Positions 1 to 64,000 of a DNA stretch of 64,000 nucleotides are shown piece by piece. A program made the translations under genes and the position numbers. This DNA is from Galaxea fascicularis (taxonomy: Eukaryota; Cnidaria; Anthozoa; Scleractinia; Euphylliidae), in assembly GCA_948470475.1 (NCBI GenBank), contig OX419341.1:17851726-17915725 (forward strand), given 5' to 3'. The first letter of the stretch is position 1, and the number at the start of each line of letters is the position of its first letter. The notes beneath the pieces were generated by a model. The model was not told the origin of the DNA and ran no database searches. It worked only from the letters and a program-made list of their open reading frames with translations.

Positions 1-594
1 AGTAATATTGTATTCTTGACAGGATGACTACAATTATGGTAATGGAATCTTGTTAAAGTAAATACAGCTGTAATTTCATAATGGCGATGTCGTAGTGTTT
101 ATCAATAAATGTAATTAGGTAATTGTGTACTAGTTGTATTTGTTGTTTGTAGCCGCATTTGTTTTGAACATGTTGGTGAACAGATGGAAAGCCAATTGCT
201 ACTCTGGTCCCTCGGTCTTCAGCATATCCCATTATTTCTTTATTTCTTTACTTTAAAACCATTAATTTTCCTGTATATTTTCTTTATCTAATTGTCATAG
301 AGTTCATTAGTAAAACAAGTGTAAATAGTGCAAAATACAATAAAAGTAAAGTTAAGGAAAATTAAAGTGCAACACACAGCTGTAGTTTTAACAATAAAAA
401 CTTTGTAACAGGTCCAATAGGTTTACCATATAGTGTACATGTATGCCAGTCAAAATCTTCTCAGCTTTGATAAATAATTGTTGGGCTGCTGTGCCCACAA
501 GTCAGATCGACTACAGGCATATACTTCATTACAATTCTTTCTTTGAGTTGGTCTTAAAAACACTCAAGATCTTTTGAATGTTTGCAACCCATAG

Positions 595-3500
595 GTACCA
601 TTGACTTCAACGAGTTTCTTCAAATGATGACAGCAAAAATGGTGAGCTTAGAGTGGAATATTTTATTGGATGTACATACAGTACAATGTATATACATGGG
701 TGTAGTGTGACCTGCAATAAGAGATTATCAGGATTTTCCGTTTGGCTGGCAACCAGCGAGTTTTGCCATCTGTGAATGGCTCACTGGTAACTGTGCGCCA
801 AAGAATTGCTGTTTTTAATAATTTTCACTGAGTTGCCCATTCATTTCCCGCCTGCTCTGCTCAAGTCGACTGTAACTTCCTTTGAAAAGGAACCCTAGGC
901 TACCCTTGCAAAATGGCTAAGTTATCCCTCAGTACATGGTGGCTGCTTAGTTTAGTATAGATTGCACAAAATGCATGTTATGCACAAAACTTTTATCGCT
1001 TTATGTATAGATTTAAGGTGCAGTGACTGCCTATTATGGTGCCGCTTAATACAGGTTTGATTGTGCATCACATTGAACACGATAATCAACAGATAAATAG
1101 ACTTAACTGAGCCTGTGAGTTGTGTTCATAACATTGGCATCCGCAGCTCATTTTATTTGTGCAAAATGTTCAATTCTTATTGTAAACAACAAAAAAAGAA
1201 AAATTAAAATCGTATAAAAATACCAGGATTGTTCTCAAACGGTAGAACGGTCAATATCCAAAGGGGTCGTCACACAGAGGAATAGATTTTACCTTTTAAT
1301 TTCGAACAAGAATGAACCACAAAGTCTCACAAACAAGATGTCTTCTCTCGAGTTACATGTGTGAAAATGCGCCCGCGATATAGCCAAGCGGCAACCCCGC
1401 AAAGTTACCAGGGTAACAAGCCAATTTTGGATTGTCAACAAGGATTGTTGGTCTATTTAGAGGTATACCTACAGCTGTAAAATGTCTAGGCACGTGCATA
1501 GTGGCAAATTGGGTAATGTATATTACTACATGTAGTAACTTAAAAGGTGGGAAACTTGGAAGGAAATCAGATTCTTTTCTCTGCAATGCACATAAGTCGA
1601 TTTGGTGTTTGACAAAGCCATTTTTTAGTCGTTTCGTCTATGTGATTGCCGTGGTAGAGATCGTTAATAAGTTATTGAACTCTGCGGTTCGTATCAATTA
1701 CAAGAGGCCTGTAGTGGTCTCTGTTATCCAGTTGGATTTGACCTTCAGTCTATTTAGAGGCTAATATTGGGTGGCTAAAGGCCCTTTCGCTTTGATATAA
1801 CTACATCAGGGTTCTCCGTAAGTTTTAAAGTAGAAAGAGAAAAAATGGAGTAGGCGTCAGGGTCAGCTACCGATCTATCGAAGTCTCTCTATTGTAAATG
1901 AGTTTCTTTTTCCGATGCGATGTTAGTTGACGTATAAAATTTTTGACCGGTGCCGTTACTGCTCGGCACCCACGCGTGATTGCGAAAATCTTCAATTCTC
2001 TATATTTACCGGGAGCACATCTCCAAAAAAATTCCAGATGAGCCAAAATTAAGGCCCGGAAGGTTTCACTTGATGACCTTCAACTCAAGGATTGTTTTTT
2101 TGTATTTCTTACAAGACTTGCATTTGGGATGATCTAACTTATGCTCCGTTATGACTAAAATTTTCTGTTTCGATGCGATCAATTTTTTTCGCACTGCCGT
2201 CACGGCTCGGTGCCCACCGCCATGAGTGGTTACGGAAATCTCCCACGACTTGGAATCGATGAGAAATTGTCATTTGCGACCTAATTTTAATTATATTATA
2301 TACCCTTTTTCATTTCATGGTTTGGCCGGTTTTGAACAACTGTTTTCCTCGCACACGACAGTTGTAACGAGGAATTAAGACGGGTGTAACCTTATTCCGT
2401 GAAATTTATTTATTTTTGTAGCCGGCGTGCTCAGAACGAGTAGACGGCGATTTTCGCTGGTCGCCGGAGCTTACGGAGAACCCTGCTACATGGTAAAAAA
2501 TAATTAATGAGGTGTAAGAGAAACCAGAAAGCTCACGCGTCACCCTTTCCAGCATTGGGTTTCAGGTTAGATGGCAATGTCAATCAGCTTTGTTTGACAA
2601 AATTCCATTTGGTAGTACATGTGCATTCTGAAAGCGTACATGTACGAATGATGGCAGTAACGTGGTGAGAACAAAGAAGAGTGAGAGTGATTTGGACAGC
2701 CTCCGTTTGTTATCAGGTTACACACGCACTGGCAAATGGAGTCTATTTGCTTTATACATTTTTTTTTTACTTTCCTTGACTCACTAGGTCATCCGTGCAT
2801 CACTAGATTGATCGCAAACACGTGTAAACCAATCCATGGGAGGTTTACACGTTCAACATCTATATCGTATAAATGGAAATACTAAATACCTCTTCAGTTA
2901 CATGTAACTATATTTTAAACGAACTCTTGTGATAAAGTCACGATTCTTTTCACTTTCATGTGAATTTTTAACATTGTTTTTTAGAGCGAAAAAGATTCTA
3001 AAGAAGAAATTCTCAAAGCTTTCAAGTTGTTCGATGATGATAACACGGTGAGCCTACAGTGTACCTTTGAATAAATACACTGTACATGTACTTTACACCC
3101 TGTGTGATAAAAACAGTTACGTTTTTGCATGTCTCATCATAGTAAAGATGTGACGGGCGTTAAGTTTACTTAACTGTCACATCCCAGTATGTCCGTGTTG
3201 GGGTGGAATTGTAAGATATGAGTTGGCAATTTGTTGAATGTTGCAGTGCATGAAAATTGACTCGACATCCCTCCATTGTCAGTGTTTATTTCATGTTTGG
3301 CTTGTAAACTTTAGGGGAATTAGTTTGACTGAAAATATATAGTAAGTATCAATCTTTGCTAATCTCGATAACCAAAGGTTACATGTATCTTTTTGCTTTC
3401 TTCCAGGGGAAAATCTCATTTAAGAATCTCAAGAGAGTTGCCAAAGAGCTTGGTGAAAATTTAACAGATGAAGAATTACAAGTAAGGAACAGTTTTTTTC

Positions 3501-4506
3501 TTGTTTTCGTCTTTCTAGCTGAAACAACTGTTGAAGTAACCGTACATGTATGTAAATCATAGCAATAACATGAGATGCCTTTTTTTGAAAAGCCATTTTT
3601 ATGTTGCCGTTTTGAACAGCAGGAACTGTGCTTAGTGAACGATTTGAGTACTAACTGAACAAGCGACAAGAGACGCGTATACATTTATTGCTGGCAACCT
3701 AAATAATGGACCAGCTTTTAGTGTAGGGAAAATGTAACCATTGTAATGCTGATTTTTAGCGGCCGACAAAACGCAGGCTAGTCCGTCGAGGGCTGGATTA
3801 TTTCAACATTGTCTGAGGGGGAGCGGGGTTCTAAAAAACGCAGTAAAAGAACAACATGGGTTCGTGTTTTATGTAAGGATAGATGTGTGCGTAGTGCAAT
3901 TTTCTAGTTTTCGCCCAAGTTTGACAAGTGTCCCAAGGTGTTATGACCTGCATTGTAGTCAGTATGCAGCCAAATTTCAACTTGGTGAAAGACAGGTCGT
4001 TGTTTAGCAAACACCGCTTCAAAGGAATTATGGTTTTGCTCTTCTGTTAAAACTTCTTGCTTGATGTTTTTATCTTGTAGTTATGTATTGACCATTTCCT
4101 TTTTGTGAAGTGTTGTAGTTCTTAGATGTCATGTCACTCTAAGATGATTTTGACTCCCAGACTTCTCCCACTTCCAAGATTGTACTAAAAAAAAAATCAA
4201 TGTCAAGCCCCTTTTATGAGCATCTACAAAGACATCGACAACAACTGAAGTAAAAAGAAATGTTCAATTCGTCAATTTAATTGGCTGGATACGATACATA
4301 CTGGACCTATGCATCCATACTGGACTTGATTGGGTTGCAAGTGAAACGCCATTTAGATTTTCATCGTTACATCCGTATGTACTTAAATGTCAATTTTCTT
4401 AAATGTCTCTCACTAGGAAATGATAGACGAAGCGGACAGAGATGGGGATGGCGAAATAAATGAAGCAGAATTCCTTCGTATCATGAAGAAGACGAGCTTA
4501 TATTGA
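595..4506 (+). CDS. CETN: Centrin (caltractin), last four coding exons, 5' end outside window
   Basis: Four exons with AG/GT borders, 595-641, 2985-3047, 3407-3481 and 4417-4506, join in frame and end in TGA. They encode the C-terminal half of a centrin, an EF-hand calcium-binding protein of centrioles, basal bodies and the nuclear-pore/XPC complex. Visible are the inter-hand linker with [17 protein letters not shown], the helix motif [18 protein letters not shown], the last EF loop [11 protein letters not shown] and the centrin-specific tail KKTSLY. The third-hand loop (DDDNTGKIS) is kept with an N where many centrins have E. The N-terminal exons must lie left of base 1. Intron 641-2985 holds a 679-bp TIR element, and intron 3481-4417 holds a truncated MITE. 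An ATTAAA at about 4898 could serve polyadenylation but is unproven. The identity is very secure; the paralogue (CETN1/2 type versus CETN3) is inferred as CETN1/2 from the KKTSLY end. Confidence 0.95.
1807..2485. mobile_element. Non-autonomous DNA transposon with CAGGG termini in a centrin intron
   Basis: The ends are inverted repeats: CAGGGTTCTCCGTAAG at the left and its complement at 2470-2485. Both sides carry the same 6-bp sequence CTACAT (1801-1806 and 2486-2491), as expected for a target-site duplication. The interior has two diverged copies of a segment with 'CGATGCGAT...GCTCGGTGCCCAC', about 240 bp apart. No coding capacity is seen. The superfamily is uncertain; 6-bp duplications fit few groups (IS3EU or Dada type, by recall). 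Confidence 0.75.
3796..3956 (-). repeat. Truncated copy of the 40.3-kb MITE
   Basis: The right end reads GACACTTGTC-like then ATGACCTGCATTGT, matching the right inverted repeat of the element at 40270-40542. The 'CAACATTGT...GGGGGAG' block is also shared. The opposite terminal repeat is missing. It lies in the last centrin intron. Confidence 0.55.
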
Positions 4507-5263
4507 AACCTCTACCATGTCAGTTAAAGTTGTAAAAATAGTTTTAAGTGTACAGAACCTCCTTCCTTCCATACAAGAAATCGTCACCACGATCATCATT
4601 GTCACGAAGTGCCGTTTCGATGCTCAATATCGTCGTTTCTAATAACTTTGAATGTTTCGTTAGTCCGGCGCGTTAGAAATCTTTAACTTGAATTTTAGTC
4701 CTTTATGCCCTCGTCACAGGTTCCTGTCGCAGTCTTCGCTTCGTCAAGGTGTGTTGCGTTACGCCGTTCGTCGCGCCATGCTACAAATGCGTGACAGTCT
4801 CGCTGTCTGTGAAGGAGCAGTTTCTCATCATATGAAGCTTAATTTATTACGTTCAGTGTAAATTTAAGACAGAGACTCGCGTGGACGGAAGATATAAATT
4901 AAAGCCCAGCATTTCAACTGGAATGCCTTCCATTGCTTCTGGAATCTGCCTTGATTACTATCTCCAGGACTACTTATAGTTTATGGAACACGGCAAACTC
5001 CCAACCAATTTTCCACGTGAGAATTACACGTTGTGCATGTATTTACAAGAACTGTGAACTGGACTTTTTGCGCTGGTAATTCTTATTTTTCGAAGGCGGA
5101 TAATCTAGGGCAAAGTGAAAGATAAAACCCAATGATCGAGTTGATATTGAGTGAAAGTACGCGTCTGGTAAGGTCACAGAGTTGGTCCGGGTAGTAAGCA
5201 GCATCTGCTGAATTTGATGTTTTGGTGGCTTTCACTCAGGTTGAGAAAATCCCAGTTAATAAC

Positions 5264-5595
5264 GAGCTTAAGCAACGAGGACGGCAACGACAACGAGAAC
5301 TCCACAAAACAATAAGCTTGATGAGCAAAAACAATCTGTCTGCACGTGCGTTTTACAGTTTTGTACATTTCCTTGCCGTCCTCTGCAAAACAACGACGTC
5401 AAACGACCAAATTTTAGGTTTTCTCGAGAACGTAAGCGCATGACAACACCGTTCGCAGTAATTTAGTTCCTGGACAGCTCTCCAGCATTTTTCATGTTAA
5501 ACAAATTGGAATAATCGCGGAAGAGTTGCAAAAACGAGAAGTTATATTTTGAAATGACGTTTTTGTTGCTGTCGCCGTCGTCGTTGCTTAAGCTC
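5264..5595. mobile_element. MITE with GAGCTTAAGCAACGA terminal inverted repeats
   Basis: The left end GAGCTTAAGCAACGAGGACG is mirrored by CGTCGTTGCTTAAGCTC at the right end. The element is about 330 bp and has no convincing ORF. I recognise it as a very common anthozoan repeat type. The target duplication is not clear. Confidence 0.65.
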
Positions 5596-5639
5596 CCAAA
5601 TGTCGTTAAGGTGGGGGTATGGGAATATTCCCTTATGGA

Positions 5640-5870
5640 CTGGACGAAACGTCTTTCATCCATCAGTTCAGTTGGTGAGAGCTGCGGACCGCGAAAAGTC
5701 GCTGGATCAAACCCCAGTCTGGACCTCAAACACATTCGGTGACGACGGGTACGAATTCTCACACTGATCGTTGTCCGGTGTTTTGTCGAAGGCTGTGGAG
5801 AGGCATTCTGGACAAAAATACAACTGAATCGTGACCCGTGTTCCACTGGATCGTCGTAAGTAAATAAGTA
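5640..5870 (+). repeat. tRNA-derived SINE-like repeat
   Basis: AGTTGGTGAGAGC (5670-5682) resembles a tRNA A box and GGATCAAACCC (5704-5714) a B box, at tRNA spacing. Downstream sequence is a conserved-looking body. The long minus-strand ORF over this region is a by-product of the repeat. The boundaries are approximate. Confidence 0.5.
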
Positions 5871-6021
5871 ACTTTATTTAGCCAGGGGAGCCCATTCAGC
5901 TACGAGGCTGGTATTCAGAGGGGCCCTGGGAAATAAAGAAATGCAGAAATTAAACTGGTCCCTCACCCCCATAATAAGCCATTGAATTGCACGTTACATT
6001 TAAGTGTACTACTGAGAAAAC

Positions 6022-6378
6022 ACTGGTTGTTTATCATTTACATGGGAAAACCGGTTGGTCGACGGTTTGTACAAATGGTAAGCAAAAATCCCCAATGAAA
6101 AATTCCGCTCAGGATTGGCGTGTACCATTTGCACAACCCGTACTAAATAACACGTGACACGCATCAAAATTGGAGTAGGGCTTGGAACTGGTGAAAATCG
6201 CAAATGGTAAACACATTTTCCATTTGGAAATTCCGGTTGGACAATTTTGGACTAACTTTCAAGACGTTCCGAAAATTTTGGAAATTTTCCGTCGGGAACA
6301 CCAAAATAGCCTTACCATTTACATTCCAACCGAAATTTCCGATTTTTTTTTTTGGTAAATGGTAAACAACCGCTGTAC
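6022..6378. mobile_element. MITE with GGTTGTTTA(C/T)CATTTAC ends
   Basis: GGTTGTTTATCATTTAC near 6024 is inverted as GTAAATGGTAAACAACC near 6355-6371. The interior repeats the 'CATTTGC/CATTTAC' words several times. It is non-coding. The family is a common coral repeat by recollection. Confidence 0.6.
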
Positions 6379-6538
6379 CTTCGGATCGTGACTATCGTTC
6401 GGTCGTAGTCTCCATTTGGGCAGCTGTGAAGCCATAGAGCCGGAGCCCCCGATTGAGTGTTCTCGTGTGGAAAGACGAGATACGATTACATAACGTACAG
6501 TTCAAAATCGAGCTGCAGATGGAGCTGGGATTGTAGAA

Positions 6539-6676
6539 GCGTCATTTCAGTCACGTGATCAGCAGCCGTATTGGCCTAATGAAACAAAAGAAAGTATTTG
6601 CATAAAAGCACAGTTCAATTCCCAGAGGGTTAGCCTGGTACACGAATATGGCCGCTGTTTCTTTGTTTTGGTACAC

Positions 6677-6707
<31 letters not shown>

Positions 6708-6715
6708 GCTCTATT
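6539..6715 (+). mobile_element. MITE family 'CACGTGA...ATGGCCGCCGTGACGTCA', copy 1
   Basis: Shared with copies at 20614-20803 (reverse) and 39880-40033. The ends are imperfect inverted repeats: CAGTCACGTGATCA...ATTGGCC at the left, and ATGGCCGCCGTGACGTCACG at the right. The middle has the conserved 'TTGCATAAAA...GTTCAATTCCCAGA' block. It is non-coding. Confidence 0.6.
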
Positions 6716-7974
6716 TTAAAATCAATTGATTCCCGTTATATGATGAGTGGAGGGAACTTGTTCCTGGGGGCAAGTCTGGAAAGGTCGGGCAAGGCACAAA
6801 GTTGTTTGAAGATAAGCCGTACGAAGTTCCGACGGCTCTTATCTGGGCCGGCTCCATACTTTTTTATATAGCAGTGCGTCAGCGGGACCGGACGTCTAAT
6901 CACTGTAAGCAAACATTACGGATCATAAAACGGTCCTCTGCCGACAGAATCACATCACTAAAAAGACAAGTGCAATCCCAAGCTATCGAAAAATACTCAT
7001 TAGTGATCATCAAACGGTTCCTTGCCGAAAGAATCATATCACTCAAGCTCTCTAGGTTCCACTTGCCGTAGCAGAGCTGGTTGCCCTGGTAGTGTGCCGG
7101 TTGTACAGGTAGTGCTGGTCTTGCCAGATCCGCAAGTTGCCCTGGATGCGCCGGCTGAACAGGCATCTGTGGATCCACCATCACAGTTTTTTAATTTATC
7201 CGAAAACGTCTCGCTTGAAATTCGTGGAGGTCAACAAAGAGTTGCCTTCTTCTCTTGTGGGTGCGCGCTTGATCAGGTTTGAAGGTTGAAAGACAGAATG
7301 CAGTGAGAGTCACCTTTTAGCCCTATTTTACCTCCCTGGAGATCACCAATCTCGTGGGAGTCCGTTAAACCTGAATGTATATGAATACTTCTGTGGTGTA
7401 ATCTTCGCACTTCATTGCGAGTGTTGTGAATAGCTCATAAAAACAGCTCATGAAAACGCATTCTAAAATTACCCGTTGGGGGTCTTAAGAACTCTGACTC
7501 TGAGCCATACCTTCCTGAGCATATTTTTCGTTATTTTGACTCATGCATTTTCTGTTAGTTAATGAATCGTTGGATACACTATGCTCATCTTACTACTGGA
7601 CGTCGCATTTGGAAATTATGCGTGATTTTCAATCAGCTGCATTTTATCCCGCCTCAATTTTCAGTGATGTAACGCACTCTTATTACGTCTTGCACTTTAG
7701 ATTTTAAGGAAAAAATGTTCCCCCAAAGTGACACGAAGTTAAATGATTTAAAAATTTGTTACTTGACTTTATATTGGTTAGCTGGGGGCGATAAAAAAAA
7801 TATTACTTACAAACCACGTTTGCTGTGCGTGGCCAGTACAATGGTGTATGAGCAAGTGCAGGGTATGGAGTGGGCCGTCTTCGTTGCCATGTTTTCTACT
7901 AAAAATGCGAAAACCGTTTCCATATGGATCCTGAGCAAAAAGGCGTATCGGTGTTACACATGTAACACACTTAC

Positions 7975-8303
7975 TTCTTCAGTGGTCCCGTAGTAGTTAT
8001 GAGAGGGTCTGTATTGTATTTTGTGAGGTTCGAAAGTTCACACGAATGAAAACCATCGTCGCTGCTTTTTGCGAAGTTAAAGGACAGGCAGGCTGAGGGA
8101 CCGTACTCCAAGCACAGGAACGAGCAATCTAGGACGTCTTCTACTTTCCTTACTGCTGTTAAATTCCCAATATAAAACCGCTTGCCTTTCAGAGTATAAA
8201 ACTTTCTCTTTTTAACAGTGTGGTGATGACTGAGACCAAAAATCTGCGAGAATATGAGCAAGCTGGCCATTACCATGACCAACTTGGAAGACGACCGCGG
8301 CAT
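7975..8303 (-). pseudogene. Copy C: orphan signal peptide plus PAN/apple-like exon, frameshifted
   Basis: The exon encodes a signal peptide (residues about 1-23, hydrophobic MVMASLLIFSQIFGLS) and a PAN-like core with CSFLCLEYGPSACLSFNF and the final HSCEL. It matches exon 1 of copy A at 54609-54950 almost residue for residue. After HSCEL a net 19-nt deletion shifts the frame, so the sense frame now reads through different residues to a TAA that overlaps the retained GTAAGT donor at 7974. No matching EGF or Link exons were found to its left (the centrin gene follows). It is probably a dead tandem copy. A live gene running out of the window is less likely because of the frameshift. Confidence 0.7.
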
Positions 8304-9634
8304 CCTGAAGCGTTAGTTAAAGTGCTACTATGACGAAATTTACATATTTCCTATCTTAGCCATTTAAAAATACAAACAAGTAGTCTGTACGAGAAGAAGA
8401 ATGCTGTTTACTATTTTGAAATATCTCTTTTTGTTGAAGAGATATTCAAGTTTTTAAAATACGAAAATCAGCCAAGTGATGACGTCATAAACTCAACCAA
8501 ACTTTGATCAAATATGATGAAAAACGATCTCTCAGCCAATTTGTATCAGGCATGCTTGATTTTTTGCAGTAAGATTCTACCATATGTGCTCCACGATATG
8601 AGCTTACCAGTTTTGTTACCATGGCAACATACTGGGTTCCAGACCTTCCCGATATTAATGACTTTGCTGGCCACCTTTGGCGTTCTATTTTGATATTTGC
8701 CAATGGTGCCTCGTCAGCATGATCCAGCAAACATATAAATATGTTAGGTCGAGTTCGTGGCTTTGTTAAATTTTTTTCGAGCTGAAAATCACTAAAATAT
8801 TGAAGTCAGGGGTGAGGGGACTGGAGAATACCCATAGGAAGAAAAGAACATTTGAGATCATGAGTTTTTTATAACAAGAGCGTATGCTGAGTGGTTTGAC
8901 AAAGCCTCTATGAGCGGCTTCAACCTTTGGGGGTGCTAGAGAGTCAGGTTTCGTCACCCGCGTGGAAGGTAAAATTTTTCAATTCAAAATGGCGTCGTAT
9001 CTATCACGCGTGAATTTACAAGATAGTAGTTCGCCGGTCTCAGAAGGAAAACACCGCGTTTTTAAGCTGTTAATCAAAATAATAAGTTGTAATAAACACT
9101 CGCGAGCCTCGACGGTGGAGATCAGTTTGTTCATAATGAAGAAATCCCTCTTCGAGGATAGATCAGTAAGGGTGATTTTGTGATCATTCAAGCGAAGTTC
9201 GTTTAAGCCCTAAGACTGGGAATTCACCTTGCAAAAAAATTACACCATTGGATGTAAATTTTTACTGTGCTTTTATATCCTTCGATGACCGATTCGTCAG
9301 GTATTTCCAAACAACTTTTATCAATCTAATCAGTGAAGCTTGTAAAAGAACGCGCTCAATTCGATTCAATAAATTGTCCTATACAAGAGATTTCCAGTTC
9401 CCTTGCTTTGCTTTCGCGTAGGTTAACTCGAGGTGAAAGTTAAACGCCTTTGCTTTTCAGCCGTAAACAGCGTAAATGGAGACTGAGTAAACTTAATATT
9501 TAATGTGAAAATTTACGTTGCTTTGGTTTTGTGTGTTTAAGACTGTCATGCCATAAACTTGTGTGTTTGCCAAGGATCGAACCAACAATTTTAAAACTGT
9601 TTATTGAAACTGTGAATAATTGGATAGCTAGCGT

Positions 9635-9795
9635 GTGCTTATCGATTTGGAATTTGGAAATGTTGGTTTTTGAGGAGAGGGCAAAACCGGAGTACCCGGA
9701 GAAAAACCTCTCGGAGCAGAGTAGAGAACCAACAACAAACTCGACTCGGGCCACATTGGTGGGAGGCGAGTGCTCTCACCACTGTGCCATCCTGC
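9635..9795 (-). repeat. tRNA-derived SINE, minus strand
   Basis: Read on the minus strand it begins GGAGCAGGATGGCACAGTGG, followed by TGAGAGCAC (A-box-like), then a body with CTCCGAGAGG and GGGTACTCCGG. This is an abundant coral SINE type as I recall it. The expected B box is missing, apparently by internal deletion. Confidence 0.55.
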
Positions 9796-10002
9796 TCCCC
9801 AAATGTAAACATAACTGAGTGGAAATGGAGACAATATGTTAAGAAACTCATGCACTTTGATAGAACACGGGCACATGTATCATTTATTTAAAACATTCTA
9901 GCTGAAATGAATTCTTGTGGAACACAAACGTCTGGTGTTGTTTCTCCATACTCAGATTCCAGAAAAAACCGGAAGTTGCATAGAAGCGAGGCTTAATAAC
10001 CC

Positions 10003-12150
10003 TTGAGCAAGAACAAATGGCGAACGAAATTGAGCAGAAGCGGCGTTGTGGGGAAATTTAGAGCTACTTTAGCCGAGCAAATTATGAAGAAAAAGAGAAA
10101 AAAGGGTCATAAATGCTGTGCAGCTGCAAACTGTAACAATAGAAGTGAAAATCGACCTGATCTACTATTCCATGAGTTTCCATTGGACACACAACAAAGG
10201 AAGATGTGGGAAATTCGTATGAAAAGAGGGGATGCCTTCTTTCCCACAGTAGGAACAAGTTCTGTTGTTCTGAACGCTTCTTACCGACTGATTTTAAACG
10301 GAGTTTGACTGGTCATAGACGAGACTTAAAACCAGGAACCGTGCCATTAGTTTTCCCTTGGAAAGAAGTTAATGAAGAATAGTTGTGTAGAGCGAAAAGG
10401 CTGAAGTTGAGACGTGAGTAATTTGAAGCTGGGATGACAAGAAAGAGCGCCCAAGAAAATAAACATCGAAATGAAAATCTTTCTAGACCTTACTTCGAAA
10501 TCCCCTCCCTAGCTTTACATTCTTGTAATTCATGAAGCAGTCTTTCACTTTTATCTTTATTTCTTCTACCCACTTTTCAAGCGTTGGTGGACGAACAGAA
10601 CAGAGTCGTTTTGGACATCTTCAATTTCAAGTAGTTATGAAGACATAAAATTTTACACTGGATTTCCTGACTACACAACTTTACTAGAATTCTGGAAATA
10701 CGTGGAGCCTAATACCTCAAAATTAACATATTTTAGTTACGTACGTGATAGTACTGATTCTATTAATTTTAAAGATCAATTTCCATTCATGGCAGGGAAA
10801 AGAGCAATTTCTGACGTTTGAATAAATTAGTCGGAAATAATTATTCTGACGGCACGATTGAGAGGTTCGCGGAATGTTATGGAATGTGATAGGAATATGT
10901 AGGCTTTGCACGGGAGATTTGGGTCATTCTAGGTCCGTCAGTCGTCGCGTTCGCTCGATTTTCTTTTTCTTTTGTAATTTTTGTATGAGAGAGTTTACCT
11001 TGTAATGTATTTGTTGCATATTGATCACTTGTACCATTTCCTTGGGGTCTTGTGCTGCTGCATTAGATGAGGAATACGTTTCCACATATTTTTTGGCCAA
11101 ATCTAAAGGGTGGTTTTTTTAGTGGTTTTTCGTATCTGGCGTAGCACTGTTTCTATTTCCTAGAAACAACAGTTGTAACTTCTAAAGGTCTGTATCAGGA
11201 TACATTGTACATCTGATGAATGACTGACGCATCCTCAATAAACTTACACATTGAATGTCTCGTGTTAGTGTAGTCAGAATGAAGAGGTTTTCTGGAAGTA
11301 ATGTTAGTTGTCCCAGAAGGTGGCAACCAATTGATGAGTTTTGGCTTTTTTTAGCTGGTTTAAGAATTGAGTTATTTGAGCGTGACCTTGCTTTTAGGTT
11401 CAGTATTTCAGAAGAATTATTTTCAGATGTAGTGATAACATGGGCTAATTATAACAATAATAGTTTATTAGCATTTCTGGCACTTAAAAACTGAATACAC
11501 AGTGCAAGGGAGCTTGCCTATTTGGTCTTCTAAAGAGCAGATTAAACAGCATCTACCTGAAGTTTTTAAGGGGGAATTTGAAAACATACGATGCATAATA
11601 GACTGCACAGAATAATATGCCAGACCCTCCTCCCTCCCCCCATGACCTTGAGAAACAATATGAACTTTATTCCGAATATAAGTCCCACAACACATTCAAA
11701 CGTTTTGCAGGAATTTCCCCAAATGTTTGGATTACATTTGTAGGTAGCTTATATGGGTGAAGTATATCTCACAAGCAGATTGTAAACAACAGATTTTTTG
11801 TTGACTTGCTGGATGAAAATGATTTCATTATGGCTGATCGTGGATTAGACATTCAGGATTTACTGGCAAGAAAGAAGGTAACTCTTTTCATTCCTCCAAA
11901 ATGACAAAGTGAATCTGAGCAGTTCTCCAAGGAAGATTGCTTTCAAACTATGAGACAATTTCAGAATCCACGTTGAAAGGGCCATCCGGAGAATCAGGGC
12001 TTGGTACATCTTTGATAGTGTTGTGCGAGTATAAGTTTATGCGGAGTAGTAAATCAGTTCTGGACAGTGAGTGGTTTGCCTGTAAACTGGCAAAGGCCGG
12101 AATCAACATGTTAACAATTTCAAAGATACAAGTGTATTACTCGTAACCTT
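10003..12150 (+). pseudogene. Dead THAP-domain / DDE transposase (Harbinger/ISL2EU-like)
   Basis: The first part (10111-10390) is a THAP zinc-finger domain: KCCAAANC, then FHEFPLD, the W of MWEIRMKRGD, and after a frameshift CCSERFLPTDF (the zinc-binding H of CxxH is now R) and TVPLVFPW. A spacer at about 10605-10810 reads EDIKFYTGFPDYTTLLEFWKY in one frame. The transposase domain starts at 11255: QPIDEFWLFLAGLRIELFERDLAFRFSIS and VVITWANY. Frameshifted pieces follow: IIDCTE (first catalytic D, about 11600), KSHNTFKRFAGISPN, MADRGLDIQD (second D, about 11830) and RHVERAI-like remains (about 11965). Several stops and frameshifts make it non-functional. Family knowledge: THAP plus DDE_Tnp_4 proteins are transposases or domesticated relatives. 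The terminal repeats were not located. Confidence 0.8.
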
Positions 12151-12400
12151 CAAAACTGTATTGTTAAGGATTAAAGGTGAAGATGCAGCATTGTGAAATT
12201 TCCATTTAAGAGATCCAGTTCCTTTTGAACTAAGTTTTTTTTAATTCATTTGTCAATTACCACACCCAAACTACAAGTGCTGGCATTCTCTCTCACTGTG
12301 CATGCCTTATTGAAAAAAAAATCATGAATTTTTACATAACAGTTGTGGTCAGTTAAAACGACATTTAGATAGCCCATCTCCGAGCCTGGGGTAAGCTAAC

Positions 12401-13053
12401 TCATATATTTTTTTCATGAAATCCTTCATTCTTCTTTTGTTTCTCCTTCCACCATTCCTGCTCAAAGAGAATTTGTATGCGAAACAGTTCTCCATTACTT
12501 CCAAGGATTACAAGGATACCCCGAAGTCTTCTGACAACATACATTTGCTGTTGTACTTGATTAAAGTACATATGAGTTTTGTTGACTTGTAGTACACCAG
12601 AATAAGACATCGTGCATATAGATTTCTGGATATGAGCATCTTTCATGCATTCACCATCCTCGACAATGCCGGATATTCTTAGCTTCAAAAATTCCCTGTG
12701 GATCACTCCTGCTCGGATTTGTTATCAGACCGCCATTTGGAGATGCACCCAAAATTCCCCGTTGTTTTTCAATAAATATACCACATTGTGTTACAGTGGC
12801 CTGTGTGTCCCTGTCGGTGCATCATTTCAGTGTACCTGTCTATTACCAGTTGCTCATTCTTTAAGCCATCTCTCATGGCATGTGACTTATAGTTGTTCCC
12901 ATAGTTTAGAACTTTTTTTTATTATTTTAGTAGGGGACGTCCCTACTTTGTGAGTGCATCCAAACCTGTAGCTCTACCAAATCTGTGTTTATACCATTCT
13001 TGGCAAGCAGACTGTGCTCCTGTTTCAGACTCTACATCCGCAATTTCATCTTC
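12401..13053 (-). pseudogene. 3' half of SAP-SWIM-YqaJ pseudogene (YqaJ nuclease part)
   Basis: Read on the minus strand from 13053: EIADVESETGAQSACQEWYKHRFGRATG, then in shifted frames SHAMRDGLKNEQ, GASPNG and FEAKN, and finally LQVNKTHMYFNQVQQQMY and LFEQEWW. This order (QxxxxW..R.GRxT, G..nE, GASPdG, ExK, yyxQvQ) is that of YqaJ-type viral-recombinase/exonuclease domains. Several frames and stops are needed, so it is dead. It continues the protein interrupted at 17334: the LINE at 13056-17332 separates the two halves of one former gene. Confidence 0.7.
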
Positions 13054-13094
13054 AGTCTTGGAAAGGCTTCTTTTTATTCTTTCACAGCGATTAT

Positions 13095-13838
13095 ATGGCT
13101 AAAAAAGAGGAGATGAGGGAGCTCTTAAGACAGGAAATTGCACCACTAAAGTTGGAAATTGGGCAAATAAGTAGAAGTATCGAGGATTTGAAGACAACAG
13201 TCTCATTTTTATCGGAGAAATATGATAGCCTACTGGGCCAGTATAATCGTGTTGCCGAGAAGCTCTCTCACCAAAGTACCATCATAGAGGGCCTCAAGAA
13301 TGACATCCAGGAGTCCAGGAAAATTGCGTATGATGCTGCCAAGCAAGCTGAAGACCTAGCTCAATATATACGGCGTGATTGCCTTAAAATCTCTGGAATA
13401 CCTCCGAATGATGAGCTCTCCTGTGATGACATTGTGAGATCTGTTGGAAACGCCATTGGTGTGGCAGTAAATGATATGGATATCTCAGTCACGTACCCTA
13501 TTCCCAGTTTCAATACTGAGGCACCACCGAAAATAATTGTCAAGTTTACAAGAAGGGAAGTTCGGGATCGTTTTTATTCCAACCGCAAGAACTTGGCGAG
13601 GAAACAGATCAAGGACATCCCTGGTCTTGGATCTGACGATCGAGGTCGTGTGTACATATCTGAATCACTCACATCAAGCCGAAAGAAGCTTTTTGGGGAA
13701 ATCAACAAGATAAAAAAGTCAAAGAAGTGGAAGTTCATATGGACGCAAAATGGCCGCATTTTCCTTCGTGAAGTGGAAAATTCAAGGATTCATGGCTTCG
13801 ATACAAAGGAGGATCTCGCTGAATTTTGTCGACGTTGA
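13095..13838 (+). CDS. LINE ORF1 protein (coiled coil plus RNA-binding domain)
   Basis: The ORF has 247 residues from the ATG at 13095; an in-frame upstream ATG at 13014 lies in the flank. Residues about 1-95 form a heptad-rich coiled coil (EEMRELLRQEIAPLKLEIGQ, LSEKYDSLLGQYNRVAEKL). Residues about 100-240 resemble the RRM/transposase_22-type nucleic-acid binding region of LINE ORF1s: DCLKISGIP, IIVKFTRREVRDRFY, VYISESLT and KFIWTQNGRIFLRE. In LINEs this protein trimerises and coats the RNA in the RNP. The ORF is uninterrupted, which suggests a fairly recent insertion. Confidence 0.8.
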   Translation: MAKKEEMRELLRQEIAPLKLEIGQISRSIEDLKTTVSFLSEKYDSLLGQYNRVAEKLSHQSTIIEGLKNDIQESRKIAYDAAKQAEDLAQYIRRDCLKISGIPPNDELSCDDIVRSVGNAIGVAVNDMDISVTYPIPSFNTEAPPKIIVKFTRREVRDRFYSNRKNLARKQIKDIPGLGSDDRGRVYISESLTSSRKKLFGEINKIKKSKKWKFIWTQNGRIFLREVENSRIHGFDTKEDLAEFCRR

Positions 13839-14172
13839 CGCCAACCAGTTATTTCCAACAAGCTAAGTATAACTTGTCAACATAGCAACTAAGAACTACC
13901 AGTCTAACCCTCTTGTAGAGTTGCCATTTCATGATGTTAGCAATGACGAGTTTCTCTAAGTAACTGGTGCTTGGGTTCATTCGTTAGCTAGTACTCCTTT
14001 AGATCCTAAAGACCTTTTTCAGGATGTTATAGAAAGCCCAGAGAAAACACTTGATAATGAAAACATACCGTGTGGCAACTATATTGAGTCAAAATACCAC
14101 ACTATAAAACAAACTGGACTACTCTTTGACAAGGTAGTTCACAAAAAAGGGTTTTCTATTCTTCACTGTAAT

Positions 14173-17019
14173 ATGCGCAGCCTGTCTAAAAATTTAACCC
14201 TGTTAAATGATATTCTAGTTACGTTTAAAAAAGCACCGGATATTATTGCTATCTCTGAAACTAAGTTGAATGACAATCACCTGTCAAATATTAGCATACC
14301 TGGATACTCATTTGTGAATACTAATTCAAAAACTTCGGCGGGTGGTGTTGGTCTTTATTTAGCAGGGGAATTAAACTTCATTAGAAGGCATGACCTAGAA
14401 CTCCCTGCCGACGGTGTTGAATCTTGTTGGCTTGAGGTAACGAGTAAAAAAGAACAAAATATTATTATTGGATGCGTATATCGACACCCTCACAGCAAAC
14501 TTGAAAGTTTTCACGAGGTTATGAAGGAACGTTTGCAAGGTCTAAACAATAGTGGCAAACAGGTTATTGTACTAGGTGATATCAACATAAACTTTTTGCA
14601 ATATTGCAATGATAATAGAACCGCAGATTACCTAGACATGCTTCTTGACTCAGGCTTTATGCCTATTACTACTAAGGCTACTCGCATAACCGACCACAGT
14701 AAAAAATTAATCGATCATATTTATACAAACGTTCCCCAAAAGGTATTAAAAGCTGGTATCTGCTTAGCCGGTATCTCGGATCATCTACCCGTGTTTTGCA
14801 CAATTGCTCACAAAATTTCATCAACAAACGAATCACGCCTCCATAGAGATTTTTCTAATTTCAACAAAGATCTCTTCTTAAAAGAAATTTCAGAACTTGA
14901 TTTTGCAAGTCTCATAGGAGATGACGTGAATGAAAGTATGAATGCATTCGCGGAAACTCTTCAGCAAATTACTGACAAACATGCTCCAGTTCGAAAGCTC
15001 TCGAATAAAACGCGAAAACAATTCAGGAAGCCATGGATAACGAGCGCAATTCTTAAGTCAATTAAGAAGAGACAAAAGCTTTTCGTGACTCATTTTCTAA
15101 GTAATGACCCAAATAAAGTCAAAGACTATAAGAAATACAATAACAAGTTGAACAAAATAAAAGAAGCTGCCAAGGAAAACTACTTTAAAACTCAATTTGA
15201 TTTGTTTAGTGATAATTTAAAGGTAACATGGAAGTTGATAGGAACGATTATAAACAGAAAGAAAGCCCAACAGGTTACGTTAATTCAAAAACTATTATAT
15301 AAAGGAAAGTGTTATAATGATAAGGAAAGTATCTGTCATCAGTTAAATAGTTACTTTATAAATGTTGGGCAAGATTTAGCGGCACAGCTACCAAATCACA
15401 ATATAAGTCCTAACAATTTTGTTCGTAGGCGATTCCAAAACAGCTTTATGTTTCGCGGTATCTGCAATCACGAAGTGCAGGATGCATTGAATGGGCTAAA
15501 ACTAAGTAAGTCTTTTATAGGCACACCCCCCAAGTGCATCAAGATAGCATGTAATTTTATAAGTGAACCCCTAACTAGACTTTTCAACCTATCGCTCTCG
15601 CAAGGAATTATGCCAAATCTTCTCAAAATATCAAAAATTACACCGGTTGACAAAGGAGGAGAAATAACTGATCCGACGAATTTTCGTCCTATTTCAACAC
15701 TGTCAGCATTTACGCAAGTGTTTGAAAAACTGGTCTACAAACAACTTATTTCCTACTTTGAAAAACTTGACATCCTTTTTGAATATCAATTTGGATTTCG
15801 TAAGGGAAGGTCTACCGCACAAGCCATTACTGAAATTGCGGATACTCTAAGAAAAGCAATCGACAGTAACCTGTATACATGTGGCGTTTTCTTGGATTTC
15901 TCTAAAGCTTTTGATACGGTTAACCACAGCATTCTTCTACATAAGTTAGAATCGTACGGCATAAGAGGGATACCGCTAGCCTGGTTTGAAAGTTATCTTA
16001 CAAACAGGAAACAATACGTCGCCTTGGGTAATACTGAGTCGTCCTATCAAACCATGGTATGCGGAGTCCCTCAAGGAAGTTCGTTAGGTCCTTTCCTTTT
16101 TCTGGTGTACATCAATGATCTCCCTAATTGCTCTGAGGTCCTTTCATTTAAGATATTTGCGGACGATACTAACTTGTTTGTTTCTAATAAAGATTTAAAA
16201 TCATTAGAACTGCAAATGAATTTAGATCTAAGAAAGGTTAAGGAATGGTGTGACATAAACAAGCTTTCGATAAATCTAAAGAAAACCAATTACATGATAG
16301 TAAAACCTCAAAGGAAAAAGAATACGAATATTATTATAAATATAGCTAACCGAGATGGATCATGCCACGCCCAAGAACGTAAGGACCACATTAAATATTT
16401 GGGAGTATTGATCGATAGTTCTTTGACTTGGAGATACCACATCTCATATGTATGTTCAAAGCTCTCACGGAATACAGGGGTAATCTCTAAGTTGAGGCAT
16501 TATCTACCTCTCAAACATCTTACGCAGATCTATTACAATCTTATTTATCCTTATATTTCGTACGCTATTGTAGCCTGGGGCAGCACTAGCAAAACAAACT
16601 TACAAAAAATACAAACTAAGCAAAATCATGTTGTTAGGTTAATGTTCTTTGCAACTCTATCTGGCAAAAATACCTGTAGTGCACTACCTTTACTTAATAT
16701 CTTGGAAATATTAACGGTAACTAATGTATATCGCCTGCATGCTCTTAAATTTATACATGCATGGCACAAAGGTACTTTGCCAGAACTCTTTAATCGTTTT
16801 TTCCAGTATGCTAGCAACGTACATAATTATAACACCAGGTATGCGGCTAATCAAAATCTTCACAAATTCCGAGTTAAAACAAATACTGGCAAACAAATGA
16901 TCTCATTTATGGCCACTGAACTTTGGCAAGAAATACCATATAATTTTAAAGATCTAAATCAATTTGCTTTCTCCAAAAGTGTTAAAAACTATGTCCTGTT
17001 TCAGCAATATCAAACGTAA
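14173..17019 (+). CDS. LINE ORF2: endonuclease/reverse transcriptase, N-terminus damaged
   Basis: There are 948 residues from the first surviving ATG. Residues 1-230 form an APE-type endonuclease: ISETKLND, GCVYRHPHS, VLGDINI and GISDHLPV (the catalytic SDH). Residues about 480-750 form the reverse transcriptase: NFRPIS, QFGFRKGRST, CGVFLDFSKAFDTVNH, GVPQGSSLGP and FADDTNLF (about 661-668; catalytic DD). The same frame is open upstream into FSILHCN, the first endonuclease strand, so M14173 is not the original start. Farther up, at about 13873-13956, the frame reads NIATKNYQSNPLVELPFHD and then hits TAA at 13957. The likely original start codon is now ATA (13882-13884). The element is therefore probably not autonomous as it stands. 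Confidence 0.85.
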   Translation: MRSLSKNLTLLNDILVTFKKAPDIIAISETKLNDNHLSNISIPGYSFVNTNSKTSAGGVGLYLAGELNFIRRHDLELPADGVESCWLEVTSKKEQNIIIGCVYRHPHSKLESFHEVMKERLQGLNNSGKQVIVLGDININFLQYCNDNRTADYLDMLLDSGFMPITTKATRITDHSKKLIDHIYTNVPQKVLKAGICLAGISDHLPVFCTIAHKISSTNESRLHRDFSNFNKDLFLKEISELDFASLIGDDVNESMNAFAETLQQITDKHAPVRKLSNKTRKQFRKPWITSAILKSIKKRQKLFVTHFLSNDPNKVKDYKKYNNKLNKIKEAAKENYFKTQFDLFSDNLKVTWKLIGTIINRKKAQQVTLIQKLLYKGKCYNDKESICHQLNSYFINVGQDLAAQLPNHNISPNNFVRRRFQNSFMFRGICNHEVQDALNGLKLSKSFIGTPPKCIKIACNFISEPLTRLFNLSLSQGIMPNLLKISKITPVDKGGEITDPTNFRPISTLSAFTQVFEKLVYKQLISYFEKLDILFEYQFGFRKGRSTAQAITEIADTLRKAIDSNLYTCGVFLDFSKAFDTVNHSILLHKLESYGIRGIPLAWFESYLTNRKQYVALGNTESSYQTMVCGVPQGSSLGPFLFLVYINDLPNCSEVLSFKIFADDTNLFVSNKDLKSLELQMNLDLRKVKEWCDINKLSINLKKTNYMIVKPQRKKNTNIIINIANRDGSCHAQERKDHIKYLGVLIDSSLTWRYHISYVCSKLSRNTGVISKLRHYLPLKHLTQIYYNLIYPYISYAIVAWGSTSKTNLQKIQTKQNHVVRLMFFATLSGKNTCSALPLLNILEILTVTNVYRLHALKFIHAWHKGTLPELFNRFFQYASNVHNYNTRYAANQNLHKFRVKTNTGKQMISFMATELWQEIPYNFKDLNQFAFSKSVKNYVLFQQYQT

Positions 17020-17333
17020 GTTTTCACAATTCCAAAAGTGTTAAAACTGTATCTATCTTAGCAATAACAAACGTAAGTTTCCATAATTCTTTTAGTTCTT
17101 TCCTTTAGTAATCCGTCCTTCTACTCCAATGTTTCTTTTATGTTCACTTAAACGAGATGGAGGCTAACTCGATAACCTCGCGGTTTTATTAGCCTCCCTA
17201 CACAAATTATAGACCTGTGCCACCTTAGATTCTTATATATGTACTTTTTTTTCTTGGTTTTTTATGTCAATATTGTAATTTTCTGAGTCGGAACTGTAAA
17301 ATAAAGTTGAAGTTGAAGTTGAAGTTGAAGTTA

Positions 17334-18643
17334 TGTATCTCATGTAGAGAGACTGGATATTCTTTCACTGGTGATAATATTTGAAAAAAGGTGTCGTTTT
17401 GTCTCCTTTCCTCCCTTTCCTCCCTTTCCTCAACTATGGCACCAACGTCTGTTTCGCGACTTGAAATGGAAGGCGAAGAGGTAGAAGAGATACAACTAAC
17501 ACCATCTTGATTGACTGTCCCAAATTCTTTGAGTTGCACGTGAAGTGCAGAACCATAGACAACCTCCCCCACTATTGTGTCAATTAACTTAATACTATCC
17601 GCATCAGGGATCCTTTTTGAAAGTGGAGCAGCAGGATTTACTTTTTGTAGATTTTTTTCAATTTTCCCACAGATTCTAGGTCTAATTTTACGCGATTTTG
17701 ATGATCTTGGATCGAACAGTGTGGGATAGCTCCCACGTCGCTTTCTTCCCCGGAATGGCGGGGTTTGAAAAGTTTATGTGACATGATTGGATTATGTCGT
17801 ACAGCTTTTTTTCCTGGTATTCCCCGTTTTCTAGGTTTGGAGGTACAGCTGCGGTTATCAGCAGGTCGAACTTCCTTTTTCCTGGATATTTCATCCAGTT
17901 TCTAGATAACCGCCAACACATGGCATCAACAGCCACTTTTTCCAGCTGGACATATTTTGTCACACTCAGCAGCTAGAAAATTTGGGTTTGCCGTTCCTCT
18001 GGACTATCATTTTGACTTTATATTTCACAGGTCCAGCAAAGCGCTGTAATATAAATACCAACATCCTCGGAATTTCGACTCGCGCAAACTTGGAGGTCGT
18101 GAACAAATGGAAGCATTCTAAGTCCCTTAGAACTTGCAAACTCAGCAATGGCATCAGCTGATATCTCAGTGGTGTTCTTTCCACATTTCGTTAGATGTTC
18201 TAATGTATCAGTCGGAACAAACCTTGGAAGGACAGAGAAACCATCAGCAAATGTTGGATCAACGGTGGGACAGTTCTTGAAGTGGTTTTTTGCCAGTCAC
18301 TCGCAATCGCGGTGTCTCCATTTTTCCTCAGTTCTTCATTCAGCTTCGCCAACTTTGCTTTAGTGAAGCTCTTGTCTGGGTTAGGGTCGTATATTTTTCA
18401 ACGACTGCAAGTTTTTGACCCTGAAAAAGCAAAGTTCATATGAAACCATGTGCCTAAACTACTCACATAAACACAACCACTCGAAGGATGACATACGAAG
18501 ACCTACCTTTCCAAAAGTTCTTTCTATACAGCGGCATTTTAGCCAAAATTTCAGTTGACTAACGGTCAGTTTTCCTTGTTCTTCTTCATTAACGCTTGCA
18601 CCTGGAATGTCTTCAGGACAAAGTCGACCTGATCACCCGCCAT
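17334..18643 (-). pseudogene. 5' half of SAP-SWIM-YqaJ pseudogene
   Basis: Exon 1 (18507-18643) starts ATGGCGGGTGATCAG and, after a one-base frameshift, reads EDIPGASVN...LTVSQLKFWLKCR, a SAP-like helix pair. It has a GTAGGT donor, and exon 2 starts after the TTTTTCAG acceptor at 18420. Farther on come a degenerate upstream region (LPRFVPTDTLEHLTKCGKN), a SWIM zinc finger CPAGKSGC*CHVLAVI*KLDE at about 17870-17950 with two stops, then SCTSKPRKRGIPGKKAVRHN, and IPDADSIKLIDTIVGEVVYG at about 17560-17610. Surviving introns show it was a spliced gene and not a processed copy. Family knowledge: multi-copy cnidarian proteins combine SWIM and YqaJ domains; their role is unknown. The frame is broken repeatedly and the gene is split by the LINE. 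Confidence 0.75.
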
Positions 18644-18649
18644 ATTGTT

Positions 18650-20270
18650 TCGAATATTTCTGCTTTCATTTGTCCAGTGAAAAAAACTGAATTAACGACC
18701 GGACGTTACGTTGTTCATGTGTTCAAATCCCGAAAAGCTACATGGATCAATAAGAAATAAGAAATTGTTTCTAAGAAATAAGCCTATATAGGCTGCACAT
18801 TATTTTGTGATCTTGTGAAAAGAAAAAGAAATATATGGCAAGGTTTTACAGAAGGCTAAAACAAAGTCGCCGGTGTCTGTTTATACCACAGGTAGCCCAA
18901 GCTCATGGAGTGAGAGCACCGTATCACACATTATAAACAAGATGGCTGCTTCCTTTGTTTCCATTCTTTTACGACAGGAAGCACATAAATCGCTTAAATC
19001 GCAATAGATCGGTAAAATACTCACACAGACTAGCATATCATCATTCTCACGGGCATATTACACCATTACCATCATTAATAATCATTATTATGTCTGAATC
19101 ACATTTACATTGTCGAGCCCGCAGACCAGTGGGACACTTTGTATAAGAACGTAGATAAACGGATGCTACGTCGGATACTACTTCGTAGTACACAAGGTGA
19201 GACAATCGGATTTCACTTCGAACTTCGAATAATTTATGGATTTAAGGACAATTTATGGATATCCAAATGTAAGATTGCACTAAATAACGTAGTGTGGCCT
19301 TTAATTTATTATATTTGAAGCTCGTGAAACGTTCTCACCACCTTCTATGCCGATTTCGCTTATTGCTCTCTTCCAAAACACATAACGCTCATACAAATCC
19401 TTTGAGCACTCGATAAATCTTGTCTGAGTCACGTGGGGGGTCGATCTACTTTTAGTAATGGCCAACCCTGGACACGAGCATTTTTTTTCTTTGGCAAAAT
19501 ATTTGGGAGTTGGGAGAAAGAAGTAGGTTAAATGTCCCGCGGTGAGTACCAAAATAGGAGGTAATCATGATCATAGCTTTTATTGCTGTGTTTGTTTTCA
19601 TGTACGTCCATCCTGGCCTGTTCCTAGTGCAAGTCGCGACTTCTTGCGACCTGAGACAAATTTGGCGCTAAACATTCGCAAACAAAGACTTTTCGGAAAA
19701 TTAATCAATAATGCTGAAAATCGTTTTTTGCGGCCCTTTTCACCCGATTTGGCATTTTATGGACATATTTGGTTGTTTTATTGCCCAGAAGGAATTCCTC
19801 TGGAAAAACCGACTACTTTGGTTTAATATGGATAACAAAAGGGAAGATTGACTCGAAATTAGAAACCAGTCTGTTGCCGGACATGTAGTTCTTTTAACAA
19901 TATCGCAAGCAGACATCAAGAATGGTTAAAATTTCATTTACCATTCCGTTGAACCAAAGTGAAAAAGTTTTCCATTTCCTATCAAGGTCCAAAGATTTTC
20001 TCTAAACTGCTATTCTTCACCTGCGTTTTGAAACAAAAAATCTGAAATGATTTATTCTTAATCTCCTGAAGATGTATGTTGGACCATAGTGCTGTCATTC
20101 ATTTAGTCTACACTACGTCTTGTGAGAAAACCTGATTTGTTATAATAGCCCAGAGGTTTCTTTCAGGTTTCCTCGCCATTTGCTTTGTAAGCAAGTTCTG
20201 TAGTATACAATTGCAAGTTTGATAAAATATGGAGAGTTGAAATGAAACTTGATAGTTGTTAACACTTTGG
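18650..20270. other. Intergenic, no gene recognised
   Basis: About 1.6 kb of AT-rich sequence. Short ORFs on both strands look random. No repeats with clear ends, RNA genes or splice-consistent exons were recognised. Confidence 0.5.
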
Positions 20271-20272
20271 CC

Positions 20273-23200
20273 TTATTTGTAACACCAAGTATTGTACTTG
20301 GTGGCTTTATTCCTCGCTGGCCAAAAACCATGAATTCCTGTCTTGTTTCCGCAGCCAGATTTCGCCTCCTGCATTGGATAGAAAACTGAGCTATCTGCTA
20401 GCCATCCAAAGCTGAAAGAAATAAAAAAAGTATTTCGAATATGTCACGGAGTTTGTGATATTATATGTCGTTAATTTTACCCTTCAAGTTTTTTCTGAAG
20501 TCGACGATTGACGTCAGGTCTTAAATACTATTAGAATTTGTGTGCATGACAGTAGTGGCAGAAAGACTGAACAAAATTGAAGTAGTCGTCTGACGTAACA
20601 ATATACAGGAGACCACACCATGGAGAGTATTCACATGGCGTCACGGCGGTCATGTTGGTGTACCAAAACAAAGGAATGGCGGCCATATTGGCATACCAGG
20701 CTCACCCTCTGATCGAGAATTGAACTCTATTTTTATGCAAGCACTTTCTTTTGTTTCATCAATCCAATATGGCCTCTGGTGACATGAATGAATACTCTCT
20801 ATAAACGTTTTGGATAGGTTATATAATTCTTTCGCTTTCACCGAGTTGCCAATGATTGTGTACTTTGGTTCACTTTGAACGTGAATTATAATCTAAAAAT
20901 GGAACCTCCCAAACATCTAGCTTAAGGTAGGAAATGATTGATCGAGGAAAGGTACAAATTTGACAAAAAAATAAAGGGTTGTAAAACGAACCTGCATTGT
21001 TGCAGACCGGCCTCCCAGGCTGCATGCAGCTGGTTATACGTAGCTAATTTTGCTCCCAGCAGTTCGCAAAATTGTTTGGCGTTGTCAAAGTTGAGGTTAT
21101 ATCTGTCAACCACTTTCCCGTGGAAAACTCCTTTAACGGAACTGGAGATAAATATGTCTTTCTGATCTGCAAAGTGATTTGAAAGATAGTAAGGGAATTT
21201 ACGTGCAGGAATTTCTCACTCCACAACCCACTCAGTTTAATTTGATTCCCATTAAAGCAAAGCCACCGCACTTTCTTTCAATTCCGACAGGTTGGAAAAT
21301 ATTGAACTGATCTCAACCCGACATAAAATGTGTTTGATTCTTATCAAACACCAACAGTGACGCATAAGTAAATGCAGAAGGTTAAGGTTATGTAAACCTT
21401 CAGGGTTGCCTTCGAAAAATCGCTTAGGTGCGCGCTGCTTTTAAATAAGCCACAAAAAAGTATATATCACTGGAAAGGCAAACGCAATCGTTCAGCCAAA
21501 GAACTGACAGCGTTAGCTCAACCGAATTAAACCTTGTGTTACAGACATCTAAATTTTGTTAGAATCCGTTGAGATTTTTTCGCTCGACAGGAGGGAATAC
21601 AGGCAAAACTAGAATAAGTATAAAATAAATAAATTGAGTAAAGTAATAAACAAACAAAGAAACAAACAAAGTAGTATAATAAAATTATAAATAAATAAAT
21701 AATAATCAGTCTTTATTTCATCAAAAGATAAAAGTACATATCTTTTGTTACAATAATATACAACAAATATATAGGCCGAAACAGTACTGTCTGCAGTTAG
21801 ATATAGCTCTTTGGCATTACAAAGCTTTGCCTTTATGTCCAAATTGAGCACTCTACTGGGATGAGTCATTGCTAATGCACTGCGCATCGCTCACTGGTTT
21901 TACCAGTTTGAGCACTCTGGCATGACTAAATGGTACCACAAGTGTGGTATCATTTGGGATGGTTATATAGCCTTACCTTCCTCCTAGCATCAGCACTGCA
22001 CTGATGAGGCCCAGAAGGCCGAAACAGTACTGTCTGCAGTTATATATATATATATATATATATAGTATATATATCTGAGCGAATTTGCTAAAAGGTGGCC
22101 GCTAAAGTTTTCGCTTGAACACGTGTTCAAGCCATTGTGGCCGCTCAAAATTGAGGGGGCTTGCCGTCAAGGCCTGGTTTACCAAACAGCTGAGGGACAG
22201 TTATAACAGTGGGTGGGTGACTCTGAGCTTCGTGTCAAAAGCACAGGACTAGGGGGGGGGGGGCGTCCTGCTTTGAGAATTTGACTGCACTAAGAGTTTG
22301 TGGCCTCGTAAAGTGAGTCTATACAGTGTGGGATGCCTTGACAATTTTGCCTGGTATAGTGTAGGCCTGAATGATAGTTTGCTTTTGATTACCAATTAGA
22401 GTAAACCCACAGTGTGCAGTGGGTGGGTGATTGGCAGTTGTGTGACCAAAGCAGAGGGGTGGGGAGAGGGTTGACTTGGTGTTTTGTGACGGCAGCGGAA
22501 TTTGCTTGTTTTTTGGGCGTAGGCAGCCTTTTTTCCTTATGTTATGTGCGTAATTCTTCTGGACAGGAAAGATATTCTCCAGTGGGTGGCAATCAGTTCA
22601 CCTTGATTTCTTTAGAATATTTCGGTCTTGTTTATTTAAAGGGCCTTGATAAAAACTGGGAATGAGATAAAACGCCGTTTATGGCAACGGTCTAAAAACG
22701 TTTGTATAGGGCGTCACTTGGGGTCCTAACCAACCACAGAGCCGGATTTCGAACTCGTGATACAAATGGGCCAACGAGAAAGCGAGTCATAAATGAGGAA
22801 AATAAGGGGACCTGTAATAATTACCTGCCATGACATCACAAGGTCGGAAAGACTCCGAGAAGGCCCGAGCAGAGATTGGAGACCCATGAAGAGACGTCGG
22901 AAAGACAAGAAAAGAAAGGAGAAGAGAAATGTTGGAACCGCCAGTTCTTTTTATTGAATTGAAAAAAAAAAAGTCCTATATACAGAAGTGGAACATGTTG
23001 GTGAGGTCCGGCTGACCTGCCTGTCCCAGGGAGGAACGTTCTTGACTTACGATTGTAAGAGTGCGTGCAGATTGTCCTTGTCCTGGGAATTCCACTCGCG
23101 ACCCGTATAGCCTGGTGGAGCAGTCTGTCCAGTTGATCCCCCGTTTGTCGAACGCAGAGCGGTACACTTTCGTTTGTGGTTGGAGGGAATGGTCTTAGTG

Positions 23201-26200
23201 GCTGAATCTCAAACAATCTTGTGCAGGCTGTCCTGGGGCGATGACAATTCATCCATGACCAGAGTGCGGATGGACTCGAAGTTGAGGACGCTGGCCGTGC
23301 GTTCGTTGTGGGAGAAACCGCAGACCATGTGGCTCGTCTTGCCCCTGCGAGTCCGAAACCCGTAATTCTTCGGCCCTGTCAAGAACTCGTTGGTCAATTG
23401 GCCAAGGTAGGTGCGAGTGGAAGGTAAGGATGGGAATCATAATAGGGAGTCTGTGTCCATATACAGGGCACACTCTTACAACGGGTGTAATGCCTCCGGA
23501 TAGAGTTTAACACAGGTTTAACAGGTGGTGAAGGCCGCAACGAAAATGTTGGTGTTCGTTTGAACGGGCGTGACGTCCTCCTTGTGGGAGTGGTAGACGT
23601 CCATCCTCTCTGGGCCAGCGAACTCGATTTTGTGAATGTCCTACAAACTCCAAGGAAGACCTCGAAGAAGGTCTGCGGGCCTTTGCAAGTCATGACTTGA
23701 GTCTTCTAAGGTTGTTGGCCGAACTTTCTCTTGAAGGAGTTGAGCATGAGCTTGGCCAAAGCCCACAGTGTCGGTTCTTCTCGATGTTGGCTTTCATCAA
23801 AGCGACCGCCTCTTGGATCACGTACTGTTAAACGTACTCTTAACGTTTCTGTAGATCGTCTCCCACCTCCATGGGCTACCAAGACGCTTCCTGTTTGATC
23901 TGTAGGTCCAACTCCGGGATGCACCACGTACCAATATGGGTACGATCCAAGTTCGAATGGGTGCATAGTGAACTCCAGTCTCGGATGGGTCATGGCCATC
24001 TCCGTTTCCAAACACATCCAACAGAGCGGGACCGTCAGTTTGCTGCCTTGATGGTGCGGCAGGACGGGAAGGTAGAGGCAGGAAACCCCTCAAGGTGTTC
24101 TGCAGCAGATCGACCCTGGATTGTTGGATGCAGTGGTGATGCGTGGACGCCCCACAGGATACTACAATCTTGGACAAAACCGTTGAGAAAATTGTTTGCC
24201 TAAGAATTGCGGCTTCCTAAATTCAACATTGAATAGGGGGAGGGGGAGGGAGAGGGGGAAGTTACTACAGTAATACTGTTGAGCTAGAGGTTTTCGTGAA
24301 CGATTTTTGGGCGCGAAGAGGCCAGTTTTCTCAAGTAGTTTTGTCCAAGATTGTAGCAGTACTTGTTGGTCCAGGGGTACAGTGACGTGGAACCGTCATT
24401 GTGGATCTGCTCTGACAGTCTGCTAGTAGCTCGGCTTGAAAGTCAGACGTTTTGGTCATTTATCTGTTGTTGGTACCAAGCATTGAATTCACTGCGTCGG
24501 CTGGCCGTCATTCCGTCGGGATAGTAGGTCTCCTTGGGTGGCATGGGCCCATGTAATGCTTGTGGAGTTGAGTGTTGAAAACGTGAGAGAGGAATCCGCA
24601 AAATGGCCGGGCCAAGAGCCGTGCTTCTCAAAGTCGGAGCACTCCGTCTGGTGGCAGAATCCTTTTGAAATCCATGTCTTCTCTCTTATCTTCTTTTGGT
24701 CTTTAATACTCTAACTAGTTAAAGGAGTGGAAAAGGGTCTCGCGAGGGTCTTGAATTTATAGTCCCGAGGAAAGTTGACATGAGTTATGGAAAGCGGGAT
24801 CCATAAGATGGGAGATTTGTAGGAATTCTTGGAATCAATCAGAAAGTGGTCACATGACATGGAAAGAGGGGACGTCACGTGAACATTGTGAAGGTGTGAC
24901 ACGACTTTTTGAATACGTTTTAATACACAAAAGACCTAAAGAAAAATACAGAAATACAAATAAATACAAGGCTAGTGTACAAAATGAAAGCTAAAGACTA
25001 GAACAAGGAACAGGAGGCATGGAGGCTGCACTGGTTCCAAAGTAGAAGACTAAACAAAAAGACGTACAGGGACCTAGCATTGCCATGAAGACGGAAAGTA
25101 AACAACTAAACCAAAATGATAGCAAGGGACAAAACAACAAAATATGCTTACCCCGGCGGCTGAAAATCTACGAACTAAAGAAAATAAGAAGCGTATAAAC
25201 CGAGAGATAACTTATAAAGACGAAAGAAATGACAGGCAAATTGTTGGAAGGAAATATGCAAAATCACGGCACGGGTTTACAATCAAATCGAACTGCATAA
25301 AACGGTAGGAAACGAGAAATATCTACGGGAAAGCTAGATTAATGAAAAGAAAAACAACTTAACAGAAAGATTATAAGGCGATTATGAAATGAAGGATCAC
25401 TTAGAAAAATAAAACAAGGTAACTAGCTACTAAGAAAATAACTCACATTGTGTTCCGGTTCACGAGCTCGTTCCTTTCTCGCCATTGCGCACGCGCGGCT
25501 CAAAGACCCACAGGGCACCCATGATGCGTAAGAAGCGCACTCTCACAAAGGAATGCCCCTTCATAGCTTAGGATGGTACCTACCAATCAGTACTTGAACC
25601 AGTGTCACGTGACCCATTATGTAATCAAACACGTAGACAGTTTTTTTAACCGAATATCAAATCATGTTTGTTAACCATTCTGTTTGAAGATTACGGGATT
25701 AATTTGGTCTTCGTTTGCATGATTATCTCGACAATCTTTTTTGTGAGTGTCTCCTTATCCGGTAATTGATCAATTGCTTTGATCATCTTGTGATCGGCTT
25801 TATGTTTGTCCTCCAGAATGCGAGCTGTGCGATTAGTCGAGTAGTCATGTTGTGTCGTTTGGCGATATTGTCGAGACGGTCGTTGCCAGGATCCCCACGT
25901 TTCAGCCGCTTCTGCAAATGCGTGTCGGGTACCATGTACTGTTCAGGACGGCCACTTTGGCTAGCAAATGATTCTGCAATAACCCGGCTTTGTGTTTCTC
26001 TGCCTTCGAGTGTAATTCGCGTTTCAGGCACGATTAACATCTCTTCAATGGTTAGACAGTGATTCGACTGTCACACGTTCCACGCAACAGTGTTTCCTCT
26101 AGGAACGGATCGTCCCAATGTGTTCGGTACAGATCGCACAACTACTGTTGGTTCAACTCTTGGTGACGTCCCACAACTTGGCATTTTTCTCGTTGACTTC

Positions 26201-27389
26201 TTGAAAACAGTTGTTGCCCGTCTGGGACCTGATCAACATGACACTGAATTTGACGCTGCTTTGCTTGATCTTTGTGTGTATCAAATTCTGCGCGAGAAAC
26301 AGGTTATTCCCGTTGGCGATGTTGGCTCCGTTGGCTTTTTTAAATTGCAATTCCTCTTCAGTTTCCAAGTCAACGTTCTCGTCGACGGCAGGCATCGCGA
26401 ATATCAAGGGATGAATGCTACCAGAATTGGCTTTGACTAAGGTCATGCGATACGTTTGAAAGGCCACGTCAAAGACATGCACCATCGGGTTGAGGACCAT
26501 TTAAAATCTGCCTTCAACTTCCGGAAAGTACTAACGGACTTCCTGTCGGATTGCATTATACAAACGACCAGTCCGAAAAATATTTAAACTCATCATCCCA
26601 GAGTCTCTCCTAGCGACCAGATCTCTCACCTTAGAGCCAAAGGACTCCGGGTACGAGATTGGGCCAAGGTTTCATAACTGACCAGACAATTCAAAATTTA
26701 ATAGAAAAGAATTAATACGAAATGGCTCATTCCAATTATATAAAAGCATTACATTTTCATTCGCAATTTTATTATTAGTCGTCATCCAGGAAATAATAAT
26801 AAAATGCCGCGTTTACGAAACGAGAACGTAAGTGGAAATGTTGTCCAAGTCCTAAATATACGGGCTAATCTAATTTACATTGCCAGTAGGTTAAATGGGA
26901 GAATTGAGAGAAAGCTGTGGACTGCCTAGCATTTAGCCTGCAAAACTGTGCATTGTACACTGAATGGTCAGCCACAAGCAACTGGAAATTAAGCAATACT
27001 TTCAGGTGGTTGGGTCATGGCATTTTGAAAAGAAATATCTATATACCAATTTCTGACTGCGTGCTTGACACTTAGTTTATTTGCTGCCCTTCCAGGCTGT
27101 CGGGTTGTTAGCCACTGCGTATGAGAAATGATTACCGGGTCGTTTCTTCGTTGCTTTGGTTGTGTTCAATTCCATGTCCAAGCTAAGGTGAACTGAGCGT
27201 AAGTATTGTCATGTTAGGCTCCAAGAAAATTACATGTAACCTACCGACATTGCATAAGTTGTCAATATATGGCAGGACAGTAGGTGCTGGCTTGCACTGA
27301 CAGGAAAATTCACCCAGCTTTGGGCCCTCGGTGCAAGTGCCACCAAACCTACAAGGACTACTAGCGCACTGGCCAATTCTGTAGAGAGA
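20273..27389 (-). CDS. Copy B: EGF-Link secreted protein, first exon not found
   Basis: Three minus-strand exons fit the model of copy A: EGF exon 27245-27389 (145 nt), Link exon I 20992-21166 (175 nt) and Link exon II 20273-20411 (139 nt, ending TAA). The lengths of the first two are identical to copy A, and the splice phases agree (0, 1, 2). The EGF part reads CASSPCRFGGTC...FSCQC. The Link part reads YNLNFDNAKQFCELLGAKLATYNQLHAAW...GLQQC, then GWLADSSVFYPM, SGCG and TWCYK, keeping all four Link cysteines. No signal-peptide/PAN exon was seen between 27.4 and 48 kb. The gene may therefore be 5'-truncated or use a distant or unrecognised first exon. Intron 21167-27244 contains the retrozyme, a TA-flanked repeat and the Polinton remnant. 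The intact reading frame argues for recent or continuing function. Confidence 0.75.
20614..20803 (-). mobile_element. MITE family copy 2 (reverse orientation)
   Basis: The ends GAGAGTATTCACATGGCGTC and the inverse of GACATGAATGAATACTCTCT form imperfect inverted repeats of about 35 bp. The interior has GGCATACCAGG and TTTTATGCAAGCACTTTC. Same family as 6539-6715 and 39880-40033. Confidence 0.65.
21774..22040 (+). repeat. Retrozyme-like repeat: one 243-bp unit between two hammerhead cleavage sites
   Basis: A partial hammerhead 3' half (GGCC GAAA CAGTACTGTC) at 21774-21791 and a complete hammerhead at 21995-22040 bracket a 243-bp unit (21792-22034). Both are followed by TGCAGTTA. This is the layout of tandem retrozymes: non-coding, non-autonomous elements whose RNA is processed and circularised by the ribozymes (established for plants and several invertebrates). 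Downstream the sequence enters a (TA)n tract at 22041. Confidence 0.8.
21995..22040 (+). ncRNA. Type I hammerhead ribozyme
   Basis: The parts occur in canonical order: stem I 5' strand ACTGCA (21995-22000), core CTGATGA (22001-22007), stem II GGCC-CAGAA-GGCC (22008-22020), core GAAA (22021-22024), and stem III of four pairs (A15.1-U16.1 through G-C) with a TA loop. Then comes the cleavage triplet GTC ending at 22034, and stem I 3' strand TGCAGT (22035-22040), fully complementary to ACTGCA. Every conserved core base is present. Predicted self-cleavage is after C22034. Confidence 0.9.
22041..22073. repeat. (TA)n microsatellite
   Basis: An almost pure TA run directly after the hammerhead unit and directly before the TA-flanked repeat at 22075. 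Confidence 0.9.
22075..22510 (+). repeat. TA-flanked repeat family, copy 1
   Basis: Begins CTGAGCGAATTTGC after (TA)n and shares long stretches with 32114-32580: GGGGGCTTGCCGTCAAGGCC, CAGTGGGTGGGTGA (twice), AGTGTAGGC and GGTGGGGAGAGGGTTGACTT. Similarity stops near 22510. It contains a run of 13 G at 22251-22263. The small ORFs seen in both copies are not conserved as protein. Confidence 0.75.
23095..24640 (-). pseudogene. Polinton (Maverick) protein-primed DNA polymerase B remnant
   Basis: On the minus strand, in shifting frames: GFLSHVFNT and YYPDGMTASRRSEFNAWYQQ (24500-24630), FQAELLADCQS (about 24430), GTWCIPELDLQIKQEAS (about 23900), ALAKLMLNSF..KFGQ (23710-23760), EFAGPERMDVYHSHKEDV-like remains (about 23600), LTNEFLTGPKNYGFRTRRGK (23330-23400), SVLNFESIRTLV and VYRSAFDKRGI (about 23150). 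The order matches the C-terminal half of the protein-primed PolB of Polintons: palm with KxMLNSxxGKFGQ, then GPKNYG. Frameshifts and stops are frequent, and the YxDTDS motif survives only as MDTDS-like traces. It lies in an intron of copy B. Dead element. Confidence 0.8.
24234..24258 (+). other. G-rich run, potential G-quadruplex
   Basis: Four G tracts (5, 5, 3 and 5 G) separated by single A or AGA. The run satisfies a G-quadruplex pattern and lies within the Polinton remnant. Confidence 0.5.
24660..25780. other. Non-coding stretch between Polinton fragments
   Basis: AT-rich, with no ORF of note and no recognised repeat ends. It probably belongs to the decayed Polinton because remnants of that element lie on both sides. 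Confidence 0.4.
25783..26040 (-). pseudogene. Unassigned ORF fragment in the Polinton remnant
   Basis: 85 residues, polar and helix-rich (ASQSGRPEQYMVPDTHLQKRL). I do not recognise the family. Its position next to the capsid-like fragment, on the same strand and in protein-like composition, suggests a Polinton gene relic. No catalytic motif can be named. Confidence 0.35.
26153..26500 (-). pseudogene. Polinton major-capsid-like fragment
   Basis: The minus-strand ORF reads VHVFDVAFQTYRMTLV, then HPLIFAMPAVDENVDLE, KKANGANIANGNN and NLIHTKIKQSSVKFS. The pattern 'PLxFxxPaVdxyxDL...kkadGtnI...NxlHxlixQvsV.f' is that of the first jelly-roll of Polinton capsid proteins (the family once annotated after worm F54H12.2). 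Only the N-terminal part remains. Same strand as the polymerase remnant 1.5 kb away. Confidence 0.55.
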
Positions 27390-28263
27390 CTAAATAGAAT
27401 GGTTCACAGTTAATTTCATGCTTTTGTTTGAAATTGGTGGGATGTGAAAGTATCGTATTTGCAACAGCTGTTAGAATTTATTAATAAGATACGACAGATA
27501 CAATTTTAACCTACGCGGAAATCTGCAGCAACAGGGGGTAGTGCAACACGCAGAACTTAATTGTTTTCAATTTAGTTTTGGAGATGACACTCGCTCTCAG
27601 TAAGAAAAAGAGCTGGAATTATGATTTGCTTAACTCATCTCCTCTGGTAAAAGCTAAAATTCCAACCAAATTTGTAAAATGAAGCGGAGACGACCCGCAA
27701 AAAAAAAAAAAAAAATGGTTGGAGCGTTGACTCCTCGTCTTTAATCGAAACCGAAGTTAAAGTAGTTTCTGAATTTTTAAGGTAAAGACGCACGATGACA
27801 AATCCAACAGTTTATTTTTTTTTTTACATATTTAATAGACTTCTGGGTTTAACAAAAGTTTCGCTTGCAACAAAACACTTTCTGTTTATAAGAGAGCGAC
27901 GTACCTACTGTTTCATCTCTTGCCTCTAAACAAAAACCTTGCTTGGAATTACTGACGAAGAGCCAAACGAATGTTTTCGACGCCTTTGTGCCGAATCGCG
28001 GACCAAAACATAAACGTTTTACAACTCTTCAAAGACTTTCAGAGCGCATTTTGAATCTAATTCAACTTTCTACATAAACTGAAGATTTTCATTTATGCAG
28101 CGCATTGGCCTCACGTCAAATTGTCAACTTTGAAGTTTCGCGATGAAATGTCTTAGCTGTTTTCTACAGCCAATCAGAAAGGGAGAAAGTTATTTCATTG
28201 TAAGTGGGTTCTCGCCATAGTAACCATCACATAGATAACTTCATCTAGATTCAATGGCGTTTT

Positions 28264-28280
28264 TTACTTTATTATTTAAC

Positions 28281-28312
<32 letters not shown>

Positions 28313-28600
28313 AAAAATTTATATAGCGCCATTTCCGTGAGCTCAATGGCGCTTTACAATAATCTTAATTCTAAAAAGAACATGCGTTTGAATTATTAAA
28401 ATTAAATAAGAAAAATATATACAATTATACATTTCGACCTACTAAAAAGAAAATATATATACAGTAATGAAAAGATAAAAAAAAAAGTTAACTAACTGGT
28501 AAAAGCATCAATAAAAAGTAATGCTTTAATCTTATTCTTAAAAACGTCAAGGTTCTGGATTGATCCATTCGGAGGTGTCAAAAACTCTAAAGTATAATAA
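28264..28600 (-). mobile_element. 3' end of a non-LTR retrotransposon with (ATT)n tail
   Basis: On the minus strand it ends with GCGCCATTGAGCTC, a hairpin (GCGCCATT/AATGGCGC), TATATAAATTTTTGT and then (ATT)n (28280-28311). Such tails are typical of LINE 3' ends in cnidarians. A short peptide end (LDVFKNKIKALLF, then stop) at about 28500-28560 may be the last residues of its ORF2. Confidence 0.5.
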
Positions 28601-28919
28601 TGCTTTCGCTAATGCTTTCTTTTTCACCTGCAACTTCAGCTACCCCCTTGTATTATTTTCATTACTTTAAAGAATAGCTCAGAAATTGCCAACTAAAAGC
28701 CCGAAAGAGAAGATATAATGTGGATTTACTGCCGGTGGGAACATCTGATGCATATTCTGTTATGTAAAAACTGCCGAACATGATTGTTTTGCTTTAAATC
28801 GTCTACGGCTACAGGACATCTAGACAAAACGATTTTAATATGTTTAACAGTACCGCAATGAAACCAATCTGTAGAACCAACATTAAACAGGTTTCCATCT
28901 CTATCAAGATCCAAAGCTA

Positions 28920-30010
28920 TTTTAATTCATTTAATCCTGAATTAACTGGTTCGTCTTTCACTTAAGTCTTAAAAAAAAGCCTAAAGCATTTGTGATTAAT
29001 GACTGTTAGTTTCTTTGTAGTTCTTTATTGATTTTTATTTACTTAGTTACTAGTTTAGCCTACCCCTCAAATTTGAGGGGTATTGGCTATGAGCTAACAC
29101 GTACATCACATACATGTTATTCACCGACTGGAAAGTCTGCGTCCTCAGGCCGTGCTCAATTATTAATACCTCGGGCAAAGATTTTTCCTGCAATTCCGTT
29201 TCTAGAGGCTGCTATCCTTTCAGCCAGCACCAAGGATGTTAACCTCAGAGCTAAGCCCAATAACGGCCACCTCTGATTGGCTGGTAAAAATTGAATCAAT
29301 TGCCTCTGCAGATTCTTGAAGCCGAGGAGATGAATTTTGGAGTGCGTTATATTGATCTTCCAAAGTATGTTTGCATGAAATGAGCTCTCTCTTTTTTAGA
29401 ATCGGTTTTTTCCTTATTTTTATCTCAGGCTAAATGTATGCCATTGTATATTTTTAACTGTTCCTTCATTCATTATTTGTTGTAAGCTCATTATACATGG
29501 TGTAATTTTAACTAGACCGCCTAGAATAGCCAAGCTTATTACGGTCTATCATGCCCTTTGTTTTGATGGCCGGAAGTTGTTTGCGCCAAATTCAAATGTC
29601 AGTCAACGGCCGAAAAATTGCTGTCGTAGTTGTAGGGCCTTCTAGTAATGCGGATGACAATCACCGCTTTTACTTATGAAAAAATAATGGAAAACCATTT
29701 ACAATTTTAAAAGCTTTTAGACAGGTTATCATAGAAATCAATTTATCAGTGGAGTTTAAAGAATGTTGAAGTTATTTGTGCTTTTTGTGTGTATATAAAA
29801 TTTTGCACATTAAAAGCAGTATGGAGGAGTTGAAGCCTCTTTTTTGGAGAGACACAACTGACGTGGCAATGTGCAGATCATGTTCAAAGAAAGCGTACAA
29901 AGACAAATAAATTTCCTCCTGAATAAAATCGAAGATTCGCTTGACCTTCACTTTCAATTTACAGCAATAATTTCTGCACAAACCCATGACCCGTAGGGCC
30001 ATTCGGGCTC

Positions 30011-30020
<10 letters not shown>
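28920..30020. other. Intergenic, no gene recognised
   Basis: Only short random-looking ORFs. A short palindrome CCTCAAATTTGAGG lies near 29064. Nothing else can be supported. Confidence 0.4.
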
Positions 30021-30025
<5 letters not shown>

Positions 30026-30041
<16 letters not shown>

Positions 30042-30420
30042 GTTGGTCAAAAAAATATCGAGACAAAACATGTTTCGCTAGTTAAAGCTAGACTTTAATT
30101 CTTATTTGCCACCAAAACAAAGACGATAGAAATAGGAGTTGTAAAATAAAGGAGTCAAATTTACGGTAACATTTGTCAACAATTCAAATTTATTTTGTGC
30201 ATTCCTACCGTTAAAATCTTCATTCCATATTTAGTTGACTTCTTTGTAGATTTTGGCATAGGTTTATGTAATAATGAGCTCAAATACTCGTCCGAAACTT
30301 CAGCAAAACGCGATTCAGCCGGCGCTTTTCGCAACTAGTGGGCTATAACAAATAGCCTACTAGTAGCTCAACCAATCAGAACGCAGCATTGATAATAGAC
30401 CACTAGTTGGATTTTACTAA
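30026..30420. mobile_element. MITE with AGTAAAATCCAACTAGT terminal repeats
   Basis: AGTAAAATCCAACTAGTTGG at the left is inverted as CCACTAGTTGGATTTTACT at the right; the element is about 395 bp. The interior contains CTACTAGTAGCTCAACCAAT and GAACGCAGCATTGATAAT, a known coral repeat style. Non-coding. Confidence 0.65.
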
Positions 30421-30452
30421 TTACATTTAGCCAAGCCTTTATTCACTTTATC

Positions 30453-30760
30453 ATGCCAGGACTCGAGCAAGGACTCGAGCCAGGACTCCAGTTAGGACGT
30501 CTCTATTATGATTATAATTTCCTGTCCTTTTTGCCGCCCAGCTACAGCCACTATTCAATCAAGTGCGAACGTACATTTTCGAAATACCCTTTCTGGCTCA
30601 CGGACGACACATTTATGAACACAAACGACTTAAAACTTTTGCCTCGTCACAGCTTCAGCAGCAATTTCAATAAATAAATGTATTACTGAGTGTTGGTTAA
30701 CGGTCCTACCGTACTTTTAGATCTAAACATCAGAACCTGTTATGTGCTTTAAGTCACAAA
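30453..30760 (+). repeat. Dispersed repeat shared with 44091-44395
   Basis: Both begin ATGCCAGGACTC(G/C)AG with reiterated 'CCAGGACTC' and share GATTATA...GCCACA(G)GCCAC(T/C)ATTCAA and GGTTATGTGCTTTG near the end. The two copies are clearly diverged. The nature of the repeat is unknown. Confidence 0.5.
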
Positions 30761-31012
30761 TTTTGTAACATGTTCATGCAATCTATTAATGATGTGTTAA
30801 TAATGGCGCGTCTGGTATTGGAAAAAAAGTCTGAAATTCCATTTCTCGCCGTTCACATTTGACATCAGCTTCTATAGAAAATGACCAGGCAAAAACTGTT
30901 GAAACAGTTTGCCTCGTTTCGTTGATGAGAAACCAACTGTCAAACCTTCGCGAGAAGGAAGAGAAAGCTGTCTTTTTAAGGGCAGAGATTTCAAATGCTG
31001 AGCAATTCAAAA

Positions 31013-31250
31013 AAGAGGAATCTTTAAAAGCGGGAATCTTTAAAAGCTGGAATCTTTAAAACAGGGAATCTTTAAAAGCGGAAATCTTTAAAACGAGGAA
31101 TCTTTAAAAGCGGTAATCTTTAAAACGAGGAATCTTTAAAACAGGGAATCTTTAAACGCGGGAATCTTTAAAATGGAGAATCTTTAAAAGCGGGAATCCT
31201 TAAAAGCGAGAATCTTTAAAACAGAAAATCTTTAAAAGCAGAAATCTTTC
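31013..31250 (-). repeat. Minisatellite, reverse-oriented small array
   Basis: About 14 units of 'GAATCTTTAAAA(G/C)CGG/AGG'. This is the reverse complement of the unit in the large array at 37795-38937. A short open frame with coiled-coil character (30859-31020) runs into it but cannot be assigned. Confidence 0.85.
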
Positions 31251-32051
31251 AATGTCCAGAAATACAGTGCATTTGACTTTCCTTAAAAACTTGATTATTG
31301 AGTGAATATTGGTTTACATTTTTTATTGACCTTGATGCCCCAGACCCATGGCCCAGGGTCAAGGCCAGCCATCCTCTTTCATCTGAACTTAAAGTTTTTA
31401 AAGGTAATTGCATATTGCATATTTATTCGTTTATGTACCTGCCACCGAGCACGAAATATCACCGTGACCTACACGCTAGCGAATCGAAAAAGCATGACCC
31501 ATAATTTCAAAAACATTTTATTGTTACATTTTACACAACGTCCGGACATCAGAGTGATGGATTCTCTTTAGCAATGTTGTCAATAAACTTTTAGAATATG
31601 AAAATCTCACGCATTTGACTTTGGAAAGGTTGGCAGTTAAAGCGTGTCGCCAGCAGTACATGAACATTTCACTTTCTCCCGCAATTTTTAAGAAATTTTC
31701 TGCCTAGTTGGAGTAAGTGGAATTTCCCTATAAAAACAGCGCGACTTAGATAAGTTATCTTGTTTATTTCTGTCCGTAAACACCTCAAAAGATATTTTAG
31801 TTTTTCCTGACAGGTACTCCCCTCCAAAGTGACAGATGGGAACTGCAGATACATATGAGTAACAATTCGTCGGCGAAAATGTTGTTGAATGAACCGGAAA
31901 TGGATCACTTTACGAGTTATTTGTATTGGTAATCCCATGATTTCGAGTGCAATCTGGAATGCACGAGTAAAATTGTTCAACGACTAACAAAACTAACAAT
32001 GTGGCAACTATGAAAAATTTGCAAGTGCTTATTTATTCTAAATTGTGAGAG

Positions 32052-32056
<5 letters not shown>

Positions 32057-32113
<57 letters not shown>
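32057..32113. repeat. (TA)n microsatellite
   Basis: A pure TA run of about 57 bp bordering the left end of the TA-flanked repeat. Confidence 0.95.
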
Positions 32114-32115
<2 letters not shown>

Positions 32116-32578
32116 GAGCGATTTTGCAAAAAGGTAGGCCTAAAGTCTTGGCCCGGCCCGTGTTCAAGCCACTGTGGCCGGCCAAAATGGAGGGGGCTTG
32201 CCGTCAAGGCCTGCTTTGCCAAACAGCCTAGGGATAGTTCTAACAGTGGGTGGGTGAGTCTCAGTTTTCTGTCAAAAGCACAGGGCAGGGGGGGTTCCTG
32301 CTTTGAGACTTTGACTGCTGTTAGAGTTTCTAGCTCCATTGAGTGGCTCTTTACAGTGTAGGATGCCTTGGCAGTTTTGCCTGGTCTAGTGTAGGCTTGA
32401 ATGATAGTGTGCTTTTGATTACCAATTAGAGTGAACCCACAGTGTGCAGTGGGTGGGTGATTGGCAGTTGTTTGGTCAAAGCACAGGGGTGGGGGAAGGG
32501 TTGACTTTGTGCTTTGTGACGGCAGCGGAATTGGCTTGTTTCCACAATTTCTGCAGGCACGTTTTGACAAATCCTGTT

Positions 32579-32580
<2 letters not shown>
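32114..32580 (+). repeat. TA-flanked repeat family, copy 2
   Basis: Starts CTGAGCGATTTTGC and ends CAAATCCTGTTAG, with TA repeats on both sides (32057-32113 and 32581-32609). It is homologous to 22075-22510. The flanking suggests insertion into, or creation of, TA tracts, but no transposase or inverted ends are seen. Confidence 0.75.
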
Positions 32581-32603
<23 letters not shown>

Positions 32604-32611
<8 letters not shown>

Positions 32612-33291
32612 CGACCTTTTGAAAACAGGGCTGATCTCTGCAGCAACAAGCCTGTTCAAATGGCCGCAAAAATGCCTGGCTTTTGCCAGGGGATACGTTT
32701 AATCCTTACCTGCTGGTCACGCCTGTTCCTTGGTATTTGCCAGCCAACTAGCAGGCTTCTCCTTGGCTCTGTCAGCTATCTCCTCCAAATTCTCAATACT
32801 AAGCCACATGCTTTCAATCAAAGAAAGTAATTAACATCCGCGTCAGCAGTCCCACAGCCTCCCCCCCCCCCCCCCTAACCGAGACCCGGTTTGCCGCCAG
32901 GGGTCGCGGTGGACCACGAGCTTAGAGGTCAGAGCCCCACAAGGGGCCCACAGTCTGTCTGACTGCAAATCAAGCCAAGCTAAGCCCAGAAATGGCTGAG
33001 AAGTGACTGTAGTACTGCATATTTAACTAGCATTAAGAACAAACAACTCACACAGCCCATTTTTGATTGACTGCCTCCCCCCTGCCTTTTGAGCAGGCGA
33101 CCCCAAATGCCCACAGCCTCTTAGCCCTATCCCTGCAGGCATTGGTGATACCTGCCTTGACGGAACCCCCCCTCAAAAATAGCGGGCCAGGCTAGGGTGG
33201 AACTGGCTGCCTATGGCAGCCAGTTCCACCTGGAATTCTAGAGCAAACATTACAAATGAGTGACCCTGTTTTCAAAAATCCAGGCAGATAT
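32604..33291 (+). repeat. Recent direct duplication, left copy
   Basis: Starts TATATACCCGACC and ends CCAGGCAGATAT. It is nearly identical to 33401-34083; the differences seen are the poly-C length near 32863 and one C/T change. It contains a perfect hairpin GGTGGAACTGGCTGCC-TAT-inverse at 33196-33230. Predicted ORFs are not protein-like. Confidence 0.9.
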
Positions 33292-33400
33292 CTCAACCAA
33301 ATCCACTGGCTTTGGGTTTCAACTGTCCTAATGACTTCAGCTTGTCACCTAAGACCACTGGAGCTAGAATCCTGCCAGCGACTGACTCATTCCCCAGCAA

Positions 33401-34083
33401 TATATACCCGACCTTTTGAAAACAGGGCTGATCTCTGCAGCAACAAGCCTGTTCAAATGGCCGCAAAAATGCCTGGCTTTTGCCAGGGGATACGTTTAAT
33501 CCTTACCTGCTGGTCACGCCTGTTCCTTGGTATTTGCCAGCCAACTAGCAGGCTTCTCCTTGGCTCTGTCAGCTATCTCCTCCAAATTCTCAATACTAAG
33601 CCACATGCTTTCAATCAAAGAAAGTAATTAACATCCGCGTCAGCAGTCCCACAGCCTCCCCCCCCCCTAACCGAGACCCGGTTTGCCGCCAGGGGTCGCG
33701 GTGGACCACGAGCTTAGAGGTCAGAGCCCCACAAGGGGCCCACAGTCTGTCTGACTGCAAATCAAGCCAAGTTAAGCCCAGAAATGGCTGAGAAGTGACT
33801 GTAGTACTGCATATTTAACTAGCATTAAGAACAAACAACTCACACAGCCCATTTTTGATTGACTGCCTCCCCCCTGCCTTTTGAGCAGGCGACCCCAAAT
33901 GCCCACAGCCTCTTAGCCCTATCCCTGCAGGCATTGGTGATACCTGCCTTGACGGAACCCCCCCTCAAAAATAGCGGGCCAGGCTAGGGTGGAACTGGCT
34001 GCCTATGGCAGCCAGTTCCACCTGGAATTCTAGAGCAAACATTACAAATGAGTGACCCTGTTTTCAAAAATCCAGGCAGATAT
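33401..34083 (+). repeat. Recent direct duplication, right copy
   Basis: Second copy of the 0.69-kb unit, separated from the first by a 109-bp unique spacer. It ends GGCAGATATATA just before the retrozyme-like repeat. The hairpin recurs at 33988-34022. Confidence 0.9.
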
Positions 34084-34400
34084 ATAAAGTGTAAAATTGA
34101 TCTTCGTAAAACAGTGCTCAATGCATAGAAGCAGAGCGAAGTATATGTTGTGGGAGAAAAATCAAATAAACTACAAGGTCATCCCTACAAGCCTGTTTCG
34201 TGGTTGCCCACTCATCAGGGGATTTCCCTCTGAAGAAAAAATGCTCGAAATAGTAATTGGATAAACAGGGAAAAGTCCAGACTTGCTTGTTTGAAGAGCT
34301 CAATATTTTTGCACTGTAATTCGATTCGAAAGGAGAATCAACTTTTCCGCTTAAACATGCTTTTTTGAGGTACATGTCAAGCATTTTTTATTTCAACATT
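34084..34400 (-). repeat. Retrozyme-like repeat with hammerhead, minus strand
   Basis: The body around the hammerhead (GATTCTCCTTTCGAATCG upstream, CACAACATATACTTCGC downstream on the minus strand) is, as I recall, a widespread coral satellite-like repeat. Only one ribozyme copy is present here, so this is a solo or truncated unit. The boundaries are approximate. Confidence 0.6.
34181..34223 (-). ncRNA. Type I hammerhead ribozyme, minus strand
   Basis: On the minus strand: stem I 5' strand ATCCC (34223-34219), CTGATGA (34218-34212), stem II GTGG-GCAA-CCAC (34211-34200), GAAA (34199-34196), and stem III A-C-A-G paired with T-T-G-T (one G-T pair) around a GC loop. Then comes cleavage triplet GTA ending at 34186, and GGGAT (34185-34181) complementary to ATCCC. 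All catalytic core bases are present. Stem I probably continues with internal loops, as in natural type I hammerheads. Confidence 0.85.
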
Positions 34401-34643
34401 TTGCACTAACTTCGTCTTTCAGTACTCACAAAATTTCAATTTTTTGCACTGTTTGGGGTTAATTGACATGCACACATTTTCGTTTGTATATTGTTAAGAG
34501 AAAATAAATTCCACTTTGCCCCCTTTTCTAGTCGAAATAGAGCCTTGGTTTACTGTGCTATTTTCTTTTTGTTCCGCTCGATTAAAAGCGGAAATACTTG
34601 GGAAATGGTTGGTTAATTTTGCTGTTATCCACTTTGTCGAACT

Positions 34644-35109
34644 TTGAGACAAACCGAGACCCCCGGTTGCGTCATCTGGCGACACTATTTTGGCGGGAGT
34701 ATTGAAGACGCGCTTCGTTTTATCTCTTTGTACACCATGTTGTCCCGTGGAGACAACTTCAAAGTGCATTTAGCTAGCATTTACGACGAAGAAAAAACGA
34801 GTAGTCGCTTCGAAGGCCTTCCAGAGTTTAAGTGGAGTGATCTAGGAGAACAAGATGTGTGGACAAGGATCGTTCGGAGCGGTTTTTGTGGCAAAATATA
34901 AAAAAGACAAGGACAGCGATTCCAGGTCAGACGAGCCAATTGTTGTAAAGAAATTGCTAGGTCCGTCCTTAGATTTAATCGATGCTTTCACCAAAGAGGC
35001 TTGGTTGTTGCATGACCTAAATCACGATAATATAGTAGGATTTAAAGCTGTTTGTCACGAACCAGTTGCACTTATGTTGGAGTATGTTTTTTTTTCAAAT
35101 GTTACGTGA
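34644..35109 (+). pseudogene. Protein-kinase N-lobe fragment, frameshifted
   Basis: The first frame reads RFEGLPEFKWSDLGEQDV. After a one- or two-base slip at about 34860, the second frame reads GQGSFGAVFVAKYKK (glycine loop), VVKKLLG (catalytic lysine), FTKEAWLLHDLNHDNIVGFKA (helix C glutamate) and PVALMLEYVFF before a stop at 35107. No catalytic-loop HRD or DFG region follows, because the sequence changes just before the inverted repeat at 35236. It resembles a kinase family expanded in cnidarians. The frameshift and truncation make it a relic. Confidence 0.75.
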
Positions 35110-35235
35110 CATAAATTTCCCGGTGTCGAGGCCACCAGAATGTCAACAATAAATCTGGTACATTTAGAAGATATGCACGGAATGCAGATCATTGCTACTG
35201 TTTTGCTCATGAATCGCCTATTGTCGGCGGGAAAA

Positions 35236-37694
35236 AAACATAGGCACGCAATGCGTGCTTGAGCTATTTTGCGAGGAGTGGTAAAATGTTGATAAGATAG
35301 GGAGAAGTGAGAAAATGGTTGAATGGTGAGTCATTTATCTGTGGCGCTTTTCGTTTTTGCTATGGTATCGGAGAAGTACGAGCAAACTGTTTTTCATTTG
35401 ATTTTTGTTTAGTTTTCTTATTTCTGAGACTGATTTTGAGTTTGATTTGTACCGATTACAACAAGAGTTTCATTAATTCCGCAAAAACCGATATGTAATA
35501 TATTTTCTATTATTTGTTCATTTTCTTTCTCCGCACTTTCGCAAACACTACATTCGTCCAGTCTCTCAAATTCCCAAAATATACGTACACAAACTGAAAC
35601 AGTTCCAGGACCACATGAAGAAATATTCGCAAACAAACGAACCACCAAACACACCGTAATATACAACACCAGCAAAAACAAATCAACGTTGAATACAGTA
35701 CTGATAACGAATATAGGTGTAATTACCATAATTCATCAATTTCTGATTTTCCAGTGCTTTGTACTTTTTACTTCGGACAGCAATAATAGCCCGACCTAAA
35801 CAAACGCTCCTATTTTAGTGTTGGGCCGTTTGCTGACAACGTCTGTGTACGGTAAGCAGATGAGCGTAACACCGCGTTATATCCCGAAATAAGGGCAATA
35901 TTAAACTTACCGACTCGAAAACAAACCACCAATTACTTCCAAACTAATCTCCTCCGAATTAAGAGCGTCAACAGTTGTACAATATTAAAAAACCCGATCA
36001 ACAGACAAACAACGGATCGAAATCCGCCAATAAGAAGAAGAGAAAATTGAAGTTGAGAAAAGTAACCAATAAAAAACGGTTAAAAGTGACCAATCATTGT
36101 AACAGAAAATAAATTCAATTAGAAGTTGTTGTAAACAAGTTCAATTGACCACGTGCAAATCTTGTGATTGATCAAAGGTCGTGTTGGATGCACGTGACCG
36201 ATCAAAGTTCGGAGTCGCATTTAACCAACAGCGTTGCGTTATTCATGTGAGAATTAACCAAAGAACTTGCTATTACCAAACGTATGCACGTGATAGATCA
36301 AAGTTGAAAATCGCATTTGATCAACAGGCCTGTATGTCTTGGTGCCTGTTTACATGTGAGAGACAAAAGTAATTTGACAAATGACATTGCTCACTATCCG
36401 AAATCACCATTTTCATTGTTTAACATAAAAACGGCTTCACTTCAAGGGGAACAAATATCCAGATTAAGGATTCCCTTCCATAGCATTTTTCTTCCGTGCA
36501 AATATCACTTGTGGAAACAGCCACTTCTGATTAGACTAATATTTATAGTTTTCAAATCCGTCAAACATATGTTTATTTTCGTCACACAATGCTCTTCCAG
36601 TTTTAACAATGTTCTTGCGGTTTTGACAAAATAAGCAAAGGAACCAAAAAAAAAACACAAGAAAAATTACAAAACTAAGCACTCGTCCACTTCGAAACGA
36701 AATATTTGCCTCCGAGTAGGAACCGCTCAACCAAATTACCTTGATGCTGAATCAATTACCACTAGCATTATTCGTTTAACGTTTTTTGCCGCTTTTCACC
36801 GCCTGTATTATTTCCGATAATCAGAGCATTCAATCTGTTCAATGGCATATAGTAATATGCGATTTAAAGAACACTGCTTGATTTCAGAACGGCATTTCTT
36901 CCCCGCTAGGTCTCTCGCGGTTACACCACGGGTTGTTTGAATAACTCGACGTTTTAATTCTCAAAAACTAAATTTCATTGTTTTTAACCCTTAAAAATTC
37001 TCCTCAGAAGTGGTCGAGTGCCACTAACATAGTTCTACTTTCGTTTTCATCGGGAGAGATGAAAAACTCCGGCTGATATTTGCTAACAATGGGAAAGGAA
37101 TGAGCTGCTCGTTTCAGCAGACGGTCATTGGAGAGGAAAGATTGCGTGACGAACCAAAAGAGCGTCTGCGAAGGAGACTAAACACACGGTTGTTATAACC
37201 AACAAGCCGCGGCCGTAAACTTCAAATACTTTCGTCCCCACCTTACTACCTTCATCATCCATCGAAACAGCACAACTCATACTTCATTCTAATCTGACTC
37301 CAGTATCTCACGCCTATCGTTGTCATTCACGCATGCGTTAAATATACAAACCCTTTACTCCGGAAAGACTACCATAATGGTGGTACCCCATGGCGTGATA
37401 GTAATAAATAAATCACGCAAAAGCAGATAGATGACGCGCGACATTCCACGCTGACGTTCCTTTGAGCGTAATCAACACGCATGTGTAACTTAGTCTCAGT
37501 GCTGACCATCACTGACCACATGCTTTCAAAAACACTTTAAAACAGGGAATTAGATTGGCCGCTGGCTGAAACAATGCCATCTAAAGAAACCTTTATTTCA
37601 TTGGTTCAAGGCAGAACCACCCGACCAAGGAAGAATTTCTTGAGCTTCATGCTGACATAGAGCGATTTTGTTTACACAAAATAGCTCAAAAACG
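35236..37694 (-). mobile_element. Inverted-duplicate element, left copy (empty site for the MULE)
   Basis: Homologous in reverse to 49195-53493 without the inner MULE. The ends are imperfect inverted repeats: TTGAGCTATTTTG (about 35258) and CAAAATAGCTCAA (about 37677). Inside are a minus-strand ORF (35418-35729: SCGPGTVSVCVRIFWEFERLDEC...ENILHIGFCGINETLV), a roughly 220-bp segment absent from the other copy, and reiterated CACGTG...ATCAAAG motifs at 36150-36310. The MULE target site is uninterrupted at 35974-35982. Confidence 0.75.
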
Positions 37695-37794
37695 ATATTG
37701 CAGTGTCTTTTGATGTTACTTAAGGCCTGTTGTTGTTGTTGTTTAATGATAAATAAAGTTGACATCAAATGCCCAATGACCAAGAAGACGTTTT

Positions 37795-38937
37795 CCCGCT
37801 TTTAAAGATTCCCGCTTTTAAAGATTCCTCGTTTTAAAGATTCCCATTTTAAAGATTCCCGCTTTTAAAGATTCCCCATTTTAAAGGTTCCCGCTTTTAA
37901 AGATTCCCCGTTTAAAGGTTCCCGCTTTTAAAGATTCCCCGTTTAATGATTCCCGCTTTTAAAGATTCCCCGTTTTAAAGATTCCCCATTTTAAAGATTC
38001 CCGCTTTTAAGGATTCCCCGCTTTAAAGATTCTCTGTTTTAAACATTCCCCGTTTTAAAGATTCCCACTTTTAAGGATTCCCCATTTTAAAGGTTCCCAC
38101 TTTTAAAGATTCCCCGCCGCTTTTAAAGATTCCCCGTTTTAAAGATTCCCGCTTTTAAAGTTTCCCCTATTTTAAAGATTCTCGCTTTTAAGGATTCCCC
38201 GTTTTAAAGGTTCCCGCTTTTAAAGATTCCCCGTTTTAAAGATTCCCGCTTTTAAAGTTTCCCCATTTTAAAGTTTCCCTGTTTTAAAGATTCCCGCTGT
38301 TAAGGATTCCCCGTTTTAAAGATTCCCACTTTTTAAGATTCCCCATTTTAAAGATTCCCGCTTTTAAAGATTCCCGCTTTTAAAGATTCCTGCTTTTAAG
38401 GATTCCCCGTTTTTAAAGATTCCCCGATTTAAAGATTCCCGCTTTTAAAGATTCCCCTTTTAAAGATTCCCGCTTTTAAAGTTTCCCCGTTTAAAGATTC
38501 CCGCCTTTAAAGTTTCCCGCTTTTAAAGTTTCCCCATTTTAAAGATTCCCGCTGTTAAGGATTCCCCGTTTTAAAGATTCCCACTTTTTAAGATTCTTCA
38601 TTTTAAAGATTCCCGCTTTTAAAGATTCCCCATTTTAAAGATTCCTGCTTTTAAGGATTCCCCGTTTTTAAAGATTCCCCGATTTAAAGATTCCCGCTTT
38701 TAAAGTTTCCCCGTTTAAAGATGCCCTGTTTTAAAGATTCCCGCTTTTAAAGATTCCGCGTTTTTAAAGATTCCCCATTTCAAAGATTCCCGCTTTTAAA
38801 GATTCCTCATTTTAAGGATTCCCGCTTTCAAAGATTCCCTGTTTTAAAGACTCCTGCTTTTAAAGCTAGATTTCCTGTTTTAAAGATTTCCGCTTTTAAA
38901 GATTCCCCGATTTAAAGATTCCCGCTTTTAAAGATAG
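37795..38937 (+). repeat. Large bipartite minisatellite
   Basis: About 1.14 kb of 16-18 bp units alternating mainly between 'GATTCCCGCTTTTAAA' and 'GATTCCCCGTTTTAAA' types, with many single-base variants (GTTTCCC, GGTTCCC, CCATTTT). It lies just beyond the right end of the inverted-repeat arm. The same unit occurs inverted at 31013-31250. Confidence 0.95.
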
Positions 38938-39119
38938 CCCTCCGGGAGGGATTTCCAAATTAGCTCACGTTTGCGACTTATCAATGAGTTTAAAATATTT
39001 TCATTACACAACATACACACCATTGCTTTCGAATCAGGGTAAAGACGGATCCGAGAAACATAATGACATTCAGAAAATCCAGTAACTTTAGTACTGTGAT
39101 TGATGAAGTATTCTGTATA

Positions 39120-39365
39120 TGAAATAAATCATATATGAAATGCGGAAATGAAATCAAATGAAATGTGATCCTCGCAGTTGTGAACGCAATTTATGCAATC
39201 GCATAAAGAAGCCTGAAAAAAAATTAGGACTTCAGCGGGAGTTTGAACTCCTGATCTTGCAATACCGGTGCGATGCTCTAACCAACTGAGCTATGAGGCC
39301 ATGAATGTGAATGGTGTATTTGAAGTAAATCATATATGAACTGCGGAAATGAAATCAAATGAAAG
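39120..39365 (-). repeat. tRNA-derived SINE (coral type), minus strand
   Basis: A tRNA-like head lies at 39226-39300 on the minus strand: GGCCTCATAGCTCAGTTGG, TTAGAGCA (A box) and AGTTCAAACTC (B box). It is followed by a CAGGCTTC..GCG body and tail. A roughly 40-bp direct repeat (AAATCATATATGAA(A/C)TGCGG) lies on both sides. Head folding is imperfect and base 33 of the loop is C, so a functional tRNA is unlikely. Confidence 0.75.
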
Positions 39366-39692
39366 ATGTTGCAGTTATCTCAAATTTCTCGCGGCAGTCG
39401 GTTTGAGACCATAACGTCACACCCATATTTTTGCACTAGCAATATGCAAATTAAATTTGAAACCATGTGAGTGGAACAACTCCACTCGCGTTCCGTCGCT
39501 CGCCTTTCGCGACTTCGTTGCTGACATAAGTCGACTTAGCAGCAAATCTAGAGATCTCTGGGCATAAAATGTCAATTTTTAGAACAATCTTTGTGGATTA
39601 CAATAGATTTCATATGATACTTCAAAAGCAAATGTATCTTTATTTAAATTGTAGTAAATAAATCTTTTCATGCAACTTTCCAACAGTCCCCG

Positions 39693-39824
39693 GTTGTTCG
39701 AACGTTGGATAGCGCTATCCACCGGATAAATAACTATCCAGCGGATACGTAATGGGAAAGCTAATTGAACTATCCACTGGATAGATATTTATCCAGTGGA
39801 TAGCGCTATCCATCCTTTGAACAG
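39693..39824. mobile_element. MITE with GGATAGCGCTATCCA terminal repeats
   Basis: GTTCGAACGTTGGATAGCGC at the left is mirrored by GCGCTATCCATCCTTTGAAC at the right. The interior has further TATCCA(C/G)(T/C)GGATA palindromes. It is about 130 bp, non-coding, and a very common coral element as I recall. Confidence 0.7.
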
Positions 39825-39879
39825 AGGAGGGAGGAGGGGTGTGAGATTGAAAATGAATAGTTCAATGATCATATTGAGC

Positions 39880-40033
39880 GTTTGATTCACGTGACCAGTG
39901 ACCATACTGGTTTAATGAAACAAATTAAAGTAGTTGCATAAAAATAGAGTTCAATTCCCAGAATAATAGTCCACCGGTCCTTCGTTTTGGTATCCCAACA
40001 TGGCTGCCGTGACGTCATGTGAAAGCACTCTGT
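39880..40033 (+). mobile_element. MITE family copy 3
   Basis: Contains TTCACGTGACCAGTGACCAT at the left, GTTCAATTCCCAGA in the middle and ATGGCTGCCGTGACGTCATG at the right. Same orientation as the copy at 6539-6715. Confidence 0.6.
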
Positions 40034-40269
40034 AGGACACAAATTAACCAACAAATCAATGAAAGTTTCAATGTTCCACTCTGAAATGGCATAATGATAG
40101 GAAAAGTTGGCTATCGAAATTGTGTCTACGCATCTCTTAACGTCCTATTAAAATATATAGATATAGTTGTCCTCAGTTAGTCTCATGTAAACTAGAAATT
40201 TAAAAAAAAATGACACGTTAATAAAGTTTTTGTTTAGTTAGACGCACTTTGGCCGTTTTTGTAACACCA

Positions 40270-40542
40270 ACAATGCAGGTCATAAGTACTAGGGACACTT
40301 GTCAAAAAAGTACGAAATCCAAGAAAGCAATCATTTCAATCAATCACCGTATTGTAACTCCATTCTTAACTTCATTCATTTCTTAACTTGGCCCCCTCTC
40401 CCCCAAACAATGTTGAGACAGCTCAGCGGGCCACTACACTTAACTTGATTTATCAGCTCATCTAAACTAAACATTGTGAATGGGGGAGGGGGGAATTATT
40501 CAGAAAAGTGCTAAGTGTCCCAAGAGTTATGACCTGCATTGT
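40270..40542. mobile_element. MITE with ACAATGCAGGTCATAA terminal repeats
   Basis: ACAATGCAGGTCATAAGT...GGGACACTTG at the left is inverted as AAGTGTCCCAAGAGTTATGACCTGCATTGT-type sequence at the right. The terminal repeats are about 35 bp and imperfect. A truncated relative lies at 3796-3956. Confidence 0.7.
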
Positions 40543-40559
40543 AGCTTTTGCTTGGAAAC

Positions 40560-43170
40560 CCATTTGTGATAATAACTGGCACCAACAATCAAGTGATGGT
40601 AAGATATATTTTACTGCAATAGTCTTTTTTTTCCAACTAGCTTCAAGAAGCTGTGTGTACAGCTGCAAAATGCCTTCCATAACATTTTGATTTTCAGTAT
40701 TTGACTGAGACCAATGCCAAAAGAAGTTTCAGAAGACTTCCATCAATTCTGAATTGTCTAAGTGATATGTCAGAAATAGCTAAAAACAAATTCAGCATGT
40801 TAACTACTTTAAAGCCGCAAATCATCGACTTGGCTCATAGAACACTGAAGGCAAGAATTAATAAAAGCCTTATGAAATAGAGCTTTGCAGCCAATGCATT
40901 TGTCCGAACGTCTTTGATAGTGAGTTCCAACCTACTTTATTTTTTTTGGCGATGGGAGTACAATTTTTATTGTTATAAATCAAAAGGAAGTGGATCCCTT
41001 AGACGAGTCTTACCTTTAATCACGTATCGCCAATGCACATAGGGAGAAAAGATTCTGATTCTCGAATGTTAACAGCGCTAAGGAAACGGAGAACCGCAAA
41101 GGAATTGCAAATTGATTTCTTTTGGTGATAATGAATTTTTTATGACTGACTCAGCACCCTGCTTACTTGAATTTGTAATCGGTTAAGATACTGACCTAAC
41201 CACAGGCAGCCCAGACGTTGTTTGTGATTTACATACGTGACAGTATTGCGCCATTTAAGAGAATGTATGAAAATGGTTCAAAAATCGCTCTAAATTCAAC
41301 TTGTAGTCAAGGATTTAAATAAAAGAAGCTTACCTTAGTCTGCGCTTGTGTTATTTTGAAGTCTTTGTGGCAGCTGAGTCGTTCTAAAGTCGTTCTAAAG
41401 CCATTTTGACGATTTAAACTTTTCCCGGTTTGCTTTCCAGTAAAGAGAAACGAAAGGCTGGCGACATGGTCGGCCGACGGTTCGCACTCAAAGCTCTATA
41501 AATTCCACTAAAATGCTCGGAGCTCGCCAAAATTGCCTCACGGCAGCCGTCGATCATTCTTCTTTCTAGTTGCTTCGCCTCGTATTCCAAGGTTTATCTT
41601 ATCCGCCCGAAAAGCACTCCTTTTCGAGCGCTGGCTGCCCATTTTTGCTTCGTCTAGATCCGTAACGAGTTATTTTGGCCACGGATTTCAAAATCGTTGG
41701 CTTAGCGACCCCTCCGTCACGACAAAGTCGCCCTCAAACGTAGGGAGGCACAGGTCAATTTCCTCTGCAAGCGGTGAGTTTCCCGCCGTTTCTGGTGTAA
41801 TTTCGCCTGTGACCTAACTAGCTTTCATAGATGAACGTCAAACGAGAATTAAACTAGTAAGTTCCACGACTGCATAGCGCAGCAACTAAAAAGAAAACAA
41901 ACCGTAATTCCAACAGTGGTTGACAATTTTGAGTAATCGTTACAGCCCTTGATGATTATGACACTCGTTCCAGGTACCTTAAATGATATGCACTTCATTA
42001 TCAGTTGGACACGTTAGATTTCATGCAGTTTCATAGGCAAAATAATATTTTTTTTAACTCTTCAACTTCTTTGCAACTCAGAAGTATCTGTTCTCGCAGA
42101 AGCAAGGCTAGTTAACTAAATCTTAAAATTATGCGATTCTGTTTCAGTTGTTAAATGAAACTTGAGCTAACTTTAACTCCCATGCTTAGTGTTACGGGTT
42201 GTAAAATGTTTATGGGATGCTAATTTCTTCAACGGACGGTTGTTTTAAAGCTCATTCCCATCAATGTCCATAGTCTCTACTTTAAAACAGACATTTGTAT
42301 AGCTTCTAGCGCCATCTCATGCATGTGTTTACGGGCTCTTCAACGGATACAAATCCAAAAGGATGCGCAACAGCTAAAGTAAAAATGGGAAATCGAGGAA
42401 AAGCTACAATCTAATTAACAATCGATGTAAGCTAAAACATGTTGTTAAAGAGTTTTTGTTTCAATAGCGGTAATTGCTGAGTTTCCAGCACTTTCTAGCA
42501 ATTATAATTCTTTGATGGATATCATTTTTACAAATATTTACACGTTTATATAACCATTGTACCGGTGGTATCAATGCTCAATCATTGGTGAACAAAATAC
42601 GAAACATTTTTCGAAAGGATAGGGTACCATACCAACACTATGACCTACTGGATTCCAAATATTCCCATTTAAGCTTAAATGACAAAAACTACAAAAAATA
42701 ACACGGTGACCCCTAGGCTGTTTTTATAGTCGAGAAACGATTAGCATGATGAAATATGTCTTGGAAACCCGTTCATACATTTTGAAAAATGTTGGAGTTT
42801 AGCAAGCATATTTCTTTTAAGTTCGTTCCAAAGAAAATACAAACTATAGGGTATACGTGTGACAGCATTGTAAAATTAATCATAAGTTACGTTTTTCCTT
42901 TTTTTTTGCCACCCAATAAATTTACAATCTCATGTCACTCTTTTTGCGAAAATGCCACCTCTCGACATTCATATCCTAGAAGTTTGCAAAACGTTTGTCA
43001 GAAGAGCCTACCTTTGTGACCTTCTTCTTCTTGTTTTTCTTTTACTTTTTTATTGGTTTAAGCAGGTTGAATTCATATTAACAGGTGATGGGTTGATGTG
43101 GAATTGCTGTTTACTAAATTGCACAAACTCAATGAGCAAACCACAACAATGGGGGACACGTCTCTCACTC
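40560..43170. other. Intergenic, no gene recognised
   Basis: Mostly AT-rich. A GC-richer patch at 41400-41820 has a 94-residue plus-strand ORF with serine/arginine bias and an equally long minus-strand frame. Neither resembles a known domain or has splice support. No clear repeat ends were found. Confidence 0.4.
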
Positions 43171-43179
43171 TTTTCGATC

Positions 43180-43425
43180 AGCGCCTGGGTTCTTTAATTT
43201 GACGTGCCAACAAGTTAATTTAGGAACAGGTGAAGTGAGAACCAGGGCTTACGATTTATCGTCCTTATCCAAGAACACTAAGAAGTCTGACCACTTACAG
43301 ATCCCTTATCAATACAATGGTAACATTTTTTTCATACTTATTCAAAGACCCGGAGCGTTGGTCTGGTTAGGTTTAAAAGCGCGACCTTCCGAACGGTAGT
43401 TCGGCGTTCTGCGAACTCAGTGAGC
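43180..43425 (-). repeat. tRNA-derived SINE, minus strand
   Basis: On the minus strand the head reads TTGGCTCACTGAG...GAACGCCGAACTACCGTTCGG and then a degenerate B box (TTTTAAACC). The body contains AAGTGGTCAGACTTC and AACCAGG-like sequence. This matches an abundant coral SINE type as I recall. Promoter boxes are degraded. Confidence 0.5.
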
Positions 43426-43527
43426 CAACAAAGGAATAAAGGAGGTATTTTCTAAAGAAACTCAGTGTGGTGCTGAGTCGGTGGGGAAGTTGTGCGCAAA
43501 CACTTCGTTTTTTCAACTGAGTTTATA

Positions 43528-43815
43528 ATGCAAATTCACCACCGTACTGGGATTCTAAAAACTGACGTTTCGAGCGTGAGCGAATCCGTGGAAATTGAGG
43601 TATAATTATTGGGGCGTATGTTGGCATTTTCAGAAAGCACTACCCCATTGCAAGAGTTGAAGTATTTGCGGTTAATATGAGAAAGGAAGAGAATATGATC
43701 TACTTCCATATAAACCTCAAGTGGAAGCTGCATGTCAGAAGCAAAACTGCTCTGACGAGGGTCTAACGCTCGCAACGTCGGCTTTTAGAATCCCTGTACA
43801 GTGGTCAATTTACCC
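43528..43815. mobile_element. Short element with about 45-bp terminal inverted repeats
   Basis: GGGATTCTAAAAACTGACG at the left is inverted as CGTCGGCTTTTAGAATCCC at the right. The inverted repeat extends outward through ACCAC(C/T)GTAC and AAATT. It is about 290 bp, non-coding. The terminal CTGACGA...CTCGCAACGTC words resemble a hammerhead core but lack GAAA. Confidence 0.6.
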
Positions 43816-43832
43816 GCCGAAAGAGTAGTTAT

Positions 43833-44003
43833 ATATGAAATCGACAAATACCACCTGCAAGGGCAAGCCTCGAATTTCCAAAATAAAACCAGCAATGTTT
43901 TTTTTTGCCCTCTGGTGTCACCGAAAAAAACATTGCTGGTGGTTTTATTTTGGCAATTCGAGGCTTTCTCTTGCACGTGGTGATTTGTCGGCTACATATA
44001 ATA
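43833..44003. mobile_element. Foldback MITE (long hairpin)
   Basis: The left arm (ATATATGAAATCGACAAATA, CCACCTGCAAGGGCAAGCCT, CGAATTTCCAAAATAAAACC) is repeated inverted after a short spacer that includes GCCCTCTGGTGTCACCG. The arms are about 75 bp with few mismatches. Confidence 0.75.
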
Positions 44004-44496
44004 TACAGTATATATTTAGGCAAGCCTAAAAGCGGAGCTCCACAGTTCTTTCCTTATTGTATGGCATTTGCCGATAAAATAAAATCAATGCCAGGACTCC
44101 AGCCAGGACTCTGGTAAAGACTTCTGTATTGTGATTATAGTTTTTTGCTGCAGAGCCACAGCCACCATTCAAACATGTGCTGACGAACATTTTCGATTTA
44201 TCATCGGCGTTTGCCACGTTGGATCGTGGGACTACATGACTATGAGCATAAACGATTTTGTTTCATCGCAGCTAGTTTAATTACATCCGATTACATTTCA
44301 GTACAAATGGTGTAAATCTCTAAACTATAGATTAACAGCCCCAGTATCTCACTTTTAAATCCAACATCACAGCCGGTTATGTGCTTTGGCTTTAGAGAAA
44401 GAAGGCGATAAGGAGAACGAAGACGTGGCGGCACAAGTAGCAGGAGATCTGCAAGCGAAGGAATTGCGGCACAAACGGGGATTGCCCGAAAGTTTA

Positions 44497-44690
44497 GAAA
44501 TCTAGGTTCACATATATAACAGACAACTAATTTAGCCGTTAATTTACGGCGAAATCGATGTGCACATCTATTTCAGACAAATAATTTAGCCGTTAATTTA
44601 CGGCGAAATCTAAGTTCACTTCTATTACAAACAAATAATTTAGCCGTTAATTTACGACGAAATCTCGGTTCACACATATAACAGACAAAT
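44497..44690 (+). repeat. Tandem repeat, about 3.5 units of 57-59 bp
   Basis: Each unit contains ATTTAGCCGTTAATTTACG, then GCGAAATC and a variable TTCAC..(T)AT middle, then ACAGACAAATA. Units differ by a few bases. Confidence 0.85.
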
Positions 44691-44924
44691 AATGCCCACA
44701 ACAATCTCTCCCGAGAGAAGAAGTCCGCAGAGGAAGAAAGTAGAACGAGCTGGAGTACCTGCTAGAAAGTCCCTGGGCTTTGGGGAAACAAGCTAGTCCG
44801 TTCTCGATCGGACATTGTCTGATTTAAGTATAAACGAACTTTTTGGGCAGCCCTCGACACAGATAAACCTTCCAGTTGGACAATCTGATCTCATATGATG
44901 GTCTTGAGTGGGCAAATTACACCG

Positions 44925-45132
44925 AAGCACCGGCGGGTCTATTTTACAGGTCACATTCGACAGGTCAAAGTACAAGTCGCCGCGCTACAGATAAATAAGC
45001 CAGCCCAAAAGAGTCTCCTAGCCCTAATCACTATCCAAAATTTGTTTTAGATCCGTGTGAAACTGTTTGGCTGTCACCTGTTCCTCTGACCTGTGGAATG
45101 TGACCTGTAAAATAGACCCGGCCCTGAAGCAC
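44925..45132. mobile_element. MITE inserted in the RecQ-like fragment
   Basis: GGGTCTATTTTACAGGTCAC near 44936 is inverted as GTGACCTGTAAAATAGACCC near 45101. The repeats span about 40 bp and the element about 205 bp. It interrupts the minus-strand helicase reading just after EGRPVSVL. Confidence 0.65.
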
Positions 45133-45387
45133 TGACACCGGACGACCTTCAAGTTTCTCACTTTCGGCTATCCCAAACACTGTAAATATCATGTTTTTCC
45201 CAAAGCTAGTGGGAAGCACGGCCAGCACATCTTCGCCATTTAGTAAACTAACTATCGCCTGTTTTTGTACACGCTCCTTCCTCTTATCACCAAGAAATCT
45301 AAAGCACTTTGAATCGCTCGATCGACATTCGAACCCATCATTTTGCCTGTGGAAGGTGACAAGAGCGGCATATTTGATTGACAGCAT
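45133..45387 (-). pseudogene. RecQ-like helicase exon fragment
   Basis: The minus-strand ORF reads ERVQKQAIVSLLNGEDVLAV, then LPTSFGKNMIFTVFGIAESE. This is motif 0 (Q) and Walker A of a RecQ-family ATPase, with the usual GKS serine changed to N. No DEAH or later motifs follow, because the frame runs into the MITE at 45132. It is probably a broken exon or copy. The upstream region at 45388-45600 is GC-rich. Confidence 0.6.
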
Positions 45388-45671
45388 GTCTGCCGACCAA
45401 TCAGAAGATAGCGTCCACCGGCGAACGCCGCGAAATTGTGCTACTCAAGATGGGCTGGTTTTCGGGCAGGCCGGTTTTTCTCTCTCCTCTCCCCGCCCCC
45501 CTCCCTTCGCTCGCTTTGTCGTCCCTCAACCCGGCCCAGACCTAGCCGCGCGAATCTAAGATGGAGACCTCTTTACGAATTCCGGTTTTTTCGACCATCC
45601 AACCGCCTGCGTGCAGGCTCGCTGAGTCACAATTTTCTAATATGTATCGTTGACATTTTTACCTCAACAAG

Positions 45672-45990
45672 GATCCAAAATGAAATATTGGATAGAAAAC
45701 ATTTGGAAAAAACACGAGCATTTTTTAGTCCAAACCAATTTGAGATAAAAGCGTGAAAACAACAAAACGTAAGAAAACAAAAACAAAAAAAGAATACGAA
45801 TCTTTCTTCGACGTTTCTCGTACAAATTGAAAAAATAAGACAGGTAACAAACATAACTGAACCTAGGCAAACCGCTAGTCCGAGTGTTCTTGACATATTA
45901 AGTATCCGTCTGATAAGAAACAAAACAGGAGTACTAACCTGCGGATGCGGACAGTTTAGGTCAGTCAATAATCACTCCGAACGCAGAGCT
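45672..45990. repeat. Direct duplication, left copy
   Basis: Contains GGATCCAAAATGAAATATTG, ACATTTGGAAAAAAC, CGACGTTTCTCGTA and CAGAGCTGACATAATAGCCG. The same order occurs at 46262-46565, about 600 bp away, with substitutions and indels. No coding sense is evident. Confidence 0.8.
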
Positions 45991-46261
45991 GACATAATAG
46001 CCGTCATTTCACACAAAATAATTGCTCTGCTAAGAATTGCTGCGAGGGACAACATATTGCTGGCATTTCCAATGCTGCAGCTGTTAAAAATCGCGTTTAC
46101 TTTTGGCATGGAGTTGTTGTTCTTTCGGCGAGAGTTTTCCAAATGTCAAACTTACCAAGCGGAGCCGAGGTTTTAAACCGTCCCGACTTCGCTTAGCTTT
46201 TCTTCAAAAAATTTTGTGCCCTAAAATGAGCGACAGCAAGAAAAAAAAACGAAACGCTTTA

Positions 46262-46565
46262 GGACCCAAGATGAAATATTGGATAGAAAACATTTGGAAA
46301 AAACAAGAGTCCAAACCAATTTGAGATGAAAGCGTGAAAACAACAAAACGTAAGAAAAAAGAAACCGATGCGAATGTATCTTCGACGTTTCTCGTAGAAA
46401 TCGGAAAAAAAAAAGTAACAACCCGAGACAAATCGCTATTCAATTTTCTTGCATAAATGTCCATATAAAAGACAAAACAGGAGTACTAACCTGCGCACAG
46501 TTTAAGTCAGTCAACAATCACTCAGAACGCAGAGCTTAAAAGCAGAAGCCGTCATTTCACACAAA
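46262..46565. repeat. Direct duplication, right copy
   Basis: Second copy of the repeat at 45672-45990; it lacks the ATTTTTTAG stretch and parts of the middle. Both copies end with GCCGTCATTTCACACAAAA. Confidence 0.8.
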
Positions 46566-46844
46566 AGTAAGCTTCAGTCTTATTACTTCTCATGCCTATC
46601 AAGGAAGCTTCTTCAATTAAGGATTTTAGAGGCTAAACCGTCCAGTTTAACACACAGCAAGGTCCGAAGACAGCGCATAATTACTGAAGCCTTGCCAAAC
46701 CACACGATCGTTTCTCTTCATGCAAGCTTCGGCAGGCAAACACGAAGAAAAGCTGAAACTCCCAGACACTTGGTAATGTTTTTACATCTTGACAAGAGAC
46801 GCCCTCTTTTTCGCTGTTCCTCATTATAATTTCGTCTCTCTTTT

Positions 46845-46990
46845 TGAGCTTTTTGTTGTTTTTTCTCCCGTTTCTCGTCGGTATGATTCAGCCTGTTTAC
46901 TCGAGTCCTTTCTTGTTCTTTCTCCCGTTGCTCGACAATACAATTCAGCCGGTTTGCTCGTGCTCTTTTTCCCGCTGCTTGTCACTGATA
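46845..46990 (+). repeat. Short tandem repeat, about 2.2 units of 66 bp
   Basis: Units contain TTTCTCCCGTT(T/G)CTCG, then TATGATTCAGCC or CAATTCAGCC and GTTT(A/G)CTCG. The matching ORFs in two frames merely reflect the repeat. Confidence 0.7.
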
Positions 46991-47404
46991 CTCCGCCAGC
47001 GAATTGACAAAACTAACTTTGTTTTAAAACTGTCTTCAAAATTTGGCCATGCAATTTCCCGCCACAAAAACACGGGTTGAGAACTGCATGTATGGGCAAA
47101 TGATCTGTCCAAAAACAGTCCATATGGAAGCGCGCTTATATGCGAGCTTGCACACGAAAGGGTTAACTGGAGTATCATATTTGACTTTGGCTTATATCGA
47201 GGGGGTGAACGGTCGTACGTACGTACGGACGTACGGTGACGTCATGACCAATTTTTCTCGGATCGATGGGTTACCATATTTTCTCATCAATGGTGTGAAC
47301 TCGTCGATTTGTCTTTTTTTTTTTCGCGAAAACTTGCAAGAACTAGTTTCACATAAAAAAAAATTTATAAATTCGAATGCTTACAGTGAAAATGCACTTA
47401 GTTA

Positions 47405-47612
47405 GTTTACAGTCAGTCCATTTAAATACCTTGAGACAAATAATTCAAATAAACATAACATGATAAGAATCCCAACGGACCAAAGGTAAACCAGCTGGCT
47501 ATTTACAAGGAAGGTCGAGGAGTTGAACCAGGGACTACCAAGAACAACACCAGCTAGTGGCCAGAGCAGGATTTGAACCCGGGATGACCTAAGCCACTCG
47601 ACCATCCCGCCG
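47405..47612 (-). repeat. tRNA-Ser-like SINE, minus strand
   Basis: On the minus strand: GGCGGGATGGTCGAGTGGC (A-box region) and GGGTTCAAATCC (B box), then a body with TAGTCCCTGGTTCAACTCC and CCGTTGGGATTCTTATCATG. The promoter boxes look intact. The 3' style matches coral SINEs as I recall them. Confidence 0.7.
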
Positions 47613-48084
47613 CCTCCTCATAGCTACTAGAAGTTCGGTAAAATGGTTTTGAAATGTACGCTCATCGCAATCACCCTAACCATCAGCACCATCAAAACCA
47701 TCATCATCGTCATCATCATCACCTCGTGATTAAGGTCCATTGAGAACAAAGTGTACGTTTTTAAGTAGTCTCACACAGTTTGCCACACCGGTAGACTTGT
47801 CGAAATGTCTCTGAAGCTCCTTCAGGGCTTCGACTGTCGAGGAGAGACCGCAATAATTGCCTGCCTGACTCTTGCCTACCAGTATTTCAAAAATTTAATT
47901 AACGTCTGCGAAATCACACCGGGAAGAGAGGATTGTCAGTGGAGTATAGACAACGACAACGAAGAACTCGACATTTTTAGATTAGGGCTTTCCACAGGAA
48001 GCACCGGCAAATACAATTTTTCCTTTTTTTTAATCAAACAAACGTATATCAAGGTTACCAAAGTCTTTACTAAACGCCAGAATT

Positions 48085-48364
48085 TCACTGCTTATAACAC
48101 CAAGCGTTCCCCTTCCTGTTCTTGTCTTCTAGTTTAGACGATCCCACAATGCCAATGTGACTTCCACAACCTGGGGTGCTGGTCTGCATGGGGTAGCGAA
48201 TGGTACCGTCTTCTAGCCAACCAAAACTAGCAAAGTAAAAAGCAATTAACCATTTAATCACTTAATTAATCGGTCAATCAATCAGTCAATCGATCCCTCA
48301 ATCAAGCCAGCAAGAAGCCAAACAAGCCGGCAATCAACAAGTCATGGCACTTGGCCCCCTATTT

Positions 48365-48446
<82 letters not shown>

Positions 48447-48463
48447 CACTACTGCTACTACTG

Positions 48464-48557
<94 letters not shown>

Positions 48558-51500
48558 GACTACCACTACCACTACCACTACCACTACCACTACCACTACC
48601 ACTACCACAACCACTACCACTACCACTACCACTACCACTACCACTACCACAACCACAACCACTACCATTACCACACTGATACTGCTGATACTCTTCTTCT
48701 TCTTCTACTACCACTACTACTACTACTCCTTATAGGGCGTTCACTGAGAAGCCAACAACCGGTGTAAGAAATCAAGGGGAAACTTAAAGATGCAAGAGTC
48801 CCCGTCAAAAGCACAAATATTGACGACCTATTTTCGTCGTTACATTTCCTGTCTCCACTCTACCTCAGGCTAGTGTTTACTCTCCTTACTCGCCGCTAAT
48901 CTTTCTTTCCTAGCGCCCGCTGCTATGGAAGCTGGTAAAAATATTAACCTACGCGCAGTACTCAAAACCAGCCTGCCAGGCAACGTAGAGCTGACTGTAT
49001 GTGGCCAGTGATGCTCCGTGAAGTTTGCAAAATCGTTCAGCATCGTAATAATTGAGGTTGTAATGACCATCGACCATTCCGACATATATATTTCCAATGC
49101 CTGGAGCGAAATCCACACCGGTTAATTCTGTGACGAATTAAGACAAATTAGTAACTCATAAACAATTGCTTCTTTTAAGAAAACGGCGCTTATACGTTTT
49201 TGAGCTATTTTGTGTAAACAAAGTCGCTCTATGTCAGCATGAAGCTCAAGAAATTTTTCCGTGGTCGGATGGTTCTGCCTTGAACCAATGAAATAAAGGT
49301 TTCTTTAGATGGCATTGTTTCAGCCAGCGGCCAATCTAATTCCCTGTTTTAAAGGTGTTTTTGAAAGCATGTGGTCAGGCGGATGGTCAGCACTGAGACT
49401 AAGTTACACATGCGTGTTGATTACGCTCAAAGGAACATTAGCGCGGAATGTCACGCGTCATCCATGTGTTGTTGAGTTATGTATTTATTACTATCGCGCC
49501 AAGGGGTACCACCATTATGGTAGTCTTTCCGGAGAAAAGGGTTTGTATATTTAACACATGCGTGAATGATAACAATAGGCGTGAGATACTGGAGTCAGAT
49601 TAGAATGAAGTATGAGTTGTGCTGTTTCGATGGATGAAGGTAGTAAGGTGGGGACGAAAGTATTTGAAGTTTACAGCTGCTCATGTTTGTTAATGGATGA
49701 ACTGCATTCAACATAAGACTTGAAGCATTAAAAATTAACTATTTTGAATTGCGTGCGATGCACAACCTGTTCTGTGAAATGATACCTGCGCCTCCTAGAA
49801 AGTCCTTCAATGATTTTTCAGCATCTTTCAATTTGGTCAACCCGATGAAAACGAAAGTAGAACTATGTTAGTGGCACTCGACCACTTCTGAGGAGAATTT
49901 TTGAGGGTTAAAAACAATGAAATTTAGTTTTTGAGAATTGAAACGTCGAGTTATTCAAACAACCCGTAGTGTTACTGCGAGAGACCTAGCGGGGAGGAAA
50001 TGCCGTTCTGAGATCAAGCAGTGTTCTTTAAATCACATATTACTATTTGCCATTGAAAGGATTGAATGCTCTGATTATCGCAAATAATGCAGGCGGTGAA
50101 AAGCGGCAAAAAACATTAAACGAATAATGCTAGTCGTAATTGATTCAGCATCAAGGTAATTTGGTTGAGCGGTTCCTACTCGGGGAGCAAATATTTCGTT
50201 TCGAAGTGGACGCATGCTTAGGTTTGTAATTTTCCTTGTGTTTTTTGTTCCTTTGCTAATTTTGTCAAAACTGCAAGAATGTTGTTAAAACTGGAAGAGC
50301 ATTGTGTGACGAAAATAAACATATGTTTGATGGATTTGAAAACTATAAATATTAGTCTAATCAGAAGTGGCTGTTTCTACAAGTGATATTTGTACGGAAG
50401 AAAAATGTTATGGAAGGGAATCCTTAATCTGGATATTTGTTCCCCTTGAAGTGAAGCCGTTTTTACGTTAAACAATGAAAATGGTGATTTCGGATAGTGA
50501 GCAATTTCATTTGTCAAATGGATTACTTTTGTCTCTCACGTGTAAACAGGCACCAAGACATACAGCCCTGTTTATCAAATGCGATTTTTAACTTTGATCT
50601 ATCACGTGCCTACGTTTGGTAATAGCAAGTTCGTTGGTTAATTCCCACATGAATAAGGCAGCGCTGTTGGTTAAATGCGACTCCGAACTTTGATCGGTCA
50701 CGTGTATCCAACATGACCTTTGATCAATCACAAGATTTGCACGTGGTCAATTCAACTTGTTTACAACAAAATCTAATTGAATTTATTTTCTGTTACAATG
50801 ATTGGTCACTTTTAAGCGTTTTTTATTGGCTACTTTTCTCAACTTCAAATTTTCTCTTCTTATTATTGGCGGATTTCGATCCGTTGTTTGTCTGTTGATC
50901 GGGTTTTTGAATATTGTACAACGAGTTTGCCTTTTGGTCGAGGGTCGAGGGTCGAGGGTCGAGTGTAAGCAGTCGAGGGTCGAGGGTAAATGGTCGAGGG
51001 TAACTAGTCGAGGGTCGAAAGTTCCTCAAAATTATTCCTGAACGTCGTCTGATCAAATTTTCACATGTGCTCGTGTTTGCACGAGTTTTCGGTGTCTGTT
51101 TTCACCGCATACTCGCCATCACGGACTCTCCGTCGTTCTGATCGTCAGAATCTAGCGCTTTCTATATTTGCGTATTTTTCGGCAAGCTGTAATTTTGGTT
51201 AAATTATTTTTCCGGACCGCACCAGAAGATAACGAGAACGCTGAAGATGCTGTTACATGACCTCATGTATCATGTATCTTTGTACACTCAAGTGAATAAT
51301 ATTGAATAATACTGACAGCAGAAACCCAATGATTCTATTTTCTAACGGTTTCACTTGCTTATGAAAGGGCTACGAATCTGTTAACTTTTACTGCTTAGTG
51401 AACCTATTGCTTTTATGTTCCCCTTGCTGTCGCAGTCGCCGCGCCACTTAGGACTCCCTAATATCGACGACTGGGGCGAAGGAAGGGGGAAGGGGAGAGC

Positions 51501-54500
51501 TAGCTTCGTTTAGCCAATCTGCTGAGCCCCGCCCCAGTTATGTTAGCCTTGCTACGGGCCTGTCTCCCCTCTCCCTAACCCATGGAGAGGAGACGGCTGA
51601 CATTTCAGACTACGGTTTTCAGAGCTTGCTGTCACGCCACAGACTGAAAGGTTGATAAACATTGAAATGGCTTTTGAAGAATATGACATGAGCTCAAAAA
51701 CTACTTTTGTATTGCTTGGCTTAGAATAAGCGCTGTTGGATAACGTTAACATTGTAGCAAAAAGACAAACAATGTGCTCTTCCTTGCCGACAAAAAAAAA
51801 TATTTGAAACCCGCCTGATGTTGTCTTCGATCGAATGAAATATGATCACTCTAGTTGTCTAGCACGTGACTTAAATCTGCCGCCACCGACTGCCAACGAC
51901 TGCCACCGATACCATCTCTCTCTGCTATCGCTTTCCGTGATTTGAGGATTTTGAGCATTCCGTTTGATAAATGAAGACCTCTGTTGGAGTACTCGAAAAG
52001 CTGATTTGTATTAGACTTTCAATGAAAGTCAACCGGTTTTTGTGTTGTTTTCAAAAGCTTAAATATAACCAGTTCTCTTATTGTTTAACATAAATAACGC
52101 ATTCTTGTTGTTGTGATTTGATGTTATTTTTTTGTTAGACTTAATACTACGGTTATAATTTGCCTTCATACTTCGACGAAATTCGTTTTTTTTTGTGGAG
52201 GAGGGGGGTCTTAAAACTTAGTTTACTTAACACCCCACGATTTCTGACTATTTAAAGAAATAAAGGTGGTTTAACCTAAATCTTGGGACGCGCAGGTAGA
52301 ACGTGCCGAAGCATTACTATCGCTACATTGCTATCGTTGAATTTTCCATGTTTTTGTTTTACAGGCGCTAACCGCGCTGACCCAAGTCTCACATAGGACC
52401 AAATTAGTGAACGTGGGAAATATTACATACAAACAGTAAAAGTTAACAGATTAGTAGCCTTTTCATAAGCAAGTGAAACAGTTAGAAAATAGAATCATTG
52501 GGTTTCTGCTGTCAGTATTATTCAATATTATTCACTTGAGTGTACAAAGATACATGATACATGAGTCCATGTAACAGCATCTTCAGCGTTCTCGTTATCT
52601 TCTGGTGCGGTCCGGAAAAATAATTTAACCAAAATTACAGCTCGCCGAAAAATACGCAAAAATAGAAAGCGCTAGACTCTGACGATCAGAACGACGGAGA
52701 GTCCGTGATGACGGGTTTGCCTTGAAAACAGACACCGAAAACTCGTGCAAAACACGAGCACATGTGAAAATTTGATCAGACGATGTTCAGGAATAATTTT
52801 GAAGAATTTTTCGACCCTCGACTAGTTACCCTCGACCCTTGATCATTTACCCTCGACCCTCGACTACTTACACTCGACGCTCGACCCTCGACCAAAAGGC
52901 AAACTCTTGTACAACTGTTGATGCTCTTAATTCGGAGGAGCTTATTTTGGAATTAATTGGTGGTTTGTTTTCGAGTCGGTAAGTTTATTATTCATTATCA
53001 GTACTGTATTCAACGTTGATTCGGTTTTTGTGGTCTCATATATTGTAGTATGTTGCATAGTTCGTCTGTTTGGAAATACTTCTTCACATGGTCCTGGAAC
53101 TGTATCAGCACGTGTACATATATTTTGGGAATTTGAGAGACTGGACGAATATAGTGTTTGCGAAAGTGCGGAGAAAGAAAATGAACAAATAATAGAAAAT
53201 ATATTACATATCGGTTTTTGCGGAATTAATGAAACTCTTGTTTAAAAAAATGTAGGATGAATGACTATTTAATTGGTACAAATCAAACTCAAAATCAGTC
53301 TTTAGAAATAAGAAAACTAAAACAAAAATCAAATGAAAAACAGTTTGCTTATACTTCTCCGATACCATAGCAAAAACCAAAAGCGCCACAGATAAATGAC
53401 TCACCATTCAACCATTTTCTGACTTCTCCCTATCTTATCAACATTTTACCAGTCTTCACAAAATAGCTCAAGCACGCATTGCGTGCCTATGTTTCCTTTA
53501 TCTAATTCACTGTTGCACTCAATCATTTAGACAAATTTTAGATTTGTCTCAATTTAACTCTGATTTTCATTAGACGTTAACTCCTCGGTCATTGCATGTC
53601 GCATCTCGCAAAATTCTCATACTGACAGGTAACTTGCTCGTGCAAGCATTTCGAGTAATATGAACATGACAGACTAGCGGATTTTTATACGTATGAGTTG
53701 AGCGTAGAAGCCTTCCTTTGAAGAAAACGGAAATTGAGTCTGGATGTAGCTTAGTGGAGGTAAATAGGAAAGCTAAAAGGAAACCGATTCCATTTGAGAA
53801 ATGTACAGCAAATAATTAATTAAAAAAACAGAGATAGCGTGGAAAAACAAAACAAAAACACGAAAAAAAAGGTAAGGCCTTTGTCTCCACTTCTCACTGT
53901 GTCCTTTGTTGTTATGTACTTTGATGTGGAATTGCACTATCACTTTTTACAGTATTTTTCATTTTTTTTTAAAATTTATATTGTCCGATGTTCATGCGAA
54001 GATGCATAGCAGGGGCAGAACGGAAAAAGAAAATTACTTTGTAACTAACCAACAAGAAAGAAACGCAGTGATGATGAAACAAATAAACCTGTCAAATGGC
54101 GTAAATCTATAATTAACATAAGCTGTATATAGCCTACCAATGTTGCACTTATCGTCGATGTATGGGCGAAGGCTGATAGCTGGTTTGCACTGGCAGAAAA
54201 ACTTCCCCCGCACTGGACCGTCGATGCATGTTCCACCAAAGCTACAGGGACTGCTGGCGCATGGGTAAAGGCCAAACAGAAACTAAAACAAATCAGACAA
54301 AAATGAGTAAAATCCATCCCAAGTTTGGAAAAAAGTCAAATGAGGTGTGAAGTGGAGGTTAGATTTACTAACTGACTTTAGCTTGGATAGCTGAAGGCAT
54401 TTAAAAATGTTACTTGCAAAACAACCCAACAACAGTACGTTTCCTATGCGTGATCAGGGTTTAATCAAATGGCGAGAACAGGGTAGGGAGTTGGCTACTC

Positions 54501-54950
54501 TCATAGATAACCGCGGGATTTGCGTTTCCGTTCTCATTCTTTTCTTTCAGACAGACCTAAAGAAAATAAAATTCGTTCTCGAACAAAAACCATATGTGAT
54601 GTACTAACTTCTCCAGTGGTCCCGTAATAATCATGCGAGGATCTGTCTTGCATTTTGTGAGGCTCAAAATATTTCTCTGAGTTGCATAATTCACACGAAT
54701 GATAACCGCTGTCGCTGCTTTTTGCGAAGTTAAAGGACAGACAGGCTGAAGGACCGTACTCCAAGCACAGAAATGAACAATCTAGGACATCTTCGACTTT
54801 CCTCTCTGCTGTTACGTTGCCAATAAACGATTTGCCTTTCAGAGTATAAAATGTTCTTTTTTTGATAGTGTGATGAAGACCAAGAGCAAAAACCGGGCAG
54901 AATATGAGCCAGCTGGTCATTAGTATGACTAACTTGGAAATCAGCGGCAT
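48085..54950 (-). CDS. Copy A: secreted PAN-EGF-Link protein, complete four-exon gene
   Basis: Exons 54609-54950, 54138-54282, 48953-49127 and 48085-48226 (342, 145, 175 and 142 nt) sum to 804 nt, giving 267 residues plus TGA. Intron phases are 0, 1 and 2; all borders are GT-AG. Residues 1-23 form a signal peptide. Residues about 30-105 form a PAN/apple-like domain with CSFLCLEYGPSACLSFNF and HSCEL. Residues about 121-158 form an EGF-like domain (CASSPCSFGGTC...FFCQC). Residues about 165-265 form a Link module: YDAERFCKLHGASLATYSQL, AWQAGFEYC, GWLEDGTIRYPM, PGCG and the final AWCYK, with all four Link cysteines. It is presumably an extracellular-matrix or mucus protein. Link modules bind hyaluronan in bilaterians, but binding here is inference. 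Intron 2 holds the right inverted-repeat arm and the MULE. An ATTAAA lies about 50 nt downstream (48034-48029). Confidence 0.85.
48360..48720 (+). repeat. Long (CTA)n / (CTACCA)n microsatellite
   Basis: About 190 bp of nearly pure CTA triplets, followed by CTACCA and CCACAA variants and a CTT stretch. It lies in the last intron of copy A. The homopolymer-like ORFs on both strands (poly-Leu, poly-Tyr, poly-Ser, poly-Val) are artefacts. Confidence 0.98.
49195..53493 (+). mobile_element. Inverted-duplicate element, right copy, interrupted by a MULE
   Basis: Reads like the reverse complement of 35236-37694. It starts CGTTTTTGAGCTATTTTGTG and ends CAAAATAGCTCAAGCACGC. The 1,984-bp MULE and its target duplication lie at 50914-52915. 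The copy carries a plus-strand ORF (53030-53245) matching that of the left copy: HGPGTVSARVHIFWEFERLD...ENILHIGFCGINETLV. It lacks about 220 bp after GTAAGTTTA. Whether the pair arose by segmental inversion-duplication or by two insertions is open; both share a few flanking bases beyond the terminal repeats. Confidence 0.75.
50923..52906. mobile_element. Mutator-like non-autonomous element with about 470-bp terminal inverted repeats
   Basis: Terminal inverted repeats 50923-51390 and about 52430-52906 begin GAGTTTGCCTTTTGGTCGAG, followed by several GGGTCGA repeats. The target duplication TTGTACAAC is perfect at 50914-50922 and 52907-52915 (9 bp, itself near-palindromic). The empty site is preserved in the other arm at 35974-35982. 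The 1-kb interior has no transposase; a short ORF at 51552-51752 is unassigned, and there is a pyrimidine-rich AG at about 52363. Long terminal repeats plus 9-bp duplication fit Mutator-like elements (established family traits). Confidence 0.85.
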
Positions 54951-55139
54951 TCTGGAGCGTTATTTCAGAATGTACTTTAACACACCTTTCATTCAGTGCA
55001 AAGGCCTCGAAATTAAAAGTGGAAAAATATACAACCGTAGCGGGATTTGAAAATTTTAGGCCATGAATTTTTTATAACTCGAGCGCACCCTGCGGGGTTT
55101 GATAAAGCTTCTTACAGCAGCTGCATCAATTTTACCGTT

Positions 55140-55330
55140 AATCGTATCTATAACAAAATTCTCGATTCTGATTGGTTCTCCACGCGCTTATTTGTCGCGT
55201 AATTGCCGCGCTATCACGTGGGTGTCCAATTACAGCTATCAAATTTCAAATTTTTGAAATTTGATACCTGTAATTGGACACCTACGCCATTCACGTGTCA
55301 ATTACGTTCACTTTAATGGCTTCCTTCGTA
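55140..55330. mobile_element. Palindromic MITE-like repeat
   Basis: The core is a 62-bp hairpin at 55221-55282 (GGTGTCCAATTACAG..., arms of 30 bp with one mismatch around a TT loop). Weaker symmetry extends outward (CACGTGGG / CACGTGTC). The upstream TATAACAAAATTCTCGATTC word is common in coral repeats. Confidence 0.6.
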
Positions 55331-55431
55331 ATGTTTTCCTATTGTTTGTAAGACTTTTGGAACATACCACTGACTTTTTCACTCAAAGGAGGTTCTCAAA
55401 ATCTTCTTAATCTCGAAATTTGTTATTGATA

Positions 55432-55477
<46 letters not shown>

Positions 55478-55599
55478 CACCAGCGGTCAAACTGAATAAT
55501 AAGCATACTACGAATCATTCAACCGAAATCGTGTTGTATATTTTTTGCAGAATCTTAATGTAAATATATCGCGCGCTTTGATGTCTATAACACTACTTC

Positions 55600-55920
55600 A
55601 AAACTCCCATTGATGTGTATCATCTTGGTGGAAAAATATCACGAATCATGTATATTTCTATGGAAACTTGATGTATATAGGTGAGAAATCTTGATGTAAA
55701 TATATCAAGCATCTTGCTGTACATTTAACACACTTGAAAAGTCTCAAAGAAGGGTTGATATACGAAAGAGAATCTTGGTGTATATGGAATTCCCTTGATA
55801 TACATGTTTGACGTCTTCCCATATTTATATCTTTCTTGGTATATACATATTCAATCTTGTTGTTTTGTCCCTTTTTGACAAGCATACTGGAACCGTAATA
55901 CAAATGAAATTCCCATTTCA
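55600..55920. repeat. Degenerate AT-rich repeat cluster
   Basis: Reiterates 'CTTGATGTATATA', 'CTTGATGTAAATATATCA', 'CTTGGTGTATAT' and similar words in both orientations. The minus-strand ORF across it mirrors this repetition and is not regarded as a gene. Confidence 0.5.
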
Positions 55921-57155
55921 TTTGCTAAGAGTTTTAGAATAACAAAGAGGACAGTTATGAGCATGTCTAAAGAACATTCTTTGCACTTGCCCTGAGATTG
56001 TTTCCAGAGCTGTTAATGTTTAAGGGCAGCAAAACCGATACTGAAATGCCAGTAACTCGGGCTTGCTAGATATGAAATGATCATAATCACCTCGGAGCTA
56101 CCCTGGTTATCTATCATTCATATTAAAAGCACCCTAGTGGAATAATTGTTAAAAAATACCTTGCCTAGGTGTCGAGCGTCTAGTGCATTTAGTATCAAGC
56201 ATGTAACAGCTGCAAAATGGCGGCCAAGATTCTGTGTTGCTCTCGAGGAAATATATATATATATATATTTTTGGTTACCAAAATCACTCATTTGCGCGCA
56301 ATAAAATGTGAACGAACCAAAAAAATGTGTGAGTTTGCTAGTTTAATTATTTCATTCGCACGTCTGAATTGATTTCGATGAGTTAAATAACGAAATGTCT
56401 TTGTTCAATTATCTGCAATTAGAGGGATCTAATATTAGGATGTTGTGATCGCACAACATCGGCTTGCTCATCAACCACCGTTACTCCCTTATCGACCAGT
56501 TTCGTGCGAAAAAGGATTTGTAACGATTGCGAAATCAAGGAGTAAATGCGCATCCTGTATATCGCAAAAATGCCTTACTTATCTTATTTACCCTTTGCGA
56601 GCAAGAGTTCGTGACGATTTGGGGATAATAAAGTCGTTCGGGCTAAAGTAGAGATCCCAAGGAAGCGACAAAGGAGAAAGAATGAAAACTATTTTCTCAG
56701 ATTGATCATCAGTTTGTGGGTGCTTTGACCTTTCAGTTTGCTTCCGTGCGAATCTTAGCAGCGGGCAAGTACGTTTTCAGAGCTAATCATAAAAGTTTCA
56801 ATTTCCTCGATTGTGATTGGTTTAAAAACCTCCTATTTTCCACTAATTAACTTGCAAAGTTGTTATCGGACAGTGTGTTATTGGATTGTTTGTTATCGGA
56901 CAGTTCAATAAGCCAATCACATTCAAAGTTGTAGTTGAAATCAATCAATCACAACATTGGTATCAATCACCATAGTAACACTGTACAGACTCTTGAATTG
57001 GGGCTTTCTTGGAAATGGATATTTTTTTCCCTTGAACAATGACAGGATTCTAGAAGGAGTAGTGATTTTCTTATCCTATGCCACCAATGTTTATGCCAAC
57101 AAACCAGACGAGTTCCTTCTTTTTTCTCGGAAATTGTAATTTTTATGACTAATTG

Positions 57156-57250
57156 GTAATAAGATTTCGTGTCGTCCAATTCTGTCTGTAAACATACTCT
57201 TATGATTGCAGACCGAATTGGACTCCACTCAGTCCTATTACCATTACTTA
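57156..57250. repeat. Short inverted-repeat element
   Basis: TTGGTAATAAGATTTCGTGT and CCAATTCTGTCTGTAA are inverted as TGCAGACCGAATTGG and AGTCCTATTACCATT. About 95 bp. It resembles the end of a common coral MITE. Confidence 0.5.
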
Positions 57251-57709
57251 AAAACAAGGGTGGATTTGAATTTTGATTAATATTAATCTTTCATCAAAGT
57301 CGGTTGTTAATCATTGGTGTATTTCGATCCACCGGCAAATCTTTGTCGCATCCTTTAACATCATAAACACTCCACTGGTCTTCAAATTGCAACCACCACG
57401 TTCAACGGGACCGCAGGAAGTTCAGACAGCCCGTAGCCTAGGGGTAGGATGTCGTATGGAGTAGTTCAAACCCTTTTCGGGACCTATAATAAACTTCTCC
57501 CCATCTCCAAGCTGCTTAACCGTTCAGTTGTAGCGTAAACACTGGATTATTTTCCTCAATAAAGGGTGATGGTATGTATGAATAAGTAGTAAATGTGGAT
57601 TGGGTGTTGTAAGAGCTCTGAATCAGTACAAGATTACATATAAAAACTAAGACACCACATAGATAAACCGCTAAAGCTAGTATGATTCATGATTTAAAGC
57701 ATATATAAT

Positions 57710-59577
57710 ATGATCTTGATATTTGGTTCACAGCTAACCCCCAATGTGAATGCCATTCAAGAAGCAGAGGACAAGCAGCAGGAAAAGAATAACAAGGTGG
57801 AACAAGCCCAAGTGCGGTCTTCATCTCGAGTTCAAGGTTCCCTTTCACAAAAGCCCATGAGACAACTCCCACGGTATAGAAACTGCCAGCAAAGCAGGAG
57901 TGAATGGTTTTGCAATCATCGCTTCAAGTGTGGGATGAATGGCCATTACGCACGCGAGTGCCATGCGCAGGCCAGCCGACGACCTCCCGCTGGATTTCAT
58001 GGAAACGGCCAGAGGTCACGCTCGTGAGACAAGGTGTGACTGGGCAAGAAAATCAGTCTCACTGTGTCCAATGTGGAATGACAGGAGCTCGCGATGTACC
58101 GCTTCAACGCTGTGGAGCTTGTTGGACCAGTAGTTATTGTTGCAAAGAATGTCAATTAAAACACAGAGCTGCACACAGAAGCCTTTGTTCATCGTTCATG
58201 AAATGTTACGACAAGAGGCTGGTGCCTTCGCACAAAACGATGATGACGTCGGCTGTGTTGACAACTTGGAACTTGAAATTAGGCTGAAGGACAATCAACC
58301 CGTTCAGAAGAACTATATTTCCATCCCTAAGCACATCCATGGGAAAGTCCAAGAGTACGTAGAAGACCTGATAAATCGAAATTGGGTGACCAAATCCCGT
58401 TCGGCTTACTCCTCACCAAAAGATGGGAATCTGCGACTCTGCATTGATTATCACAACCAGAACAAGAAAACACATCAGAACGTCAGCCGATCCCTCGGAT
58501 ACAGGATATCTTAAATGGACCAGGCGGCAGCAAATGGTTTACATTACCCGATCAAGGGAAAGCCTACCATCAAGGTTTCATGGTAGAAGGAAGTCGCCCT
58601 TTCAGCGATGAGTTAAATACTTAGGGAGAGTTGCTTCAGAGGATGGCCACTCTTTACACCCAGAGGGCACAGCAGCTGTACACAATTTAAGCAAAGAGAT
58701 ACCAGCTACAGTAGATGATGTGCGTAAATTGCTAGGATTGTGGAGCTACTACAGGCAGTACATTCAGAACTTTTCATTGGCTAGTAATCATAGGATAACC
58801 TGGACATATATACATCAAAAGAGGCTCGCCTTGCTTATCCAACGACTGACTTCTCCTTCGATTGTGGCATTTCCAGACTTCACACAATCATTTGTGCTTC
58901 ACACGGACGCATCACAAGATGGGCTTGGTGCCGTTCTGCACCCCATGCATGCTGGAAAGGTGGAGTTTCTGGCCCTCATATGGGCACTAACAGAGAAATT
59001 TCGCGACTACTTGTATTACGCCACCTCTTTTGCCGTCTACACAGACAGCAATCCTGTTACGTACGTGCTAACGCCAGCCAAACTGTCTACAGTGGGTCAT
59101 CGGTGGGTGGCAGAATTGGCGGATTTCAATTTCAATATAAGGTACCAGCCAGGGAAGACCAACATCGACGCAGATGTACTTTCTCGGCAGCCAATAGATC
59201 CCAGCCAATACATGACGGAGTGTACCGCAGAAATGGAGAAGGATGCAAACTGTGCAACAATAAAAGCAGTAACCCATCAGGGGCATGGCGTTACGCACTG
59301 GATGACAGCAGTAACGGCAAGCATAGGCATTTCTCACTCTGAGCCCGCCGTAAGTGATTTAGTATTTCGACAACTTGCCACAGAAGAAATTCAAAGAGCG
59401 CAAAGGCAAGATCCCGACATCTCAAGGATTTTGGTGTACATGAAACGAGGATATCCTCCACCAGGGAGAGAACTTTTCTCAGTCAAGATGGCGGTCGGTT
59501 GTGGGTTAATGTGGCTCCAGAGTCCCTTGAAGTTTTTTACTTTCCTCGGTTACTTTTGGCGTCTGCTCTTTTCTTAA
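57710..59577 (+). pseudogene. Decayed Gypsy-type retrotransposon (zinc knuckle, MYND finger, RT, RNase H)
   Basis: The order of pieces in three frames is as follows. A gag-like end has a zinc knuckle FKCGMNGHYAREC (57925-57963; first Cys is now Arg). Then comes a MYND zinc finger at 58063-58188 with CVQCG, RCGACWTSSYCCKECQLKH and HRSLC. RT N-terminal motifs follow: LEIRLKDNQPVQKNYISIPK, DLINRNWVTKSRSAYSSP and LRLCIDYHNQNKKT. Next is DQGKAYHQGF-like sequence, and a deletion removes the YxDD core. RT/RNase H resumes at 58720: LLGLWSYYRQYIQNF, VLHTDASQDGLGAVL, EFLALIWALTEKFRDYLY, YTDSNPVTY and LADFNFNIRYQPGKTN. No protease or integrase and no LTRs were found. It is non-functional. Confidence 0.8.
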
Positions 59578-59662
59578 ACTGGGATGGTGCATCTGTGAAT
59601 CAACTGCCTGCTGAGTCCTCCAGTGTACGATATGCCTTCATTGGTTTTAATCCTTCAAGAAT

Positions 59663-60059
59663 CAGGGGCACCTAACGAGAATATAGTTCAAAACCACTAA
59701 ACATAGCATTGTTGAACGTATTTTAGTATTTAAACGGTAGTTATAGGCATATTTTCATCTCCTAAAAATTTTTCATCTGTTCGGATTTCGTAGCTGAAAG
59801 TTTAGTGATCCGAAAATGATAGGGATCAAAGCTTACATTTTCGAAAATGTCAGCTAGAAATAAGGCTCCCGGAAATTCTAGGTGACCTTTTTAGGGTAAA
59901 AATCCGTTAAAAATGGGCAATTATACCATTTTTTAGACGTTCGAAAATCCCAGGAGAGGCAGGCAAGCAAGAAATTTTACAACAAATGTTCCGAAAATTC
60001 TAGATGTCAAATCGTCTTCCGAACAGATATTTTCCGAAAATTGACGTTGGGTGCCCCTG
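59663..60059. mobile_element. MITE with CAGGGGCACC termini and 6-bp duplication
   Basis: CAGGGGCACCTAACG at the left and CGTTGGGTGCCCCTG at the right are inverted repeats. AAGAAT flanks both sides (59657-59662 and 60060-60065). The element is 397 bp and non-coding; the interior has TTCGAAAATG and TTTCCGAAAAT words. It shares CAGGG ends and duplication length with the element at 1807-2485. Confidence 0.75.
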
Positions 60060-60069
60060 AAGAATCGAA

Positions 60070-60480
60070 TCATCAATGCGACCAAACACTCGCAGGAAAC
60101 ATTATCTTTTGAGCCGCTTTCCGTATGCTACGGACAACTCCCGAAATTTCCAACTCACACGGCGAGTAATATTAAGCGGTGATGTCGAATTTAATTGCTT
60201 TTGGGACCTTGAATTAAATTCATCCGAATTAACTGAATTCGGCGATAGCACGACGTATAAACAAGGCCTACTCTTTGATATATTTGAGGTAAAGTTCAAC
60301 GGCTTCAGGCGACTTTGCCTATTTCTTCCCCTTTTTCGACGAAGGGTCTGGTAGATTACTAGCTTTTCTTTTCCCTTTTGTTTTATTACGTGGCTCATCA
60401 AGTACGGTTCCGTCTGTCGACCCTTTGTTTTGATCAAGACAGTTGCCTTGACTTGAATTCGCCGCTCTTGCAAGTAGAAT
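60070..60480 (+). other. Short ORF region with a 2A-like word
   Basis: The plus-strand ORF at 60076-60354 reads NFQLTRRVILSGDVEFN. This resembles the start of 2A-bearing LINE ORFs, but the expected PGP is absent and the sequence changes directly afterwards. It may be a LINE fragment junction. No other domain is visible. Confidence 0.25.
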
Positions 60481-60726
60481 TCTTCGTAGGTTTGTAACTG
60501 CGTGATTCCATGTTGCCAGTGATCTGATAGCCCTGAACTTGACCCTTGTAGGAGGGTAACCCTACCTCGACCTTTTACATGGCTTAAAGAAAAGTTGACC
60601 TTTCTAGAGGAGTAACTCTAGGAGGCAGCTTGGGTTACCTTCTTCTAGGGTAACCCTACCTCGCATGTAAACGAAACCGGGAAAAACAATACAGGGCCTT
60701 AGCATCGATTTAAATCTTCAACCTAT

Positions 60727-60877
60727 TGTAATAGTAGGTCACGTGACAGTTTTGGCGCGCAAACGCTGGACTGTACTTTTGAGTTCGTTATTAAAAGCAA
60801 GTGTGACGGTTGCTCAGTTTGCCCGTTATTTCTGCTATCCGTTCGTTCTGTTTGTCGACTATTTGCCGTTTATTACA
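60727..60877 (+). mobile_element. 5' LTR of Gypsy element (151 bp)
   Basis: The LTR begins TGTAATA and ends TATTACA, a perfect 7-bp inverted terminal repeat of TG...CA type. It is immediately followed by a primer-binding site. The 3' LTR lies outside the window. Confidence 0.75.
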
Positions 60878-60878
60878 T

Positions 60879-60896
60879 TGGTGGCAGCGGTGGGAT
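60879..60896 (+). promoter_or_regulatory. Primer-binding site for tRNA-Leu
   Basis: TGGTGGCAGCGGTGGGAT, one base after the LTR, is fully complementary over 18 nt to the 3' end of an animal tRNA-Leu(AAG), as I recall that sequence, including the CCA. It marks the minus-strand priming site. Confidence 0.75.
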
Positions 60897-60900
60897 CACT

Positions 60901-61917
60901 ATGAGTGCAAAGGATGAAGCGACTGATGATTACGGTGGAGCAAAACCGAAAATACCTTCCCACGCGCCCGACGAGAAGGGAGCCATTGGTGGCCACGAGG
61001 TGAAAACCGAAACGACTTCAACTCCGCCGCAAGAAGGAACTGGTGCTATGATAAACGAACTGATAAGTGCAATGACCCAGGTTTTCAAGCAATCTTCGGA
61101 TAAACCAAGTTCTGGCGATTCAATCAGCAGAAATGTTGCTCTAAAGCAGCCAAAACCGTATTCGCTCGGTCAGAATTTCAAGGTATGGCTGTCGCAATTT
61201 GACGAATATTCCAAGTTGGCTAGCATCCCTGAATCGAAGAAGAAAGCATTTCTGGTCACTTTGCTGGACCAAACAGCGTACAGAGCCGTCCAACTTCTCA
61301 GAATTCCCGAGAGTGCTTCGTATCAAGTTTTTTTGCAACGTGTTATGACTCGGTTTGACTCAGGAAAATCCCCGGGGGATTACAAACTGCTTCTTCGAGC
61401 TCGGCAACAGGACAGCAACGAGGACTTTGAAATGTACGCTGATAATCTTCTGGAACTAGCTGAGAACGCCTACCCTGATGCTGACTACCGCTTCAAAGAG
61501 GAAATAGCGAAAGATCGGTTTTTGGAAGGTGTTCGCTGTAGTGAGGGATGTCGTGAACAGTTGTTTATTAAACAACCCGAAAGCCTTTCAGCCGCCGTTC
61601 GGCTGGTGCGACAACTTGAGAGTGCCCGCGTAGCTTCGCGTAATTCAGCTGAAAATAGACCACCTCGACCGCAGCTAAATGTCATGGAGGAAAATAACAC
61701 CCTCGAAGTTTCAGAGCTCAAAGGTTTAATGGCATCCATCAATTCGCGGCTCGAGAGGTTGGAAAAACAACAGCAAGAACCACGCAGACGCCCAGTTGCG
61801 GGATCTTCAAGAGTCAGATATTATCGTTGTCAAAAATAAGGCCATTATGCTCGAGATTGTCTCAGTTCATCGGGAAACGGACAGAGGGGCCTGCCGAGGG
61901 TCAACCAGTCCCCTTGA
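60901..61917 (+). pseudogene. Gypsy gag with a premature stop in the zinc knuckle
   Basis: The ATG lies five bases after the primer site. Residues 1-60 are acidic and proline-rich. Residues about 80-240 form a Gypsy-type gag (retrotrans_gag) core: PKPYSLGQNFKVWLSQFDEY, FLVTLLDQTAYRAVQLL, GKSPGDYKLLLRARQQ and KDRFLEGV. A coiled tail (LMASINSRLERLEKQQQ) follows. The CCHC knuckle reads YYRCQK*GHYARDC: the first Cys is Tyr and a TAA (61837-61839) sits before GHYARDC. The original gag frame ran to TGA 61915-61917. The gag frame overlaps the pol frame by -1. Confidence 0.8.
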
Positions 61918-64000
61918 ACGACTCAAAGACCCGAAGTTCGAGCGACGACAAGGCGTGTAGAGAGGAAAATTTGTTTGTTTTGAGCGGCCGCGGTGTTTAT
62001 GTTTCTGGTCTGATTAATCACACTCGTGTGTCGCTCCTTTTGGATACCGGCGCGACGTCGAGCATTCTTAACGAAGAAACATGGAAGAAGAGTGGTCAAT
62101 ACCGCCCGGAAAAGCTTCACAAGTTCAATGCGTCGCTGACGGTTGCAAATGGAGAAAAGTTAGCTGTACAGGGCAGAACAGTAATAAACGTGCGCTTCGG
62201 AAATTCATTATTCCGAGTACCTATGTTGGTTGTTCGTGACATCCCTCACGCATGTATTCTGGGATCGGATTTCTTTGAACGGGAATCTTGCCAAATCTTG
62301 TACGATGTTGGAACGCTCGTGGTTCAGGGTGAAGAAATTCCAATCTTTTATGAGCGAAAGGCCCCAAGCGTATGCCGTGTTGTAGTTGACGAGGAGGTTG
62401 AGTTGAAAGCGGGCACCGAAGTTGTTTTGTGTGGAAAATTGGAACCTGGATTCGAGCGGAACAATGGGACTCCAGGGATCCTGGAAGGACACCGGAAAAA
62501 CACAGCCGAAAAGCTTACAAGTAGATTCTGCATAGCACGCTCCCTGACCGTTCCGAAGGAAGGAAAAACTCCCATTCGTATGGCAAACTTCTCAGACCAA
62601 ACCATGTTGTTAAGGCCAGGTCAAACTGTGGCTCAGTTTTATCCTCTTGATCGTGTCGATGCTTCAGTAAATTTGTTTGATTTGGAAGAAAAACCTTCAG
62701 AAAGGGAGACAAAACAGAATCCTAGAGTAGAAATGCCCCCCTCCGACCCACCTGTCGTGAAACAAGAGATCCGTGCTGACCTTTCTGGACTTTCAGAGGG
62801 GGAGAAGCAATCGTTTAATGGCCTGCTAGAAGAATATAGAGATTTGTTCGCCATGGGGGATGGCAATTTAGGTCGCACTGATTTGTTAGAACACACCATT
62901 GACACCGGTTCAGCCACCCCAGTCAAGCAAGCACCTCGTCGACTCCCTCCATTCAAACGAGATGAGGTCGACAGACAGCTCTCAGACCTCTTAGCACAGG
63001 GGAGAATTGAACCATCCAACAGCCCCTGGAGTAGCCCCATTGTGTTGGCCAAAAAGCACGATGGAAGCTATCGCCTGTGCATAGACTACAGGAAGCTTAA
63101 CTCCGTAACTGTTAAAGATGCTCAACCCCTTCCGAGGTCAGATGACATCTTGGAATCCTTGGGTGGTGCAAAGTGGTTTAGCTGCCTTGACCTTGCCTCA
63201 GGGTACTGGCAAGTTCCTGTCGCAAAAAGAGACCGCCCAAAAACTGCGTTTGTCACACATCGGGGTCAGTTTCAGTGGACCTGTTTGCCCTTTGGGGTAA
63301 CCAATGGACCTGGAACATTTACCCGGCTGATGAATCTTGCATTACAAGGTCTGACCTGGAAAGAGTGTTTGGTCTACCTAGATGACATCATCATCATGTC
63401 GGGCACCTTTGAGGAACACTTGTCTCGCCTTCGCTCTGTCTTTGAAAGGCTGCGAGAGGCCGGGCTGAAATTAAAATCATCAAAGTGCATCTTTCTTCAA
63501 CGTCAAGTTTCTTTCTTGGGGCACGTTGTTTCGGCTGAGGGGATACAAACCGATCCCAATAAAGTAGCTGCTGTCCGTGACTGGCCTACTCCAACAAGTA
63601 TTTCCGAGCTGAAAGGGTTCTTGGGCCTTGTAACATACTACAGACGATTCATCCCCAGTTTTTCTGCAATAGCAGAACCACTAAACTATTTGACAAGGAA
63701 AGGCGTAGAGTTCAAGTGGGGACCCCAACAAGAGAAAGCTTTCTGCGAACTGAAACATCACCTCATGAACCCACCAGTATTAGCCTATCCAGATTTCAGT
63801 GAAACCAGTGGCCAATTCATCCTTGATACTGATGCAAGTAGTGGTCATGGTATTGGTGCCGTGCTCTCGCAAAAACAATCTGATGGCACAGAGCGTGTTC
63901 TTGCTTACGGAAGTCGTGCATTACACTGCCATGAGAGAAATTATTGTGCAACCCGTCTCGAGATGCTTGCCCTGGTTGACTTCATTGATCACTTCCGTTA
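61839..64000 (+). CDS. Gypsy pol (protease, reverse transcriptase, RNase H), runs off the window
   Basis: The frame is open from the gag overlap to the last base, about 720 codons without a stop. The protease is at 62043 (LLLDTGATSSI, active DTGA, then ACILGSDFF). The RT spans about 62890-63480: PRRLPPFKRDEVDRQL, SPWSSPIVLAKKHDGSYRLC, LDLASGYWQV, LPFGVTNGPGTF and the catalytic YLDD (63375-63386). The connection and RNase H come next: LKGFLGLVTYYRRFIPSF, ILDTDASSGHGIGAVLSQ and RLEMLAL. Integrase should lie beyond the window. Pol is in the -1 frame relative to gag, so expression probably uses -1 frameshifting before 61915, although no canonical slippery heptamer was identified. The full open frame implies a recent insertion. 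Confidence 0.9.

What the first reader, a model, noticed from the sequence alone, without database searches (positions are those of the whole stretch)
21774..22040. Complete hammerhead ribozyme and 243-bp retrozyme unit on the plus strand
The core CTGATGA, stem II GGCC/GGCC, GAAA, a four-pair stem III with TA loop, GTC cleavage site and perfectly paired stem I are all present at 21995-22040. A second ribozyme 3' half lies exactly one 243-bp unit upstream. This is the layout of a retrozyme whose RNA would be cut into and ligated as a circle. Metazoan retrozymes are known; this sequence family and its place in an intron of a Link gene deserve description.
Basis: partly seen in the sequence, partly recalled or inferred. 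Interest (0 to 1): 0.85.

Follow-up and report, generated by a model that had tools for sequence, protein, structure and literature searches.

The report
Coral retrozyme with Penelope-like insertion ends
A 243-base coral mobile element carrying a self-cutting RNA is real and of a kind already described, and the way its copies end in the genome suggests that Penelope-like retrotransposons copy it into TA repeats.

Summary
A complete hammerhead core lies at 21995-22040 (+) and a second 3' half exactly 243 bp upstream; chance gives about 0.015 such motifs per window. Rfam has no gathering-level hit, only a weak HH9 match (E 8e-4). Close copies are scattered through the 416.6-Mb genome. This is the metazoan non-LTR retrozyme already described in stony corals with 225/245-bp units (PMC7229834), so the locus is a new member of a known kind.

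What looks new is the ends. Of 77 arrays, 65 stop at one 3' site, 5-9 nt past the ribozyme cut, mostly followed by TA repeats, while 5' ends vary and arrays run 0.2-4.5 units. Penelope-like elements (PLEs) of the same genome also end downstream of their hammerheads in TA repeats, and PLE-type hammerheads face 20 of 77 retrozyme arrays within 300 nt. I infer PLE-driven copying of a circular or multimeric RNA. A 2020 review said no retrozyme motif revealed the mobilising partner. Cleavage, circles and transposition were not tested. A second hammerhead (34218-34186, -) is probably a PLE 3' end.

The parts
21774..21791 (+). Left, partial copy: 3' half of the hammerhead (GGCCGAAACAGTACTGTC), up to the predicted cut
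21792..22034 (+). One full 243-bp retrozyme unit, from predicted cut to predicted cut
   Evidence: copies; differs from the family majority at 4 positions, none inside the ribozyme
21995..22040 (+). Complete hammerhead core with stems I-III; predicted cut after C22034
   Evidence: weak Rfam HH9 hit
22035..22042 (+). TGCAGTTA, the 3' end of the insertion, 8 nt past the predicted cut (class TTA|TATA)
22041..22074 (+). TA repeat at the 3' junction (inferred target)
22075..22511 (+). Neighbouring dispersed repeat, 85% identical to 32114-32541, where it stands behind a plain (AT)29
34186..34218 (-). Second hammerhead core (GTA cut site), of a family that forms the 3' end of Penelope-like elements
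   Evidence: 82 of 82 bases of 34142-34223 identical to L106 4012-4093
20925..21215 (-). Xlink (Link domain) exon of the host gene
   Evidence: PF00193, E 4e-13
27186..27389 (-). Probable EGF-like exon of the same gene
   Evidence: PF00008, E 0.0026, 18.4 bits, below the cut-off of 21.5

Best explanation
The element is a non-autonomous, non-LTR retrozyme. Its RNA is cut by the hammerhead (inferred). The RNA that is copied back runs past a cut site, so it is a ligated circle or an uncut multimer (follows from the ends). A Penelope-like protein probably nicks AT-rich DNA, often a TT at the edge of a TA repeat, and starts reverse transcription at a fixed internal site 8-9 nt past the hammerhead cut. 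The cDNA then runs a variable distance, from a fraction of a lap to 4.5 laps. Shown: the family, the fixed 3' and ragged 5' ends, TA repeats at the 3' junction, likeness of laps within arrays, PLE ends of the same layout. Inferred: cutting, circle, PLE as the actor.
For: 65 of 77 arrays end 5-9 nt past the cut; in the sample not chosen by that end, 33 of 40. 5' ends spread over the unit, lengths 50-1084 bp. (TA)4 or more by the right end in 55 of 77, against 0.4% of window 30-mers. 4 of 77 left ends fall exactly on the predicted cut and 6 at +2 or +3. Laps within an array are more alike than laps between arrays in 15 of 16 (p 0.0008); variants private to one array recur in 2 or more laps in 4 of 16. 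PLE-type hammerheads within 300 nt, 3' end toward the retrozyme, in 20 of 77, pointing away in 5 of 77; controls 2 of 100 and 11 of 637 pieces on either strand. 6 of 81 retrozyme places within 3 kb of a GIY-YIG match, random mean 0.14, 0 of 2000 as many. An anole PLE starts reverse transcription at two nearby internal sites and prefers AT-rich DNA (PMC11167929).
Against: The anole PLE still inserts RNA whose ribozyme is dead (PMC11167929), so cutting may be dispensable. TA lies on the right only in 33 of 77 and on both sides in 22, so a carried or newly made TA tail is possible. 12 of 77 arrays lack the fixed end. No consistent target-site duplication was seen by eye. 5' stops have other hot spots (17 of 77 at 81-94), so the 4 at the cut are only suggestive. 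L010 laps share no variant. LINE 3' ends were not examined. Energy folds do not favour the hammerhead.
Confidence: 0.65

Rival explanations
1. Linear master: a few arrays ending in GTTAGTTATATA(TA)n are read through, and the linear RNA with its own TA tail is copied like a SINE; ribozyme and circle play no part in transposition.
For: Fixed 3' and ragged 5' ends also fit this; TA on the right only in 33 of 77; one tail, TGCAGTTAGTTATATA, occurs 34 times exactly in the genome.
Against: A second 3' end, TTA|TATA, in 17 of 77, and TT followed by non-TA DNA in some (L019, L062) suggest the TT is target. The terminal ribozyme would cut the tail off unless inactive. 4 left ends lie on the cut.
Confidence: 0.22
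2. A LINE-type enzyme, not a PLE, moves the retrozyme; PLEs and retrozymes merely gather in TA repeats.
For: The window holds a LINE-like ORF with RVT_1 and Exo_endo_phos at 13960-17016; sharing of TA tracts alone could give the neighbourhood.
Against: Start near a hammerhead and the family-wise discrete PLE ends are a closer match; orientation toward 20 against away 5.
Confidence: 0.11
3. The hammerhead is a chance match or a dead relic.
For: No gathering-level Rfam hit; competing hairpin.
Against: 0.015 expected per window; 95 copies of the 3' half, reversed control 0; ribozyme unchanged from the family majority.
Confidence: 0.02

Closest known systems
Non-LTR retrozymes of stony corals, Acropora millepora (PMC7229834)
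   Same: Type I hammerhead, 225/245-bp units, dimers to multimers, dispersed, low G+C, no ORF seen
   Different: That paper's main text, as far as read (sections 13, 14, 17 and passages), gives no fixed 3' end or TA target; sequence identity with it could not be tested
Penelope-like elements with minimal hammerheads (PMC11167929; Cervera and de la Pena 2014 and Lunse 2017 known only as citations)
   Same: Hammerhead close to the insertion end, internal start of reverse transcription, AT-rich target, optional tail
   Different: PLEs code for RT and GIY-YIG; the anole tail is 30-40 bp and its start 111-118 bp into the ORF, here 8-9 nt past the cut
Plant LTR retrozymes (PMC4918200, passages)
   Same: Small non-coding retroelement with hammerheads, proposed circular RNA
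   Different: Type III hammerheads, LTRs, PBS and PPT, 4-bp target duplication (PMC7229834, PMC7761336); no long terminal repeat here beyond the ribozyme half

Membership tests
Metazoan non-LTR retrozyme | Type I hammerhead motif | tested here: met
   Core and three stems, stem I open; loop 1-loop 2 contact not established
Metazoan non-LTR retrozyme | Unit of about 170-400 bp, G+C under 50% | tested here: met
   243 bp, 46%
Metazoan non-LTR retrozyme | Dispersed multimeric copies | tested here: met
   77 arrays, 0.2-4.46 units, 20 longer than 267 bp
Metazoan non-LTR retrozyme | Target-site duplications over 4 bp when present | tested here: inconclusive
   TA-rich flanks; only L019 shows a readable 4-bp TTTG by eye
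Metazoan non-LTR retrozyme | Self-cleavage and circular RNA | not testable with these tools
   No RNA data
Rfam hammerhead families | Score at or above gathering | tested here: not met
   0 hits; HH9 24.3 against 52
Penelope-like element (autonomous) | RT and GIY-YIG ORF | tested here: not met
   The 243-bp unit is too short for one; a PLE ORF is in L106, not in this element
Element mobilised by PLE enzymes | Internal start near the hammerhead and AT-rich target, as in PLEs | tested here: met
   enzyme action itself not tested

The most novel reading that the evidence does not exclude
The retrozyme is a stripped-down Penelope-like element: it keeps the hammerhead and the RT start signal and is copied in trans by coral PLE enzymes, round and round a circular RNA, starting 8-9 nt past the ribozyme cut and primed by TA-repeat DNA. 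The genomic junctions then record which enzyme moves metazoan retrozymes and that the template runs past the cut.
Probability: 0.5. Interest if true: 0.75.

Novelty: new member of a known kind. Interest (0 to 1): 0.58.

Why it matters
[quoted passage not shown] A fixed 3' junction next to the ribozyme, like in layout and target to PLEs of the same genome, names a partner and gives a direct assay: coral PLE protein, retrozyme RNA and a TT(TA)n target.

Tried and rejected
Rejected: a dimeric circular template for L013. Its laps alternate (1 like 3, 2 like 4), but lap 2 joins left markers of lap 4 to the deletion and marker of lap 0, so one unequal exchange explains it.

Dropped: the first permutation test of lap sharing, because one 27-nt deletion was counted as many variants; redone on substitutions only.

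Not supported as a general rule: RNA stems as the cause of 5' stops. Left ends fall in 5' arms 30, unpaired 24, 3' arms 23, about as the background 85, 73, 85.

Looked for without result: the ribozyme in viral contigs and prokaryote contigs (0 and 0). A GCTC...GAGC hairpin after the start site is seen by eye in several elements, but my pattern matched 1 of 9 pieces, so it is not claimed.

Pfam did not confirm the 143-aa frame of the second element in L106 as GIY-YIG; its PLE nature rests on DNA likeness to L011 and the match of L011 to the PLE protein.

Never answered: genome search with the second hammerhead; genome count of the internal junction.

Full report
WHAT WAS CLAIMED AND WHAT IS THERE. 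Both are there. A descriptor scan of both strands finds two hammerheads in the window; 200 Markov sequences give a mean of 0.015. Rfam at gathering level finds nothing; at permissive settings Hammerhead_HH9 matches with E 8e-4, 24.3 bits against a cut-off of 52.

IT IS A DISPERSED FAMILY. The window lies in a 416.6-Mb assembly. A search with the 267-bp element gave 64 matches, the full-length ones 91-98% identical outside the window, with 40 of 104 candidates scored. A 22-nt ribozyme pattern with up to 1 mismatch gave 95 matches, reversed control 0. Loci L001-L105 reduce to 77 arrays. Dropped: repeat views of one place; L044, with the same ends and flanks as L043; and L064, L078, L094 and L098, which gave no insert of 46 bp or more; three of these show the same 3' end and L098 was not matched. 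Two pairs that look like segmental duplicates (L037/L039, L102/L103) remain among the 77.

THE ENDS ARE THE NEW PART. Inside arrays the unit junction reads CTGTC|TGCAGTTAGATATAGC. At the right end it reads CTGTC|TGCAGTTAG|TTATATA or CTGTC|TGCAGTTA|TATATA. One search sorts all 77: 39 TTAG|TTA, 17 TTA|TATA, 2 TTAG|TTT, 1 each TTAG|TAT, TTAG|TGA and TTAG|TTG, 4 others within a few nt of the same place, and 12 cut off inside the unit or otherwise lacking this end. The pattern covers part of this end, so the fairer figure is the first sample, found with the whole element: 33 of 40. Left ends are spread: 4 exactly on the predicted cut, 6 at +2 or +3, 10 at +6 to +9, 17 at 81-94, 9 at 103-116, 8 at 197-207. 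Lengths run from 50 to 1084 bp; 20 of 77 exceed 267 bp. A fixed 3' end with ragged 5' ends is the mark of target-primed reverse transcription (established knowledge). A 3' end past the cut means that the template ran past the cut: a circle or an uncut multimer (inference).

TA REPEATS AS TARGET. (TA)4 or longer lies by the right end of 55 of 77 arrays and by the left end of 29 of 77 (both 22, right only 33, left only 7, neither 15), against 0.4% of window 30-mers. The excess on the right fits a nick at a TT on the edge of a TA tract, but a carried or newly made tail is not excluded. The window's right flank is a repeat whose paralog at 32114-32541 stands behind a plain (AT)29. Only that side can be compared, so this is half an empty site.

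LAPS OF ONE TEMPLATE. In 16 arrays laps overlap enough to compare. In 15 of 16, laps within an array differ less from each other than from laps of other arrays (Wilcoxon p 0.0008; the comparison set includes old copies), and in 4 of 16 (L008, L009, L013, L014) variants seen in no other array recur in two or more laps. L010 shares none. L013 is best read as one unequal exchange. This favours a circle or a homogeneous multimer; it does not prove a circle.

PENELOPE-LIKE ELEMENTS DO MUCH THE SAME. The genome has 126 GIY-YIG matches (150 of 944 candidates scored). L106 holds an 834-aa open frame with GIY-YIG at 722-801; its named relatives include Montipora proteins, most of the 120 listed having no name. 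About 560 nt after its stop lies a hammerhead-like core (3905 +), and a (TA)-rich tract follows. Facing it across that tract, on the minus strand, is a 143-aa open frame (4600-4169) followed by a hammerhead at 4088 that is identical over 82 of 82 bases to the window's second one (34142-34223). Pfam does not recognise that frame, but its DNA is 78% identical to L011, whose frame matches the PLE protein (23% identity, E 2e-6). So the window's second hammerhead is probably a PLE 3' end. In L005 a 436-aa open frame with a GIY-YIG match is followed by a hammerhead core at 1394, a TA tract and the retrozyme, 3' end to 3' end.

Among 42 core-like motifs outside the main retrozyme form in the held loci and window, 31 are followed by (TA)4+ within 260 nt; window background 2.6%. 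Three of the 42 are retrozyme variants (L023, L052, L088) and w-56712 is not a convincing ribozyme; without these it is 30 of 38, and in one of the 30 (L068) the tract is the retrozyme's own. These loci were chosen for retrozymes, which sit in TA tracts, so the proportion is biased upward; the distances are the better evidence. Several families show two discrete distances from GAAA to the TA tract, for instance 60 and 126, 46 and 115, 55 and 120, 71 and 173. An anole PLE starts reverse transcription at two nearby internal sites, which explains the optional 'tail' of its insertions, at AT-rich DNA (PMC11167929; abstract and the main-text section read). The differences here (about 65-100 nt) are longer than the 30-40 bp tail quoted there.

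RETROZYMES SIT AT PLE ENDS. A PLE-type core lies within 300 nt with its 3' end toward the retrozyme in 20 of 77 arrays and pointing away in 5 of 77. Controls on either strand: 2 of 100 pieces 800-1100 nt away, 11 of 637 overlapping window pieces. 6 of 81 retrozyme places lie within 3 kb of a GIY-YIG match (119 of the 126 used, those on C1-C13), random mean 0.14, 0 of 2000 reach 6. Neighbouring GIY-YIG matches under 10 kb apart are mostly head to head: 11 of 17 read minus then plus, and the two retrozymes of L007 are arranged likewise.

GENE CONTEXT. A Link exon (20925-21215, -; PF00193 E 4e-13) and a weak EGF-like match (27186-27389, -) bracket the element, which is antisense to them. An intron is likely, not shown.

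AGAINST MY READING. The 57-nt ribozyme piece does not fold as a hammerhead by energy alone, and CATCAG can pair with CTGATG. The anole PLE inserts RNA whose ribozyme is dead (PMC11167929). Shared TA targets could mean shared preference only. LINE 3' ends were not examined. Search counts are lower bounds, since candidates were capped.

LITERATURE. PMC7229834: abstract, sections 13, 14, 17 and passages; it reports over 6000 type I hammerheads in A. millepora, retrozyme variants of about 225 and 245 bp, circles on northern blots, and proposes PLEs as strong candidates because both coexist and both carry type I hammerheads. So the PLE idea is not mine; the junction evidence is what I add. PMC7761336: passages and section 9. 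PMC4918200: passages. Paper searches showed no title or abstract start on fixed ends or TA targets of retrozymes in their listings; subscription papers are mostly missing and supplements were not open to me.

VERDICT. A real, well-kept copy of a known kind of coral retrozyme. The interest lies in the junctions, which point to PLEs as partner and to a template that runs past the ribozyme cut.

Noticed in passing
   Followed up: partly
window 32603-33291 and 33400-34083: Direct duplication, 99% identical, ending close to the second hammerhead.
   Followed up: no
window 22041-22511 and 32081-32541: Dispersed repeat that begins in a TA tract; also found in flanks of L004 and L014, and in part of L021.
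   Followed up: partly
L013: Retrozyme array of 4.46 units in which two laps carry the same 27-nt deletion of the ribozyme 5' half; laps alternate in type.
   Followed up: yes
L007 1493-2245; genome-wide GIY-YIG pairs: Head-to-head pairs with 3' ends outward, for retrozymes (L007) and 11 of 17 close GIY-YIG pairs; would fit priming from both DNA strands.
   Followed up: partly
window 13960-17016 (+): 1019-codon frame with reverse transcriptase and endonuclease domains, a LINE-like element.
   Followed up: no
window 60703-63998 (+): Frames with a weak PNMA-like match, aspartyl protease, reverse transcriptase and RNase H, an LTR-type retrotransposon running off the window.
   Followed up: no
window 31010-31249 and 37793-38935: Related 16-bp tandem arrays in opposite orientation.
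   Followed up: no
window 35236-37694 and 49195-53494: Inverted repeat in several pieces, 87-95% identical.
   Followed up: no
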